Source of the DNA: Siphonodentalium dalli
Taxonomy: Eukaryota; Mollusca; Scaphopoda; Gadilida; Siphonodentaliidae
Assembly: GCA_032622095.1 (NCBI GenBank)
Contig: CP136065.1
Location: forward strand, 149,301,577 to 149,365,576
DNA: 64,000 nt
Direction of reading: 5' to 3'
The position numbers and the translations under genes are program-made. The first letter of the stretch is position 1; every line of letters begins with the position of its first letter. Shown piece by piece: positions 1 through 64,000 of the stretch. The notes beneath the pieces are model-generated. The model saw only the letters and a list, made by a program, of their open reading frames with translations. It was not told the origin of the DNA and did no database searches.

Positions 1-473
1 TTTTTTTTATTTCTGTGTGCAAACCAAAATTATTTTTTTTCAAACAATAATACTCTTGAGGAAATCTTGAAAGATGTTGTTTCTTTTCCCTGGCAATAAG
101 CAATGCCTTGTAAAATGCGGTGGCTACATTTGGAATCTAACATCCCACAGCATTAAATTTGACTTGGGACATTTTTCCTAAATTCGTGGACTGACTCCAG
201 GTCTTTCTTGCTTTATCAGCACTTTGATTTGACACCCCAACAACAGGATTATTCAGCCATGTAATTATTTTTCACTGAAATCTTGGTACCTTCTTATTTT
301 GTGGCTAATGAAATGATCACAAGGTACATTGATGTATGAGTAAACAATCTCCACAGTATAGAAATTACTCACCAGCCTTGCAATTGTTTATTGTGGCATA
401 GCTGATAAGAGGTTTACTTGTGATTGTTCAGTATATTAGCCTGTTGTATCTTTCCTTTGAACCTGTATATTGG
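1..473. repeat. Segmental duplicate, copy A
   Basis: Nearly identical to 5382-5467 plus 5820-6201, with only a few scattered differences. Copy A is continuous where copy B carries about 350 extra bases (5468-5819). Both copies end at the same point (CCTGTATATTGG); here an A-rich stretch follows. The junction of the missing block is not GT-AG on either strand, so it does not look like a spliced intron. The left end is cut by the window edge. No coding potential was recognised. Confidence 0.85.
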
Positions 474-663
474 AAAAAAACAACAACAAAAAAACAACAA
501 ACAGGCAGCCAAAGTTTTTAAAAAAACAGGAAAACAAACATTGAAATTTTTTTTTTACAAAGAATTAATTAAAAAAAAAAAAAACCTGAACAAAGAGGAA
601 TTTAAAAAAAATGCCCACTGGTTTGCCTTTAATTTCTGCATTTGTTCGATACAATATAATAAT
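474..663. other. A-rich low-complexity stretch
   Basis: Runs of A and AAC directly follow duplicate copy A. They could be a degenerate poly(A) tail or simple A-rich DNA. No gene is visible. Confidence 0.6.
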
Positions 664-793
664 TAGAGCATGACTTGTGAAATACGCCGATATAGTGCAT
701 AGTGCGGTTGTGTAGTTCACTCCGCTTCGCGTCGTGAACTACACAACCTCACTATGCACTATATCGGCGTATTTCACTCCAAGCCATGCTCTA
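664..793. mobile_element. Foldback hairpin element, TAGAGCATG ends
   Basis: An almost complete palindrome of 130 bp. It starts TAGAGCATGACTTG and ends CATGCTCTA, with arms of about 55 bp running into a short GC-rich loop (CGCTTCGCG). It looks like a small non-autonomous foldback or MITE insertion. The first 13 bases of the family recur at 4287-4299. No convincing target duplication longer than 2-3 bases is seen. Confidence 0.75.
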
Positions 794-2756
794 TTTATTA
801 AGTAGTTGATAACTGAGAATTCCCCACAGTGGCTATACCCCCAACCCCTAGAGGAAACCCTGATAAACCAATTTACAACATTCTGTACACAATGATATTT
901 CTATCTGCATATTGGTATTCAAATAAAAAATATAAAATATGATTTACCAAGAAACTTAATTGTTGTTACGTAATTCTGATGTTTAATACCCCCCGATCTG
1001 GTAGGAGGTTGAGGTATAGAAAATATTGTTTTTTTTCCATTCATACAAATATTTGGTATTGCCTACTTTCTTGACTTATCCTCGGGGGGCATATGCACTT
1101 GATATTTTTAGTTCATCTGTATACAATACATTTATTCATAGCATTTGATATAGAAGTATCTATGACTTCTGTCTGTAGAGATACATGTATTACCCACCTG
1201 ATGATATCACGGTTTGTGTGAGGCTAGAATGTGTGGCAAGCGAACTATTGTCTGGGCTATAGTCTTCAAACTATTACACACCTGCTGATATCACAGTTGG
1301 TGCGAGGCGAGAAATGTGTCATAGATAATAAAACACCTAAATTGGTTGTCTTGGGGTGGAATAGCAAAATAATTTTTCTCTAGGTCGTGTCTTATTTAAC
1401 AGGACTGTGGCCTTGGCCAACAGTCCTGCTTGCTGTTCAAAAGACACCATCTCGGGGGAAAATAATTCTCGCTATTACACCCCCAAGGCAGTCATTATGT
1501 GTATGCTATTTGTCTAGATATTCAATATTCCAGAAGACATTTACACTCGGGAAGGCAGCCTTTTGTACTGTAATTTGTGGAATGTCAGGCCCGCAATTGT
1601 CAACTTTTGCTGGTATATGTAATTAAGATTTAAACCAAGATATTCTAATAAATGATGAAAATCTAAGGTTGTAGCCAAGCTACCAATTTTTAAAAACGGT
1701 TACAAATGCTTTGATTTATTTTTGTGGGCCAAAATTTGACATATATGCGCATTGGCCTATCTTATTTATGTCAACTTATGGCTTGATGATCTGCTGGAAT
1801 TTTTATTATCTTATCCCATGTACTAGTATGTATATATATGTATTACCATAACAACAGCTCCGCACACTGTACTGTCACACTCAATGTAACACGTGTGGCT
1901 GAGTGCAACGAAGCAGTCGAAACTAATTGATTTTCTCTCTGAACCTGAATTTTTTGAAACTGAAACCAGCATGAAATAAAGTAGATTTATTGAGCCATAT
2001 ATTTTTCCAGATACTAATCTCATCTTCATTGTACTGGACTCAATTTAATTATCTTTGCCAACCTGGGAGCGGGTACTATATTTACTAAACAGATATGGCT
2101 TGTTTTAATCTATGTATGATATATTAAAAATTATATGTAAATCAAAGTGTTTATCAAAATACACCTCGGTTGATAATTTCAGCTGATGTCCATATTTTGC
2201 TGAAAATGTGTTTTCTAAATTCTAATTTACCATTCTGGTATTTTGTGATGGTTCCACATCCAGAATTTTGATCTGACGATGAAATACATGATGCATATGT
2301 GGTGATGTTCTGTGGGTATTTATTTCCCATCTTATTGATGTATTTGTGTTGTATGATCTCTAAAGTGTCCTGGGAATCGACCTGGGCATGTATTGGGTCT
2401 AATTCAAGAACTTGTTATATTCAAACTTAATTCTTGTGACCAACCACAGCGTTATATAAACACAGGCCACACATCCGACATTTACAGGTTACAATCAAAT
2501 AATTATTTCCCATAGGCGACAGAGTTAGGATTAAGCCATGCCCACGATTTACAGAGCTAAACTGGAGATATTGTGGCGCTTAGAACTCCACATCAGACAT
2601 AAGTTGTGGAAAAAGAAATAATGCCTTACCATACTTATTCCTGGAAATAAATTGGCATTTCCACAACTACCTCCTTTTGTGCAAAAAAATTCAGCATAGA
2701 ACAATACCCCTACCCAATTTGGTGACCAACGTAGAGGCTTGATGATCAATCTCACA
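794..2756. other. No gene recognised
   Basis: AT-rich sequence with only short open frames. The one internal structure noticed is an imperfect direct repeat (CCTGATGATATCACGG at about 1197 and CCTGCTGATATCACAG at about 1281, roughly 84 bp apart). Confidence 0.6.
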
Positions 2757-2764
2757 CACAAATG

Positions 2765-4009
2765 TAGTGATCCGGATCGGACCACCTTGGGTGGTCCAGT
2801 CTACTGCCAAGGCGGTCCGGTCCAGGCCATTCCGGTCCAGTACATATGCCTGGACCGGTCCACCTATAATAGGCTATATATGTTAATGAATTCTCTGTTT
2901 TTTCTCAAAGTTTTTACTCTGTATAGTACAAACTATAAGGTTACTGAGTTCAGTGCATTGCAATGAGTCCATATATGTTAAAACTTACATTGTTTGCCGA
3001 TTGTATGCATCATTGTCTGTCTCTGGTGGGATATACTGGGAACGATGCACGATAATAGTGTTTCTAGTAATGCGAACATGCACTAATTAAATGTATTGGA
3101 CAGATATATAGCTAGGGCCAGAATGTGTTATAACCAATCTAACATGGCACTCAACTGATCGTATGCATGGTTCGTATCATACTTATTTTCATTAAAGTGA
3201 AATTTAAATGAAATAACTATACTGATGACAATTATACAAATGTGTACTAATATGACTACTACATTAATATTGGAGTCTTGGAGATTGTGATGGCTGATTG
3301 TATAGTCCTGACAATTACAGTTATATACCTAAGTACAACTACTATTGGATTAATGTGACTGTCTTGTGTATGTACTATGTAATGTTGTTTGCATGTTTCT
3401 TCGATAATTATAACTGTGAAAAACATAGAATACTCTATTCGATATTCATCCAAATTGATTAGTTGATGCCATGTTACACTGTTTATGACAAATAGTTCCA
3501 TACTCATTCAGTTGCATATTTGTCACATTGATAGGGTGCTACATAGTGTTGACCAGTGTAGGATAGTAGTTATTAAAAACAATTTAGAACGAAACAAGCA
3601 ATTTTTATATTTTGAAAATGTTTTCAGAATGCTTAACATTTTAACATTTGGTTTACAGTAACAGATTTGAAAATGTTTTCAGAATGATTGACATATTAAC
3701 ATATGGTTTATTCTAACAAATTTGAACTTTTTTCAGAATGTTCAACAATTTAACATTTGTTTTGTTCCCAACAATAGATATTAACAACTTGAATGCGTCA
3801 ATACATCGTTGGTAATTGATATGACGGCAAATACGCAATAATATTCGCGATAGTTTATTATAACTGAAGTAAAACAGTGGACCGGACCGGAGAGTACCGG
3901 ACCGGCGGCAAAAAGCGGTCCGGTCCATCCAGTGACACCCGGACCGGACCGCAGTCCACCCCTGGACCACGGACCAGACCGGTCCAAAGCGGTCCGGTCC
4001 GCATCACTA
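2765..4009. mobile_element. Non-autonomous hAT-like element, GGTCCGGTCC family
   Basis: Flanked by a perfect 8-bp target duplication, CACAAATG (2757-2764 and 4010-4017). The termini are inverted: TAGTGATCCGGATCGGACC on the left against TAGTGATGCGGACCGGACC read inward from the right. Both subterminal regions are packed with GGTCCGGTCC or GGACCGGACC motifs in both orientations (2770-2865 and 3875-4000), the arrangement expected of clustered transposase-binding repeats. The 1-kb interior is AT-rich with no long reading frame, so the element is non-autonomous. The 8-bp TSD and TAGTG-type TIR are typical of the hAT superfamily; no transposase was seen to confirm it. Confidence 0.85.
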
Positions 4010-4017
4010 CACAAATG

Positions 4018-4589
4018 GCCGAGGAATTAACATAGCCTATGAATTTCTTTTTTCGTTCACATTCAACAACCGAAGATATTATACACCATTCAAATGCCAA
4101 GGGGCATAATTTAAATTATTTATTTGCTTGTAACCTACGGTTATATACCACAAGTACCTTATTTCATATCATTTAGCCCTAATGTCCCCCAGAAATAGCT
4201 TGCGGCTACATTTATTTGAAAGATAATTGAATTGAATTCGAACTTTCAAGGAAGAATAATTTGATAGTGTACTGCAAATGATTATATAGAGCATGACTTC
4301 TCATGCCTTCAACATCCGTCTGTCCTTTACTTCCAATTGGTGGTTTGAAGTGCCAGAAGTGTTGTCTGTCGACATGTAGGAAATAGTCCTCATTATCCTC
4401 TTAATGCCAAGAGGATTGTACTCTTATTCTAATTTTATACTCAGGCTATAAGAGGACTTATCTTTCAGAAGTTTATTTGCATGTAAGAAGAATTTGATTC
4501 ATCACAAAAAACTCAGTAAATATTGCGCATCGTTATTTTCTCCCAATATGTTTGGGGACGTTTTCTGGACTTATCTGGGAAGAGTTTTT
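4018..4589. other. No gene recognised
   Basis: AT-rich sequence without recognised coding content. It holds a 13-bp fragment of the 664-793 foldback family at 4287-4299. Confidence 0.55.
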
Positions 4590-5345
4590 AGCCCAACTTT
4601 GTAAAGTTTCAGCTATTGCCGTGTGTTAGTCCCCGTACATGCGTCCATCCATCAACAATTTCCTTTGGCTCACCCTCCAGGTCGCATCCCTCATCTGATC
4701 ATCACCAAACTTCATATGGATCTTCGGGGTGACCTCTAGATGGGAGCGATAATTTTTTTCTGAAATTTGTAAAAAAAACATGGCCGCCAGCAGCCATTTT
4801 CAGCTCAACTTTACTTGTTAAGTTTGAGCTATTGCCATGGCTTGGCATCCGTCGTCTGTGTGTGCGTCATGCATGGTGACGTCCATCAACAATTTCCATT
4901 AGCACAGGCTACAGGTCGTACCTTTGGTCAGATCATAATGAAATTTGTCATGGCTATTGACATGTAGATGGGATCGAGTCAATTTGGGGTCATTCGGCAA
5001 AAAAACATGGCCGACAGTGGCCATCTTGGATTTGAAAATTCAGTAAAGTAGCATGGGCTACAGGCCATACTTTTTGTCTGATCATCATGAAATTTGTCAT
5101 GGATGTTAATATTGACATGAACGAGTCATTTTGGGGTCATTCGGCCATCAAACATGGCCACTGGCAGCCATCTTTGATTTTAATCTTTGCATGACTAAAT
5201 CCTTTGACATGGGCTACAATAGTACCTTTGGTCGCATCATTATGAAATTTGTCATGGCTGTTGACATTGACATGTACGAGTCATTTTGGGATCATTTGGC
5301 AAAAAACATGGCCACCAGCAGCCATCTTGGATTAAAAAATTTAAT
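4590..5345 (+). mobile_element. Pearl-like element, AGCTCAAC family (partial)
   Basis: Degenerate monomers of about 150 bp carry GCCATCTTGGATTT and ATCATGAAATTTGTCATGG motifs. A family head lies at about 4801-4850: AGCTCAACTTTACTTGTTAA, a self-complementary stretch, then GAGCTATTGCCATGG and GTCGTCTGTGTGTGCGTC. The same family occurs at 14.4, 51.6-56.3 and 59.7-60.4 kb. The array is truncated on the right next to duplicate copy B. It is non-coding. Confidence 0.75.
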
Positions 5346-5381
5346 CCATTAGCACGAGATTCAACACAGATACAAACAAAA

Positions 5382-6201
5382 TTTATTTCTGTGTGCAAAC
5401 CAAAATTATTTTTGTTCAAACAGTAATACTCTTGAGGAAATCTTGAAAGATGTTGTTTCTTTTCCCTGAACTCTTTGTAGACTGGGGTATAAAATAATAA
5501 TTTAGTGTCAGAAACACAATCTGACACCAGTAGCTTCTGTTACCAGAAATTTATGTTTTCTTTCATTATTTTTCCCACACGCTGAGTCTGAGACATTAAT
5601 GTTACTATTTTTAGAACACTACAAAATTCCCACGTTCCATATACTTTTTATTCGAATACTAGTATGTGTGAAACCAGATGTTTCTCATTTGCTTTTCAAG
5701 GAAACTAATACGTTACACTATCTGAAAAGTCAGTTTACTGTTTTGACTTGTAACTTTATTTCATTCTCAAATAAATCTTGATTTTTCAAGAGTACTTCAC
5801 AGTCCTTAAAATTAGCCATGGCAATAAGCAATGCCTTGTAAAATGCGGTGGCTACATTTGGAATCTAACATGCCACAGCATTAAATTTGACTTGGGACAT
5901 TTTTCCTAAATTCGTGGACTGACTCCAGGTCTTTCTTGCTTTATCAGCACTTTGATTTGACACCCCAACAACAGGATTATTCAGCCATGTAATTATTTTT
6001 CACTGAAATCTTGGTACCTTCTTATTTTGTGGCTAATGAAATGATCACAAGGTACATTGACGTATGAGTAAACAATCTCCACAGTATAGAAATTACTCAC
6101 CAGCCTTGCAATTGTTTATTGTGGCATAGCTGATAAGAGGTTTACTTGTGATTGTTCAGTATATTAGCCTGTTGTATCTTTCCTTTGAACCTGTATATTG
6201 G
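5382..6201. repeat. Segmental duplicate, copy B
   Basis: Matches 1-473 in the same orientation about 5.4 kb downstream. A block of about 350 bp (5468-5819) is absent from copy A. The sequence after the shared end differs completely from that after copy A. Confidence 0.85.
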
Positions 6202-6550
6202 TAATGGTGCTTAGCTTCCAAATTATTTGTGCAGAATGTTACTGGGATGTAGTTTGCATGCATGATTTAATTTATAAATGTCCCCACAGATATCTTCCTG
6301 GTCAAAGCCTTGAACCTTGCTGAGCTCTATTACATGAAAAGAGACATATCTTTCACTTGATCTCACCACTTTCCTTGTGTTAAGGTTTTACTTCACTGGT
6401 TCACTGCTAAATATCCTACATACACATAATGAAATGTGTATATATATTTAAATAAACAGAAAATCATTGAATTTTATGCTCGGAGTAGGTAACTTACTAC
6501 ATTTGCACTCTTTTCTCAAATTTGACCCCCACATATATACATTTGTGATT

Positions 6551-6678
6551 AGGTTATGAGCCTGGATGTCTCATTAGGCTATGGTTATTGGCCTGGATGT
6601 CTCATCAGGCTATGGTTATGAGTCTGGATGTATCATTATATAGGCAATGGTTATGAGCCTGGATGTCTCATTTAGGCT
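6551..6678. repeat. Minisatellite, four units of about 31-36 bp
   Basis: Four imperfect head-to-tail copies of a unit resembling AGGCTATGGTTATGAGCC followed by TGGATGTCTCATT. It is non-coding. Confidence 0.85.
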
Positions 6679-7629
6679 CGTTGTCGGACGCCATTGGGCA
6701 AAACAATTTGTCATTTGTCTCAAACTTTTCACAAAAGTACCATTTCTGATAATTTTATCGTTCGGCATCCATACAAACCTCACAGTGTCCCAATTTAATT
6801 AAACATGTAACAATATTTCAAAAATATTACCTGACAAACTCTATTTAAATGATTAAACTAAACAAGCAATACAGTGTCTTCACCAAAGCCCAGATCTGGG
6901 CTTCCAGCACACTTACATAGGGTCCAAATATGGGCTTTCAGCACTGAACCAGTTAAGGGGTCATTTTTTACATTTCACAATCATATATACATGTATGTGC
7001 ATTTCTGTGTCCCAGTGTTTAAAATTACATTTACAGGATAACTAGATAAGGATGGTGTATGATTGTGAGGTTAAGGGTTTTAGACGAAGCTGATGAACCT
7101 ACACAGAAAACTACTTGATTGTTAAGTTAGTACACCACACAAAGGAATCTAAACTATATGAAGACCACATCAAGCACATTATATAACAATACAAATTTCA
7201 AAAATATGACTTTAGTCATGGTTTTAGATGGGAAATTTTTGGGAAGAGCGTTCTCCGCAAGTATACTAATTGAGTGGAAATGAATAACCGTAATAAAAAG
7301 TACATGGTCTGAACAAGTAAAAGAGTCAAACGACTTGAATGTCAATTTAATAGAGTTCAATAGTGCTTCAAGAATCTCAACATTATGTTAGGTGTGAGCT
7401 AGAAAATTTTGAGAAGCCATTACCATGAAGGCATGAACTGTTACATCAAGGTACTAGCCCAATGTTGGTATGCAGGTCAGTCCACTCAAGCTGGGAGCAA
7501 TCAACACTAGGCCACAGTGTTAGAGACAGCTGGTAAGCTGGGAATTTGGCTATGGACATATGTCCTAAAAGTGAGGCCCCAACGGTTTATATCAATTCTT
7601 GCAAAATGGATGTTCACAATATTCCAGTG
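6679..7629. other. No gene recognised
   Basis: AT-rich, with short open frames only and no convincing splice-bounded coding exon. Confidence 0.5.
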
Positions 7630-7753
7630 CAAAAGTGCAGAAGGAATCCTATTCATTAGAGATATATGTTCAGATAATAAGTTCAACAAATTGCTTATTA
7701 TCTGAACATTTCCTGAGGAAAATATTCGTGAATGAGTATTAGTAAAGAAAAGG
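7630..7753. mobile_element. Fragment of piggyBac-like MITE, CCCTTTCTA family
   Basis: Carries the family's central hairpin (GTTCAGATAATAAG from about 7668 and CTTATTATCTGAAC to 7708) and a right end AAAGAAAAGG followed by TTAA (7754-7757). Full copies lie at 17586-17797, 27576-27857 and 30113-30343. The left terminus is missing or too diverged. A further eroded relative may lie at about 7950-8120. Confidence 0.6.
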
Positions 7754-8420
7754 TTAAAGTACTGCATTTCAATTTTGCCAGTACATTAAATACTTAATGG
7801 CTTGTATGGGACCAACTCATATATTTGTGATATAATTATGTCTGATGTACCCTATGGCTATGTGGTGGCAAGCTGTTGACAAAACTTTCATACCTTTTGG
7901 CTATTCTCATCATCTGATAACATCACACTGCTATTCACTTTTATCCCAGTACAATGGACTTGTCTGCTATTTCATTTGGAGGGGTGTTTTGCTAATATAA
8001 GTGCAGAAAACATAGGATTCCCCATTAATTCATTTATATGGAATTATTTAGATAATAAGATCAACAAATGGACTGAGGGTGTCTGTTGAGCATATTATCT
8101 GAACTTTCCTAAAGTGAACTAGAAATATTTTGTGTACAAATCCAATAACGGATATTGTAATATAGACTAAATGAAAAGCCTTAACCCCTCTGTATTTCCT
8201 GTCTGTAGAATGTAAAGGAAGCCTATTAGCAATTTAGCACATGTGTTGCACATTAAGAAATGCTTGGTGTGGGATCTTCAGAAAGGCAATTTCACAATGC
8301 AAATTATATATTTATACAGGCATCAGTTGAAGGCAAGGGAAGCTGGAGCCCCCCTGCATGCTCCCATTGTTCTACTGCCCCTAGCTGGCTATCTCTTTTG
8401 TCTTGAATAATATTCCTTGA

Positions 8421-9015
8421 CCCTTCCATGACTGGAGCTCCCTAAATTTTTTGAAAACCATGTGCCAATGCATTCTCTTATATATGCGATTCTCCCATAA
8501 GGAGCCTCGCATATATAAGAGAATACATAATATAAGAGAATACATAGGCCTAACAATATTTACTTTGACATTGTAAGCCAGTGCATTCTCTTATATATTT
8601 AGAATTCCGTAAACTTTTAAAGACACATCTTTTTAAAATAGCTTATGGACTCAACTGAAATTTTTAACTGACTTTATCTGGAGTTTCTCTTCGAATGACT
8701 TTTTTAACCATTAATTTATATCTGTGATTTTTTTTTTTTTTAGGATTTGCCATCTCTTAGACTTATTTTATCCGCGTGTTCTCTCTTTTATCCTATAGTA
8801 TGATGATCTTTTATTGTATATATATTTTATCACATATTTTATGTACCAGCGCCTATGAACACAACTCTGTAGTGAAATAGGCGCTCTACAAATGTTAATA
8901 ATAATAATAATAATAATAATATGCGAGGGTTCATATGGGAGACTTGCATATATAAGAGAATGCACTGGCACAGGATCTATAATGCTGCACCAGTGCAGCT
9001 CCCGCCATGAAAGGG
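8421..9015. mobile_element. piggyBac-like foldback MITE, CCCTTCCATGACTGG family
   Basis: Inverted ends CCCTTCCATGACTGGAGCT and, inward from the right, CCCTTTCATGGCGGGAGCTG. TTAA follows the right end (9016-9019); the left site reads TTGA (8417-8420). Internal inverted segments carry CATTCTCTTATATATGCGAG. The element is split by a LINE 3' end (8599-8920). A second, uninterrupted copy lies at 35363-35610. TTAA sites with a CCCTTT terminus fit the piggyBac superfamily; no transposase is present. Confidence 0.75.
8599..8920 (+). mobile_element. LINE 3' end, nested insertion
   Basis: Inserted into the MITE at 8421-9015. An open stretch (8602-8658) translates as EFRKLLKTHLFKIAYGLN and a stop, the usual last residues of a CR1/L2/Jockey-type ORF2. 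A non-coding tail follows, ending in GCGCTCTACAAATGTT and (AAT)n. This is a severely 5'-truncated copy. The family is judged from the C-terminal signature and tail only. Confidence 0.75.
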
Positions 9016-9210
9016 TTAAAAGGCTTAAAATAGCATTTCCTTCTGACACCCCTCTGATTCCCACACATGCTCTATGGAGTTCCATTTTAAATAAAATTGT
9101 TGAGTGTTGAAGTCAGATTATTACTCTTGCCTTAATTGTGAAGGCTTACATTGTCATTCAGGTAAATCTAATCAAATTCTTCAGATATTATATGGGTAGT
9201 GTATCGTATC

Positions 9211-9586
9211 AGATCATGCCATGAATATCTACTCTTTATAGCTACATACGTAGAGATCATATTCCTCGAGTGCAAAACCTGGGAACTTTTTGATGTTGTG
9301 ACAGGGAAGTTTATATTATAACATCGAAAAAGCAGTGAAGGTAATATATTTCTTAGTTCATACCTTTTCTTAATAATGTATTTCACTATAGGTGAAAGTC
9401 CCAACTCAAAATTGTACAATTTAAGTGACTTTGTGAGCAATTTTGCTCTGCGTGGTTACAATTGTGGAATTTCTTCCTGGTAATTTATTCATTGTTTTTT
9501 TGCGATATCAAAAAGTTCCCAGGTTTTGTACTGGTGGAATATGAGTTCCACGGGTGTAGCTATAGTAGAGATTCATGGCATGATCT
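9211..9586. mobile_element. Foldback element, AGATCATGCC ends
   Basis: Inverted arms of about 95 bp. The left arm starts AGATCATGCCATGAATATCT and runs into GCAAAACCTGGGAACTTTTT. The right arm mirrors it with AAAAGTTCCCAGGTTTTG and ends GGCATGATCT. GGGTAGTG occurs just outside both ends (9194-9201 and 9587-9594), although nine bases separate it from the left arm. A second copy at 10190-11748 is interrupted by a pearl-like element. Confidence 0.8.
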
Positions 9587-10189
9587 GGGTAGTGCAATCT
9601 GTCAGAGGAATACATGCTTCTATTAATCGAGAAAATAAACACTATCTTTGCAAGAAATTTTCCATGTATATGTCTGTTCGTTCATCCTGCAGAAATTTGA
9701 GGGATAAGATCATATTTAATTGTCATAAGACCACTGTACATGTAACACCCTTCACAATTGCAACATGTGGGGCAGCTCCAATGGAGCTAATGTATGGTGT
9801 TACAAATTAATGGAGCATGACTGACACAACCAATCACATGGATGAAATATGTTGTCCTGTGGAGATTTACGCTACATGTCAATAGCAGCATTAAACATTC
9901 TCACACCCTCCAGCTGTTTGTATTGTACACAATGTTGTCTGGTTTAGTGTATTTGGATATGTCCATGACCTTCCTTAGTTTGACAGACATAAATAGTTTG
10001 TTTACCTGATCCAGCAACAGGCATCAACCTAATAAACTGTCATATTGGCAATTTTCTATGAATAGTTTACTGTATGATTTGAAATTTGTCAGATCAGTTC
10101 ACAATTCAAATCACTAACCCTTCCATTGCTGAATGTATGCTCTCCTTCAGTTATAAAAGTTTATCATATTGAGAGGTACATTGATATGC

Positions 10190-11748
10190 CTGTAGAGATC
10201 ATATTCCACCAGTACAAAACCTGGGAACTTTTTTATATGCTGAAATTTATAAATTCGAAAAAATAACACTGGGAACACTGTGTGGAATATATTTTTTATG
10301 CCCCCCGACTTGAAGTCGGCGGGTATATAGTCGACGTCTACGTACGTACGTCCGTACGTCTGTCCGTACAAACATTTTGCATTATTGTTCAGTAACCGCT
10401 GGGTAGATTAAGCTGATATTTGGTATGGTGATAGAGCAGCATGGGGGAACAGCTACATGCATAGCGCGGGTTTCGTCCACCCATTTTCACCGGAGTTATG
10501 GCCCTTTTTTGACTTAGAAAATTAAATTTGGTCTGTCCGTACAAACATTTTGCATTATTTTTCAGCAACCGCTGGGCAGATTTAGCTGATATTTGGTATG
10601 GTGATAGAGCAGCATGGGGGGAACAGCTACATGCATAGCGCGGGTTTCGTCCACCCATTTTCACCAGAGTTATGGCCCTTTTTTTACTTAGAAAATTCAA
10701 TTTTTCTCTTGTTTTTTTTGGGGTTTCCAGATGATAGCGTGAACTTTGGTGGTACAATTGCAAATCCCGTATTTTTGTGGATCAGTTATATGAAAATAGA
10801 TGTCAAGTGCGAATTTGGGTATGATCTGATGATTTTTAGCCAGAGTTATGGCCCTTTTTTCAACTTAGAAAATTTGAATTTTGTCCGTCCGTACAAACAT
10901 TTCGCATTATTGTTCAGCAACCGCTGGGCAGATTTAGCTGATATTTGATATGGTGATAGAGCAGCATGGGGGAACAGCTACATGCATAGCGCGGGTTTCG
11001 TCCACCCATTTTCACTAGAGTTATGGCCCTTTTTTTACTTAGAAAATTCATTTTTTTTCTAGTTTTTTGGGTTTCCAAATGATAGCGTGAGCTTTGGTGG
11101 TACGATTGCAAATCCCGTATTTTTGTGGATCAGTTATATGAAAATAGATGTCAAGTGCGAATTTGGGTATGATCTGATGATTTTTGCCAGAGTTATGGCC
11201 CTTTTTTGGGTTTCCGGATCGCTTGTTTTTGGGTTTCCGGAATTTCTAGTACAAACTTCTTTTGGAATGGTCATATAGACCTCCTCGGATATCCGCAGTT
11301 TCGTCCATGATTAATCCGAATTGCTACGGTCGGGGGCAAATGCCACGCGACAGCGTACCTCTTGTTAGTTTATTTCTTTGTTCCTTAATAATGTACTTCA
11401 CAGTAGATGAAGTTCCCAACTCGAAATTGCGCGATTTAAGTGACTTTGTGATCATTTTTGCTTTGCGTCGCTTGCAATTATGGAATTTCTCCTGGGTAAT
11501 TAATTCAATGTTTATTGCGAAATCGGCTCACGAAAGTTGCGAAAAGCATGCAATCTCGAGCTGAAGCCATCCCTAATGTGAAGTAGATTATTGAGAAACA
11601 AGTATCAACAAAGAAATATATTCCCTGCCTTGTTTGTTCAATGTTCCCTGTCAAATGGGTCAGCATATAAAAAAGTTCCCAGGTTTTGTACTGGAGGAAT
11701 ATAATCTCTACAGAGGTTAGCCTGAATAGAGATTCATGGCATGATCTA
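10190..11748. mobile_element. Second copy of AGATCATGCC foldback, interrupted
   Basis: Left arm piece at about 10192-10240 (CAAAACCTGGGAACTTTTTT), interior matching 9340-9500 at 11370-11510, and right arm at 11668-11748 (AAAAAGTTCCCAGGTTTTGT to ATGGCATGATCT). It was split by the pearl-like element at 10297-11366, which is therefore younger. The outermost part of the left arm is missing. Confidence 0.75.
10297..11366 (+). mobile_element. Pearl-like element, TATGCCCCCGAC family
   Basis: The head TATGCCCCCCGACTTGAAGT pairs with the following CGGCGGG. (TACG/TCCG)-rich simple sequence follows, then monomers of about 170-175 bp with ACAAACATTTTGCATTATT, CAACCGCTGGGCAGATTTAG and GAGTTATGGCCCTTTTTT. 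It ends in CAGCGTACCTCTTGTTA. The same family lies at 39283-39912. Short readable frames run through the monomers, but these are repeat translation rather than genes. It is nested in the foldback at 10190-11748. Confidence 0.8.
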
Positions 11749-13257
11749 GGTCTAATCTATGGAATTGTTCAAATTAGCCTTATAGCTGGTATGAGAAGTA
11801 TTTGTTTTTTACAACAAAGTTTGCAAAAACAGATAAAATAACTATGCGCTTTGTCTTTCCAAATCTCAAGTTCTCAACTGAAGTCTCTGGCTGGTGTCGA
11901 TGAAGAAACATGGGACTTGACTTGTACATGTATTTACTCAGTCCACATTCAGATTCAGGTCATCAACTCACACATAATTAACTGGAGCTGTTAAAATTCT
12001 GTTAGACTCAATACATTGTTGACAATAGAATAGTCAATCACAATTTTCAATAGTTTACTATAATCAATAAATAGTGCATATTCCCTTGTACATTGGATGG
12101 TCCATCACTTGTTGTTCCACCCATGTCTGTGGATTTCAGTTTTTCCAAAAGCAGTTGGAAGGCAGTGTATGGTAGTCTGAAGAACAACCAGAAAAGCCAA
12201 CATTCAGATCTCTGTTGGCTTGAACTTTAGATTGATTTTGGTAGTGCGCCATAACCACTATTGTGTCCTAACTTTATAAAGGCAATAATTTTCTCTAAAG
12301 AATGTTTTTGGTTTGTATAGTGAACAGACTTCAAACCTCACGATCAGAACTTGCGTAGCATACACTCACAAAACTGTTTTTGTTTCTTAAACATAGTTTT
12401 CAGAAAATAGTCGCTTATAAATAATAGATTATTTCAAAATATAAATTATCATGAAATCTAATAATTGTGACAGCCCTATATATGCCATGAAGTAACAAGC
12501 AAGGTACATGTCTTCCTTCATAAAATTATAAACCATCAAAAATTAATCATTACTGAGTGCTCTTATGCCAGACTGCTTGACATAACAAAAAGTAGTTCTG
12601 TCTATAATATACCCGTCACTGTCATATCAGTGTGAACATTCACATGCTCATTATATGGGGAATGTGGGAAATTCACTGACCCAAGATGCTATTCCCTGTT
12701 ATAATGTGTCTCAATAAAATTGTTTCAAGTAGATGTTGTGATGTTTAATCATCCTTTAGTTGGACCCCAACACCTGCACTTCATGTATCTATATGTTAAT
12801 TAGTGTATGCTTATTACCATTCAATGGGACACTGGAGTCCCCTTGTACCCCAGGTGATCTGCTGTATTGCCAACTCATGCAGAAGGAATGTCGGCTTCAC
12901 TAGGTGGGAAATGACTGTACAAATTAGATTGTTGTTCAGTGAATCCGATCATTTACATGTAGCCAACAGCTGTCTCCTAATCCAAAAATTAAAATTCCAG
13001 TAGTAAATGTAGTAGCAGGGTTTGTGCTAGTTGTTGTGGGGAATGGGTCCACTGTAACTGTATTGTGCCATATCTTTCCTTTGATTTACTAATTTGATTA
13101 TATAATGAATACAACATGCTTTTAAAGAAACTTTCGGCCATTGGCCTTCTTGGTGTATACATTAGTTATTTTGTATCCCAGATTTATACTCTGGCCTTCT
13201 TCAGCAAGTATATATTCCCGGACTAATTTGATAAATTAACTGTTAGAGTTACATGTA
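11749..13257. other. No gene recognised
   Basis: AT-rich unique-looking sequence without a recognised coding exon. At 13131-13206 the minus strand shows CTGAAGAAGGCC and GGCCGAAAG, a pattern often seen in retroelement tails, with no supporting context. Confidence 0.5.
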
Positions 13258-13261
13258 GCAG

Positions 13262-13436
13262 TGACGGGTAGATCAAAGAAAGCGAGAAGATCGAAGGTAT
13301 CGGAAGGCACAACTTTAATCTAACGAAGTATATATATAACTCAAAGTAAATTACACACTATACATGGTCATACACAGTTCACTCACTCAATTGTCACATT
13401 TGTTAATGTGATTAGTAGTTGAGTCTGGTATACACA
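13262..13436. repeat. LTR-like direct repeat, left
   Basis: Matches 15451-15636 in the same orientation along its whole length, with small indels (shared GGAAGGCACAAC, ACTCAATTGTC and AGTTGAGTCTGGTA). Both copies start TGAC and end CACA, so they have the TG...CA ends of an LTR. No matching 4-6 bp target duplication flanks the pair. Confidence 0.65.
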
Positions 13437-13483
13437 GGCGCGGATTCAATCCCCGACATCCTCTGGGGGACGGATGTCCACAA

Positions 13484-13954
13484 TCACAGCCAGTACCCTA
13501 CTTTGTCCAGAACAAAAAGGCAAAATAATCCTAATACAACATGACAGATGTTGGCAAGTAAATCTGGTCTCGGACATCTGAATAGAATCATATTCCCAGG
13601 CACATGTGCATGTACAAGGCGATCATCAAACGGGGACTGTCCAAAGCAAGGAAGTGTTTGACTGATAAATGCAGGTAAGAAAGGTGAGCTGTCAAACACA
13701 AATGTATGATCATAAGTGACCACAGTTGAGATCAATTGATGTGATGTCAGAAATCCTGGCAATGCACGCATAGCATGTTGCAATTGAGAGTTAGTCTGTT
13801 TAATCACATATGGCATTGGAGATTGCTCACATAGTACCAAAGAATATTTCACAGACTGGAAATCACAGGTCGCAGAGTTGACAGAAGTTGAATCAACACT
13901 TAAATCCAGCCTGATAAATGTATCGGAATGTAGTTCGAGAATCCCGATGTGCAA
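13484..13954 (-). CDS. Unassigned 156-codon open frame in the repeat-bounded element
   Basis: The longest non-repetitive open frame in this region, with mixed residue composition (cysteines, a hydrophobic C-terminus near CHVVLGLFCLFVL). It begins at a non-ATG codon. If the MITE at 13965-14087 is taken out with one TA, the frame continues upstream through KYRLLLHIG until a stop beyond, so this looks like the remains of a longer coding region disrupted by insertions. No family was recognised. It could also be chance. Confidence 0.2.
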   Translation of the reverse strand: MHIGILELHSDTFIRLDLSVDSTSVNSATCDFQSVKYSLVLCEQSPMPYVIKQTNSQLQHAMRALPGFLTSHQLISTVVTYDHTFVFDSSPFLPAFISQTLPCFGQSPFDDRLVHAHVPGNMILFRCPRPDLLANICHVVLGLFCLFVLDKVGYWL

Positions 13955-13964
13955 AAGGAGCCTA

Positions 13965-14087
13965 TACAGTTAAAAATAATCAACTCCTTAACCACAGCAG
14001 AAAAAAGCCATATTTCCGACTAAATCCTGAAAAATTACCCATAATTCTGCTGTGGTTAAGGAGTCGATTATTTAGAGCATTACTGTA
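13965..14087. mobile_element. Mariner-like palindromic MITE (truncated copy)
   Basis: Keeps both outer ends of the family (AATCAACTCCTTAACCACAG on the left; CTGTGGTTAAGGAGTCGAT and TACTGTA on the right) but has lost most of the left arm and the central loop. Full copies are at 16919, 28833, 30361 and 47291. Confidence 0.8.
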
Positions 14088-14129
14088 CTTTGGAGATGTC
14101 ATCGGTATCTGTCAGAATGAGAACATAAG

Positions 14130-14920
14130 TAGGGCCCTGCGAATCGATTCGATTCGATGCAATTCGGAATCTTTCGTCTTGATTAGATTCAATTCGAAAT
14201 CGGCTGTCCAGATTCAAATTGTATCGAATCACTGGCACCAGTTGTATTCTCATTACGGCAATGGACAATATTGCTTTTTCGAGAAGATAGTTTATGATGC
14301 CATCGAAAGACCACATATGTTGCGGACTGAGCTATACTATATAGACCACTGAAGCATTGCAAGACTAATGAAACTGATCTTGCAAAATTTCATGTCGAAC
14401 TTCAGCTACGTGTATGCTACTGACTTCATTATTGGCTCAACTTACTTTGTAAGTTTGAGCTATTGCCATGGGTTGGCATCCGTCGTCCGTGTGTCTGTCA
14501 ACAATTTCCTTTGGCGCGGCTACAGGTCGTATCTTTTGTCTGATCTTTATGAAATTTGGCCGCTGGTGGCCATCTTGGATTTCAAATTATTCCCCTACCT
14601 AAGTTGAGCTACAGTGTCATTGACACTTTCATTGATTATGCTAACATTTCGATATTATAAAGCAGAGATAGCCACAAAGGTTGCGCACTTAATTAGTTAA
14701 ATGCTAATTTGATCCATTTTGGATAATATATGCAATATATACCGACAATCACATAACTAAGTTAGTAAATTGATACACTCAGTAAAGTGATATCTACATC
14801 TTCACTATTGATACGACTGATGCAATGATATGATTTGAGATTCGATGCGATTCGGAATCACTTGGCTGATTCGATTCGAGATTCGATTCGAAATGAAAAT
14901 GCCCGATTCGCAGGGCCCTA
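14130..14920. mobile_element. hAT-like element, TAGGGYCCTGC/ATTCGA family
   Basis: Inverted ends TAGGGCCCTGCGAATCG and, inward from the right, TAGGGCCCTGCGAATCGG. The flanks are AACATAAG (14122-14129) and AACATCAG (14921-14928), an 8-bp target duplication with one mismatch. Subterminal DNA is full of ATTCGATTCGA motifs. The interior contains a short AGCTCAAC pearl-like element (14434-14634). The family has a second, longer copy at 36478-37743 in the thymosin gene. It is non-autonomous; hAT assignment rests on TSD length and TIR. Confidence 0.85.
14434..14634 (+). mobile_element. Minimal AGCTCAAC pearl-like element
   Basis: A compact copy with both termini: head GGCTCAACTTACTTTGTAAG with GAGCTATTGCCATGG and GTCGTCCGTGTGTCTGTC, one monomer remnant with GGCCATCTTGGATTT, and tail AAGTTGAGCTACAGTGTC, ATTGACACTTTCATT. 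It defines the family boundaries used for the larger arrays. It is nested in the hAT-like element at 14130-14920. Confidence 0.75.
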
Positions 14921-15450
14921 AACATCAGGTGATGTCGGAGAGACTTAAGAGATTGGAACAACAATAGAACTCTCATCCATGGTTACAAGGTTGGTGGCAG
15001 GCAGAGGCTTTTGTGGTCTTGGAGCAGCAGGCGAATCACTACAGGCATCTGGTATGAACTGAACCTTTGGGAAACTGGAACCAACATCGGGTGTATGAAC
15101 ATACCTGATCAGTCGGGGAAATACATACATGTACTTTGGAAGACCGTCCCAAGAGTGGTCAGATCACGCGAGACCTATCTCTCACAGGGTATATAGTGTT
15201 TTCAAAGAGATCAGCCTCTTGAAGATATACGTCATCTTCCGGCTTATTAATTCCCATGATGTTTACCCAGAGTTGTTAGTTTTCTCCAAGCTGGGCATGC
15301 AGGCCCTCGAAGGGTGTTGTATGTATCAGAAATAGTGAAGTCTATCAATGAGTCCACTTTGCATAGCAGTTCCAGAGTTTTGTTGAATAGCCGTGTCCGG
15401 TGTTCTGTGGGTAGTAGTCATATCAAGAGGAATCTGTTAGAGGGACCAAA

Positions 15451-15636
15451 TGACCGGAAGATCGAATGAAAGTGAGAAGATCAAAGGAATGGGAAGGCAC
15501 AACATTACTTTAGCGAAGCATATTTACAACTCAATTACACATTATGCATGGTCATACAAAGTTCAATCACTCAATTGTCTCACGCATTATCCAGCATCAG
15601 TCGTTAAGTGATTAGCAGTTGAGTCTGGTAGGCACA
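15451..15636. repeat. LTR-like direct repeat, right
   Basis: Partner of 13262-13436, with the same TG...CA ends. Purine-rich AGAGGGACCAAA precedes it; on the minus strand this reads TTTGGTCCCTC, which could equally mimic a primer-binding site, so orientation is open. Confidence 0.65.
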
Positions 15637-15662
15637 TGAGCCTGTAAAATGTTATAAATTAA

Positions 15663-16641
15663 TCCTTTCAGTGCCAAGTCCGATTTTTATACCCCCCCCG
15701 CAACGAAGTTAGGGGGGGTATACTGGAGTCAGCTTGTCCGTCCGTCCGTCGTCCGTCCGTCCGTGGACACAAATTTGTCCGGAGTTTTTCTCAGTCGTTT
15801 TTTTTTATCAATTTCCTTGAAACTTGGCACAGACATCAATCACCATGGGAACCTGTGCACCTGCGATTATGACGTCTGTCGGACCTTTTTTGGTGGAGTT
15901 ATCCCCCTTTTTCGACTTAGAAAATTTTCGCAACATGTATACTTTTGTCCGAGCTTTTATTCCTACATTTTTAGGTCAATTTTTTAAAAACGTGGCACAG
16001 ATATTGAGTACCGTGGGAAATTGTGCACCTGCGATTATGACATCTGTCCGACTTTTTTTGGTGGAGTTATCCCCCTTTTTCGACTTAGAAATGTTTTTGG
16101 CAACAGGCATAATTTTGTCCGAGCTTTTATTCCTACATTTTTCGGTCAATGTTTTTTAATCTTGGCACTGATATTTAGTACCATGGGAACCTGTGCACCT
16201 GCGATTATGACGTCTGTCCGACATTTTTGTGTGGAGTTATTCCCCTTTTTTTACTTATAATTTTTTTCGTAACATGCATGATTTTGTCCAAGCTTTTATT
16301 CCAACATTTTTCAGTCAATAGGTTTAAGATTAGGGTTATGGTTGTACACCTGCAATGGGAACTGTTATTTTATTATTTTAACTAAATGTTTACTGACATG
16401 TGAAACATCTTGGTATTTTAAAATCAGGGGGGTATCCGTAGTCCCATTGAGACAGTCACACCTCTAGTTGTATCAACCCATATTTCCTTGATCATTTTTC
16501 AAATTTATTGATTATAATAATGTGATACATTGATGGAAAGAGCTTTTTCCATCAATGTATCACATTATTATAATCAATAAATTTGAAAATTGATCAAGGA
16601 AATATGGGTTGATACAAAAATCGGACTTGGCACTGAAAGGG
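15663..16641. mobile_element. piggyBac-like foldback MITE, CCTTTCAGTGCC family
   Basis: TTAA on both sides (15659-15662 and 16642-16645). The left end TCCTTTCAGTGCCAAGTCC matches CCCTTTCAGTGCCAAGTCC read inward from the right. The original element was an almost perfect palindrome: the segment 16470-16620 still pairs around a short loop near 16545 (GATGGAAAGAGC). The left arm was split by a pearl-like insertion at 15688-16469. TTAA plus a CCCTTT terminus supports the piggyBac superfamily. Confidence 0.85.
15688..16469 (+). mobile_element. Pearl-like element, TATACCCCCCC family
   Basis: The head TATACCCCCCCCGCAACG pairs with GTTAGGGGGGGTATA. (TCCG)n follows, then three monomers of about 170 bp with GTGCACCTGCGATTATGAC, GGTGGAGTTATCCCC and CGAGCTTTTATTCC. 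The tail is GTCCCATTGAGACAGTC and CACCTCTAGTT. It is nested in the piggyBac-like palindrome. An internally deleted copy lies at 35121-35315. Confidence 0.8.
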
Positions 16642-16918
16642 TTAAAGGATATTGATGACCATGAAAATTTTTCAATATCTCCATCATTTCTGGTTATCTC
16701 CGTGGTCATGTGGTTAGAGCTCTCTGCTTATTGTCTGAGTTAACACAGTGTCATGAATTTGATGCTCAGAGGTTGTCTATTGGGTTTCCTAGTGTTGGCT
16801 ATTGAGTTTCCTGGTATTGGCTAGGTTACGAGATAAGCGACCTAAGACTGATGAGTCATACTTTGTTCAATTATCGCACCAAGTAGTGATCTTTTATGCA
16901 GACCACTCATACTCTGCT

Positions 16919-17133
16919 ATAGTAATGCTCTAATAATTGACTCCTTAACCACATCAGAATTATGGGTAAATTTTCAGGATTTAGTCGGAAATATGGCTTG
17001 TTGCCATTCATTGGAAAACTCTCAGCGAGAGCTTTTCGATGAATGGCGGCAAGCCATATTTCCGACTCAATCCTGAAAAGTTACCCATAATTCTGCTGTG
17101 GTTAAGGAGTCGATTACTTTGGGCATTACTGTA
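16919..17133. mobile_element. Mariner-like palindromic MITE
   Basis: Nearly perfect foldback with the family arms (CTCCTTAACCACATCAGAAT, ATATGGCTTGTTGCCATTCA) meeting at GAAAACTCTCAGCGAGAGC. The outer ends are AGTAATGCTC and GGGCATTACTGTA. TA lies at each edge in the best-preserved copies, pointing to a Tc1/mariner-type origin. It is non-coding. Confidence 0.85.
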
Positions 17134-17585
17134 GCTTCATTGTACCTACATGCAGATATGAAATAGGCTCCTAGATTGTTGTGAAGCAAAAGTCACACTG
17201 TCCTTTGTTTATGCCATTCTGATCAAAGTGAGCTCATCTCAATTTCCCATGGGAAGACAGGAATACAATCTGAGCTTGTGATCCTTTCAGGGGCATCAGG
17301 CAGGGGGGGGGGGGGGGTGTGACTGCCTCTCAATCCTGCCCTCCGCTGACTTTAATTAAACTGGCTAAGTTTTCTGTAATCAATTTACTTTAGGCATGTA
17401 ATCGGTCCATCCCTGCCACCGATGGGGACACATGAAATGACGCAAAGTGCCATTTAATTCTTCATAGAATGACAAGGAATCCCTCTAATGAGATAAAGCA
17501 GCATTGCTGTTTTCAACTAAGAGAGCAGTCTATTCATTCTTGTACATGTAGCTTAATATGAGCTCCAGGCTGATAATTGCTTTAA
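17134..17585. other. No gene recognised; contains a G15 run
   Basis: AT-rich sequence with a homopolymer of G at 17303-17317. No coding exon was recognised. Confidence 0.5.
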
Positions 17586-17797
17586 CCCTTTCTATACAAA
17601 ATGTATTCTCCAACTCATGAATAAAAGTATTGGAATGGTCTTTCAGGAAAAATATGTAGACAACAATATACTAAAACTACATAAGGAAATATACCGGTAT
17701 GTTCAGATAATAAGTTCAACTATGGTTGTTTGCTGAACTTATTATCTGAACATTTCCTAAGGAGCTACTTGTCAATGAGTATTTAGTAAAGAAAGGG
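17586..17797. mobile_element. piggyBac-like MITE, CCCTTTCTA family
   Basis: TTAA flanks both ends (17582-17585 and 17798-17801). The left end is CCCTTTCTATACAAAATG; the right reads TTAGTAAAGAAAGGG. The centre is the hairpin TTCAGATAATAAGTTCAAC with GAACTTATTATCTGAA. It is one of three full copies in the window. Confidence 0.85.
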
Positions 17798-18124
17798 TTA
17801 AAATACTGTATGATTACCAGACATTTTTTTCTTTTCAACATTTATGACGATACCTTTGACTGTAAAAATTTCCCTTTCTGGAAGTTGTGCCCCCAGCCCT
17901 TGGTTGTTGCTGGTGCTCTTGGCTCCACTCCTGATGAGGGAAAAGTTGTCCAGTGGTTGGGAGGAATTTGATGGCTCATCGTCACTACTTCAACAAGCTC
18001 AGAATTGATCCTAATTTAGCCTTGAGTCTTTGCCCAATGAGCCCCTCAAACACCTTCAGCAGGAAGACTTGTGCCTGGTTAAATATGTTAAGCAGGAAAA
18101 GGTTGTTTGCTGAGTTTACCGCTC
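17798..18124. other. No gene recognised
   Basis: A 66-codon open frame (17953-18153) has no recognisable family and no convincing splice sites. Confidence 0.5.
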
Positions 18125-18275
18125 TACTGCATGTCCTATTGCATTATTGTTGACGCAGCCACTAGGTCATCTCCTTACTAGTCTCAGTCATCTGAAAATA
18201 AATCATTCTGTCAACACAAACTAGTGCACCCTGCAAGGTTTATTGAGTACTTTTGACAAATACTGACAAGTTTTA
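18125..18275. repeat. Direct repeat, left copy (about 145 bp)
   Basis: Matches 22037-22175 in the same orientation, including CTGAAAATAAATCATTCTG, TCAACACAAACTAGTG and GCAAGGTTTATTGAGTAC. The two copies bracket the large pearl-like element at 18625-21393 and unrelated flanking DNA. The nature of the repeat is unknown. Confidence 0.8.
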
Positions 18276-18624
18276 TATAACACCGAGGTATGATTGGGAA
18301 ACCTTTCTGATATTGGATGAAAGTGAGGTCACTTGTTTTCTTTATATTGCTGTGGCTTCTGTCATTAGATTTAAGAAATGAATGTAGTGCCGTGGCCGTT
18401 GGGCACATTGTGTGAACAGCAAAGCGGTTTACACTTATTGCGCTTCAACTGCCACAGTGACATACCCCTCAATAAAACACACTCAAACGACATTAATTTC
18501 TTATATTTATATGGCTTTTTACTTATCAATTTATAGAAAATTATTCTGTAGTTTGAATACTACATCACGCAATGCAGTATTTTAAATAGCCCAATATTAT
18601 ACCGGTGAATTATCGATTGATTAG

Positions 18625-21393
18625 TTTTTATGTGTACCCATACCATGTATGGTACACATAATGCCGACGTCCGGATCAACCATCCGTCGTTCGTCTGTCC
18701 GTCCGTCCGTCTGTCCGTGTTTACTAATGACTACTAATGTGGCTAAGATTGTGTATTTATGTGCATAACTTCCGTTGCGTGGCTAGCCACGTAACAGCTT
18801 TCAGATGGACGTTCAAAAATGATCTATTTGGCCTAATCAGCTTATTTAATTTTGTAGTTACTCAAAATTTGGAGAAAAAAAAGTCCATCGATTTAGACAT
18901 CCATTAGGAGATGTCGGACACTGACGGACATTTATGTGGCTAGCCACCCAATCACAGACCTGTCAGTTTCTCTTATTCTACTGTCCCAGTTGCTGTGAGC
19001 AAGTTTTTGAGTTTTAATCAGCTTCTTCTGCTATAATTCCAACATGTTATGAATCCATAATCTGGAGTTTTATCACTATCTACTACTTGATAGCCACATA
19101 AAATTTTATGGCTACTTGAGAAGCCACATAAAAACTAAAGCCACATTACCATTTCTAGCCAGATAGGTCGGAGCCACATATCTACCCATTTGTTCGTATG
19201 TCCGTCCGTCTGTCCGTAGACACTTGCTATCCGATTCAATTACTCAAATATTTTGTATCGGATCGTGTTCAAATTTTATGTGCATGTTTATGATAACACA
19301 CTCCTCACCTGTATAGTTTTTGGTATCGATCGGTTGATCGGTTTAGAAATTATTAACACTTTGCATCCGCACATAGGCATGAGCTATCTGATGCTGTAAC
19401 CAAAGTATTTTTTGTCTGATTGTTTTCATATCTGATATGTAGGTTTATGATGACACACCCCTCACCTGTATTGTTTTTGGTATCGATTAGTTGATAAGTT
19501 TAGAAAATAATTAACCCTTCACACATATGCTATCCAATCCAATAAATTGAACATATTTCTTCTGATCTGCCTCATATTTCTTACCTAAGTCTTTCTTAGC
19601 ACGTTCTTCATCTGTATGGATTTTGGTTTTGTTTAGTTAACCCTTTCCACTTTTGTTTTTAAATAGAATTCATCCAAGCCAGGATGACTCAAACATTTTT
19701 CATCTGATTGACACCAATTTTGGTATATGAATTTGTGACCCCTAAATACAGATCAAGTGCAAATATGGGTTTGATCCAGTATATTTTAACAGAGTTATTG
19801 CCCTTTATAATTCATACCTCTTTTCCATGCACTATTAAATTTGAATAGAACAAGACACAACACACACCTGTGTTATTGGAAGGGGATAATTTATTGCTTT
19901 GGACACAGTGACCTGATAGCACCACTGGTGGCTGCAGAATTATAAACAACTGTCAAACTGTGATTGATTACAGACTCTTTATTCCAATTCTGTTCTGTGT
20001 TGAATCCATGCAGTTCATGGCATTATTGTTTACAGAGATACTGTTGTCATAACTTAGAAAATAATTAATACACCAATTCCTTAGTTCCATCATATGATGT
20101 CATTGAAAATGATTAACCCTCTGCACACATGATATGGTCTTCTGATGTGTTTTATTTGATCATTCTCCTATTCTATGTCCATGTTGATGGTGATCCACTT
20201 TTAACTTGCATGGATTTGGGATTAAAATTAACCCAATCGATAGACTCATAATATCTGATAGACATATATTAAGTTATCACTTTAACTTTGAGCCAGGTTC
20301 ATCATTAGAGGATGTCTTATTTTGAAATTCCCTCAATTGCATTTGGGCTACAGGATAATATTAACAGTGCTGGGATTCTTGAGACTGACTTATTGTATGG
20401 GTTTCTAAATGCCATTCTTTTTGTTGACTACTCTGTGTTTATCAGTTCATTAGTTTGGGTAAGATTAATTCCTTACTATCCGATTTGATAACTCAAATAT
20501 TTCCATTAATTATGTTTATAGTTCTGGCACAGTTTATGATAACACCTCTTACCTGCATAGTGAGGGTCATTTGGTTTATTTGCTTAAATATATTAACATC
20601 CTTCACCAATTATGTTGACACAATGTGATAGCTAAATATTTTTTGCATGATCACTCTATAAATAATCACATCTGTGATAATCATCACACATTCTTCACAT
20701 GTATAGATCTTGGTATCGATTGAATCGTTTTGAAAATATTAACTTTAACTTCAATTATATTTAAACTGTTTACAAACATATCTTTCCAATGATCAAATTA
20801 GAAGAAAATTAACATTTATATCCAATCATTAGCAATCATATTTTATATCCTGGTCTATACATCCCTTCTATAGTTGATCAGTTATTGATTGTTTTTTTAG
20901 TGGTGAAATATTAATAGGTTGCTATGAATTTTTAATATGCAGCTGACACAAAATATAATAAACAAAAAATAGCAATGATGCTAAAAAGAAACACACAATA
21001 TGTTATGTCTCATGTTCCAATGTAATAAGTAGATAAATTGAGTTGCTATGATGTTTGTCTACCTAATTTCGTAACTATTTGATATTTAACAGCTATGGTG
21101 CTTCTCTCCGACTATGGATTGAGCTTAATTAGCTTTATAACTCTATAAGACATACATGTATCTGTGTTGGAGTCACTAATAGGTTGAAATCAAAGCCGCG
21201 TCTGTGTTAACATTGTGTTAATGTGAGCAAGGTGCCCGATAAGTGTGATTTCACTTGTGAATTAATAGTAAGGTGTGAATTGTTTAAAGTTTTGCACTCA
21301 TGAAAAGGATGGGGTAAGGATATATGAAAATAGCTCATCGCTGTCACCAAGGTATGGGTTAAACATCTGCTGATCGTGATCGGCCTCTTGTTA
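18625..21393 (+). mobile_element. Large pearl-like element, TTATGTGTACCC family, plus copy
   Basis: The head is a palindrome (TTATGTGTACCCATACC with GGTACACATAA), then CCGTCCGTCCGTCTGTCC. A long degenerate monomer array follows (recurring GGTATCGATTGGTTGAT-like, TTTAGAAAATAATTAACC and GAGTTATTGCCC motifs). It ends with the hairpin GCTGATCGTGATCGGC and CTCTTGTTA. It lies in inverted orientation to 60391-62686. This copy is about 470 bp longer, mainly through an extra block at about 18700-19190 rich in GTGGCT/AGCCAC, probably a nested insertion. No helicase or other long frame is present. Confidence 0.8.
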
Positions 21394-22036
21394 GAGAGAG
21401 TAGGTGGGCGCAAAGCGCCCAGGATGGTAGAAAAGATCGAGTGATCTTCTCCTTCGTTTGATTAGTCTATGTCCACGTGCTTAAATACCACGCCCAGTTT
21501 TCTTATCTATCACACTTTTAGTCATCCTGGTCAACAAGACATGACAGTTGGTTCATGTTATGGTCTGTGCTGTTGGGATATAAAATTCTTGTCCCAATTG
21601 TCAGTTGTTCAATCACTGAACAGGATTTAATGTTACACACATGGGTTATGCAAATGTTTGTTAATGAATGTTTTGGATATCATTTTGAATATTACTGAAG
21701 TACAGTTTTGTTGCAAATACATCTCAATTTTGTATTCCGGCTAATTATGGGAAAATTCAAATATATCTTGCATTTTTAACGCTTTTCGGCTTATTTTGTT
21801 GACCCCAGAGAAACTGATGAGTAGTTTCAGAAAACTATTTAACTCTTTTAATGCCAAGGCCAAACTCGTACAACCTCAAATAGTATAGTTAGAATACCAT
21901 GGTAATGAATTTTAATACAAACATAGGCAACTTATCTACCATATATCTACAAAAATTTAGCAGAAACGTGGAAATGTTAACTATTAAAGGAACCTATGTT
22001 CAACTAGTAACCATGAAACCCAAAATTTCTAATTCG
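21394..22036. other. No gene recognised; two small hairpins
   Basis: GGGCGCAAAGCGCCC at about 21407-21421 and AAGATCGAGTGATCTT at about 21434-21449 fold locally; they have no evident function. The rest is AT-rich without coding signal. Confidence 0.5.
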
Positions 22037-22175
22037 ACTACATGTGGTATTGCATCATTGTTGATGCTGCTGCTAGCCCACCTCCTGGCTGGTATCCCGT
22101 CACCTGAAAATAAATCATTCTGTCAACACAAACTAGTGTGCACTGCAAGGTTTATTGAGTACTTTTGACATATAC
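22037..22175. repeat. Direct repeat, right copy
   Basis: Partner of 18125-18275. Similarity starts at CTACATGTGGTATTGCATC and ends after GAGTACTTTTGAC. Confidence 0.8.
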
Positions 22176-22225
22176 AATCAAATATAATATAATAACACAG
22201 TCACATAAATATATGTTATAAGATG

Positions 22226-22592
22226 AGGAATTGAATAATTACACCTTTATTGACTCATTTGTGTATAATGCACACAAGCTTTCGGCCTCTCATAATCTAG
22301 CTTGGCCCAATATCGTATCCACCCCATTATCGTTCTATCTCTATGTAGTGCCCAGTGTGAGACAAAAGGTCAGACACTAATTAACTCTCAGCCATTCAGA
22401 GATAATAGAATTGGCATGCTTTGTCATTCAATAATTTAAACTTGTACCAGTGACATCGGTATTGTTCAGCATATGCACTCATCGTATGTCTTTAAGTCCT
22501 ATTGAAGACCCTTGATAAAGGCTTCACAGAAGGACGAAAACTTGTGTGCATTATACACTAATGAGTCTATAAAGGTGTTATCATTCAATTCC
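22226..22592. mobile_element. Inverted-repeat element with arms of about 60 bp
   Basis: The left arm AGGAATTGAATAATTACACC ... TGTATAATGCACACAAGC pairs with the right arm CTTGTGTGCATTATACAC ... TCATTCAATTCCT. The interior holds ACCCTTGATAAAGGC and GGACGAAAAC close to the right arm. No coding frame or clear target duplication was found. Confidence 0.65.
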
Positions 22593-22946
22593 TGTCACCT
22601 TATAACTTGATCAAGACTCATACGGCTATGCATATACCTGTACATTATCATAAATATAAGTAAAAGATTCATGATTTGCATGTCAACAGCCAGCCGAACA
22701 TCCTGGTATACTCATGTTTTTGCTGTGTTCACTAAAAAATAATTATACAGATCCTGTTATGTTGAATGTGTGTTGTTCCTGTATACATTTTTCATGTTCA
22801 ATTTTCAGTAAAAAAAAGTTCTGCTTTCCAGTGCTTTCATGAAAAAATCAACAGCTGCTGACTGTATACAGTTAGCATACTCCCTCTGACACCAATGAAC
22901 CAAAATCTGCAGCACTGGCAAACTGTACTCAAATGCCTTGATTTCA

Positions 22947-23060
22947 GGTGAATGCTGATGGCTCCCACCCACTAGTTGTTGACATATTTTGACAGACCCA
23001 GTGGCACCGAGTCTGTCAACATATGTCAACATCTAGTGGTGGGAGCTATCAGCATTCACC
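22947..23060. repeat. Imperfect palindrome
   Basis: GGTGAATGCTGATGGCTCCC pairs with GGGAGCTATCAGCATTCACC across about 50-bp arms that also contain TTGACATATTTTGACAGAC. It is probably the centre of a larger foldback, since GCTTTCCAGTGC at about 22823 and TGGAAAGCA near 23151 are also inverted. No gene is seen. Confidence 0.7.
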
Positions 23061-23624
23061 CACAGCTACCTGGAACAAAATGACCCAACTCCCAAAAGTA
23101 GATAACAGTTATGTAATTTTGGGAGTGGGAGTCATTGTGTTCCTGGTACCTGGAAAGCAATGCATTTCAAGAGCACAGATTAATAGTTAGGGCATATACA
23201 TTGTTTGATAACACTCTAGTAGTTTGGGGAGTGTTTGGCTCTTATCGCCTGTTGACAAGACTTCCCCCTTATGTCTGATAAATCAGGGCTATTAAGTCCA
23301 AATAATTCCTTTGCTGAAAAAATTGAGTCCGGCCTACGAAACAGCAAGTTTTTAGTCCGATGTGAAGCATGATTGCCAAGAATACAAAATTTTGCAAATC
23401 AAACACCATTTTAAAAGTATTTTCGAGCAATAAACTGTTATTTAGCTACTTGCTCTTACAGTTTTCACCCAATCATTGACATAATTCCAATCCAGATCAG
23501 TGTTTCGCACAAGTGGATAGATTCTGGTTTTATGCCATGAAACGTCTCTTTCCAAGCATCTTCACTTTTTCTGAACAGATATTCTGTTCCAGTTAGAAGG
23601 TTTCGAATGTTGTAGTTTGTATGG

Positions 23625-23671
23625 TTGAAGGTATGGGTTAAACATCCGACGATCGTGATCGGCCTCTCCTT
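23625..23671 (+). mobile_element. Isolated 3' end of TTATGTGTACCC pearl-like family
   Basis: About 47 bp matching the tail of the elements at 18625-21393 and 60391-62686: GGTATGGGTTAAACATC, hairpin CCGACGATCGTGATCGG, then CCTCTCCTTA. No monomers precede it. Confidence 0.7.
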
Positions 23672-23681
23672 AAAATACGTA

Positions 23682-23967
23682 CACAGGGTTTGCTAAAATG
23701 TCCTGAAGGCGACATAGTTTTTTTAATTTAGTTCGAAATGACATTGTTTAGTTGTTTATTCTGCTGCGATTTCTGATTGAATAATTGTTTAAATCCAATG
23801 TTAATGAACAGAAAAAAAATTGCTGATTTTCCTGGATGGGCACAGACTTTCATTAACATTGTTGACGTAACTGTCTCAGCACCGATAACCAATACTCATA
23901 TCCTGAAAACAAGCATTTATAATTTTATAATTCATGTGACATCATAATGATTTTAGCAAACCCTGTG
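23682..23967. mobile_element. MITE with CACAGGGTTTGC ends and TA duplication
   Basis: Perfect 18-bp terminal inverted repeat CACAGGGTTTGCTAAAAT / ATTTTAGCAAACCCTGTG, flanked by TA on each side (23680-23681 and 23968-23969). The 286-bp length and TA target fit a Tc1/mariner-type MITE. It is non-coding. Confidence 0.8.
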
Positions 23968-24137
23968 TACCCTTTAGCACATGTTAGCAAACCATGTGTT
24001 TACCCTTCAGCACATTTTCTAAACTTGTGTACCCTAAACTTGTGTATCACATATTTAGGTTAGAGTGACCCCTTCAGCCATTGTGAACTTATACATGTAA
24101 AACCATTGAGAATGGGTACCCAGTATGGTTAAAAGGG

Positions 24138-24424
24138 TCAGGTTACTACAATGCGGAGGGCGGATTCAATTGGGGCAAGGACCAGTTTATTGAGTGAAAT
24201 TCGGCAACAACTGTTGTTTCTGCTCGGCAGAAGCATGTACCTTTATTTTAAGGTACTTGGCAGAAGTAAAAATAAATATTTAGTGAATGAACATTATCTA
24301 TTTTTCGTCTACCACTGTTTTTGTGACTCTTGCTTCTGATTATTGGTGGGCACTCAATATCTCTTATTTAATAGACTGGTTCCTGGTCCAAAACTGAGAA
24401 AATATGAAAATGTAGTAACCTGAT
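24138..24424. mobile_element. Possible small element with CAGGTTACTACA ends
   Basis: Short inverted ends CAGGTTACTACA and TGTAGTAACCTG 287 bp apart. No target duplication is seen, so the mobile-element reading is tentative. The interior has an open stretch with no recognised domain. Confidence 0.4.
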
Positions 24425-25019
24425 GCCGTTGGCCCCAGTAAGCATACTCCTCAATCTCATCTTCAGCTCAAGTTAATTCACTGACTCATGGCAGTATTTA
24501 TAATTTATAATATTATGACACAAGGCAAAGTTCAATGTCTGCAGGAAAAAAAGCATTTACTACACCCATTATTTTAATCATACAAACATTTAGACATGTT
24601 GCTGTCATACCATTGAGATAATCGGTATGATTAAAATGCCTGGATTGAATGATTATAAATCTGCATTGCCACCAGGGAGGCCAGATAAATTGTTTAGATA
24701 AAAAAAAATGCTTACAACATACTTGCTACAAAGTATTGTTTTATGCTAGCTCCTTCATTGTCCCACTAATGGATTTAGAAGCTAATCTATGGGAACCTTG
24801 AAAATAAATCAACAAAAATGGAAATGATAATAATATCAATGAAATTATTAATTTGTGGCCATGCTTCATTGAATTTCTTGCTAGTGCATCCTATGGTACA
24901 TTGTTCTAAAACTTACACAATATAAACTTATAAACAGTTAAAATGCAAGGAGATAAAGATACACATTTAAGACAACAAGTTAACAATGGTTAGAATTATG
25001 ATAACGAAAAGGCAACAGA
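24425..25019. other. No gene recognised
   Basis: AT-rich sequence with a small inverted pair TTATTTTAATCATAC / GTATGATTAAAATG (about 24571 and 24625). Confidence 0.5.
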
Positions 25020-25206
25020 TACAGTAATGCCCTAAATAATCAACTCCTTAACCACAGCAGAATTTTGGGTAATTTTTCAGGATTTAGTCGGAAATATGGC
25101 TTGTTATAGAGCTTTCCGATGAATGGCAACAAGCCATATTTCTGACTAAATCCTGAAAAATTACCCATAATTCTGCTGTGGTTAAGGCATCGATTATTTA
25201 GGGTAT
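25020..25206. mobile_element. Mariner-like palindromic MITE (shortened centre)
   Basis: Family ends TACAGTAATGCCC and CGATTATTTAGGG, with arms CTCCTTAACCACAGCAGAAT and ATTCTGCTGTGGTTAAGG. The central loop is shorter than in the copies at 30361 and 47291, and the right terminus is eroded. Confidence 0.8.
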
Positions 25207-25343
25207 TCAATTCAACATTTATGAAAATATTGGTGTCCATAATTATTGGTCTCGGGCCTCTTCTACGAACCTTCAGTTGAAACATTTCTTGAAGGTAGTG
25301 TGGCACAAATCATCCTGTAAAAATATAGGGGATGTAGCGGGTG

Positions 25344-26270
25344 TTATTATAAATAATAAATAAATAATAATGCTTATATGCATCCCCAGGACGGGCCCTA
25401 AAGCACTTAACAAGAAAATATTCATAAACACATGAAATACACAACAAATCTGAGGTGAGTCATCGGACACCTGATATCGATTTGTGTGTTCTTAGGGTAT
25501 CGTTTTTGGAACAGGTAAGTCTTCAGTGAGGCCCTGAATCCATCTAGTGATCATGTACTGTGTAAATCTCTCTGAGGCCATTCCAGACATCGAGTCAGGC
25601 GACGCGAAAAGCTCTTATCACCAACCATAACAAGGTTTGCGCCCTGGGGGTGTGAGCAAATCTGCATCCCAAGAAAGAAGATTACGACTAGGAACAGAGG
25701 ATAAATAAGTTCTGTCAAGTAGCCTGGAAGTCAAGTTTGGATCCTTCATATGGTGGAAAGCAAATATAATGATTTTGAAAGATATTCTGTCCACAATCGG
25801 CAACCAGTGTAGTTGGGAGCGCATAGTCACAGAGGAACTTCCTTTCTTTTGATGAAGTACGATTTTGGCAGCAGTGTCTTGGGGACACTGCAGTCTAGTG
25901 ATCCAACAGTCGAGGAGGCAGAACAACAGAGCACAACAGTTATCAAGTCGGCTGATGATAAACAATTTCTTTGCTGCATCGAAAGCGAGGTATTTGACCC
26001 AAGTCGAGGTATTTGACCCAAGTCGCCTCAGTTCAGAGAAAATAGACTTGCACTGATTTATATCAATGTGCTTGCATGGTCATAGAGAGAGTTCCGTCGA
26101 GATGTACTCTTGAGATTTTAAAGAAACTTTGAAAAATTTATAACATTGTTTTCTAGATGGATGGTGGAAATAGTCATTGTGTCGATGATAGAAGGTTTAG
26201 CTATCAACATTATTTTTGTTTTCTCATCGTTGAGTTTCAGTTTGTTGACAAATATATGGGTCGGAAGTTT
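25344..26270 (-). pseudogene. 5'-truncated LINE: ORF2 reverse-transcriptase C-terminal part
   Basis: The minus-strand translation contains VNKLKLNDEKTKIMLI, then after frameshifts AFDAAKKLFIISRLDNC, CALLFCLLDC, RLQCPQDTAAKIV, SQLHWLPIVDRISFKI and VPSRNLLS. These are the ordered landmarks of the thumb and C-terminal region of CR1/L2/Jockey-type non-LTR reverse transcriptases (NKLKLN, SRLDYCNALL, HWLPV..RI.FKI). Near the end SLKTYLFQKRYP is read in another frame. The tail has GTGCTTTAGGGCCC and an A/T-rich TTATTTATTTATTATT stretch at 25344-25370. Several frameshifts and stops make it inactive. A 19-bp tandem duplication, GAGGTATTTGACCCAAGTC twice at about 25987-26024, lies within it. Confidence 0.8.
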
Positions 26271-27571
26271 GGGCAATTTTGTTCTTGATTATATTTTGCT
26301 ACGTACATGTAGGTGCCATGTAATGTTGAGTAAAAATATTGCGAGTTCTAGATTTGAGTCGAATCGGTGTTCCTTTTGATTCCTAGTATACTCTCTAGAT
26401 CAGGCAACAGCTAAATTCATAAGAAATGGGAAATACACTTTATTTACCCATACACAAGCAGATATGGATATTTCAAAACTAAAAAAGGTTGTTTGAAATT
26501 CAAGACTCGAAACCTAACAGGATTCTTTCACAAAAAGTACGGTATTAATATTGATAAATTGTTTCACCACCAACATTTGGTGAATTTTTTTGCACTATCT
26601 GATTTACATATAATTTACAAATATATTATACAAAGGTTCAAATAAGGCATGTCTGTTTAACCATTATGAATTGAGAATGCGAACTGCATAATTCTGCAGT
26701 TTGGGACTGTACAAAGTTTTCTCCATCTTATTCATAGTTAACATGTAAACTGGCTACTTTATCCATATCACTGATACATGTAGCTTGACTGGAACTATTT
26801 AGCACATTCACTGCATTGGCCCTATTCAATTATTTTAAACTTTGCTAGAAAATGAGGCAGCAATAACAAAACACGCACTTCTATTCTGAGTTTTTGCCCT
26901 CTCTTCTGTGTACAGATGCTTTTAGATACTATTTTGTGGCCAATAAAATATAAAACACCATTTTAGGCGCAAATGCACATTTGAATGGAAGGGGTATTTC
27001 TTAATACATTTGGGATAATCATAAGTCCAGTTAATTTTTTAATAATTATTACTATTCGCTCTTAGTATTACCTGCCAAAACAATAATTGTCAATAAATAC
27101 AGCACAAATTGAACCCAAGTTTGTGTCACAATCTGAGAATTATCATGACTAATAACCACACTATCAAGACTAAGCCGCATTATCACATTTTTTCTCCAGA
27201 CCTAATATTCCAAGTAATGTCTTATTGCAACAGCTGGGCATAACACTAAACAGAGTAAAATATATAAAGCAGGATACTGATTTATATGTTATTCTCAGTC
27301 ATTGTTGATCTAACCCAGAATGGGACCTGTTGGTGTTGTCTGGCCCCCACATTTTCCCACTGAGTGCACATGTCACAGCGCTATTCCATTCAATTTACTG
27401 CAGTTTATCTTGAGCATTTTACATGAAGTGTTTACAGATAATATAAAGCCTGTTCTATGTTCAAGTTTTCAAAGTACTTGTGCTTAAAGGGCTCCTACAC
27501 AATACGTGTATGTTTCTTGATCTTTCTTTTATTATTAAATACAAAGCAATTTAATCTCAGTCTTTAACATA
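26271..27571. other. No gene recognised
   Basis: AT-rich DNA with scattered stops in all frames. No repeat family of the window was recognised here. Confidence 0.5.
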
Positions 27572-27575
27572 TTAA

Positions 27576-27857
27576 CCCATTCTACACTGAATAGATTCAC
27601 CCATTCAGTTATAAAAGTATGCAATATAATGGTCTATTATTAATTTGGAGGGATGTTCAGGTAATAAAAGCAGATGACAAGACAGATGAAAAGATAATAC
27701 ATGTGCAGATGGATTTCTATTAATTTGTGGGAAATGTTCCGATAATAAATAGGAAATATTCAGATTATAGTTTCGACCGGTATAACGGTAGTCATTTGTT
27801 GAAATTATTATCTGCACAATTCCTAAGGGAACAACTGAATATTTAGTACAGAAAGGG
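27576..27857. mobile_element. piggyBac-like MITE, CCCTTTCTA family
   Basis: Flanked by TTAA (27572-27575 and 27858-27861). The ends are CCCATTCTACACTGAATAG and GTACAGAAAGGG. It has degenerate internal hairpins around ATGTTCAGGTAATAAAAGC and GAAATTATTATCTGC. It is the longest copy of the family here. Confidence 0.8.
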
Positions 27858-28041
27858 TTAATAGTGGCAGTTCAAGTGACTTATTTTTAAAGGGGATTTC
27901 CATGTAAATCTCCGTAACAAATTCTGACAAGTGTTCTTGGGGTGACTTTATGCAATATTGACAACAATATATATTTATCTGCTCCAAAAAAAAATTCTCT
28001 CAAGACTAATTCATAGCAAACTTGATCATTTGTCTCGCTCA

Positions 28042-28066
28042 CCCCCCCCCCCCCCCCCCCCCCCCC
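28042..28066. repeat. Poly(C) tract, 25 bases
   Basis: Uninterrupted C homopolymer. Similar G/C runs occur at 17303, 30887, 42606, 42649, 47024, 56513 and 63869. Lengths may be affected by sequencing. Confidence 0.9.
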
Positions 28067-28832
28067 AGTTAAATGTTCTGACTGCTGTTCAATGATACCA
28101 TGTACCTACTTTAGTTTACGGACAAATGCTTCACATATAACTTTTGTTCAGAAGATTTGCATGACATTTCTCATAAATATTCGTTATTTGACCTACCTGT
28201 TAAATCTGATTTAGATTTGTTTGGGTATTGTTGAATATGACTTTCTGATTTAAATTTCATAGATCCTGTCTCTTGGTTTTGGTTAAAAATATTTTATTGC
28301 CAATACAATAATTATGACAAACAAAAATTACCACCCCTTAACTATGCCTTCCTTCTCATGCAGGGTCTATGAGGTACATATGTAGTGGCATACATTTTTT
28401 TCCCAAATGCCAGCACATGTATCAGGTTTATAGAGGCACTGGCTATTATTATAAAGGATGAGTGTTCATTTCTTCAATGTGAATGAACAGAATTCTCATT
28501 TTGTTTTGGTCAAAATGGCTATGTATGAATCAGTATGGCACATTGAGTGAGGGTTAATGGACGAGTGACTGGACAGTCATAAATTTTAGTTCTGTATGTC
28601 CAGTCACGAATCATGCATTAACTGACTTAAAAATATACAAGAAGTAATTACATTCTGATGAAAAATTAGATAAATGTCAATAACTGAGAGATATAATAAC
28701 ATGTTTATGTCTAAAAAATAGTCCTTGACTGATTGTTGACAGACAATAAAACTATGCTCCTTGACACAGTTCATGTTACTGTAGCTTGTGTACTATATAT
28801 AGCATGCTCTTTTCAAAACCAAGCATCAACAT
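28067..28832. other. No gene recognised
   Basis: AT-rich DNA. A small imperfect hairpin at about 28565-28611 (GACTGGACAGTCATA with TATGTCCAGTC) is the only structure noted. Confidence 0.5.
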
Positions 28833-29052
28833 GCAGTAATGCCCTAAATAATCGACTCCTTTAATAACCACAGCAGTATTATTGGTAACTTTTCGGGGTT
28901 TAGTTGGAAAAATGGCTTGTTGACATTCATCGGAAAGCTCTCAGTGAGAGCTTTCCAATGAATGGCAACAAGCCATATATCCGACTAAATCCCGAAAAGT
29001 TACCTATAATTCTGCTGTGGTTAAGGAGTTGATTACTTAGGACATTACAGTA
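28833..29052. mobile_element. Mariner-like palindromic MITE
   Basis: Full-length foldback: CAGTAATGCCCTAAATAATC at the left and GATTACTTAGGACATTACAG at the right. The arms meet at GAAAGCTCTCAGTGAGAGC. The left flanking TA has become TG. Confidence 0.85.
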
Positions 29053-30108
29053 TCTACACTTATTATAAAATATTAGTTTTGCTCTGTTAACAGTACATTT
29101 CTATATTTATATACTGTCCACACGCTTATCTATATTTTTGCGCACATAAAATTTGTTTATATTCATCACTATTATACGAATGTATCCACAGAAGAACAAT
29201 AACTTTTATTACTGTACGCTCGCATCCTGGCATGTTCCGTTTCATGTGGACAGATATACCCTGGTATGCAACATGAGCTACATGCCCATATCAACAAAGA
29301 AATGAATTGCGTTGCGTTCATAATCTCTAACCAAATGTGTTGTTTGTGGGTGTAGTGCAGATTGTGAGACTATTACTCCGTCAGGTCTCAGTGGAGGCTT
29401 GTTGTGCATACATTGTGGAGACATCAACATTCAGTTTACGAACAGCAACTAAAAAGAGTCTATTCGGGAAAAATGACGTGGAAGGTAGAACAAAAGGGAC
29501 TAGCTTTTAATAGTGGGTAAGGGGTGGAAGGCCTTTATTTTACCAACTCTGACCCCTCCCAGTCCCCCTGTTAGTAATATTCCACAAATCTGATTGGATT
29601 ACAATATAACTATTGCCAACTATTAACCACTTCATTAATGTAACCCCATATGGTTATATTTCTGTTATCAGCATCTCATTATAAACTTAGGTTTAATTTC
29701 AACCAATATCCGACTGTAAACATATGTACCGTGTATTAGTCAGTCTATCTCTCTCATACTTTGTATCCAGGATGTAGTTGGTCATCAAGTACTCTTAAAT
29801 GTTAATCATACAATGCATAGCATGAGCTGTCATTCACCAACATGTAGATTATTTATCTCTTTTGTTAAATTTCTATTTGAATAGCGTTGGTGTCCTGTTA
29901 CTTCCTAAACTTGAAAACTTAAAACCACTTATATACACAGGCCTGAAATATAAGTCGTGCTAAAATGAACCTTCATTGAAGTTCATTCTTTGTGTTTTAT
30001 ATGATATATGAGTTTGAAACTTTTTTTTTTCACAGGGGAATCTAAATTCTTAGGATACAATTTTACACTTCCTGCTCAAAAAGGATGTCTTTACTTGTAC
30101 TAATCAGC
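29053..30108. other. No gene recognised
   Basis: AT-rich sequence upstream of the thymosin gene. No coding exon with a beta-thymosin signature was found on reading it. Confidence 0.5.
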
Positions 30109-30112
30109 CTAA

Positions 30113-30343
30113 CCCTTTCTATTCTTAATTGATTCTCCCATTCAGTTATAATTGTTTACATTGGAATGGTCTATTATTTATTTGTAGGGATGTCGGGTGA
30201 TATAAGCAGACAACAGATAATACAAGTACAAAAGGAGTTCTATTTATTGAGGGAAATGTTCAGATAATAAGTGAACTTATTTTCTGAACATTTCCTAAGG
30301 GATAACTACTCATCAATGAGTGTTTATATTAGTATAGAAAGGA
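30113..30343. mobile_element. piggyBac-like MITE, CCCTTTCTA family
   Basis: The left end CCCTTTCTATTCTTAATTG is preceded by CTAA (mutated TTAA). The right end TAGTATAGAAAGGA is followed by TTAA (30344-30347). The internal hairpin is TTCAGATAATAAGTGAAC / TTATTTTCTGAACATTTCC. Confidence 0.8.
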
Positions 30344-30360
30344 TTAACCAGTAATGTGAC

Positions 30361-30576
30361 TACAGTAAAGCTCTAAATAATCGACTCCTTAACCACAGTA
30401 GAATTATGGGTAATTTTCAGGATTTATTAGGAAATATGGCTTGTTGCCATTCATCGGAAAGCTCTCACCGAGAGCTTTCCGATGAATGGCAACAAGCCAT
30501 ATTTCCGACTAAATCCTGAAAAATTACCCATAATTCATCTGTGGTTAAGGAGTCGATTATTTAGGGCATTACTGTA
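30361..30576. mobile_element. Mariner-like palindromic MITE
   Basis: One of the best-preserved copies: TA then CAGTAAAGCTCTAAATAATC on the left, GGGCATTACTG then TA on the right. The arms pair through CATTCATCGGAAAGCTCTC and GAGAGCTTTCCGATGAATG. It sits about 100 bp upstream of the candidate thymosin promoter. Confidence 0.9.
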
Positions 30577-30680
30577 GTTGGGTATTGTTGAAACAGATTA
30601 TCTGCTTATAAAACTCAGGCCTGGCATTCTTGAAAATTGGCATTCAGCCAACCACAAATCACGACAGGACTCCGCTGCAG

Positions 30681-30688
30681 CCAATCAG
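30681..30688 (+). promoter_or_regulatory. Candidate CCAAT box
   Basis: CCAATCAG inside a locally GC-richer stretch (CTCCGCTGCAGCCAATCAGA), about 70 bp upstream of a favourable ATG (30752). Another AGCCAACCAC lies nearby, and TTTTATTATG at 30706-30715 could act as a weak TATA-like element. The assignment rests on motif and position only. Confidence 0.25.
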
Positions 30689-30751
30689 AAGATAGTCGCG
30701 TGGAATTTTATTATGAAAAGTGGTCGGTGACTTCATATTTTGAGGCAAGCC

Positions 30752-30764
30752 ATGAATAATGGTG
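30752..30764 (+). CDS. Candidate first coding exon of the thymosin gene
   Basis: The ATG in AGCCATGAAT has G at -3. It opens MNNG plus one base (G) before a possible donor, GTAAAA, at 30765. This phase-1 end joins exactly to the exon at 31026 (G+TA gives Val), yielding MNNGVICQEKQENELKG, and the intron would be 261 nt. The whole model then stays in frame to the terminal stop (279 codons). However, the 31026 exon already looks like an internal-type repeat, so additional upstream repeat exons are an equal possibility and this short exon may be chance. Confidence 0.3.
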
Positions 30765-31025
30765 GTAAAAAGGAGGATATTGGAATGTTTCAGACTATTG
30801 AATGTGTAGATGTTCACTGGATTCACTCAGACTGATTAACTCATCTGCTGACACCTTTGTGGTCTGCCACACCCAGCTAGTGTGACGGGGGGGTGGGGGG
30901 GGGGGGGTTAACAGGATGTTATTATAATTTATTGGATGCTTCGAACATTGTTGAAAGATATTATTTTTCCTGGAGACATCCATATATAGCATTAAAAATA
31001 TATACCCCTTTGTTCTATTATTCAG

Positions 31026-31139
31026 TAATATGCCAAGAAAAACAAGAAAATGAACTAAAAGGAGCAATTACAGATTTCAACAAAGGCAACTTGAAAAAAA
31101 CAGAAACGTCTGAAAAGAACCCACTTCCGCAATCGGACG
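31026..31139 (+). CDS. Thymosin exon, repeat 1
   Basis: Acceptor TTCTATTATTCAG, donor G|GTAATGA. It encodes VICQEKQENELKG, AITDFNKGN, LKKTETSEKNPLPQSD. The linker LKKTET is the canonical actin-contacting motif, so this is the most typical repeat of the gene. It starts with two bases that complete a codon begun in an upstream exon. Its N-terminal half already looks like the helix of an internal repeat. Confidence 0.92.
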
Positions 31140-34100
31140 GTAATGATGACATAATACTGACAACATTTGTTTATTTTAACAGTTATAATTGATCATTAGT
31201 TTATACATATACTTTTTTATGAGTCCACTAACTTTTCCTGACGCTTATTTGAAAAATTGCATGTTGCGAAAAAAAATTTGGAGGAATTATGACATTTGCA
31301 TGTTTTTGAATGTTTGTTTGCATTTAGTTTCTTATGATAAAATATATATGCATGACTTGGGATTATATGTTAAATTAGCTTTCTGCAAATAACTTACTAC
31401 AAACCAATTTTATTAACTTGCTTGCAATTGTATTCTTCTATCAATAATTTAATTGCACTTTTCATTGGCTTGTGCATTAGCTGTACATGTATCGGCTTAA
31501 ATTTTATTGGTGATTGTTCAAATATTATTCTACTTTTATCATGTCGAGTATTGGCAACATTTAGAGTCAATGATTTTTTTTTGTATTTTTGTTTCAGATG
31601 ACAAATTTTGTACAAAAATGGAGAATTTCTTTGTAAACGTTCAATTCGAGGACATCCTTTTTGACCGTTTATCAAAATTGACCTATATAGTAAATCCTCA
31701 AACTATTGACAAATCACATTTCAACGCTACCAATGCTGAAAGATGTGAATTATAATTTAAGATATATCATCCAATATTGCTCCATTATGTCAACACACAG
31801 CTGTAAATAAGTTCCATGTGGGAAAATCTTATGCAAAAGTAAATAAATGCCGAACCACATATTAAATTTTGGCCAACCAGATATGCTCAGACATGAAGCT
31901 GTTTAATCCTAAGTTGACATATCATGTTTAAGCCCAAAATCCAGTTTCAAGACTTACACATGATCAGTCTGTTTAATTCTATTATCAAGCCTTAAAATAG
32001 TGTCTATCATTTGCATAATGAGGTCCCCAGAGGGTGAATTTAGTGATGCTATCCCGTATAGTAGGCTAGCATCACCAAATTCACCCTCTGGAAACCTCAT
32101 TCTGCTCAGGCCTCAATGGCTATGGGAGACCTAGGATCAGATTGAAGTTTCCCAGTTAAAGTTGATGTTCACCCATAAGTCGCCTCACTTTATGTGCATT
32201 TTATCTACTGCAAATTAGCCATTAGGGGATATAGAAACTGAACAGAAGGGGGAAATGAATTTAAAACAATGTTAATTTGAGACTATAGATACTTTCCAGA
32301 AGATGAGGCCTGAGCAGAATGAGGTATCCAGAGGGTGAATTTGGTGATGCTAGCACACTGTGTGGGGTACCATCACTAAATTCACCCTCTGGGGACCTCA
32401 TTCTGCAAATGACACACACACTATTTCAAGGCTTGTATATTATATTAGTCTTAATAACACCATAGTTCTGAATATTAATTACATTTAAAAGTGAATTGTT
32501 TTCTGAATATTAGCCATCAAACAGGAGAAACATGAAAAAGAATTCCAGGATTCTATCTCACAATTCAACAAGGGAGGTCTGAAGCGTGCCCAAACTGAGG
32601 AAAAGAATCCTCTACCTCAAAGTGATGGTGAGACATCTAATAGGGAAATTGTTCCGCTATAAACACACTAGTAGTAACACATAAAGCTACAATACAGTGG
32701 TGCTTTTCTGGAATTGTAAATTGAGGGAATGTTTGCAATTTGTTGAGCTAACTAATTACATTACTAGTTGAGCATAAACAAGGGAAATAAGTTCAAATTG
32801 GCAAAATTCTTAAACACCTTGTTGTTTGAAGACGTACACTCATGAATCATGTCAAGTAGACTACTGAATTTGCTGAATTTGTCAACAAAAGTTTTGATGA
32901 TAAAGCTACTACATGTAGTATCAAATCAATTGTGATGCATGTACAGGGGAAATGTGACCAGTACTGCAGTTCAGTTATATACAATGTACATCCCAAAAAT
33001 ATTATCTCTAGTCAACTCTAATAAGTCTTAATTGAATGGAATGAAATTTGATATGTGGGTTTACAAGCACAAAATACAGGTCAATACCACATGCGTATTT
33101 TGCCTTGCCCTAGCGATGATCTTGTTAACACTATATGTATGCATATTGCTTGCATATTTAAGTTTACTAGTAATTGTTTCTGAATATTAGCCATCCAACA
33201 AGAGAAACATGAAAAAGAATTCCAAGATTCCATCTCACAATTCAACAAGGGAGGCCTGAAGCACGCCCAAACTGAGGAAAAGAATCCTCTACCTCAAAGT
33301 GATGGTGAGACATCTAATAGGGACATGTTACCACAATAAACTTAACAAAAAACAACGTGTTGCTTTGCATTGCAGTATTAAAAATTGCTAGAATCGTAAG
33401 TCATAGCTGATATGACAAAAACTGTTTGGTTGCTTTCTCTTGTGGAGCCATCACAGATTTATGAATTAAAGGCTAAATGAATAAGGATAATTTATTATTA
33501 TAGGGCTATCATGATAGCAGATCTTCCCTGACAATTGCTCTGGCTCAGAATTCAAAATCTACATCCAGCTATCAATTCTGTCTAATGCGGATGTTAACAC
33601 AAAGGAAAAGAATGCGCTCTACTCTAGACTATTGAGCCCAAAAGGCGTAAGCATCTGTTGTAGATAAATCCCATGTTTTTCTGGGGATGTGGAAAGATGT
33701 GCTATACTCTTCATAATTTGGATCACAATTTAGGATCGGGATGACTCGGATTCGGTACTTTACTACTCTGATTCTTGTATTATTTGTAATAAGACGAATG
33801 TTCTTTGTCGATGTCAGACAGAGAGACGTAAGCGTTGCATAAGTGTTACTGCCGATGTTGTTGGGAGATAACTTATAGTATTCAAGCCCGTACTCTAGTT
33901 TCAAGGCTTGCATGTTCTCAGTATGTTTAAAACTAGTGTTTTTAGTCTTTTTATCATCACAGTTCTGAATATATTAGCTACATACATGTACCTAAGTTAA
34001 TTGTTTCTGAATATTAGCCATCCAACAAGAGAAACACGAAAAACAGTTCAAGGATTCCATCTCACAATTCAACAAGGGAGGCCTGAAGCGTGCCCAAACT

Positions 34101-37100
34101 GAGGAAAAGAATCCTCTACCTCAAAGTGATGGTGAGACATCTAATAGAGAAATTGTTCCACTATAAACCTACCCACAATGCGATGGTGCTTTACCAAAAT
34201 ATTAAATTGAGGGCATGTACTCAATGCAGATCACTGTAAATTGCAAACACCATCACACATGGCTGATTCTATTGTTTACTGTTGTAAATATCTCAGATGT
34301 TATTGTGCCAGCATTGTGAGAGTGGGATAGACCCTCACATGCACAAATCCTGTTGTCGTCAGGAATGTGTGCACAAGTTATATGCAGGTGACAGTTCTGA
34401 TGTTGTCCTCCTCCATGGCCATATATTGAATATTTAATGTTAATATTTGTAAATATAACATGTACATGTTGATTTATGTTTTGCATGAAATATATATAGC
34501 TGATGCATGTTAAAAAGCTTCAAACATGTCTTTATGATTACAGCACAATACATCTTTTGACTGAGCAGCGCACCATTGCAGCTATTGATTTTGACCCACT
34601 TCACCACTATAATCGACTAAAGTTCATGTTCCTAACATGTTGACCTAGAGCTCCTAATAAATGTGATTTAAGTAACATTCAAGTAATTGATTAAATGTTT
34701 ATTATATGATAATTGTTTGAAAATGTCAGCTAATGGTCATATTCTGATCAGTAATCACTGTGTATTTTGTGGTCATCAAGGGGAATAACTCTGTTAATTT
34801 GCCAAGATAAATACCCATTTTGCATGATTATGGCATTCTGTATCATTCAAAAGGCTTTAGACACACATCCACCATAAAACATTAGAATTATATGTATACC
34901 TGTTGTGGAAAATTTTATGACCTCAAAGTTTTACTTTATTTATTACTTGTGGGTACTACACATTTTCAATATTGTCAACAAATCTTTCCTTTGTTAATTT
35001 GTCATATGGAAGTCTTTATGTAGTCTGTGTGATATAAAATTCCAAACCATGAGCTGATATATCACCAGTTTAGAGTCAACAAGTGGATTCACAAACATTT
35101 CATTTATGGTAGTTGCTGTTTTATACCCCGGTTATTCTATTTGTTCTTAGTATCTAACCTGTGATTGTGAGGTCCGTCCAACTTTCTTTTAGTGGAGTTA
35201 TTCCCTTTTTTTCAAATTAGAAATATCTTACAACCGTGTAGTTTTGTCCAATCTTGTATTACTTCATTTAATTGTTTCCTTAGTCCCATTAGGACAGTCG
35301 CTCCTGACACCTAGTTTAACTTAGTAATCAATTTGATTTCAATACTCAAAAGCATAAGTAAACCCTTCTATGACTGGAGCTTCCTGTAATTTTGTGAAAA
35401 CCCTGTGCCAATGCATTCTCTTATATATGTGTTTCCCATAGGGAGCCTCACATATATATGATAATACATTGGCCTAACTATATTTACCTTGACCTTGTAA
35501 GCCAGTGCATTATCTTATATATGCGAGGCTCCCTATGGGAGACTTGCATATGTAAGAGAATGCACTGGCATAGGGTCTTTAGTGCTGCACCACCGCATGA
35601 ATAGAAAGGATTAATACCTGTGAGATATTTCATCAAACTCTCTTGAAATTTTTTAATCAACTATCTACAGTGGCCGCCTAACATCACATGACTCTCCAAA
35701 TGTCATGTGACCAATTACCAATCAGCTCAAATTCTGCCTTAAAATAATTTTTATTTGACTATCTCACATTTTGTCAGGCACCAAACAGACATGGTTTGAC
35801 ATTTCAAAATGAGGCCTGACATGTCTTTTTATAACCCGAAATAATGCCAAGTGAAACTAACAATGATTTATTATCCCCCAATTATGATCCACTTCTCAAT
35901 TGTCACTTTTTAAAAATAATGCAAATCTGCCAACCCTGGCCACATTATCAGACATGCTTGCCAATTTCATACTCAAATCTAAGGTTATAGAAATCTAAAA
36001 ATTACTCTGATCCCGGTGCTGTTACTAGTACCATATAAGGGTATGCCTATCATTACAAACATGTGACTGTATAGAACACAGGACAGTAGTATTATATACA
36101 TCTGAAAAACCCAGATTTTGGCAAAACAAATAATTAAAATTTACTCTCCAATAGAATAAATTTCATTTAACAGAATACTATATCGATTTGTTTTGCAAAT
36201 ATCACATTACCAGTGACATTTTCCTTAAAAATACGTCAATATTTCAACCTGACATTATGTCAGACAGTTTCCAAGCAGAGCATGGCAACCTATAAACTTG
36301 AATCTATTCAATTGAATTTGGCGTCTGACAATTGTCTGTGTCAGACCACTTATTTGGAGCCTAACTAATGCTCTAAGTAATGAAATAAAATTGCTTATTA
36401 TGAATCCAGAGGAAGAAATCAACATTTTCCGTTGGTATATGATATGACTGTTGAATCAAAATTAGTTTGGTGCTACCTAGGGTCCTGCAAATATTCGATA
36501 TTCGATTCGAGATTCGATTCGAAAGTCAAATTCGATTCGAATTCGATTCGAAATTTCCAACTCGAAATTTCAAATATACACTGACAAAAAAGTAGGATGT
36601 TAACGGACAGGTAAACACATCGATCTTAGCTGTTTCTGTGCAATATTATTCCCAAAACTTATGAATATATGCAGCTTATATAATTCTTATTGTACATCGC
36701 GAAAGTTCGCATGCTATTACGTATAAGTATAGCCAGTAATTAGACACTATAAGACGACTAAATGCATCTGAATTCTAGCTTTGAACATGGTAGCCAAAAG
36801 CTTGGAGATCGCCGATGGACCGATGACGCACGTAAATTATAATAGCGATGAAACTGAGCAACGTTCAGTTTCATTTCCAAACAGTGGCGGCAGGAAGACG
36901 GCCTATTTGGCTATGCCGCTCCTGTACAATATAGTCATGTTTATTTCTGAATATTTCACTGTCAGCATTATGTTTGTAAATATTGTGCAAAAACAATCAA
37001 AAACCGCTAGCGTTATCCACCGACTATACGTCTCAGATTCCGCGTTATGTAATATCGCTGAGAATGCAAACAGCACGTGTTCCCGGCGTTGAAAAGTGCA

Positions 37101-40100
37101 CATGGGCGGTGTGTTCGTTTGAAGTTGACTTTCAGTGTCGGTGCGTTCCTTGAAACTTGACAATTTGTCGTCTGTTATTCATGTTTATTTTAAACATGAT
37201 ACAAGCTGCATGCAGTACTGGAACTTACACGTGTGATGAAAGCAACATGGTATATAAATCGCAAGCGTCTGGGACAACAACCCATCTAAGCATCCAGCAC
37301 TACATAAACAGGTTACCCTGGACTGTTGTTGCCTCTTCAAGTTTATAACAACAGGTGTTTCCCAGTGCCAATTTGCAACTGTGCATGTACATGCAAACTC
37401 TAAAAATTGCACGTGATTTTAATTCCGATAATCCGTTTTGTGGTTATATATTTAATCGTCGTGACGACGCATGTACGTTTTAATGCTTTTTTTTTCTCGA
37501 CAATTCTCAATTGAAGTTGATAATATCAGGAACGATCGGTTGATCGCCAAATAAGTTATGATGGAACTTCATGGAACTTCATAGAACGTTTCATAAATCG
37601 TCTAATAATTGACAATAAATGCCCAATTGAGAATGCAACACACAGGTATGATTCGATTCGAAATTCGATTCGATATTCGATTCGATTTCGTCGACTCGAT
37701 TCAATATTCGATTCGATCAAAATCTCCAATTCGCAGGACCCTAGTGCTACCATATCTGATTGATATATTGCAAGATGTCTTTCGTTGCAGTGCTTTATCT
37801 ACAAACTTAGTTACTGCTTATATGAGCAAAAGTGTAAGTGAAATTTAAGCTTTTTGATGAAAGCATATTTGGATTTTATATTTGCACATCTCCTAGCTCC
37901 TGTTAATTCCATACTGTCCAAATTCAGCAATGTAATTTCTACTAACATTCGTAAAAGATATCTACAAATTTATGAAATCCATAAACTAACAAAACCATAA
38001 AGCTTTGGGTTTTAAACATGATGGTCATTCAGACCTGCAAATCATCAATCTAGTTCTAAAAAGTTAAAGACATATTATGGACTTGTTCGGGTGTTTGAAA
38101 CTGATACGTTAGTACTCAGACGCTATGCCAACTGTGGGAATGTAGCATTCTACTAACATTGCCGAAAATCTCAAAGAAATCGACCATACCACTCCATAGA
38201 TATCATCGTCTGAACTACACATAATTATAAATATTTACATCTTGATTCGGGACGCAACTAACAGAAATTATTTCGCCACCGACATTCTAATTACTATTTA
38301 TTTAACATTTAATTAATATATAAGAATGACAGTGTGTGTGTGCTGGAAATATGGATTAATAGTCATCAAAATAACTACTTTGAGCAAGATTAATCTCCAT
38401 TTCTATTTGATCACCCAACCAGAGAATTTCATATCACTTTAATACTGTGTCAAGTTTTCAATGCGAGATACATCTGTGGAAATCCAAGTCAATGGTTGTA
38501 CATAGCTAATAATATGATGGGAAGATAATAGTCAGTGGTTATAAAATATAAAGATACATGTAATAGGTATATTTTGTTGCAGCATTCACATATTTGGTTA
38601 TGCCTCACTATGTACAGATGTCAATCTGTTATAATTTATTATTCTATATTCTAATAACACCATTGTGTCTGTAAACTAGCTGCATATATACTAATATATA
38701 ATATACTAATGTGTATTGTATGTATACAATTTCCATGTTTCTCAAACTAGCATAATTGTTCGAATACTAGTTGCATTTATAAGTCTGTTGTGTCTGAATA
38801 GCTGCATATTTTAAGTTAATTCTTTCTGAATACTAACTTCATGCATACCCAGTAAGCTATTTTTACTAGCCAGTTTATTATTTCTGAAATTTAGCTACAT
38901 ATATAGGCTATTTTTTTCTGAATACTAAATACATGCATAAGCTCATAAGCATTTTTCTGAATAATAGCCATCCAACAAGAGAAACAGGAAAAAGAATTCC
39001 AGAACTCCATCTCACATTTCAACAAGGGAGGCCTGAAGCGTGCCCAAACTGAGGAAAAGAATCCTCTGCCTCAAAGCGATGGTGAGAATTCTTAGGGAAA
39101 TTATTCCACTATACTCATACAATACAATTATTATACGCCTGGCCCTCCATCCGTCCGTCCGAGCAATCATCTCCTAGTAGGTTATTGGATCTCAATAAAA
39201 TTTGGTAAGCATCATAGACATCATGAGAACTTTCAGAGAAAGTATCCAATGATGTTACTCGCGTTTTCCATTCTAGGGTTATTATGCCCCCGACTTGAAG
39301 TCGGCGGGTATATAGTCGACGTCTCCGTCCGTACGTCCGTCCGTACAAACATTTTGCATTATTGTTCAGCAACCGCTGGACAGATTTTGCTGATATTTGG
39401 TATGGTGATAGAGCAGCATGGGGGAACAGCTACATGCATAGCGCGGGTTTCGTCCACCCATTTTCACCAGAGTTATGGCCCTTTTTTCAACTTAGAAAGT
39501 TTGAATTTTGTCCGTCCGTACAAACATTTTGCATTATTGTTCAGCAACCGCTGGGCAGATTTAGCTGATATTTGGTATGGTGATAGAGCAGCATGGGGGA
39601 ACAGCTACAAGCATAGCGCGGGTTTCGTCCACCCATTTTCACCAGAGTTATGGCCCTTTTTTTTTGTTGCGAATTTGGGTATGATCTGATGATTTTTGCC
39701 AGAGTTATGGCCCTTTTTTCAACTTAGAAAATTTGAATTTTCGCTTTTTGGGTTTCCGGATCGCTTCTTTTTGGGTTTTTAGTCAACATTTCTGTACGAA
39801 CTTCTTTTGGAATGGTCATATAGACCTCCTCGGATATCCGCAGTTTCGTCCATTCTTAATCCGAATTGCTACGGTCGGGGGCAAATGCCATGCGACAGCG
39901 TACCTCTTGTTAATTTTTGTTGATCTTGGAATTCTGATTTTTCGTCTGTTGGAGCAGATATCGGATCTCAATACAATTTTATGTTTGAATTCAGGAGGGC
40001 TTTCAGAGAAGTTATTGATTCCATTTTCTGTTTTAGAGCTAATCCTCTTTGTTCATCTGAAAATGTTTATTTTTCGTACCTCTGAGGAGATATCTCAGAC

Positions 40101-43100
40101 ATAGGTTATCCGATCTTTATGAAATTTTAAGGATGCTTGCCATCAGGAGGGTTTTGTTAGAATATCATTTCTTAATGTAGGGTCAGATAGAATATCATTT
40201 CTTAATGTACGGTCAGATAAGGTGAGGGGTTGAAATTTCATGCTTCCTGGTGTTAATAACAAGAGTTTTGCATTTAGTGTTGGGGAATGGTCGTCCAGTA
40301 TCAAATGTTGCGCGTTTCCTCATTTCAGTGGTGAGTGTTTAATATTTGTCATGTTTGATGCAATACTAACTATAGCATGGAGCATATTATTGTTTCTCAA
40401 AATAGACATGACTGCATGGCATCTTTCTATGAATTTCTATAAAATATGCCTATGTGATGTATATATCTTTAACTCCTCAGTTACATTCTTTTCTGAAGAA
40501 CTTAATAGTCTTGCTGTATTATTGAAAACTAATTGAAATTATAATTAATGAAAATATTCATTTATATATTTATATAATATTTAATGCATGTACATGTTTA
40601 TATTTTCCATATGTTACCCGAGAGCACCCCGGTGGACTTGTGGCTCAAAACTGCATTATTATTATTATTATTATTATTATTGACATGCTTATTTTGCATT
40701 TATATCTGATCTTGTTTTAGATAAATTTTCATACATAGTTTGTTAGTCACATTTTGAGAATTGAGAATAGTGTACTTATTATATGTGCAAAAAAATTGGG
40801 CACATGGACTATGGGATTTAATTAAGAGCATGCTTATACATGTATATATGTAATAAGAGTGATGACCAATGTTTTATAAGATTTCAGTGTTCATCATAAG
40901 CAGTTTAAATTCATAAATACTGTTACTTATCAACATAAAAAATGAGCTGAGAAAGTTTTAAAATAAAATATATAATAGGTGTCTGCATGCCAAAAATTAA
41001 AGGCATAGTTTATTATTGCAAATTGTTTGTTAGTTCTAGGAATACTGATTTACAGTTTAGAGCCATTATCATATCCTGGCCCTCATATAGACAATGATAT
41101 GCAATGTGGATCAGCTCAATTTCTTGCCGCATTTTGGCATCAGTGTTTAGAACTCATTTTGGCATCACTTTTTAGAAGTCATTTTTCATCTGTTTATTTG
41201 TTGTCTTGTATCTTCTGCTCATTTTCTAATTGTTTTTTATACAACAGCAATCCAAGCAGAAAAGCAGGAACAAGAGTTCAGGAAATCGATCGGTGATTTT
41301 GACAAAAACAAAATGAAACATTCAGATACACAACTCAAACAGTCTCTGCCTGATAAAGAAGGTATACCAATATACTCTCATTGAAAAATGTCATTGTCTT
41401 GCCTCAAATAAGGCTTATTGCTATCCGCTAGCTACTATTTGACTTGCCGGTTCTAATGCTCTGTACTTGTGGTATAGTTTTATTAGCTCACCTGAGACGT
41501 AGTCTCCGGTGGATCTCTGGTCATCACTCCTCGTCTGTCATCCGCCCATCCATCAACAATTCTGTAAACATCTTCTCCATAACCATAATTGGGTCACCAA
41601 GTCAAATATGGGTGGGGCCTGGAATTTAACTCTTTCCCACCATTAACCCAAGCAAAATCAATAAACCCACAAACTATAAACATAGTAATAGTATACCTAA
41701 TACTTATTACCTAAGTTATCATACTTAACAAACAACTTACAAGAACTCATATCGACAAACGCTATACTAAGATAGTTAGGCTCCCCTTGCTAAACTCTAA
41801 TCTTTCCCACCATGGTAATGCTGAAAACAACTTCTTCTCAAGATCCATTAAGCTGATTTAGCTTATATTTGGTCTGGAGGTTCCTTGTGTGACTGGGATT
41901 CAAATTTGTTCAAATTGGGTCACCGGGTCAATTATGTGTGGAGCCAGCGACATAAATTTTTCCCGCTATAATAATTCTTAAAACAATTCTTCTCATGACC
42001 GTTGATCATAAGAGGTTTAGGACATATAATTTTTAACTTTAAACCATTTTGATTTAAAAAAAAACAAACAACAATTTAAATAATACATTTTTTTAAATTG
42101 AATTTTTGAACGTTTTTTTTAGATTTAACTCCTTGCTCTAGCTATGTTCTTGGTTATAAATACTTGTTTTAAATGATTTTGACAAGTACTGACTGTTGTA
42201 GTCTTCAAAATCACAGTCTCACCAGTCTCCTCAACTCCACGGTCCTTGACTCTTGCTTAGTTCACATCCAATTTCTCAGGAAATTCATTATCCTAAATTT
42301 AAAAATATTTAATCTGACCTCGTATGAAGGTTATTATCATATACCTTACTGGTACATCTGATAAAAAAAGTTATTGTAGCAATTTCAAAAAAATGTCTTG
42401 CAAGTGCAAATGACAGAATTCAGGGGAGAGAAATCGGGCTATTTTCCTGTTACCAAAACACAAGAGTAGGGTCTCCACTGAATAGGAATATCATGTTACG
42501 TGTCAAAATTTTTCTCTTTTTTTGTGAACCTCCCCAGTTTTGTAAAATAATTAAACCTTCAAACCAGTAATGTCCCATTTAACACAGGCTACACTGTCTG
42601 TTATGCCCCCCCCCCCCCCCCATATACTTATTTTTCAATTTTGTCAGACCCCCCCCCCCCCCCTACAACCCGATATATCATGCACTGCTAACTTATCAAC
42701 CGTTAATCCTTCAAACCTGCCATCTTCTTCGTGGGAGATTTTGGTCAGCAACGTTTTATTTCAATTGAATATTGCACTTTTCGTAGGCCTTCATTCCTGC
42801 ATATATATTGTCATTTTGATGTTTTTAAAATCCTTACAAAAATGTCGCAAGTAGTGTTATTGGCCATTTCTCCATATGTCACTAAACTGGAGCAAAGTAA
42901 GATCATTGGAGTGTTGCGAGCTGTAATTAGGTGTTTCATGCATGCAGTAAAGTTACTTTGGTAGTTTCTGTACTGTGACTACCGAGAATGATGGAAGTTT
43001 TTGTTAATGGATTGATTCTGTCAAGACTGTTTAAGTAAAAATTGTCATTGCTTCAAATTCACTTCTTATTGAATAGATTGAGGATCATCATATAATGATC

Positions 43101-46100
43101 AGCGCATATAAACAAAAATACAAACACAATTTGAGGCCCAAAGTATGACATATATCAGCGACAATAAACTTGATGTTTCTGATTACATCAGTGCTCAAAT
43201 TTATCTATACAGATAGAACTTGAGTTTTTGCAATTTGTTTTCAGCATTAAAGCAGGAAAAGACTGAACTAGAACTGAAGGCATCTATTGGCCATTTCAAC
43301 AGAGGCTCACTAAAGAAAACAGAAGTTCAAGAAAAGAATCCATTGCCATCCAAAGAAGGTTGGTGCCTCACGATAGAAATGTTAAATTGTGATCTGTGTG
43401 TATTGAACATGCACCATATCTACGAGTTGAGTGTTGTTCAGTTTCCACTGCCAGACAGGCATTAAATCCAGAATCCAGGATGAGTGTAAAGTTTGTTCAA
43501 GTTGGTATGCTAATTAGGATTAGAAATACCAAGCAAAGTAAATATTATTCTGCATAAAAGGGCTCAAGCCTTCTAAATGGGTTCATGCAATATATTGAGT
43601 TCGGTAGCCTAGTGGTTAGAGTGTCCAACTTGTAATGGTGTTGACGCATCGGCATGAGTTCGCGCCCTCTGGTGGACCATCGTTTCTGCAACAGTGGCTT
43701 GGTCGGACTAAGCGGTGTGTGTGTGTACTGTAGACCTGCATGCTGTTAAAATCTCGCACCATTTTGTGACCTTTGGGCAAGGTCACTTAAACTGTTCGCT
43801 TCGTGGTACAAAGACGAGAAATAGGGACCTGGTTGTTGGATAAGCGTAAGGCTGGTACTGGAGATAAGCGCTATATAAGCACCATTATAAATAACATAAA
43901 AGTCTGTATTGAGTTTGTTGTTTCTAGTATTTTCATTATTAATTACTCTCCAATAATGAGATTTTGCATGTTAAAACCATTGTTATGTAAACATTAGTAT
44001 TACAGTGGCATTACCAATAAAAGTCCAATAAACTATCAAAAGTTTAATAAAAATTTGATGGTAAACATTGGAAAAGGTCAAAATATTGAATATTATTCTG
44101 AATATCATATTTAGACTGAAATATTTTAACTTACTACACGATTAGCAAAGTTTGTTGACAAATCACTGTAACAGTTTTGTTTACATAGTATGGTTTCATC
44201 ATGTGAAATTTCGTTATTGGAGAACTATCAATAATGAATATAGTTATCTATTTTGCCATGTTTTTCTTAGTGGTGATGTTTTTACGAACTTTTATATTTT
44301 TGCACATTTACCAATTGCAAGTGCCTTGGGTCCCTTTAAGAGTCCCTTAAAATATCAAAATAAATTGGTAGAACCTTCTATATCAAACAAGATAGTCTTT
44401 TTCAGGTGGTTATTCTTGACTTAAGGCCAAAACAAACTTCATATGGATCTTCGTTCGAGCTACAGTATTGACACTCACATTTTGTTTGCCCTATTAACCA
44501 TGTTATTTTATGCACTATTTAAATCAGAAGCATAAAATGTTTTGTAAACATTAGCTTGGAACCCGGGTTACATCTGTAAATCCTCTCCATTCCAGAGTAT
44601 ATAGGTTCAGCAAATGAAGTGTATAAGCTATGCCCTGATGATTCCAATGAGACAACTGCCTCAAACACAGGTTTTTACATGCATTGCTTGATCAGATATT
44701 TGTCAAACATCTATTCCTTGATGCACACTGTCACAATTATTCCAGTCAGGTGTCTATCCACACATAATCCCTAATTGGGCATTGTTGCATGGCTCTTATC
44801 TATATGGTTTCCATGAATTTCCTGATTGTTAGCAGGCCTCAATATATGGTGCTGGACATTTTCAGAATGAGGTCCCAAGAGAGTGAATTTGGTGACGCTA
44901 CCACGCGCACCAGGCTAGCGTTATCAAATTCATCCTCTGATGACCTCATTCTGCTATGGGAGACTTAGACCTGATTTAAGTTCCCATATAGAGAAGATGG
45001 TTATGTGCCTCCATTGGGCACACATGTTTGAATTATGAATTGTATAATTTGCCAATTTCGAAGATATACAGAAACTAAATTAAAAATCAAATAGAAACTT
45101 TCTAAAGAAACTGAAAAAAACTTGTTAATTTGATAATAAAGATACCGGTACTTTCCTGAAAGATGAGGTCTAAGCAGAATGAGGTCCCCATGGGGTCAAT
45201 TTAGTGATACTAGCTCTCTGTGCTGGGTAGCCTCATTAAATTCGCCCTCTGGGGACCTCATTCTGCAAAGTCCAGCACTATATTTTGAGGCCTGATTGTT
45301 AGGTTACTGAGCATCTCCAAGATAGAAGTTGCATCAAACGGGATCATCCGCTTCGTTTTATTTGTTATTGACCAAATCAATGTTTTGTCAATTGATGAAA
45401 ACTGGGAATGGTTCTGGGTAACAAAATTATCTAAGCCATGCGACATTGTCCATTTCTGCCACACTTAAGGACACAGAAGTGTATTGGTCACACACACCCT
45501 CACACACACACACACACCGAATACCTGCAAAATGATGTTACATTTTTTTTATCACCTCTCCTTCCTCAACCCAAAACATTGGCCTTCATCTCACACCTTC
45601 TATCGCTGTATCTCCAATTCTTCTCATAAAACCCCAGAAGATGTGAAACTTGAGATTTGAACATTTGTGGTTGCAGTGATTGACATTGTTGTGTATATAT
45701 TGTATTCCAATATTAGGAGACTTTAATATTATTATGATGGTGGTGTTTCAAATGAATGTATGCATTTCCATTTAATGATTCACTGGACAAGTTTCATTTA
45801 CCTTTAGGATCTTACATATTGAAAAGTTTAAATTATGAAGAGCATTGTTGCATCAGTGGAATTACAAACTGATTCAGTCACTGAAATTAAATCCATTGAT
45901 TGTTATCTGAATAAATAGAATTGATATTAATCATGAAATTCCTTCTTCAAATTTGAAACAAGTCAGTTTTGTCCCTCTGGACATAAATCTCAGCTATGCG
46001 TTAATGGTTTCGCCATCATGAATGCTTTCTAATGAGGGACTAATGATGTTGTTTGAGTTTTCTATTCTCGATTTATCCTTCTTTGATTTAATATCTGGAA

Positions 46101-46422
46101 ATTTGTTTTTTGTCCGTCTGCACAAATATCATTCCGGAAGGACAGAACAACCACAAAAACACAAAAAGTTATCGTTTACTGTTGTTTCGGTTTCCAATCA
46201 ATTAAGCATATCATTTGGCAAGATACATTTGCAAGGACTTGTAAATCCTTCTGTCTCTTTATTTCTGCTTTATGTATAGATGTTTTTTCTTTGAATACAG
46301 ACTGTTTAAATCAAATTGTCTGAACAGTATGTGCCGTTAAATTCTGAAATTTGTGTTTGTTCTGTTATTATGATCTCCATTTGTATTTTGCAGATATCCA
46401 GAAAGAGAAGGAGTCATCATAG
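31026..46422 (+). CDS. Multi-repeat beta-thymosin (ciboulot-like) actin-binding protein, spliced gene
   Basis: Join: 31026-31139, 32514-32627, 33191-33304, 34018-34131, 38968-39081, 41248-41361, 43245-43358, 46394-46422. Seven 114-nt exons each encode one 38-residue beta-thymosin/WH2-type repeat. Every boundary is phase 1, with AG acceptors and GT donors; the last exon ends with TAG. Beta-thymosin repeats bind actin monomers through an N-terminal helix, an LKKTET-type linker and a C-terminal segment; multi-repeat forms are known in insects (ciboulot), nematodes and molluscs and regulate cytoplasmic actin assembly. Linkers here are LKKTET (repeat 1), LKRAQT (2, 4, 5), LKHAQT (3), MKHSDT (6) and LKKTEV (7). 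The 5' end is unresolved: 30752-30764 is a candidate start, and more repeats may lie upstream. Confidence 0.9.
31140..31985 (+). other. Intron 1, left part
   Basis: Intron sequence between repeats 1 and 2, continuing beyond the hAT-like MITE at 31986-32435. Open frames here (for example 31507-31755) are AT-rich and lack splice context. Confidence 0.6.
31986..32435. mobile_element. hAT-like MITE with two hairpins, CAGGCCTC family
   Basis: Flanked by TCTATTAT (31978-31985) and TATATTAT (32436-32443), an 8-bp target duplication with one mismatch. The termini are CAAGCCTTAAAATAG and CTATTTCAAGGCTTG. Inside are two separate palindromes built from AATGAGGTCCCCAGAGGGTG and CACCCTCTGG..CCTCATT, separated by about 200 bp of spacer. 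It lies in thymosin intron 1. It is non-coding. Siblings are at 44833-45294 and 62973-63226. Confidence 0.9.
32514..32627 (+). CDS. Thymosin exon, repeat 2
   Basis: Acceptor CTGAATATTAG, donor G|GTGAGA. It encodes AIKQEKHEKEFQDSISQ, FNKGGLKRAQTEEKNPLPQSD. The linker is LKRAQT instead of LKKTET. It differs from the repeat-3 exon at 7 of 114 positions by hand count; flanking intron bases (GTGAGACATCTAATAGGGA) are shared with exons 3 and 4, so the duplicated unit is larger than the exon. Confidence 0.92.
33191..33304 (+). CDS. Thymosin exon, repeat 3
   Basis: Acceptor TTTCTGAATATTAG, donor G|GTGAGA. It encodes AIQQEKHEKEFQDSISQ, FNKGGLKHAQTEEKNPLPQSD. The linker is LKHAQT: histidine replaces a basic Arg/Lys found at this position in the other repeats. 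It starts 677 bp after the repeat-2 exon. Confidence 0.92.
34018..34131 (+). CDS. Thymosin exon, repeat 4
   Basis: Acceptor TTTCTGAATATTAG, donor G|GTGAGA. It encodes AIQQEKHEKQFKDSISQ, FNKGGLKRAQTEEKNPLPQSD. It differs from repeat 3 mainly at EKQFK (EKEFQ elsewhere). It is followed by a 4.8-kb intron enlarged by a pearl-like remnant and by piggyBac-like and hAT-like insertions. Confidence 0.92.
34132..35120 (+). other. Intron 4, left part
   Basis: No further thymosin-type exon was recognised between repeats 4 and 5. The sequence is AT-rich. Confidence 0.55.
35121..35315 (+). mobile_element. Internally deleted TATACCCC pearl-like element
   Basis: Head TTATACCCCGG, one monomer remnant (GTGATTGTGAGGTCCGTCC, AGTGGAGTTATTCCCTTTTT) and tail TAGTCCCATTAGGACAGTC, GACACCTAGTT. 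It lacks the (TCCG)n block of the copy at 15688-16469. Confidence 0.65.
35363..35610. mobile_element. piggyBac-like foldback MITE, CCCTTCCATGACTGG family
   Basis: CCCTTCTATGACTGGAGCT at the left; right end CGCATGAATAGAAAGGA followed by TTAA (35611-35614); the left site is TAAA. Internal inverted pairs use GCATTCTCTTATATATG and CATATGTAAGAGAATGC. It is the uninterrupted sibling of 8421-9015 and lies in thymosin intron 4. Confidence 0.75.
35615..36469 (+). other. Intron 4, middle part
   Basis: No coding exon or known repeat family was recognised. The sequence is AT-rich. Confidence 0.5.
36478..37743. mobile_element. hAT-like element, TAGGGYCCTGC/ATTCGA family
   Basis: A perfect 8-bp target duplication, GTGCTACC (36470-36477 and 37744-37751). 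The ends are TAGGGTCCTGCAAATATTCG and ATTCGCAGGACCCTA. Subterminal regions of about 100 bp are arrays of ATTCGATTCGA in both orientations. The interior has two plus-strand open stretches (36787-37092 and about 37172-37345); the second contains SGTTTHLSIQHYINRLP, faintly like the end of a BED zinc finger of hAT transposases, but catalytic motifs are absent. It lies in thymosin intron 4 and is about 475 bp longer than its sibling at 14130-14920. Confidence 0.9.
38690..38967 (+). repeat. Ladder of acceptor-like motifs upstream of repeat 5
   Basis: TTCTGAATANTA/TAGC-like motifs recur about every 30-60 bp: about 38792 (TGTCTGAATAGCTGCAT), 38824 (TTTCTGAATACTAACTTCAT), 38881 (TTTCTGAAATTTAGCTAC), 38910 (TTTCTGAATACTAAATACAT) and 38953 (TTTCTGAATAATAG, the used acceptor). 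Similar pairs precede repeats 2 and 4 (about 32467 and 33963). They look like tandem duplications of the intron's branch-point/acceptor region that accompanied exon amplification. Confidence 0.6.
38968..39081 (+). CDS. Thymosin exon, repeat 5
   Basis: Acceptor TTTCTGAATAATAG, donor G|GTGAGA. It encodes AIQQEKQEKEFQNSISH, FNKGGLKRAQTEEKNPLPQSD. It is the last member of the recently amplified exon set: the DNA still matches exons 2-4 closely, with QEKQ and ISHF changes that resemble the outer repeats 1 and 7. Confidence 0.92.
39128..40150 (+). mobile_element. Pearl-like element with TTATACGCCTGG head, interrupted
   Basis: The head ATTATACGCCTGGCCCTCC is followed by ATCCGTCCGTCCGAGC and monomer pieces with ATTGGATCTCAATAAAATTT, GGAGATATCTCAGACATAGG and TTTCAGAGAAG. 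It was split by the TATGCCCCCGAC element at 39283-39912, showing pearl-in-pearl nesting in thymosin intron 5. The right end is uncertain. Confidence 0.6.
39283..39912 (+). mobile_element. Pearl-like element, TATGCCCCCGAC family
   Basis: Same head (TATGCCCCCGACTTGAAGT), (TCCG)-rich block, monomers about 175 bp apart (GTACAAACATTTTGCATT at 39346 and 39521) and tail CAGCGTACCTCTTGTTA as at 10297-11366. It has fewer monomers. Open frames across it are translations of the repeat. Confidence 0.8.
40159..40218. repeat. 30-bp tandem duplication
   Basis: Two adjacent units beginning AGAATATCATTTCTTAATGT, differing at one base (GTAGGG versus GTACGG). Confidence 0.95.
40655..40680. repeat. (ATT)n microsatellite, possible retroposon tail
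   Basis: Preceded by CCGAGAGCACCCCGGTGGAC and TTGTGGC, which resembles the 3' end of invertebrate LINE/SINE elements that terminate in ATT repeats. No coding remnant was found upstream. Confidence 0.5.
41248..41361 (+). CDS. Thymosin exon, repeat 6 (divergent)
   Basis: Acceptor TTTTTTATACAACAG, donor G|GTATAC. It encodes AIQAEKQEQEFRKSIGD, FDKNKMKHSDTQLKQSLPDKE. The linker reads MKHSDT: Lys 2 and Thr 6 of the LKKTET motif are kept but the rest is altered, and the EKNPLP segment has become LKQSLP. Weaker or different actin contact is plausible. Its length and phase match the other repeats exactly. Confidence 0.9.
41483..42020 (+). mobile_element. Pearl-like element, AGCTCACC family
   Basis: The head TTAGCTCACCTGAGACG is partly self-complementary, followed by CTCCTCGTCTGTCATCC and monomers with AATTGGGTCACC and CAACTTCTTCTCAAGA. 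This head type is abundant in bivalve genomes from general knowledge. Inverted relatives are at 57730-58395 and 58796-59312. The right end is approximate. Confidence 0.6.
42606..42663. repeat. Two poly(C) tracts
   Basis: C runs at 42606-42621 and 42649-42663 within intron 6, separated by AT-rich sequence. Confidence 0.9.
43245..43358 (+). CDS. Thymosin exon, repeat 7
   Basis: Acceptor TTTGTTTTCAG, donor G|GTTGGT. It encodes ALKQEKTELELKASIGH, FNRGSLKKTEVQEKNPLPSKE. The linker LKKTEV is near-canonical, and LPSKE matches the usual C-terminus of single beta-thymosins. Repeats 1 and 7 are therefore the conventional members bracketing the derived set 2-6. Confidence 0.92.
43598..43898 (+). mobile_element. 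tRNA-derived SINE
   Basis: TAGCCTAGTGG at 43605-43615 fits the pol III A-box consensus at every position; AGTTCGCGCCC at 43657-43667 is a degenerate B box about 50 bp on. The body has TTTGGGCAAGGTCACTTAA and GGTACTGGAGATAAGC. The tail is GCGCTATATAAGCACC then AT-rich. This is the layout of invertebrate tRNA-head SINEs with LINE-like tails. It lies in intron 7, sense to the gene. Confidence 0.8.
44596..44670 (+). CDS. Candidate cassette exon of the thymosin gene
   Basis: A strong pyrimidine-rich acceptor (TCCTCTCCATTCCAG) and a usable though weak donor (CACAG|GTTTTT) bound 75 nt. The segment is open in the required phase (2 + 72 + 1), so inclusion keeps the frame between repeat 7 and the terminal exon. 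It would add EYIGSANEVYKLCPDD, SNETTASNT, a polar non-thymosin linker. It was found by splice-site and phase logic only; chance is possible. Confidence 0.35.
44833..45294. mobile_element. hAT-like MITE with two hairpins, CAGGCCTC family
   Basis: A perfect 8-bp target duplication, ATTGTTAG (44825-44832 and 45295-45302). The termini are CAGGCCTCAATATATGG and TATATTTTGAGGCCTG. Two internal palindromes use AGAATGAGGTCCC and GACCTCATTCTGC, separated by a spacer, as at 31986-32435. It lies in thymosin intron 7. Confidence 0.92.
45303..46393 (+). other. Intron 7, right part
   Basis: AT-rich, with a CA-rich microsatellite at about 45489-45518. No further exon was recognised apart from the terminal one. 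Confidence 0.55.
46394..46422 (+). CDS. Thymosin terminal coding exon
   Basis: Acceptor TTTGTATTTTGCAG. With the G from repeat 7 it encodes DIQKEKESS then TAG. The IQKEKES tail resembles the end of single-unit beta-thymosins (TIEQEK..), which supports this as the true C-terminus. The frame is preserved from the preceding exon, or from the candidate cassette exon. Confidence 0.88.
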
Positions 46423-46685
46423 GAGGCAACGAAAGAACCACAACATTGCCATCAGATTGTTAATAGTCATAGCTTTATGCTACTATAACCATATATTTCT
46501 TGCATACCACTGTACATACTCAACCATGGTGCTTCAGTCATTGCTCTTCCGCATTAAACTGTGCCTTCCTTGAGCTGCTGAATACAGTTGAATTAATCAT
46601 TAACTCCATCTTGAAAACTAACCACGTTTACCAGAAGTTGTTCATATGTACCCAGTGGAAATAAATATACACAAACTACATTGGT
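46423..46685 (+). other. Thymosin 3' UTR (predicted)
   Basis: Begins after the TAG stop and is expected to end shortly after AATAAA at 46660-46665. A weaker ATTAAA lies at 46553-46558. An overlapping 85-codon frame in this stretch is a shadow. Confidence 0.6.
46660..46665 (+). terminator. Poly(A) signal AATAAA
   Basis: Canonical hexamer 238 bp after the thymosin stop codon. Confidence 0.6.
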
Positions 46686-47290
46686 ATCGAAAATCTATCT
46701 TGCACGATTACTTGTACTAATTAAAAATGCATCCCACCATTCCAAATGTACATAACACTCCAAAATTCCAAATCCGAATTGATGAGATTTATTCAGTCAG
46801 TTTAAAAACTGAAAAATATCAGTTTCACTCTGATCTATCAATAACTCGAACAAGATGTATCATGTGATTTCAAATTCTGCAATTTCAAGGTCACATGTTA
46901 AACTTGTACATTTGGTAAATATGGGTTGGTTTAATGTTTTTGAGGTTACAACAATAATTATTAGGCCATTAAAATTTATATCTGTGTTCTCTCGCAATTA
47001 GATCTCAATTTTGAGATAAGGGAGGGGGGGGGGGGGGGGGGGGCTATTTATTGTTATACTTTTTTTTCAAAATCTGGAAAACATACACCAGAAACCCCAA
47101 AATATTCATTTTCGTTGTTCAAATCCAATATATCTATTATAGAAAATATTGAAAACAATGTTTGACAAGGTCTTAAGGTTTTCATTGACGAGGGAGGTGA
47201 CGGAGAACACAGATTTATTATTTAATTGGCCTTAACTTTGCAAATTTTGGGTGTTTTGAGTTGATTTTATTCTGCAGTTATTTGTTGATC
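46686..47290. other. No gene recognised; G20 tract
   Basis: Contains a G homopolymer at 47024-47043. No coding exon is seen. Confidence 0.5.
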
Positions 47291-47502
47291 TACAGTAATG
47301 CCCTAACTAATCAACTCCTTAACCACAGCAGAATTATGGGTAATTTTTCAGGATTTAGTCGGAAATATGGCTTGCTACCATTCATCGGAAAGCTCTCACT
47401 GAGAGCTTTCCGATGAATGGCAACAAGCCATATTTCCGACTAAATCCTGAAAAATTACCCATAATTCTGCTGTGGTTAAGGATTATTTAGGACATTACTG
47501 TA
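47291..47502. mobile_element. Mariner-like palindromic MITE
   Basis: TA-CAGTAATGCCCTAACTAATC at the left and GGACATTACTG-TA at the right. The arms are nearly perfect through GAAAGCTCTCACTGAGAGCTTTC. A few bases (GAGTC) are deleted near the right end. Confidence 0.9.
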
Positions 47503-49325
47503 TCACATATACTGCTGAGAGAAACCAGTTTCACATTTACTTTATGTAAGACTGGTCCATATTTAATGCCCAAGCTAAATAGATTACACATATTAAGATC
47601 ATTTTGAATTACAAGCACAGAACAGTATTAGTTGAGGCCATGTCGACAACTTGAAATGTAATGCATGTGCTATGTTTACAACATAACCTATTTCATGTGC
47701 ATCTTTGCAGAAATGTTCCAGATATGAACATCTTGAATGGAAAAAAATTATAATGTTAGTACAGTTTTACTGAAGGAGTTTCTAAATGTCTATACTTTTC
47801 CATTTACAAATAAAACTAATAATGGTATTTCTGTGCACAGTAATACAATGGTTGTCATATACTTTGTATCTTGTAGTACTTTTAAGCACACTGATTGCTT
47901 GCAACTTTTTTGAATTTGGTTTATTAACAACTTTTTGAGTTTGTTGGTGGAAAATAAATCATTGTTTGAAGGGACCAATATTTTCTTCTTTCCTGTTTTT
48001 GTATATATTTTATTTTCTCTTTGTATTGTCTTATTGGCTATTCCTGTCAAAACTTTAGAATCGCGATCACTACATTTTTATTTCACACCAATTCATGGAG
48101 AATTACTGTTACAAAACCTTACACATTTGAATCATCTATACAGATTGAGTCCATCTCATCTGCATACCAGAAAGACTGACATTCTTTATTCATTCCATTG
48201 TTCTCTTGGTAAATGGTACATTGTTCTCTTATTTCAACTTTGTTTCTGGACCAGGCATACACACAATCAAGCTATTTATTTTTGTTGCATAATCCCCATG
48301 GAAGTGATATTACATCTGATAACTCTGTGGAGGAATGCAATACATAATTTAAAAGCAAAGCATTTGGAGTACTATATAATATTTACAAAACCTTTGTCCT
48401 ATAGTGTGTAATAAGATAGTTTCACACATATGTTGAGTTAACGTTGGTCATTTATCACATTCCAGCATACAACTCCTGTTCTTTTAGAAATTCACCACTT
48501 CAGATATACACAATGTTAACTTGTTCACATATGAAGCATTATATTATTAAATTTGTAGTTAGTACTGCTCTGGCATATGCTCTTTGCATTGTTATTGTAG
48601 GAATGACCTTGTTATAAAGTCGTACTGTTGGAAAAGTCAGATGTCCATTGAAACATTTTCAGTTCATTTTTCAAATGCCCGAGTCATTAACACAGGACTA
48701 ATTAAAGGTAGCTTGTTTCATGTACTTTCTATTCTACATATAATTGTAGTTTAAATGTTAAATACTATGTACATAACTAATACATGAAGAAAACCTTATT
48801 TTCTATTTCATAATGTTTGAGGTCAAAAGTAGCCATTTTGTATCAGGCATTCCATGGTTGATATGTTTTATTGCTAAGTTAGTAAAATTTAAATAAGAAC
48901 TTTACAGATGGTAATTTTGAAAATGGTCATTGGACACCTCTCTTGTTGAAAGTTCAGATGACCACGATTCAATCATTAGTGGAGGAATCGGGTCCGACAT
49001 AAATTGTGCCTAGTCTGTTCACACGATTGCGGTGTCATCGCATATGAGGATATCGCAAGCCATTTTTAATCATGTGATTGACTACCCTATGATCTTTCTA
49101 TCTATGATTTTTGTGAACACACTACTGCAATTCTATCAAAAGTGGAAGTAACCAAGGATACACAATTTCGCAGCTGAAATCAACAGTCTTTGATATACAT
49201 TTTATACTCGCAATCTTGTCGTGAGCATGCACAGTCCAACTACCGGTTACTACCCATGACAGTAAACTTCCCACTTACGATTGAGTCGCAGTCATCTGAA
49301 CGTTCACTTAAGCCACACCAATATT
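47503..49325. other. No recognised gene; one long AT-rich open frame
   Basis: A 158-codon open frame (47935-48411, starting at TTG) is rich in Phe, Leu, Ile and Tyr, as expected when a T-rich strand is translated. It has no recognised domain or splice context, and is not called as a gene. Confidence 0.45.
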
Positions 49326-49674
49326 ATAGCCTGGTTTATGAACAGTTTGGTGGGACAAAAGTAGATGCAGGAGGGGAAAATAATAAAAAAAGTATTCATC
49401 AATACAAGAATCTACAAACAGCGAAACTACGGATGAATTTCAGAATTTCCTTGTTAAAAAGTTATGTTCTGTTAGACTTTTATAAGTAAACTGAGGTATT
49501 TCTTCCCATAAATAGTTGAAATAATGGGGGGAAAGGAGAAAGCCAAAGAAAAGACTCTGCCATCAACTATTTTCTTACTATTTTAGTCCACATTATAAAC
49601 CAATCAATAATTTTTTTTATGTTGGTGCACATTATGGGAAAAAAGTTGCAGGAAGGGTTTATAAACCAGGCTAT
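49326..49674. mobile_element. Possible foldback with ATAGCCTGGTTTAT ends
   Basis: ATAGCCTGGTTTATGAAC on the left and GTTTATAAACCAGGCTAT on the right, 349 bp end to end. No target duplication is evident. A 99-codon frame overlaps the left end and is not recognised. Confidence 0.45.
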
Positions 49675-50109
49675 TAAATTTCTGTTGCCTTAAATGTTTC
49701 TTTTCCTGTGCAACTGGAGTTTTCCAACAATTTTCCAAAACATTACATATTGTTAACCATGTTTTATCACTGGAAATTGATTTGTTTTGTTAATGACAAC
49801 TGTGAGAGCAGAGCTATATCCTATTACAATCCAGGAAATATGCACTGTACTTTCTTGAAATTAAAACATTTGACTAAATCCACGTGAACATTATTTTATT
49901 CTGGTCATAGAATTCAAATTGCAGGCTCAAGAAGAAATTGTTAACGAATCCAAATGTGCGAATAATCTTATGAAACAACATATACATAATCTGCTTCGTG
50001 GAAATTTTTGGCCGAGTTTAAAAAAGAAAAACTCTACCATAGTTTGGCGAGTCAGTTTGCTGGCAGCGGCAGACTTCTTCAGATGGTGTTTGCGCGATAT
50101 TAAACTTTA

Positions 50110-50720
50110 AGAAAATTCAATTTCGTTGATATTAGGTATATGAGGCTTGCTCAACAAATTCTTGATCGAGTTAAAAATAGACCAGGTCCGCATATTGTGG
50201 GTTGGAGTTACAACCCTTAATTAGTTCATTTTCATGAATTTTTATAGTATTAGCATGATAACTTGAACAATTGTTAACTGATTTTGTTGATATCCAGGAT
50301 ATGAGACTTTCTCAACAATACTAAGCATTTTTGGCGGAATTACGGTCCTTATTAGTTAATTTATTTGATTTAGATTTCGATAACTTGAACAAGTATCAAC
50401 TCATATTGTTGATATTCGATATGAGCCTTGCTCAACAATGTCTACATAGAGTCATAAATCTGGTCAGGTCCGCAAATTGTTGACAGAGTTATGGCCCTGT
50501 AATAATTAGTTTATTATTTTTATTTTAATCACGATAACAAACAAATATTAACTGATTTTTGTTGATATTCAGTATATGAGCCATTCTCAACAATGTCTAC
50601 ATCGAGTTCGAAAACCAGCCCTTAATTAGTTCATTTATTTTAATTTTGATCGTGATAACTTGACAAATATCAACTGATTTTGTTCATGTGCATTATATGG
50701 GGATTTCTCAATATCTTGAT
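50110..50720 (+). repeat. Headless pearl-type monomer array
   Basis: Five degenerate units of about 120-160 bp, each with GTTGATATTCAGTATATGAG-like and CTCAACAATGTCTACAT motifs; one carries GAGTTATGGCCCTGTAATA. No head or (TCCG)n block was found. Confidence 0.7.
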
Positions 50721-51579
50721 TGAGTTCAAAAGCCAGCCGGATCCGTGTATTTTCGGCTGAATATTGGACTTCCTACAGTGTTGTTTATGGTAGCCAGTTG
50801 CGATTAATGCATTTTCAATCCAAGCCCATGTTTCGCGTATCTAAGATGGCATCCACTATGGTTGCCAATCTCCATTCTGTCTCAAAAAACAGGTGCCATA
50901 TGATAATTTGTGCCACAGAAATTGCCCATTTATGGTCGCTTGTATGAAATGATTAATGGAGTGAATGGAGAGATTTGGATAGAATTAATTTTTTTTTATA
51001 TTTGTCAAATGATGAAAATGATGAAAATGGTTCATGCATAAATCCTCAAGACATATTAGGTCTGTTTGTTTAATTGGTGGCACAAGGAGGGGTGTGAGCA
51101 ATTCTTGCGCAATATCTAAATGAAAGTGTCAATCGTACTGTAGCTCAACTTGGAGAGGGGATAATGTCATACATTAAAGGTACTCAATCCGATCAGACGG
51201 TCCCCATATCATCAAGTTACAACATTTCTTCAAAATATGCTTTAGTTATCAGATTCACTGTCGGCTTTGACGGGTGGGTTCCTAAACTCAAATCCAGTAT
51301 TTTTGACCCCCGATGCCAAAGAAATAGTAATTTGAGAGCGTTAATTCAGTTTATGCATCTTTAATACAGTCAATTGAGCGATAAGGTATGCGGAAAATTA
51401 AGTTGAAATGTTTGCGTTCAAATTAGATAGCTGCCATCTAGAAGTGATGCACTAGCAGTCATGTTATTTAACGAAAGTTGATGGCTCCCATCTAGTGGTC
51501 ACCCCGAAGTACCATATGAAGTTTGGTGACTCAATGTGGCCTTATGGTGTGTCAAAGGATTTAGTCATGCAAAGAGTAA

Positions 51580-52262
51580 ATGAAAGTGTCAATGACACTG
51601 TAGCTAAACTTGGAAAGGGAATAATGTAATGTATTGCAGTCAATGGAGCGATTAGGAATGTGGAAAGTTGAATGTCTAATACTAGTTTATAGACATGAAG
51701 AGAAAAGTAAAATCCAAGATGGCTGCTGGCGGCCATGTTTTCGGCCGAATGACCCCAAAATGAGTCGTTCCCATCTACATGTCATCGTTAACATCCATGA
51801 CAAATTTTATGACGATCAGACTAAAGGTACTACCTGTAGCCCGTGCTAAAGAATTTAGTCATACAAAGAGTAAAATCTAAGATGGCTGCTGGTGGCCATG
51901 TTTTTTGGCTGAATGACCCCAAAATTACTCGTTCCCATCTACATGTAAATATTATCATCCATGACAAATTTCATGATGATCAGACGAACAGTACGACCTG
52001 TGGCCCGTGCTAATGGATTAAATTTTGAAATCCAAGATGGCCACTGGCGGCCATGTTTTTTGTCCGAATGACTCCAAAATGACTCGTTCCCATCTACATT
52101 CCAATTTCAACAGCCATGACAAATTTTATGATGATCAGACTAAAGGTACGACCTGTAGCCCGTGCTAAAGGATTTAGTCATACAAAGAGTAAAATCCAAG
52201 ATGGCTGCTTGCGGCCATGTTTTTTGGCCGAATGACCCCAAAATGACTCGTTCCCATCTACA
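51580..52262 (-). mobile_element. Pearl-like element, AGCTCAAC family, minus copy 1
   Basis: Reading on the minus strand, monomers of about 155 bp with GGCCGCCAGCAGCCATCTTG lead to the tail, which here reads AATGAAAGTGTCAATGACAC at the left edge (51580). It abuts the next copy head-to-head at about 52263, forming a palindrome centred on AACTTTACTTTGTAAAGTT. More eroded relatives extend leftward to about 51120. Confidence 0.75.
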
Positions 52263-53098
52263 TGTCATTATTAGCTCAACTTTACTTTGTAAAGTTTGAG
52301 CTATTGCCATGGCTTTGTCGTCCGTGTGTGCGTAAGGTGTCAACAATGCAGGCTACAGGTCGTACCTTTGGTCGGATCATTATGAAGTTTGTCATAGCTG
52401 TTAACACCAACATTTAGACCAGAATGATTAATTTTGGGGTCATTCGGAAAATAAACATGGCCGCCAGTGGCCATCTTGGATTTCAAAATTCAATCCATTA
52501 GCACGGGCTACAGGCCGTACTGTTTGTCTGATCATCATGAAATTTGTCATGGATGTTAATATTGACATGTAGATGGGAACGAGTAATTTTGGGGTCATTC
52601 GGCCCAAAAACATGGCCGCCAGCAGCCATCTTGGATTTTACTCTTTGTATGACTAAATTCTATAGCACGGGCTACAGGTCGTACTTTTATTCTGATCATC
52701 ATACAATTTGTCAAGAATGTTAATAATGACATGTAGCTGGGAACGAGTCATTTTGGGGTCATTCGGCCAAAAAACCTGGCCACCAGCAGCCATCTTGGAT
52801 TTTACTCTTTGTATGACTAAATTCTTTAGCATGGGCTACAGGTCGTACCTTTTAGTCTGATCGTCATAAAATTTTTCATTGATGTTAACGATGACATGTA
52901 GATGGGAACGACTCATTTTGGGGTCATTCGGCCGAAATCATGGCCGCCAGCAGCCATCTTGGATTTAACTTTTCTCTTCATGTCTATAAACTAGTATTAA
53001 ACATTCAACTTTCCTAATCGCTCCATTGACTGTAATACATTAAATTGTTCCCTTTCCAAGTTGAGCTACAGTGTCATTGACCCTTTCATTAACATTCA
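52263..53098 (+). mobile_element. Pearl-like element, AGCTCAAC family, plus copy
   Basis: The head TTAGCTCAACTTTACTTTGT with AAAGTTTGAGCT is followed by GCCATGGCTTTGTCGTCCG and GTGTGTGCGTAAGG, then monomers with CATGGCCGCCAGCAGCC. The unique section ACTAGTATTAAACATTC comes near the tail, then AAGTTGAGCTACAGTGTC. Both neighbours are the same family in opposite orientation. Confidence 0.8.
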
Positions 53099-53709
53099 TG
53101 ACAAATTTTATGATGATCAGACTAAAGGTATGACATGTAGCCCGTGCTAAAGAATTTAGTCATACAAAGAGTAAAATCCAAGATGGCTGCTGGCGGCCAT
53201 GTTTTTTGGTCGAATGACCCCAAAATGACTCGTTTCCCATCTACATGTCATTATTAACATTCTTGACAAATTTTATGATGATCAGACTAAAAGTAAGACC
53301 TGTAGCCCGTGCTAAAGGATTTAGTCATACAAAGAGTAAAATCCAAGATGGCTGCTGGCGACCATGTTTTTTGGCCAAATGACCCCAAAATTACTCGTTC
53401 CCATCTACATGTCATTGTTAACATCCATGACAAATTTTATGATGATCAGACTAAAGGTACGACCTGTAGCCCGTGCTAATGGATTGAATTTTGAAATCCA
53501 AGATGGCCGCTGGTGGCCATGTTTTTTTTTTTAATGACCCCAAAATTAATCATTCTGGTCTAAATTGTTGATGTCAACAGCTATGACAAATTTCATAATG
53601 ATCCGACCAAAGGTACGACCTGTAGCCTGCATTGTTGACGCCTTACGCACACACGGACGACAAAGCCATGGCAATAGCTCAAACTTTACAAAGTAAAGTT
53701 GAGCTAAAA
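53099..53709 (-). mobile_element. Pearl-like element, AGCTCAAC family, minus copy 2
   Basis: Mirror image of 52263-52970: its head is at the right (ACTTTACAAAGTAAAGTTGA, ending GCTAA at 53706) with CGCACACACGGACGAC. Monomers extend left to about 53099, so copies 2 and 3 form a tail-to-tail palindrome centred near 53070. Confidence 0.8.
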
Positions 53710-54871
53710 ATCATGCTTTTTAATGAAATTCAGAAAAAATTTAATTTCTCCCATCCAGAAGTGATCCTAAACACGACTGCAAATTTTCAGAACAATTCTC
53801 CACTACCGGGTTCTGGCCATGTTTTTTAATGAAATTTGGAATAATTTGATTGTTCCAATCTGGTGGTCACCCCGAAGTACCGTGTACAATTTGGTGACAA
53901 TTATCTAGTGGTCACCTTTATGATCCATATGAAGTTTGGTGATGAGGGATGTGGCCTGTATGGTGTGCCAAAGGATTTAGTCATGCAAAGAGTAAAATTC
54001 ATGTTCTGTTAACAAACTTCGGAAAAATTTAATTGCTCCCATCTAGATGTTATCCTAAACATGACCGTAAATTTTCAAAACAAAGGATTTAATGATGCAA
54101 AGAGTAAAACCCAAGATGGCTGCCGGCGGCCATGGTTTTCATTGAAAATCATTCCAATTCAATAGCTCCCATTTAGATGTGATACTAATCATGCATGTGG
54201 ATATTCACAACAATTGTCCAATAAATATTGGCAGCAGGGTGTGCCAATGAATTTAAATGTGAAATTGAAGATGTCTGCTGGCGGCCATGTTTTTAAATGA
54301 GTTATAATATACAGGAGAATGAACAGGTGGTTGGTGGGTGTCTCAAATACTAATGGATTATTTTGCAGACTGCCATATGTTAATCACGTTTTTGACATAT
54401 CTGATAACTTGAGATTGAGCACAGAAGTGTACTTTTTGACAGGTAAGTCAAATTTTAACATTCTGAATACTTACCATCCAAGGCCCATCACACCATGTCA
54501 CTTTTATCTGGTGGTTCCCGGGAAGATGGATAAATGAGTCTCGGTAATTACATGGAAGAATTTTTGTTTTTAATTTTATTTCTTTATTTTTGTTGTTAAA
54601 TTGAGCAAGGAGTTCTATCTAAAAAAAATTCAAAAATAATTTTATTTTTTTAAATTTTTCTCGAAAAAGGGCTATAACTCTGTTAAAAAAAACCTTTTGA
54701 TCAAACTCATATTCGAACTCAATCTGTATTTTGGGCTGAGAAACTCTCGTACTAAATTTGGTTCTGATCGGATAGAAAATATTTGAGTTATCGCACCATG
54801 CGTAAAGTGTCAACAGTCAGATGGACAGATGAAGGAACGACGAGCGGTCAATCCGGATGTTGACATTTTTT
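53710..54871. other. Eroded repeat remnants; no gene recognised
   Basis: Pieces of the same monomers (GGCGGCCATGTTTT, GATTTAGTCATGCAAAGAG) occur up to about 54300. The remainder is AT-rich. Open frames of 60-72 codons here have no recognised domain. Confidence 0.55.
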
Positions 54872-56282
54872 GTCAACTTTACTTTGGAAAGTTTGAGCTA
54901 TTGTCATGGCTTGGTATCCGTCGTCCGTGAGTGCGTGTGTGAGGAGTCAACAATACAGGCTACAGGTCGGATCATTATGAAATTTGTCATGGCTGTTGAC
55001 ATCGATATTTAGACGAGAACTAGTATTTTGGGGTCATTCGGCCAAAAAACATGGCCACCAGCAGCCATCTTGGATTTTACTCTTTGTATGACTAAATCCT
55101 ATGACACAGGCTACAGGTCATACCTTTGGGCGGATCATCATGAAATTTGTCATGGATGTTAACAATGACACGTAGATGGGAACGAGTCATTTTTGGGTCA
55201 TTAGGCTAAAAAACATGGCCGCCAGCAGCCATCTTGGATTTCAAAATTCAATCCATTATCATGGGTTTCAGGCCGGAGTGTTTGTCTGATCAGCATTAAA
55301 ATTTGTCGTGGACGTTACTATTGACATGTAGATGGGAACGAGTCATTTTGGGGTCATTCGGCCATAAAACATGGCAGCCAGCAGCCATCTTGGATTTTAC
55401 TCTTTGTATGACTAAATGCTATGACACAGGCTACAGGTCATACCTTTGGGCGGATCATCATGAAATTTGTCATGTATGTTAATATCGACAAGTAGATGGG
55501 GAAACGAGTCATTTTGGGGTCGTTCGGCCAAAAAACATGGCCACCAGCAGCCATCTTGGGATTTTATTCTTTGCATGACTAAATCTTTTGGCACGGGCTA
55601 CAGGTTGTACCTTTGGTTGGATCATTATGAAAATGGCTGTTGACATGTAGATGGGAACGAGTCATTTTGGCGTCCTTCGACAAAAAACATGGTTGCCAGC
55701 AGCCATCTTGTATTTCAAAATTCAATCCATTCGCACGGGCTACAGACTGGAGTTTTTGTCTGGTCATCATGAAATTTGTCATGCATGTTAGTATTGACAT
55801 GTAGATGGAAACTTTCATTTTGGGGTTATTCGGCCGGCAGCCATCTTGGATTTTACTCTTTGCATAACTAAATCCTTTGGCATGGGCTACAGGTCATGCC
55901 TTTGGTCGGATCAATATGAAATTTGTCATGGCTGTTAACATTGACATGTGGATGGGAAAGAGTCTGGAACCTTCTTGGATTTTACTCTTTGCATTACTAA
56001 ATCCTTGGGCAACACTTCAGTTCACTTCCCTCATCCGATCATCACCAAACTTCATATTAATCTTGATCTACTGGATGGAAGCTATCAAATGTTTTTGAAT
56101 TCCATTGGAAAACATAGCCGCCAGCAACCATCTTTATTTTACTTTATATATATTTCTTCATGTTGATAATCTAGTATTACTTAGACCTTTCAATTTTCGG
56201 CATTCCTAATTGGTCCATTGACTGTAACACATGAAATTATTCCCTTTCCAAGTTGAGCTACAGTGTCATTGACACTTTCATG
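54872..56282 (+). mobile_element. Pearl-like element, AGCTCAAC family, long plus copy
   Basis: Head variant TCAACTTTACTTTGGAAAG, GAGCTATTGTCATGGC, GTCGTCCGTGAGTGCG. At least six monomers follow with ATCATGAAATTTGTCATGG, GAACGAGTCATTTTGGGG and CAGCAGCCATCTTGG. The tail is AAGTTGAGCTACAGTGTC, ATTGACACTTTCAT. It is the most complete array of the family here. It is non-coding; short minus-strand frames are repeat translations. Confidence 0.8.
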
Positions 56283-56325
56283 TGTACCATACTTTGGTAT
56301 GGGTGCACATAAAAATGATGGTCTA
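56278..56325 (-). mobile_element. Fragment: head of TTATGTGTACCC pearl-like family
   Basis: CATGTGTACCATACTTTGG and TATGGGTGCACATAAAAA form the family head palindrome in minus orientation, directly abutting the tail of the AGCTCAAC element. No monomers are attached. Confidence 0.6.
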
Positions 56326-57729
56326 GCCAGAAAGTTCATATTTTCAAAGAATGATTCACTAAGCCAAATAAGACTAGCCTTTTCCAAATTTCAGGTAAGT
56401 AGCCGCATGCTATTAAATGGGTGGGGGCAAATTGTGTAAAGTTTCTTTATTCCTAAAGGTTTTCTTTTCCAAAGGTTCTTTATTCCAAAAGACATCAGAA
56501 TTTATGTTTTCACCCCCCCCCCCCCCCAAAAAAAAACCCCACTGAATTAAAAATACTATTACCACAGAACATTAATACACCCTAAAGTTAGACTTCATGT
56601 TCTAATTTCCAAATTGTTAATAATAGCAGGAAGACGGTTATCAGTTTATCATTTATGCTGCTACACCAGCATCATGTCTCGGGAAGTAATATAAAAGTTT
56701 AAAAACAAACTGCCTTCATCTCCAATGTATAGCTGTTGTGTTACTCATAAAATGATCGTGAATGAGGACGTTTCCTCCTCGATGATCTTAAGATCAGCTT
56801 AGTAGTATGGATGTACTAGCGTTTATGACTAGTGTGGGCTGTGAAAATAGGATTTGAGAAATAACGTCATGCTTTACATAATGACATTAACTGCTGACGA
56901 GTTATCTCATACTTTTTTGCATGTAATTAAAATGGAGTCGGCAGTCCACATGTTAAACATCTAATGGGATATTGTATGTAATGACGCTATACATCTAATG
57001 AGGAAATCCATGGAATAATGAACCCTCTCAAAACATTCGGAATCAAGAACCTTAGGAATAGAGATCCTTCAGAATAGCGAACCTTCGGAACAAAGACATG
57101 ACCCCAAATTCCATGTATAAAAGTTGATGAGTGATGTGGGCACTCACTAAGCAAATTGGTAACGAGGTTGAACCATGGGTGCTGGGATATCCCCATGGTG
57201 AAAATTGAAATATGTGCAGGTCGGAAACAAAATTGTAAAAAAACAAGACGGTCAAAGACTGTGGGGTCGCTCACCAGACTGCAAAGACTGGGACTTTGGG
57301 GACCACAACAGTCAGAACTTTTCATAATCACTTTAAAAGAAGTAGATCTAAACAAGATATGTGGCTAGAGAGGCTTCATGAATGTAGATCAGTGAATATC
57401 AAATTACAAAATCTACAAAATCTACCTTGAAATTACCAAATCTAACTTGAAATTACCAACTGTACACTAGTGATCACCCCCTCCTCCAGCTCAAGAAGTC
57501 CCCTCTCGCCCGGGCTCCAGACTCCCAAGTCTTGGGTTGAAATTTCACAACCGACATCTCAACCTTTCTCAATTGTTGGAAATTTTCAATCTCACAAGCG
57601 CTTTATATAAAACCATTTAGACATGTTTAAAGCCCAATTATCCATGGACCCAAAAACACTATATGCATGTCATATTAATCAGTCAGGTAGTTCCAAGGTA
57701 GACGTTTTAATGAATTTTGTATTTTAGTG
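56326..57729. other. No gene recognised
   Basis: Includes a C15 run (56513-56527). A 122-codon minus frame (56987-57355) and shorter overlapping frames have no recognised domain; a repeated ATTCGGAATC / CTTCGGAACA character suggests low-complexity sequence. Confidence 0.45.
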
Positions 57730-58395
57730 ATTTTTTAGACACAAAGTCTTAAGTCCCCATAGTCCCGTCATTTCTTAACGGGTTGACCTCATGTTAACAG
57801 ATCTGAATCTCCGTCACTAAAGGATCCTCCATACTATATGGTCCAACCTCTCTTGAGAAGACATTATAAGTATTACTATAGAGACATACAGTTATGTCCC
57901 TGGTCCCACCCTATTTAACCTGGTGACCCCATCTGCATAAATTTGAATCCCAGACACCAAAGAACCCTTCATATTAAATATCAGTAAAATAAACCTGACG
58001 GTCCGTGTAAAGGAAGCCTTTTAAGAGGAAAACTGTCCTTTGCTTGGCCCCTATTTGACCAGGATGACCCCTTTGAACAAATCTGAACTACAGTCACCAA
58101 AGGACCCTTCATACCAAATATGAACCAATTCACCCTGATGGTACACGAGAAGTCGTTTTTAAGAATTACTATGGAGGGCAAGAGTTATGGCCCTGGCTTC
58201 ACAACCATTTGACAGCGACCTCATTTGAACAAATCTGAATGTGAGTCACCTAGGGAACATCCACACCAAATATGAACCCATTCAGTCTTATGATCTAGAG
58301 AAGATGTTCAAAGAATTGTTGACAGATGGATGGACGGACAGACAGATGAATAGGTGACAGATGAGAGTGATGACTATAGCTTCTTCTCATGTGAG
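57730..58395 (-). mobile_element. Pearl-like element, AGCTCACC family, minus copy
   Basis: Units of about 145-155 bp bear GACCCCATTTGAACAAATC-like and CAAATATGAACCAATTC motifs (starts near 57785, 57912, 58056, 58209), with GAGTTATGGCCCTGGC. The head lies at the right: GATGGATGGACGGACAGAC then GATGACTATAGC, CTCATGTGAGCTT. Confidence 0.7.
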
Positions 58396-58795
58396 CTTCA
58401 AATTTACATTTCATTGAACAAATCTGTCAGTCACCCCCCTAACACTGTGGGGACATTCCTGTGAGAATATGACATACAACATTTATTTGAATGCCAGACT
58501 ACATTAGCTTAACAAAATTCCCATGACCTTGAGAGCAAGTGCATTCTGAGAATTATATTCCATTCATGAAACCATCAGCTACCAGTGTCTGAGAGGTGTT
58601 GACATAGATAATTAGGTTTTAACGACTGCACACACAGCTTTTTGATACTCCTACAGCTGTGATCAAAACAAGGATTTTAATGGGGTGAACAAGAGATAAC
58701 ATGGTATGATAGTGTGGTGTGGCAGGGACAGGAGGTGGGGAGGGTGGGGTTGGGTAGCTGTGATATGTCTAAAAAAATCAAAGGTCAAACTGCAA
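58396..58795. other. No gene recognised between two pearl-like copies
   Basis: AT-rich spacer with a purine-rich patch (GGACAGGAGGTGGGGAGGGT) at about 58727. Confidence 0.45.
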
Positions 58796-59312
58796 AAATG
58801 TAATATTTTTTTTAGACTTATGTCCCTGGCTCTGACCCTATTTGACCCAGTGACCCCATTTGAACAAATCTGAACCCCAGTCACCCAAGGTCTCTGTACC
58901 AAATATAAGCTAAATCGGCCAAATATTTTTTTAGAAGTCATTGTAAGAATTACAATGAGTTATGGCCCTGGTTTCTCAACTAATTGACTGGTGACCTCAT
59001 TTGAACAAATCTGAACACCAGTCACCCAAGGACCCTCCATACCAAATATTAGCTAAATCGGCCCAATGGTTCTGAACAAGAAGTCGTAAGAATTACTATG
59101 GAGGAATAGAGTTATGGCCCTGGCTTCGCAACTATTTGACCCAGTGACCTCATTTGAACAAATCTGAAAGAGTAACCTAGGGAACATCCACACCAAATAT
59201 GAACCAATTCGGTCTTCCGGTTTCAGAGGAGATGTTCAAAGAATTGTTGACGGACGGACGGACAAGGAGTGATGACTATAGCTCCACCGGAGACTTCGTC
59301 TCAGGTGAGCTA
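58796..59312 (-). mobile_element. Pearl-like element, AGCTCACC family, minus copy
   Basis: Three monomers (TGACCCAGTGACCCCATTTG at 58838 and equivalents near 58984 and 59137). The head at the right edge contains GACGGACGGACGGACAAGG, GATGACTATAGCTCC and TCGTCTCAGGTGAGCTAA. It is inverted relative to the copy at 41483. Confidence 0.75.
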
Positions 59313-59654
59313 AAAAGTGATGACGAACAAATTACTAAACAATTCTAATGGACTGAAATCCAACATTTCAGATAAAGAGGGATAACTCTTGAATGGTAAA
59401 TGTGAACATCGATGAACCCGCCTTTGAAAGTCCTCCTTATCCCAAACCCTGTGCACCAAATTTCATCGAGATCCGATAACCCATGTTTGAGATATGAACG
59501 GATGGATGGAAATCCAACATTTTCAGTTAATGAAAGAGGGATAACTCTTGAAGGGAAAATATGATGTCAATGAACCCTCTTTTGAAAGCCCTCCTGTTGC
59601 CAAATTTCATCAAGACCTGATAACCCATGGTTGAGATATATGGACGGAAGGAAT
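59313..59654. other. Degenerate monomers, unassigned
   Basis: Two related stretches of about 165 bp (GAGGGATAACTCTTGAATGG; CAAATTTCATCGAGATCCG; ATGGACGGA) look like another pearl-type monomer pair without a head. Confidence 0.5.
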
Positions 59655-60390
59655 TCCAACATTTCCATCTTGGATTTTACTCTTTGCATGAATAAATCCT
59701 TTGGCACACCCTACAGGCTACATCCCTCATCCGATCGTCATCAAATTTCATACGGATCTTCGGGGTGACCTATAGATAGAAGCTATCAATTATTTCTGAA
59801 ATTCATTAAAAAACATGGCTGGCAGCAGCTAACTTGGATTTCAAATTTGAATCCATCGGCACACCCTGCAGCCCTCATATATCTAAGAACTGAGAGCTAT
59901 TAAATTTGAACAATTTTCTATATAAAAAAAACTTGGCCGCCAGCAGCCATCTTGTATTTTACTCTTTGCATGACTAAATCCTTTGGCACACCCTGCAGAC
60001 CACATCCATCATCTGATCATCACCAAACTTTATATGCATCTTCATGGTGACCTCCAGATGGGTACACGTTTTCTGAAATTCGTTAAAAATATGTCTGCCA
60101 GCGGCCATCTTGGATATTACTCTTCGCATGACTAAATCCTTCGGCAGAACCTGCAGGCCACATCATCATCCGTTCATCGCCAAACTTCATAAGGATCTTT
60201 ACGGTGACCTCAAAATGGGAGCCAACGATAATTTCCAAATTTCGTTAAAAAAATATGGTCGCCAGCAGCCATCTTTGATTTTACTCTTTTTTGACTAAAA
60301 TCCTTACATGCGACATCCCCCGTCCAAACTTCATATGGTTCTTTGGTGTGACCTCTAGATGGAAGCAGTCCAATTCTTCCGAAATTAGTT
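59655..60390 (+). mobile_element. AGCTCAAC-type monomer array (headless)
   Basis: Units of about 150 bp with GCCATCTTGGATTTTACTC, ATGACTAAATCCTTTGGC, ACACCCTGCAGACCACATC, ATCATCACCAAACTTTATAT and GACCTCCAGATGGG. It abuts the TTATGTGTACCC element at 60391. Confidence 0.7.
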
Positions 60391-62686
60391 TAACGAGAGG
60401 CCGATCACGATCGGCAGATGTTTAACCCATTCCTTGGCGACAGCGATGAGCTATTTTCATATATCCTTACCCCATCCTTTACTGAGTGCAAAACTTTAAA
60501 CAATTCACACCTTACTATTAATTCACAAGTGAAATCACACTTATTGGGCACCTCGCTCACATTAACACAATGTTAACACATGCGTGGCATTGATTTCAAC
60601 CTATTAGTGACTCCAACACAGATACATGTATGTCTTATAGAGTTATAAGGCTAATTAAGCTCAATCCATAGTCGGAGAGAAGCACCATAGCTGTTAAATA
60701 TCAAATAGTTAAGAAATTAGGTAGATAAACATCATAGCAACTCAATTTATCTATTTATTACATTGGAACATGAGACATTACATATTGTGTGTTTTTTTTA
60801 TTATCATTGCTATTTTTTTGTTTATTATATTTTGTGTCAGCTGCATATTAAAAATTCATAGCAACCTATTAATATTTCACCACTAAAAAACAATCAATAC
60901 CTGATCAACTATAGAAGTGAGGGATGTATAGACTTGGATATAAAATATGATTGCTAATGATTGGATATAAATGTTAATTTTCTTGTAAGTTGATCATTAG
61001 AAAGATATGTTTGTGAACAGTTTAAATATAATTAAAGTTAAGGTTAATATTATCACAACCATTCGATCGATACCAAAATCTATAGAGGTGAAGAATGTGT
61101 CATGATTATCACAGATGTGATTATTTATAGAGTAATCATGCAAAAAATATTTAGCTATCACATTGTGTCAACAGGATTGGTGAAGGATGTTAATATATTT
61201 AAGCAAATAAACCAAATGACCCTCACTATGCAGTTTAGAGGTGTGTTATCATAAACTGTGCCAGAACTATAAACATAATCAATGGAAATATTTGAGTTAT
61301 CAAATTGGATAGTAAGGGGTTAATCTTACCCAAACTAATGAACTGATAAACACAGAGTAGTCAACAAAAAGCATGTCATTGGATTTAGAAACCCATACAA
61401 TAAGTCAGTCTCAAGAATCCCCGCACTGTTAATATTATCCTGTAGCCCAAATGCAATTGAGGGAATTTCAAAATAAGACATATCCTCTAATGATGAATTC
61501 AATTGGTCATTTCTTGAAACACTGACTGAACCTGGCTCAAAGTTAAAGTGATAATTTAATATATGTCTATCAGATAATATGAGTCAATCGAATGGGTTAA
61601 TTTTAATCCCAAATCCATGCAAATTAAAAGTGGATCACCATCAACATGTTCATAGAATAGGAGAATGATCAAATAAAAAACATCAGAAGACCATATGATG
61701 TGTGCAGAGGGTTAATCATTTTCAATGACATCATATGATGGAACTAAGGAATGCTGTATTAATTATTTTCTAAGTTATAACAACAGTGTCTCTGTAAACA
61801 ATAATGCCATGAACTGCATGGTTTCAACAGAGAACAGAACTGGAATAAAGAGTCTAACATCAATCACAGTTTGACAGATGTTTATAAATCTGCAGCCACC
61901 AGTGGAACTATCAGGTCACTGTGTCCAAAGCAGTAAATTATCTCCTTCCAATAACACAGGTGTGTGTTGTGTCTTGTTCTATTCAAATTTAATAGTGCAT
62001 GGAAAAGAGGTATGAATTATAAAGGGCCATAACTCTGTTAATATATACCGGATCACTTGATCTGTATTTAGGGGTCAGAATTTCATATACCAAAATTGGT
62101 GTCGATCAGATGAAAAATGTTTGAGTCATCCTGGCTTGGATGAATTCTATTTAAAAACAAGAGTGGAAAGGGTTAACTAAACAATACCAAAATCCATACA
62201 GATGAAGAACGTGCTAAGAAAGACCTAGGTCAGAAATATGAGGCAGATCAGAAGAAAATTGTTTGACTTCGATACATTGGATAGCATTTGTGAGCAGGGT
62301 TAATTATTTTCTAAACCGATCAACCAATCGATACCAAAAACTATACAGGTGAGCAATGTGTCATCATAAACCTGCATATAAAATATGAACACAATGGGTA
62401 AAAAAATACATGAGTTATGGCATCAGATAGAATATGACCAGGTATGGATGGAAAGTGTTAATCATTTCTAAACCGATCGACACCAAAAAATATACAGGTG
62501 AGGGGTGCGTCATCATAAACATGCACATAAAATTTGAACATGATCCGATAAAAACTACTCAAGTAATCGAATCGGATAGCAAGTGTCTACGAACAGACGG
62601 ACAGACAGATGGACGGACGAACGACAGATGGTTGATCCAGACGTTGGCATTATGTGTACCATACATGGTATGGGTACACATAAAAA
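60391..62686 (-). mobile_element. Large pearl-like element, TTATGTGTACCC family, minus copy
   Basis: Inverted partner of 18625-21393. On this strand it begins with TAACGAGAGGC, hairpin GCCGATCACGATCGGC (perfect 7-bp stem) and AGATGTTTAACCC. It ends with the head GGACGGACGAACGACAG, GTACCATACATGGTATGGGT, ACACATAAAAA. Its array matches the other copy along most of its length (for example ATCCTCTAATGATGAA; AAAGGGCCATAACTCTG). It lacks the block at 18700-19190. No long frame was found. Confidence 0.8.
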
Positions 62687-62905
62687 CATGGGTATCTGGA
62701 GCAATCTTTGATTTCAGATTTGAATCCATCTGCACACCTTGCAGCCCACATTTCATGGAGAAATGAAATTAATTTCATTCACACATTACAATCCATTTAC
62801 TGAAACTTTTTTTCTTTTCTTTATCATTCTATTGACTGCTCAGCATAAAATTATTAATGCCTCCCCAAGTTGAACTACAGTGTCAATGACACTTTCATTT
62901 GATTT
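62687..62905 (+). mobile_element. AGCTCAAC family right-end fragment
   Basis: Monomer remnant GAGCAATCTTTGATTTCAG, ATCTGCACACCTTGCAGCCC, then tail AAGTTGAACTACAGTGTC, AATGACACTTTCATTTG. Confidence 0.6.
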
Positions 62906-62972
62906 CACAGTTTTCCCACAAAAATGGCACTCACCCAAGCATAACTTCAATCAAATGTTTAACATTAACACT

Positions 62973-63226
62973 CAAGCCTTGAAATAGGGTGTCTGTCATT
63001 TGCAGAATGAGGTCCCCAGAGGGTGAATTTAGTGATGCTACCCCACATAGTGGGCTAGCATCACCAAATTCACCCTCTGGGAACCTCATTCTGCTGAGGT
63101 GTGAGCAGAATGAGGTCCCCAGAGGGTGAATTTGGTGATGCTAGCCCACTATGCGGGGTAGTATCACTAAATTCACCCTCTGGGGACCTCATTCTGCAAA
63201 TGACAGACACACTATTTCAAGGCTTG
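62973..63226. mobile_element. hAT-like MITE, CAGGCCTC family (short form)
   Basis: A perfect 8-bp target duplication, TTAACACT (62965-62972 and 63227-63234). The ends are CAAGCCTTGAAATAGGG and CACTATTTCAAGGCTTG. The two internal palindromes are almost directly joined (GAGGTGTGAGCAG between them); the spacer present in the 450-462 bp copies is deleted. Confidence 0.92.
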
Positions 63227-63234
63227 TTAACACT

Positions 63235-64000
63235 CAATCAAGCTGATCATAAAGGTTATACATGTTGTATAATTATGCAAAATGTTTTAGCACTATAATT
63301 ATGCAAAATGTTTTAGCACTGAGATCCATTGCTTGGAAGATATGGGTCAATGTAATAGGGAGAGGGGGACAACCTTTTCTGAGGGGTTTATTTTGGCAAA
63401 AATAGGTTATCTTGTCATCTGAGGTTATCACCTGCCATCTTTCCAAGGCACACAATATCTCCAATGTGAGCCACGGAACCAGACATTAATGTAAAGAATT
63501 ACTAGATATAATTTGAGGCTTTGATTTGCCACGTGCCTGTAATAATCAAGTCAACTGCTGTAGAGCAGAATATATGAGCATTGGGTCTCCATAAACAGAA
63601 GTGGAGAAATATCCATAATTATACTTGGAATTGTCCCAAATTTAAAATAAAAAGATAGTTAACCAACAAACCTAGCAACATCACTCTGAAAATTTTCAAC
63701 AGGTATTTCTTATTTCATCAAGAAAATGATTCACTATATATGATTGACAATTCTCTTAAATCATCTGTCCATTTATAGTATTATTCTGTAATCTATGGAC
63801 ATGCCTGTACATAGCTAGTACACTTATAAATGAAGTTCATCTAATCCAGAGTGGTATAATAGATACATGGGGGGGGGGGCATGCAATCTTACTGCTGATA
63901 TCAAGGGAGACATTAATAAATAAAAATAATTTTAGTACAAAATTTTAATGAATTATCAAAACCTTAATTGTAAAAATTATATAAATAATATTTTAATATG
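63235..64000. other. No gene recognised
   Basis: AT-rich sequence with a 28-bp tandem duplication near 63270-63323 (ATTATGCAAAATGTTTTAGC twice) and a G11 run at 63869-63879. No coding exon is seen. Confidence 0.5.

Follow-up and report, generated by a model that had tools for sequence, protein, structure and literature searches.

A candidate multi-repeat beta-thymosin gene with at least seven 114-nt repeat exons in Siphonodentalium dalli

Described multi-repeat beta-thymosins and the present array

Beta-thymosin genes with several repeats have been described from a number of animals. Pa-THY of the cockroach Periplaneta americana has exons of 139, 114, 114, 114, 114 and 26 bp and isoforms of 3–5 domains (PMC6801668). 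In HsjCib of the termite Hodotermopsis sjostedti, exons 2–5 are of 114 bp and three to five domains arise via skipping (PMC2896938), while the silkworm gene, whose exons measure 145, 114, 114 and 140 bp, has a form made by skipping (PMC4608725). The crayfish Pl-beta-thymosin1–5, with 1–5 domains, come from one inferred gene and are attributed to splicing (PMC3614969), and the sea slug Hermissenda has CSP24 and CSP29, multi-repeat beta-thymosins of 4 and 5 domains (PMC2896938). The range of domains in invertebrate beta-thymosins is given as 2 to 27 (PMC6801668); the upper value belongs to Hydra thypedin, with 27 domains, which a cited title presents as the precursor of the peptide pedin (PMC3614969, PMC6801668).

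The window analysed here is a stretch of 64,000 nucleotides, and it holds, on the plus strand between 31026 and 46422, seven internal exons of 114 nt. The array has the design of a multimeric beta-thymosin gene, namely 114-bp repeat exons followed by a short last coding exon. In common with Pa-THY it has repeat exons of 114 bp that are frame-neutral (and skipped in Pa-THY), motifs of the LKH/R and M types, and a final exon that is very short (26 bp in Pa-THY, 29 coding nt here); in contrast, Pa-THY has four exons of 114 bp and reaches five domains at most, whereas seven 114-nt exons are present here and the first exon was not found in the window (PMC6801668). HsjCib resembles the array in its 114-bp exons and in splice sites that fall within the domain, but reaches at most five domains against at least seven here (PMC2896938). 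Compared by description, the crayfish proteins carry the same LKKT and LKHA motif types with at most five domains (PMC3614969), and Hermissenda CSP24 and CSP29 are likewise multi-repeat, with 4 and 5 domains against at least seven here (PMC2896938). Thymosin beta-4 of Pinctada fucata is a molluscan beta-thymosin, but a single unit of 41 residues (PMC12108687). Hydra thypedin is also a large beta-thymosin repeat array, with far more units than the present one (PMC3614969, PMC6801668).

Seven or eight units is a high number relative to the bilaterians described in these passages (at most five), and no record given the 27 domains of Hydra thypedin; the original prediction, which had placed seven units at the high end, is tempered accordingly. 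No beta-thymosin with 6–26 domains was found among the open-access matches listed, which is weak evidence of absence. The gene architecture is already known; what stands out is a count of repeat exons above that of the relatives described here other than Hydra, with four recent near-copies among them.

The exon array and its beta-thymosin identity

The seven exons, all on the plus strand, are each preceded by AG, followed by GT and open in phase 1-1 (7/7), as expected from the prediction of at least seven units on frame-neutral exons. R1 (31026–31139) is of the LKKTET type; R2 (32514–32627, LKRAQT type) and R4 (34018–34131, LKRAQT type) are each identical to R3 (33191–33304, LKHAQT type) at 107/114 nt; R5 (38968–39081, LKRAQT type) is identical to R4 at 105/114 nt; R6 (41248–41361, MKHSDT) is the most divergent and has the weakest donor; and R7 (43245–43358) is of the LKKTEV type. 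A terminal coding exon of 29 nt (46394–46422) follows on the same strand, with the acceptor tctccatttgtattttgcag. It reads DIQKEKESS-stop and completes the C-terminal helix of the last unit, and its TAG (46420–46422) ends exactly at 46422, the end coordinate that had been predicted. Over repeat and terminal exons, AG is present at 8/8 acceptors and GT at 7/7 donors. A putative 3′ UTR (46423–46665, plus strand) would extend as far as ATTAAA at 46553 or AATAAA at 46660, as judged from the positions of the motifs alone; 46423–47600 contains four matches to A[AT]TAAA (46553, 46660, 46720 and 46968). Joined, R1–R7 and the terminal exon encode 275 residues, if the preceding exon is taken to supply the G that completes the first codon; the 279 residues of the original prediction are hence corrected. 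With donors ranked by a simple consensus score, those of R2–R5 fall within the highest-scoring 1% of the window's GT, those of R7 and R1 at 3.4% and 4.4%, and for R6, 9.2% of all window GT score equal or higher.

A length of 114 nt is by itself not distinctive, because 31 open AG-114-GT stretches exist on the window's plus strand. After a loose motif filter, eight such stretches remained on the plus strand, whereas the minus strand had none; the repeats account for seven of the eight, and the other, at 9608–9721, is unrelated. When a profile of R1–R7 was run against the six frames of the window, it recovered the seven at E 3.5e-27 to 1.7e-22, a recovery that is partly circular since the profile was built from the same exons, and no eighth repeat was found in these frames (next best E 1.6). 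Going by the sequence, it is homology and not exon length that settles the array as beta-thymosin repeats.

Against the joined protein, the Pfam family PF01290 (Thymosin) scores 226.3 bits (cut-off 24.8; E 2e-68) over seven stretches, which bears out the prediction of a beta-thymosin gene. Single units, each given together with the beginning of the next exon, exceeded the curated cut-off in 4/4 of those tried (four of the seven): R1 with the start of R2 (E 1.3e-11), R3 with the start of R4 (E 8.3e-10), R6 with the start of R7 (E 3.9e-9) and R7 with the terminal exon (E 1.5e-14). Furthermore, WH2 and beta-thymosin domains are akin, and a WH2 match in the joined protein (E 1.1e-7, above cut-off) agrees with this. 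Matches to DicB, Anthrax-tox_M and DUF2749 in the same protein were under their curated cut-offs and were taken as chance. Of the solved chains, thymosin beta-4, beta-9 and beta-4 chimeras come nearest in sequence; the similarity is weak (best E 0.013), with 6 distinct sequences matching at an E of 1 or less. An Rfam scan and a tRNA scan (bacterial settings) were both empty, and no Pfam family was found at E up to 0.5 on either strand of approximately 49000–64000.

At the level of residues, I9, F12, K18, K25, L28, P29, E37 and K38 (Tb4 register) are present in 7/7 units, and L17, T22, E24 and P27 in 6/7. The list described as conserved from crayfish to vertebrates comprises F12, L17-K18, T22, E24, K25, L28, P29, K31-E32 and E37-K38, its numbering shifted by one here to the Tb4 register, which was assigned in this analysis (PMC3614969). 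Outside K31-E32, the listed residues occur in 7/7 units except for M17 and L24 in R6 and V22 in R7. K31-E32, the pair that opens the C-terminal helix, is found in R6 and R7 only (2/7), with S-D in R1–R5; this is a departure at the level of positions, and the Pfam match is retained. The LKKTET core is intact in R1 and reads LKKTEV in R7, LK(R/H)AQT in R2–R5, where T20 and E21 are replaced by A and Q, and MKHSDT in R6, which carries M17, L24 and S27. We consider the array very probably to be the 3′ part of a multi-repeat beta-thymosin gene of the ciboulot/actobindin type, encoding a multivalent actin binder whose valency would be set by splicing.

Unit layout and the 5′ end of the gene

Each repeat exon opens with the C-terminal helix of the preceding unit and closes just past the LP motif of its own. 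An exon thus consists of the end of one unit and most of the next, not of one whole unit as originally predicted, and whole units would remain after the skipping of any exon. R1 starts with the second half of a unit, and no in-frame ATG is present back to the stop at 30878. Beginning thus with a C-terminal half and no ATG, R1 needs an upstream exon, most likely with another unit; the gene is incomplete in the window, the first coding exon being absent from the model. By analogy with the cockroach gene, an upstream first exon probably carries the start codon and an eighth unit. This agrees with the suggestion, made originally, that more repeats might lie upstream, although the implied unit was not found in 31 kb.

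Neither a first exon nor an eighth repeat was found in the 31 kb upstream (1–31025) with the array's own profile in six frames. Local alignment over the same 31 kb, with Tb4, Tb9, a ciboulot/Tb4 chimera and R1–R7 as queries, gave a best score of 34 on the plus strand against 36 for the minus-strand control, i.e. background; known whole units score 66–98 against outside references, far over both maxima. A Pfam read-through of the plus strand of the upstream 31 kb, in three frames and leaving aside 10002–10999, yielded no thymosin unit, and the minus strand of 1–30001 yielded no family at E up to 0.5. Upstream matches to Ovate (E 0.027) and Prot_ATP_ID_OB_C (E 0.25) were weak, both under their cut-offs, and were not retained. 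As a control, the same read-through on 31000–41000 returned Thymosin in 3/3 frames, in five stretches corresponding to the five repeats there, with one frame under the curated cut-off (21.8 against 24.8 bits). It should also be noted that this control gave a weak match to CCHC_ZFPM2 (E 0.077). If the first exon were interrupted by an intron, or had diverged strongly, the profile, alignment and Pfam searches could all miss it. The first exon may lie beyond the window, be split, or be without repeat character now.

The lack of a first exon or first repeat in these 31 kb (10002–10999 again apart from the read-through) could also be read as the mark of a 5′-truncated duplicate, or of a copy in decay, whose complete counterpart lies elsewhere and which has no promoter and first exon of its own. 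We regard this as very improbable. All seven frames are open, with AG at every acceptor and GT at every donor (8/8 and 7/7), silent changes are in excess among the recent copies R2–R5, and the array has a terminal exon with its stop codon, followed by motifs resembling poly(A) signals. Moreover, the scanned parts of the upstream 31 kb hold no Pfam family over cut-off on either strand, so that the first intron may be very long.

Other exons within the array were also sought. The stretch 31598–31755 has a strong acceptor, 52 codons and poly(A)-like motifs after it, and could have served as an alternative last exon after R1; it was not accepted, because comparable phase-1 frames of at least 50 codons follow 17/168 strong acceptors in the window, this candidate, R1 and R7 included. 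A filter for further phase 1-1 exons in the introns returned four overlapping frames, all within 39277–39678 and inside a repeat that is present also at 10.3–11.4 kb. As a test this filter is too strict, having picked 0/7 of the real repeat exons, and additional non-thymosin exons could still lie within the introns.

Repeats R2–R5, the proposed working and the origin of the copies

Judged by pairwise identities of 104–107/114 nt and 33–36/38 residues (six pairs), R2–R5 are recent copies of one another. R1, R6 and R7, at 15–24/38 residues identical to any other unit, are by the same measure older than these copies. The claim that valency is evolving is in keeping with these figures: copy number grew fairly recently, with 33–36/38 residues identical within R2–R5. 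Among the four, dN/dS is 0.08–0.27 and below 1 in 6/6 pairs, at dS of 0.21–0.34; with few changes available (7–10 per pair), R2–R5 are under purifying selection.

The encoded protein is most likely a flexible, multivalent G-actin binder whose valency could be changed by exon skipping. In the working that we propose, the upstream first coding exon would supply the start codon and the first unit, giving eight units in a chain that is expected to be largely disordered when free of actin. Each unit, made of an N-terminal helix, an LKKTET-like linker and a C-terminal helix, is predicted to clasp one actin monomer, such that the chain would act as a multivalent buffer or carrier of G-actin. Valency would be settable by splicing because the splice junctions fall within the actin-binding units and all share the same phase; whichever of the 114-nt exons were skipped, the resulting proteins would then be shorter, with fewer but whole units. 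Over evolution, valency would be set by exon duplication, as in R2–R5.

How many units are used at once, and to what effect, may be read differently. Position 5 is L or F in 7/7 units, against D in Tb4, as might suit a coding array that promotes assembly in the manner of ciboulot or profilin rather than sequestering actin; position 14, in contrast, is K or R in 7/7, and K in the sequestering Tb4. According to Didry et al., it is reportedly the position-14 residue that switches between sequestering and assembly-promoting function. Multimeric beta-thymosins are mostly called assembly-promoting in the cited passages (PMC2896938, PMC6801668), but some termite isoforms were judged sequestering from sequence (PMC2896938), and the first unit of the array is absent from the window; we hold an assembly-promoting role to be quite possible, if short of an even chance. 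The other question is whether R2–R5 are alternatives, mutually exclusive or mostly skipped, in which case about 3–5 units would be used at once and the seven-unit product would be rare or never made. R2–R5 show the features listed for mutually exclusive exons, namely similar length, conserved splice sites and frame, and homology, and neighbouring exons that have them and are not exclusive were reported in only 6/1705 genes of the Drosophila X chromosome (PMC3228551); exon skipping is, in addition, frequent in related genes (PMC2896938, PMC6801668, PMC3614969). Yet one of those six exceptions is ciboulot, the fly beta-thymosin (PMC3228551), and the longest isoform keeps all repeat exons in cockroach THY3, in the termite and in silkworm BmTHY1, as far as the cited passages go (PMC6801668, PMC2896938, PMC4608725). 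Any number of 114-nt exons can, besides, be joined without a frame shift, and we find the use of R2–R5 as alternatives doubtful.

For a multivalent binder of the kind proposed, the array offers a natural series for the effect of extra actin-binding units, four near-identical ones being flanked by divergent ones, and the near-identical R2–R5 would allow valency to be changed at constant unit type. The array further suggests that a beta-thymosin gene with 114-nt exons is still able to gain repeats.

As a modest evolutionary point, the R2–R5 exons are far more alike than their introns. The tract shared between them (blastn) begins 14–76 nt before the exon and ends 32–40 nt after it, depending on the pair. 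In global alignments of the flanks, positions −20 to −1 give 17–20 matches of 18–20 aligned and +1 to +50 give 36–39 of 46–50; farther away, similarity declines towards background, for which 50-nt pairs match at a mean of 56% and a maximum of 92%. Between introns 2 and 3, the alignment of the cores scores 17, which shuffled sequence also reaches (maximum 25), and 3/15 pairs of intron cores exceed ten shuffles: i1/i3 (34 against 22), i3/i4a (23 against 22) and i3/i4b (27 against 22). In simulations, copies of the intron 2 core that had diverged by 25% reached at least 125 in 20/20 runs, while one at 35% could go undetected.

Given dS of 0.21–0.34 beside such divergent intron cores, copying or conversion of short tracts seems to fit R2–R5 somewhat better than duplication of whole exon-intron blocks. 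The full reading, a beta-thymosin of at least eight units in which R2–R5 multiplied through the copying of short tracts or through gene conversion (the exon and some tens of flanking bases), is in our view distinctly unlikely. If it were true, valency would evolve fast, might differ from one individual to another and might be adjusted through skipping. Replacement of introns through insertions and deletions could also account for the pattern. Counting against short-tract copying, the divergence of the R2–R5 flanks at +1 to +50 is about 20–25%, near dS. So does the intron similarity of R2 and R4, because a faded duplication of whole introns would leave such traces: the two share 44 nt at 77%, about 60–105 nt downstream of R2 (E 2e-4), and their upstream introns share 50 nt at 76% (E 7e-5).

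Insertion in the R4-R5 intron

The intron between the fourth and fifth repeat exons (R4 and R5) of the beta-thymosin gene carries an insertion of 1266 bp (36478-37743), which has inverted ends (TAGGGTCCTGC/GCAGGACCCTA) and is bordered at both sides by an 8-bp direct repeat, GTGCTACC. These ends and direct repeats fit the expectation for a hAT-type DNA transposon.

Candidate exon downstream of R1

Downstream of the first repeat exon (R1), 31598-31755 was considered as an alternative last exon, with a strong acceptor, a phase-1 frame of 52 codons and AATAAA at 31842. Frames this long are found at 17 of 168 strong acceptors, and the candidate was thus rejected as being within chance.

Other repeats in the window

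Palindromic elements of about 190-225 bp form a family spread across the window, with copies at 16909-17134, 25020-25207 and 28834-29052, a 92-bp half at 14002-14093, and two copies flanking the thymosin array (30359-30578 and 47290-47514). The copies are 82-93% alike to the reference copy, 30359-30578. A second inverted-repeat element (GAGGTCCCCAGAGGGTGAATT...) occurs in the first and seventh introns of the thymosin gene (31986-32115, 32304-32436, 44833-44955 and 45164-45296) and again close to the end of the window (62966-63250).

A dispersed repeat (10293-11371 and 39279-39916) contains tandem units of ~175 bp and long open frames; its scanned parts gave zero Pfam matches. Tandem units of about 156-165 bp are densely arrayed at 51706-55835, apparently in both orientations.
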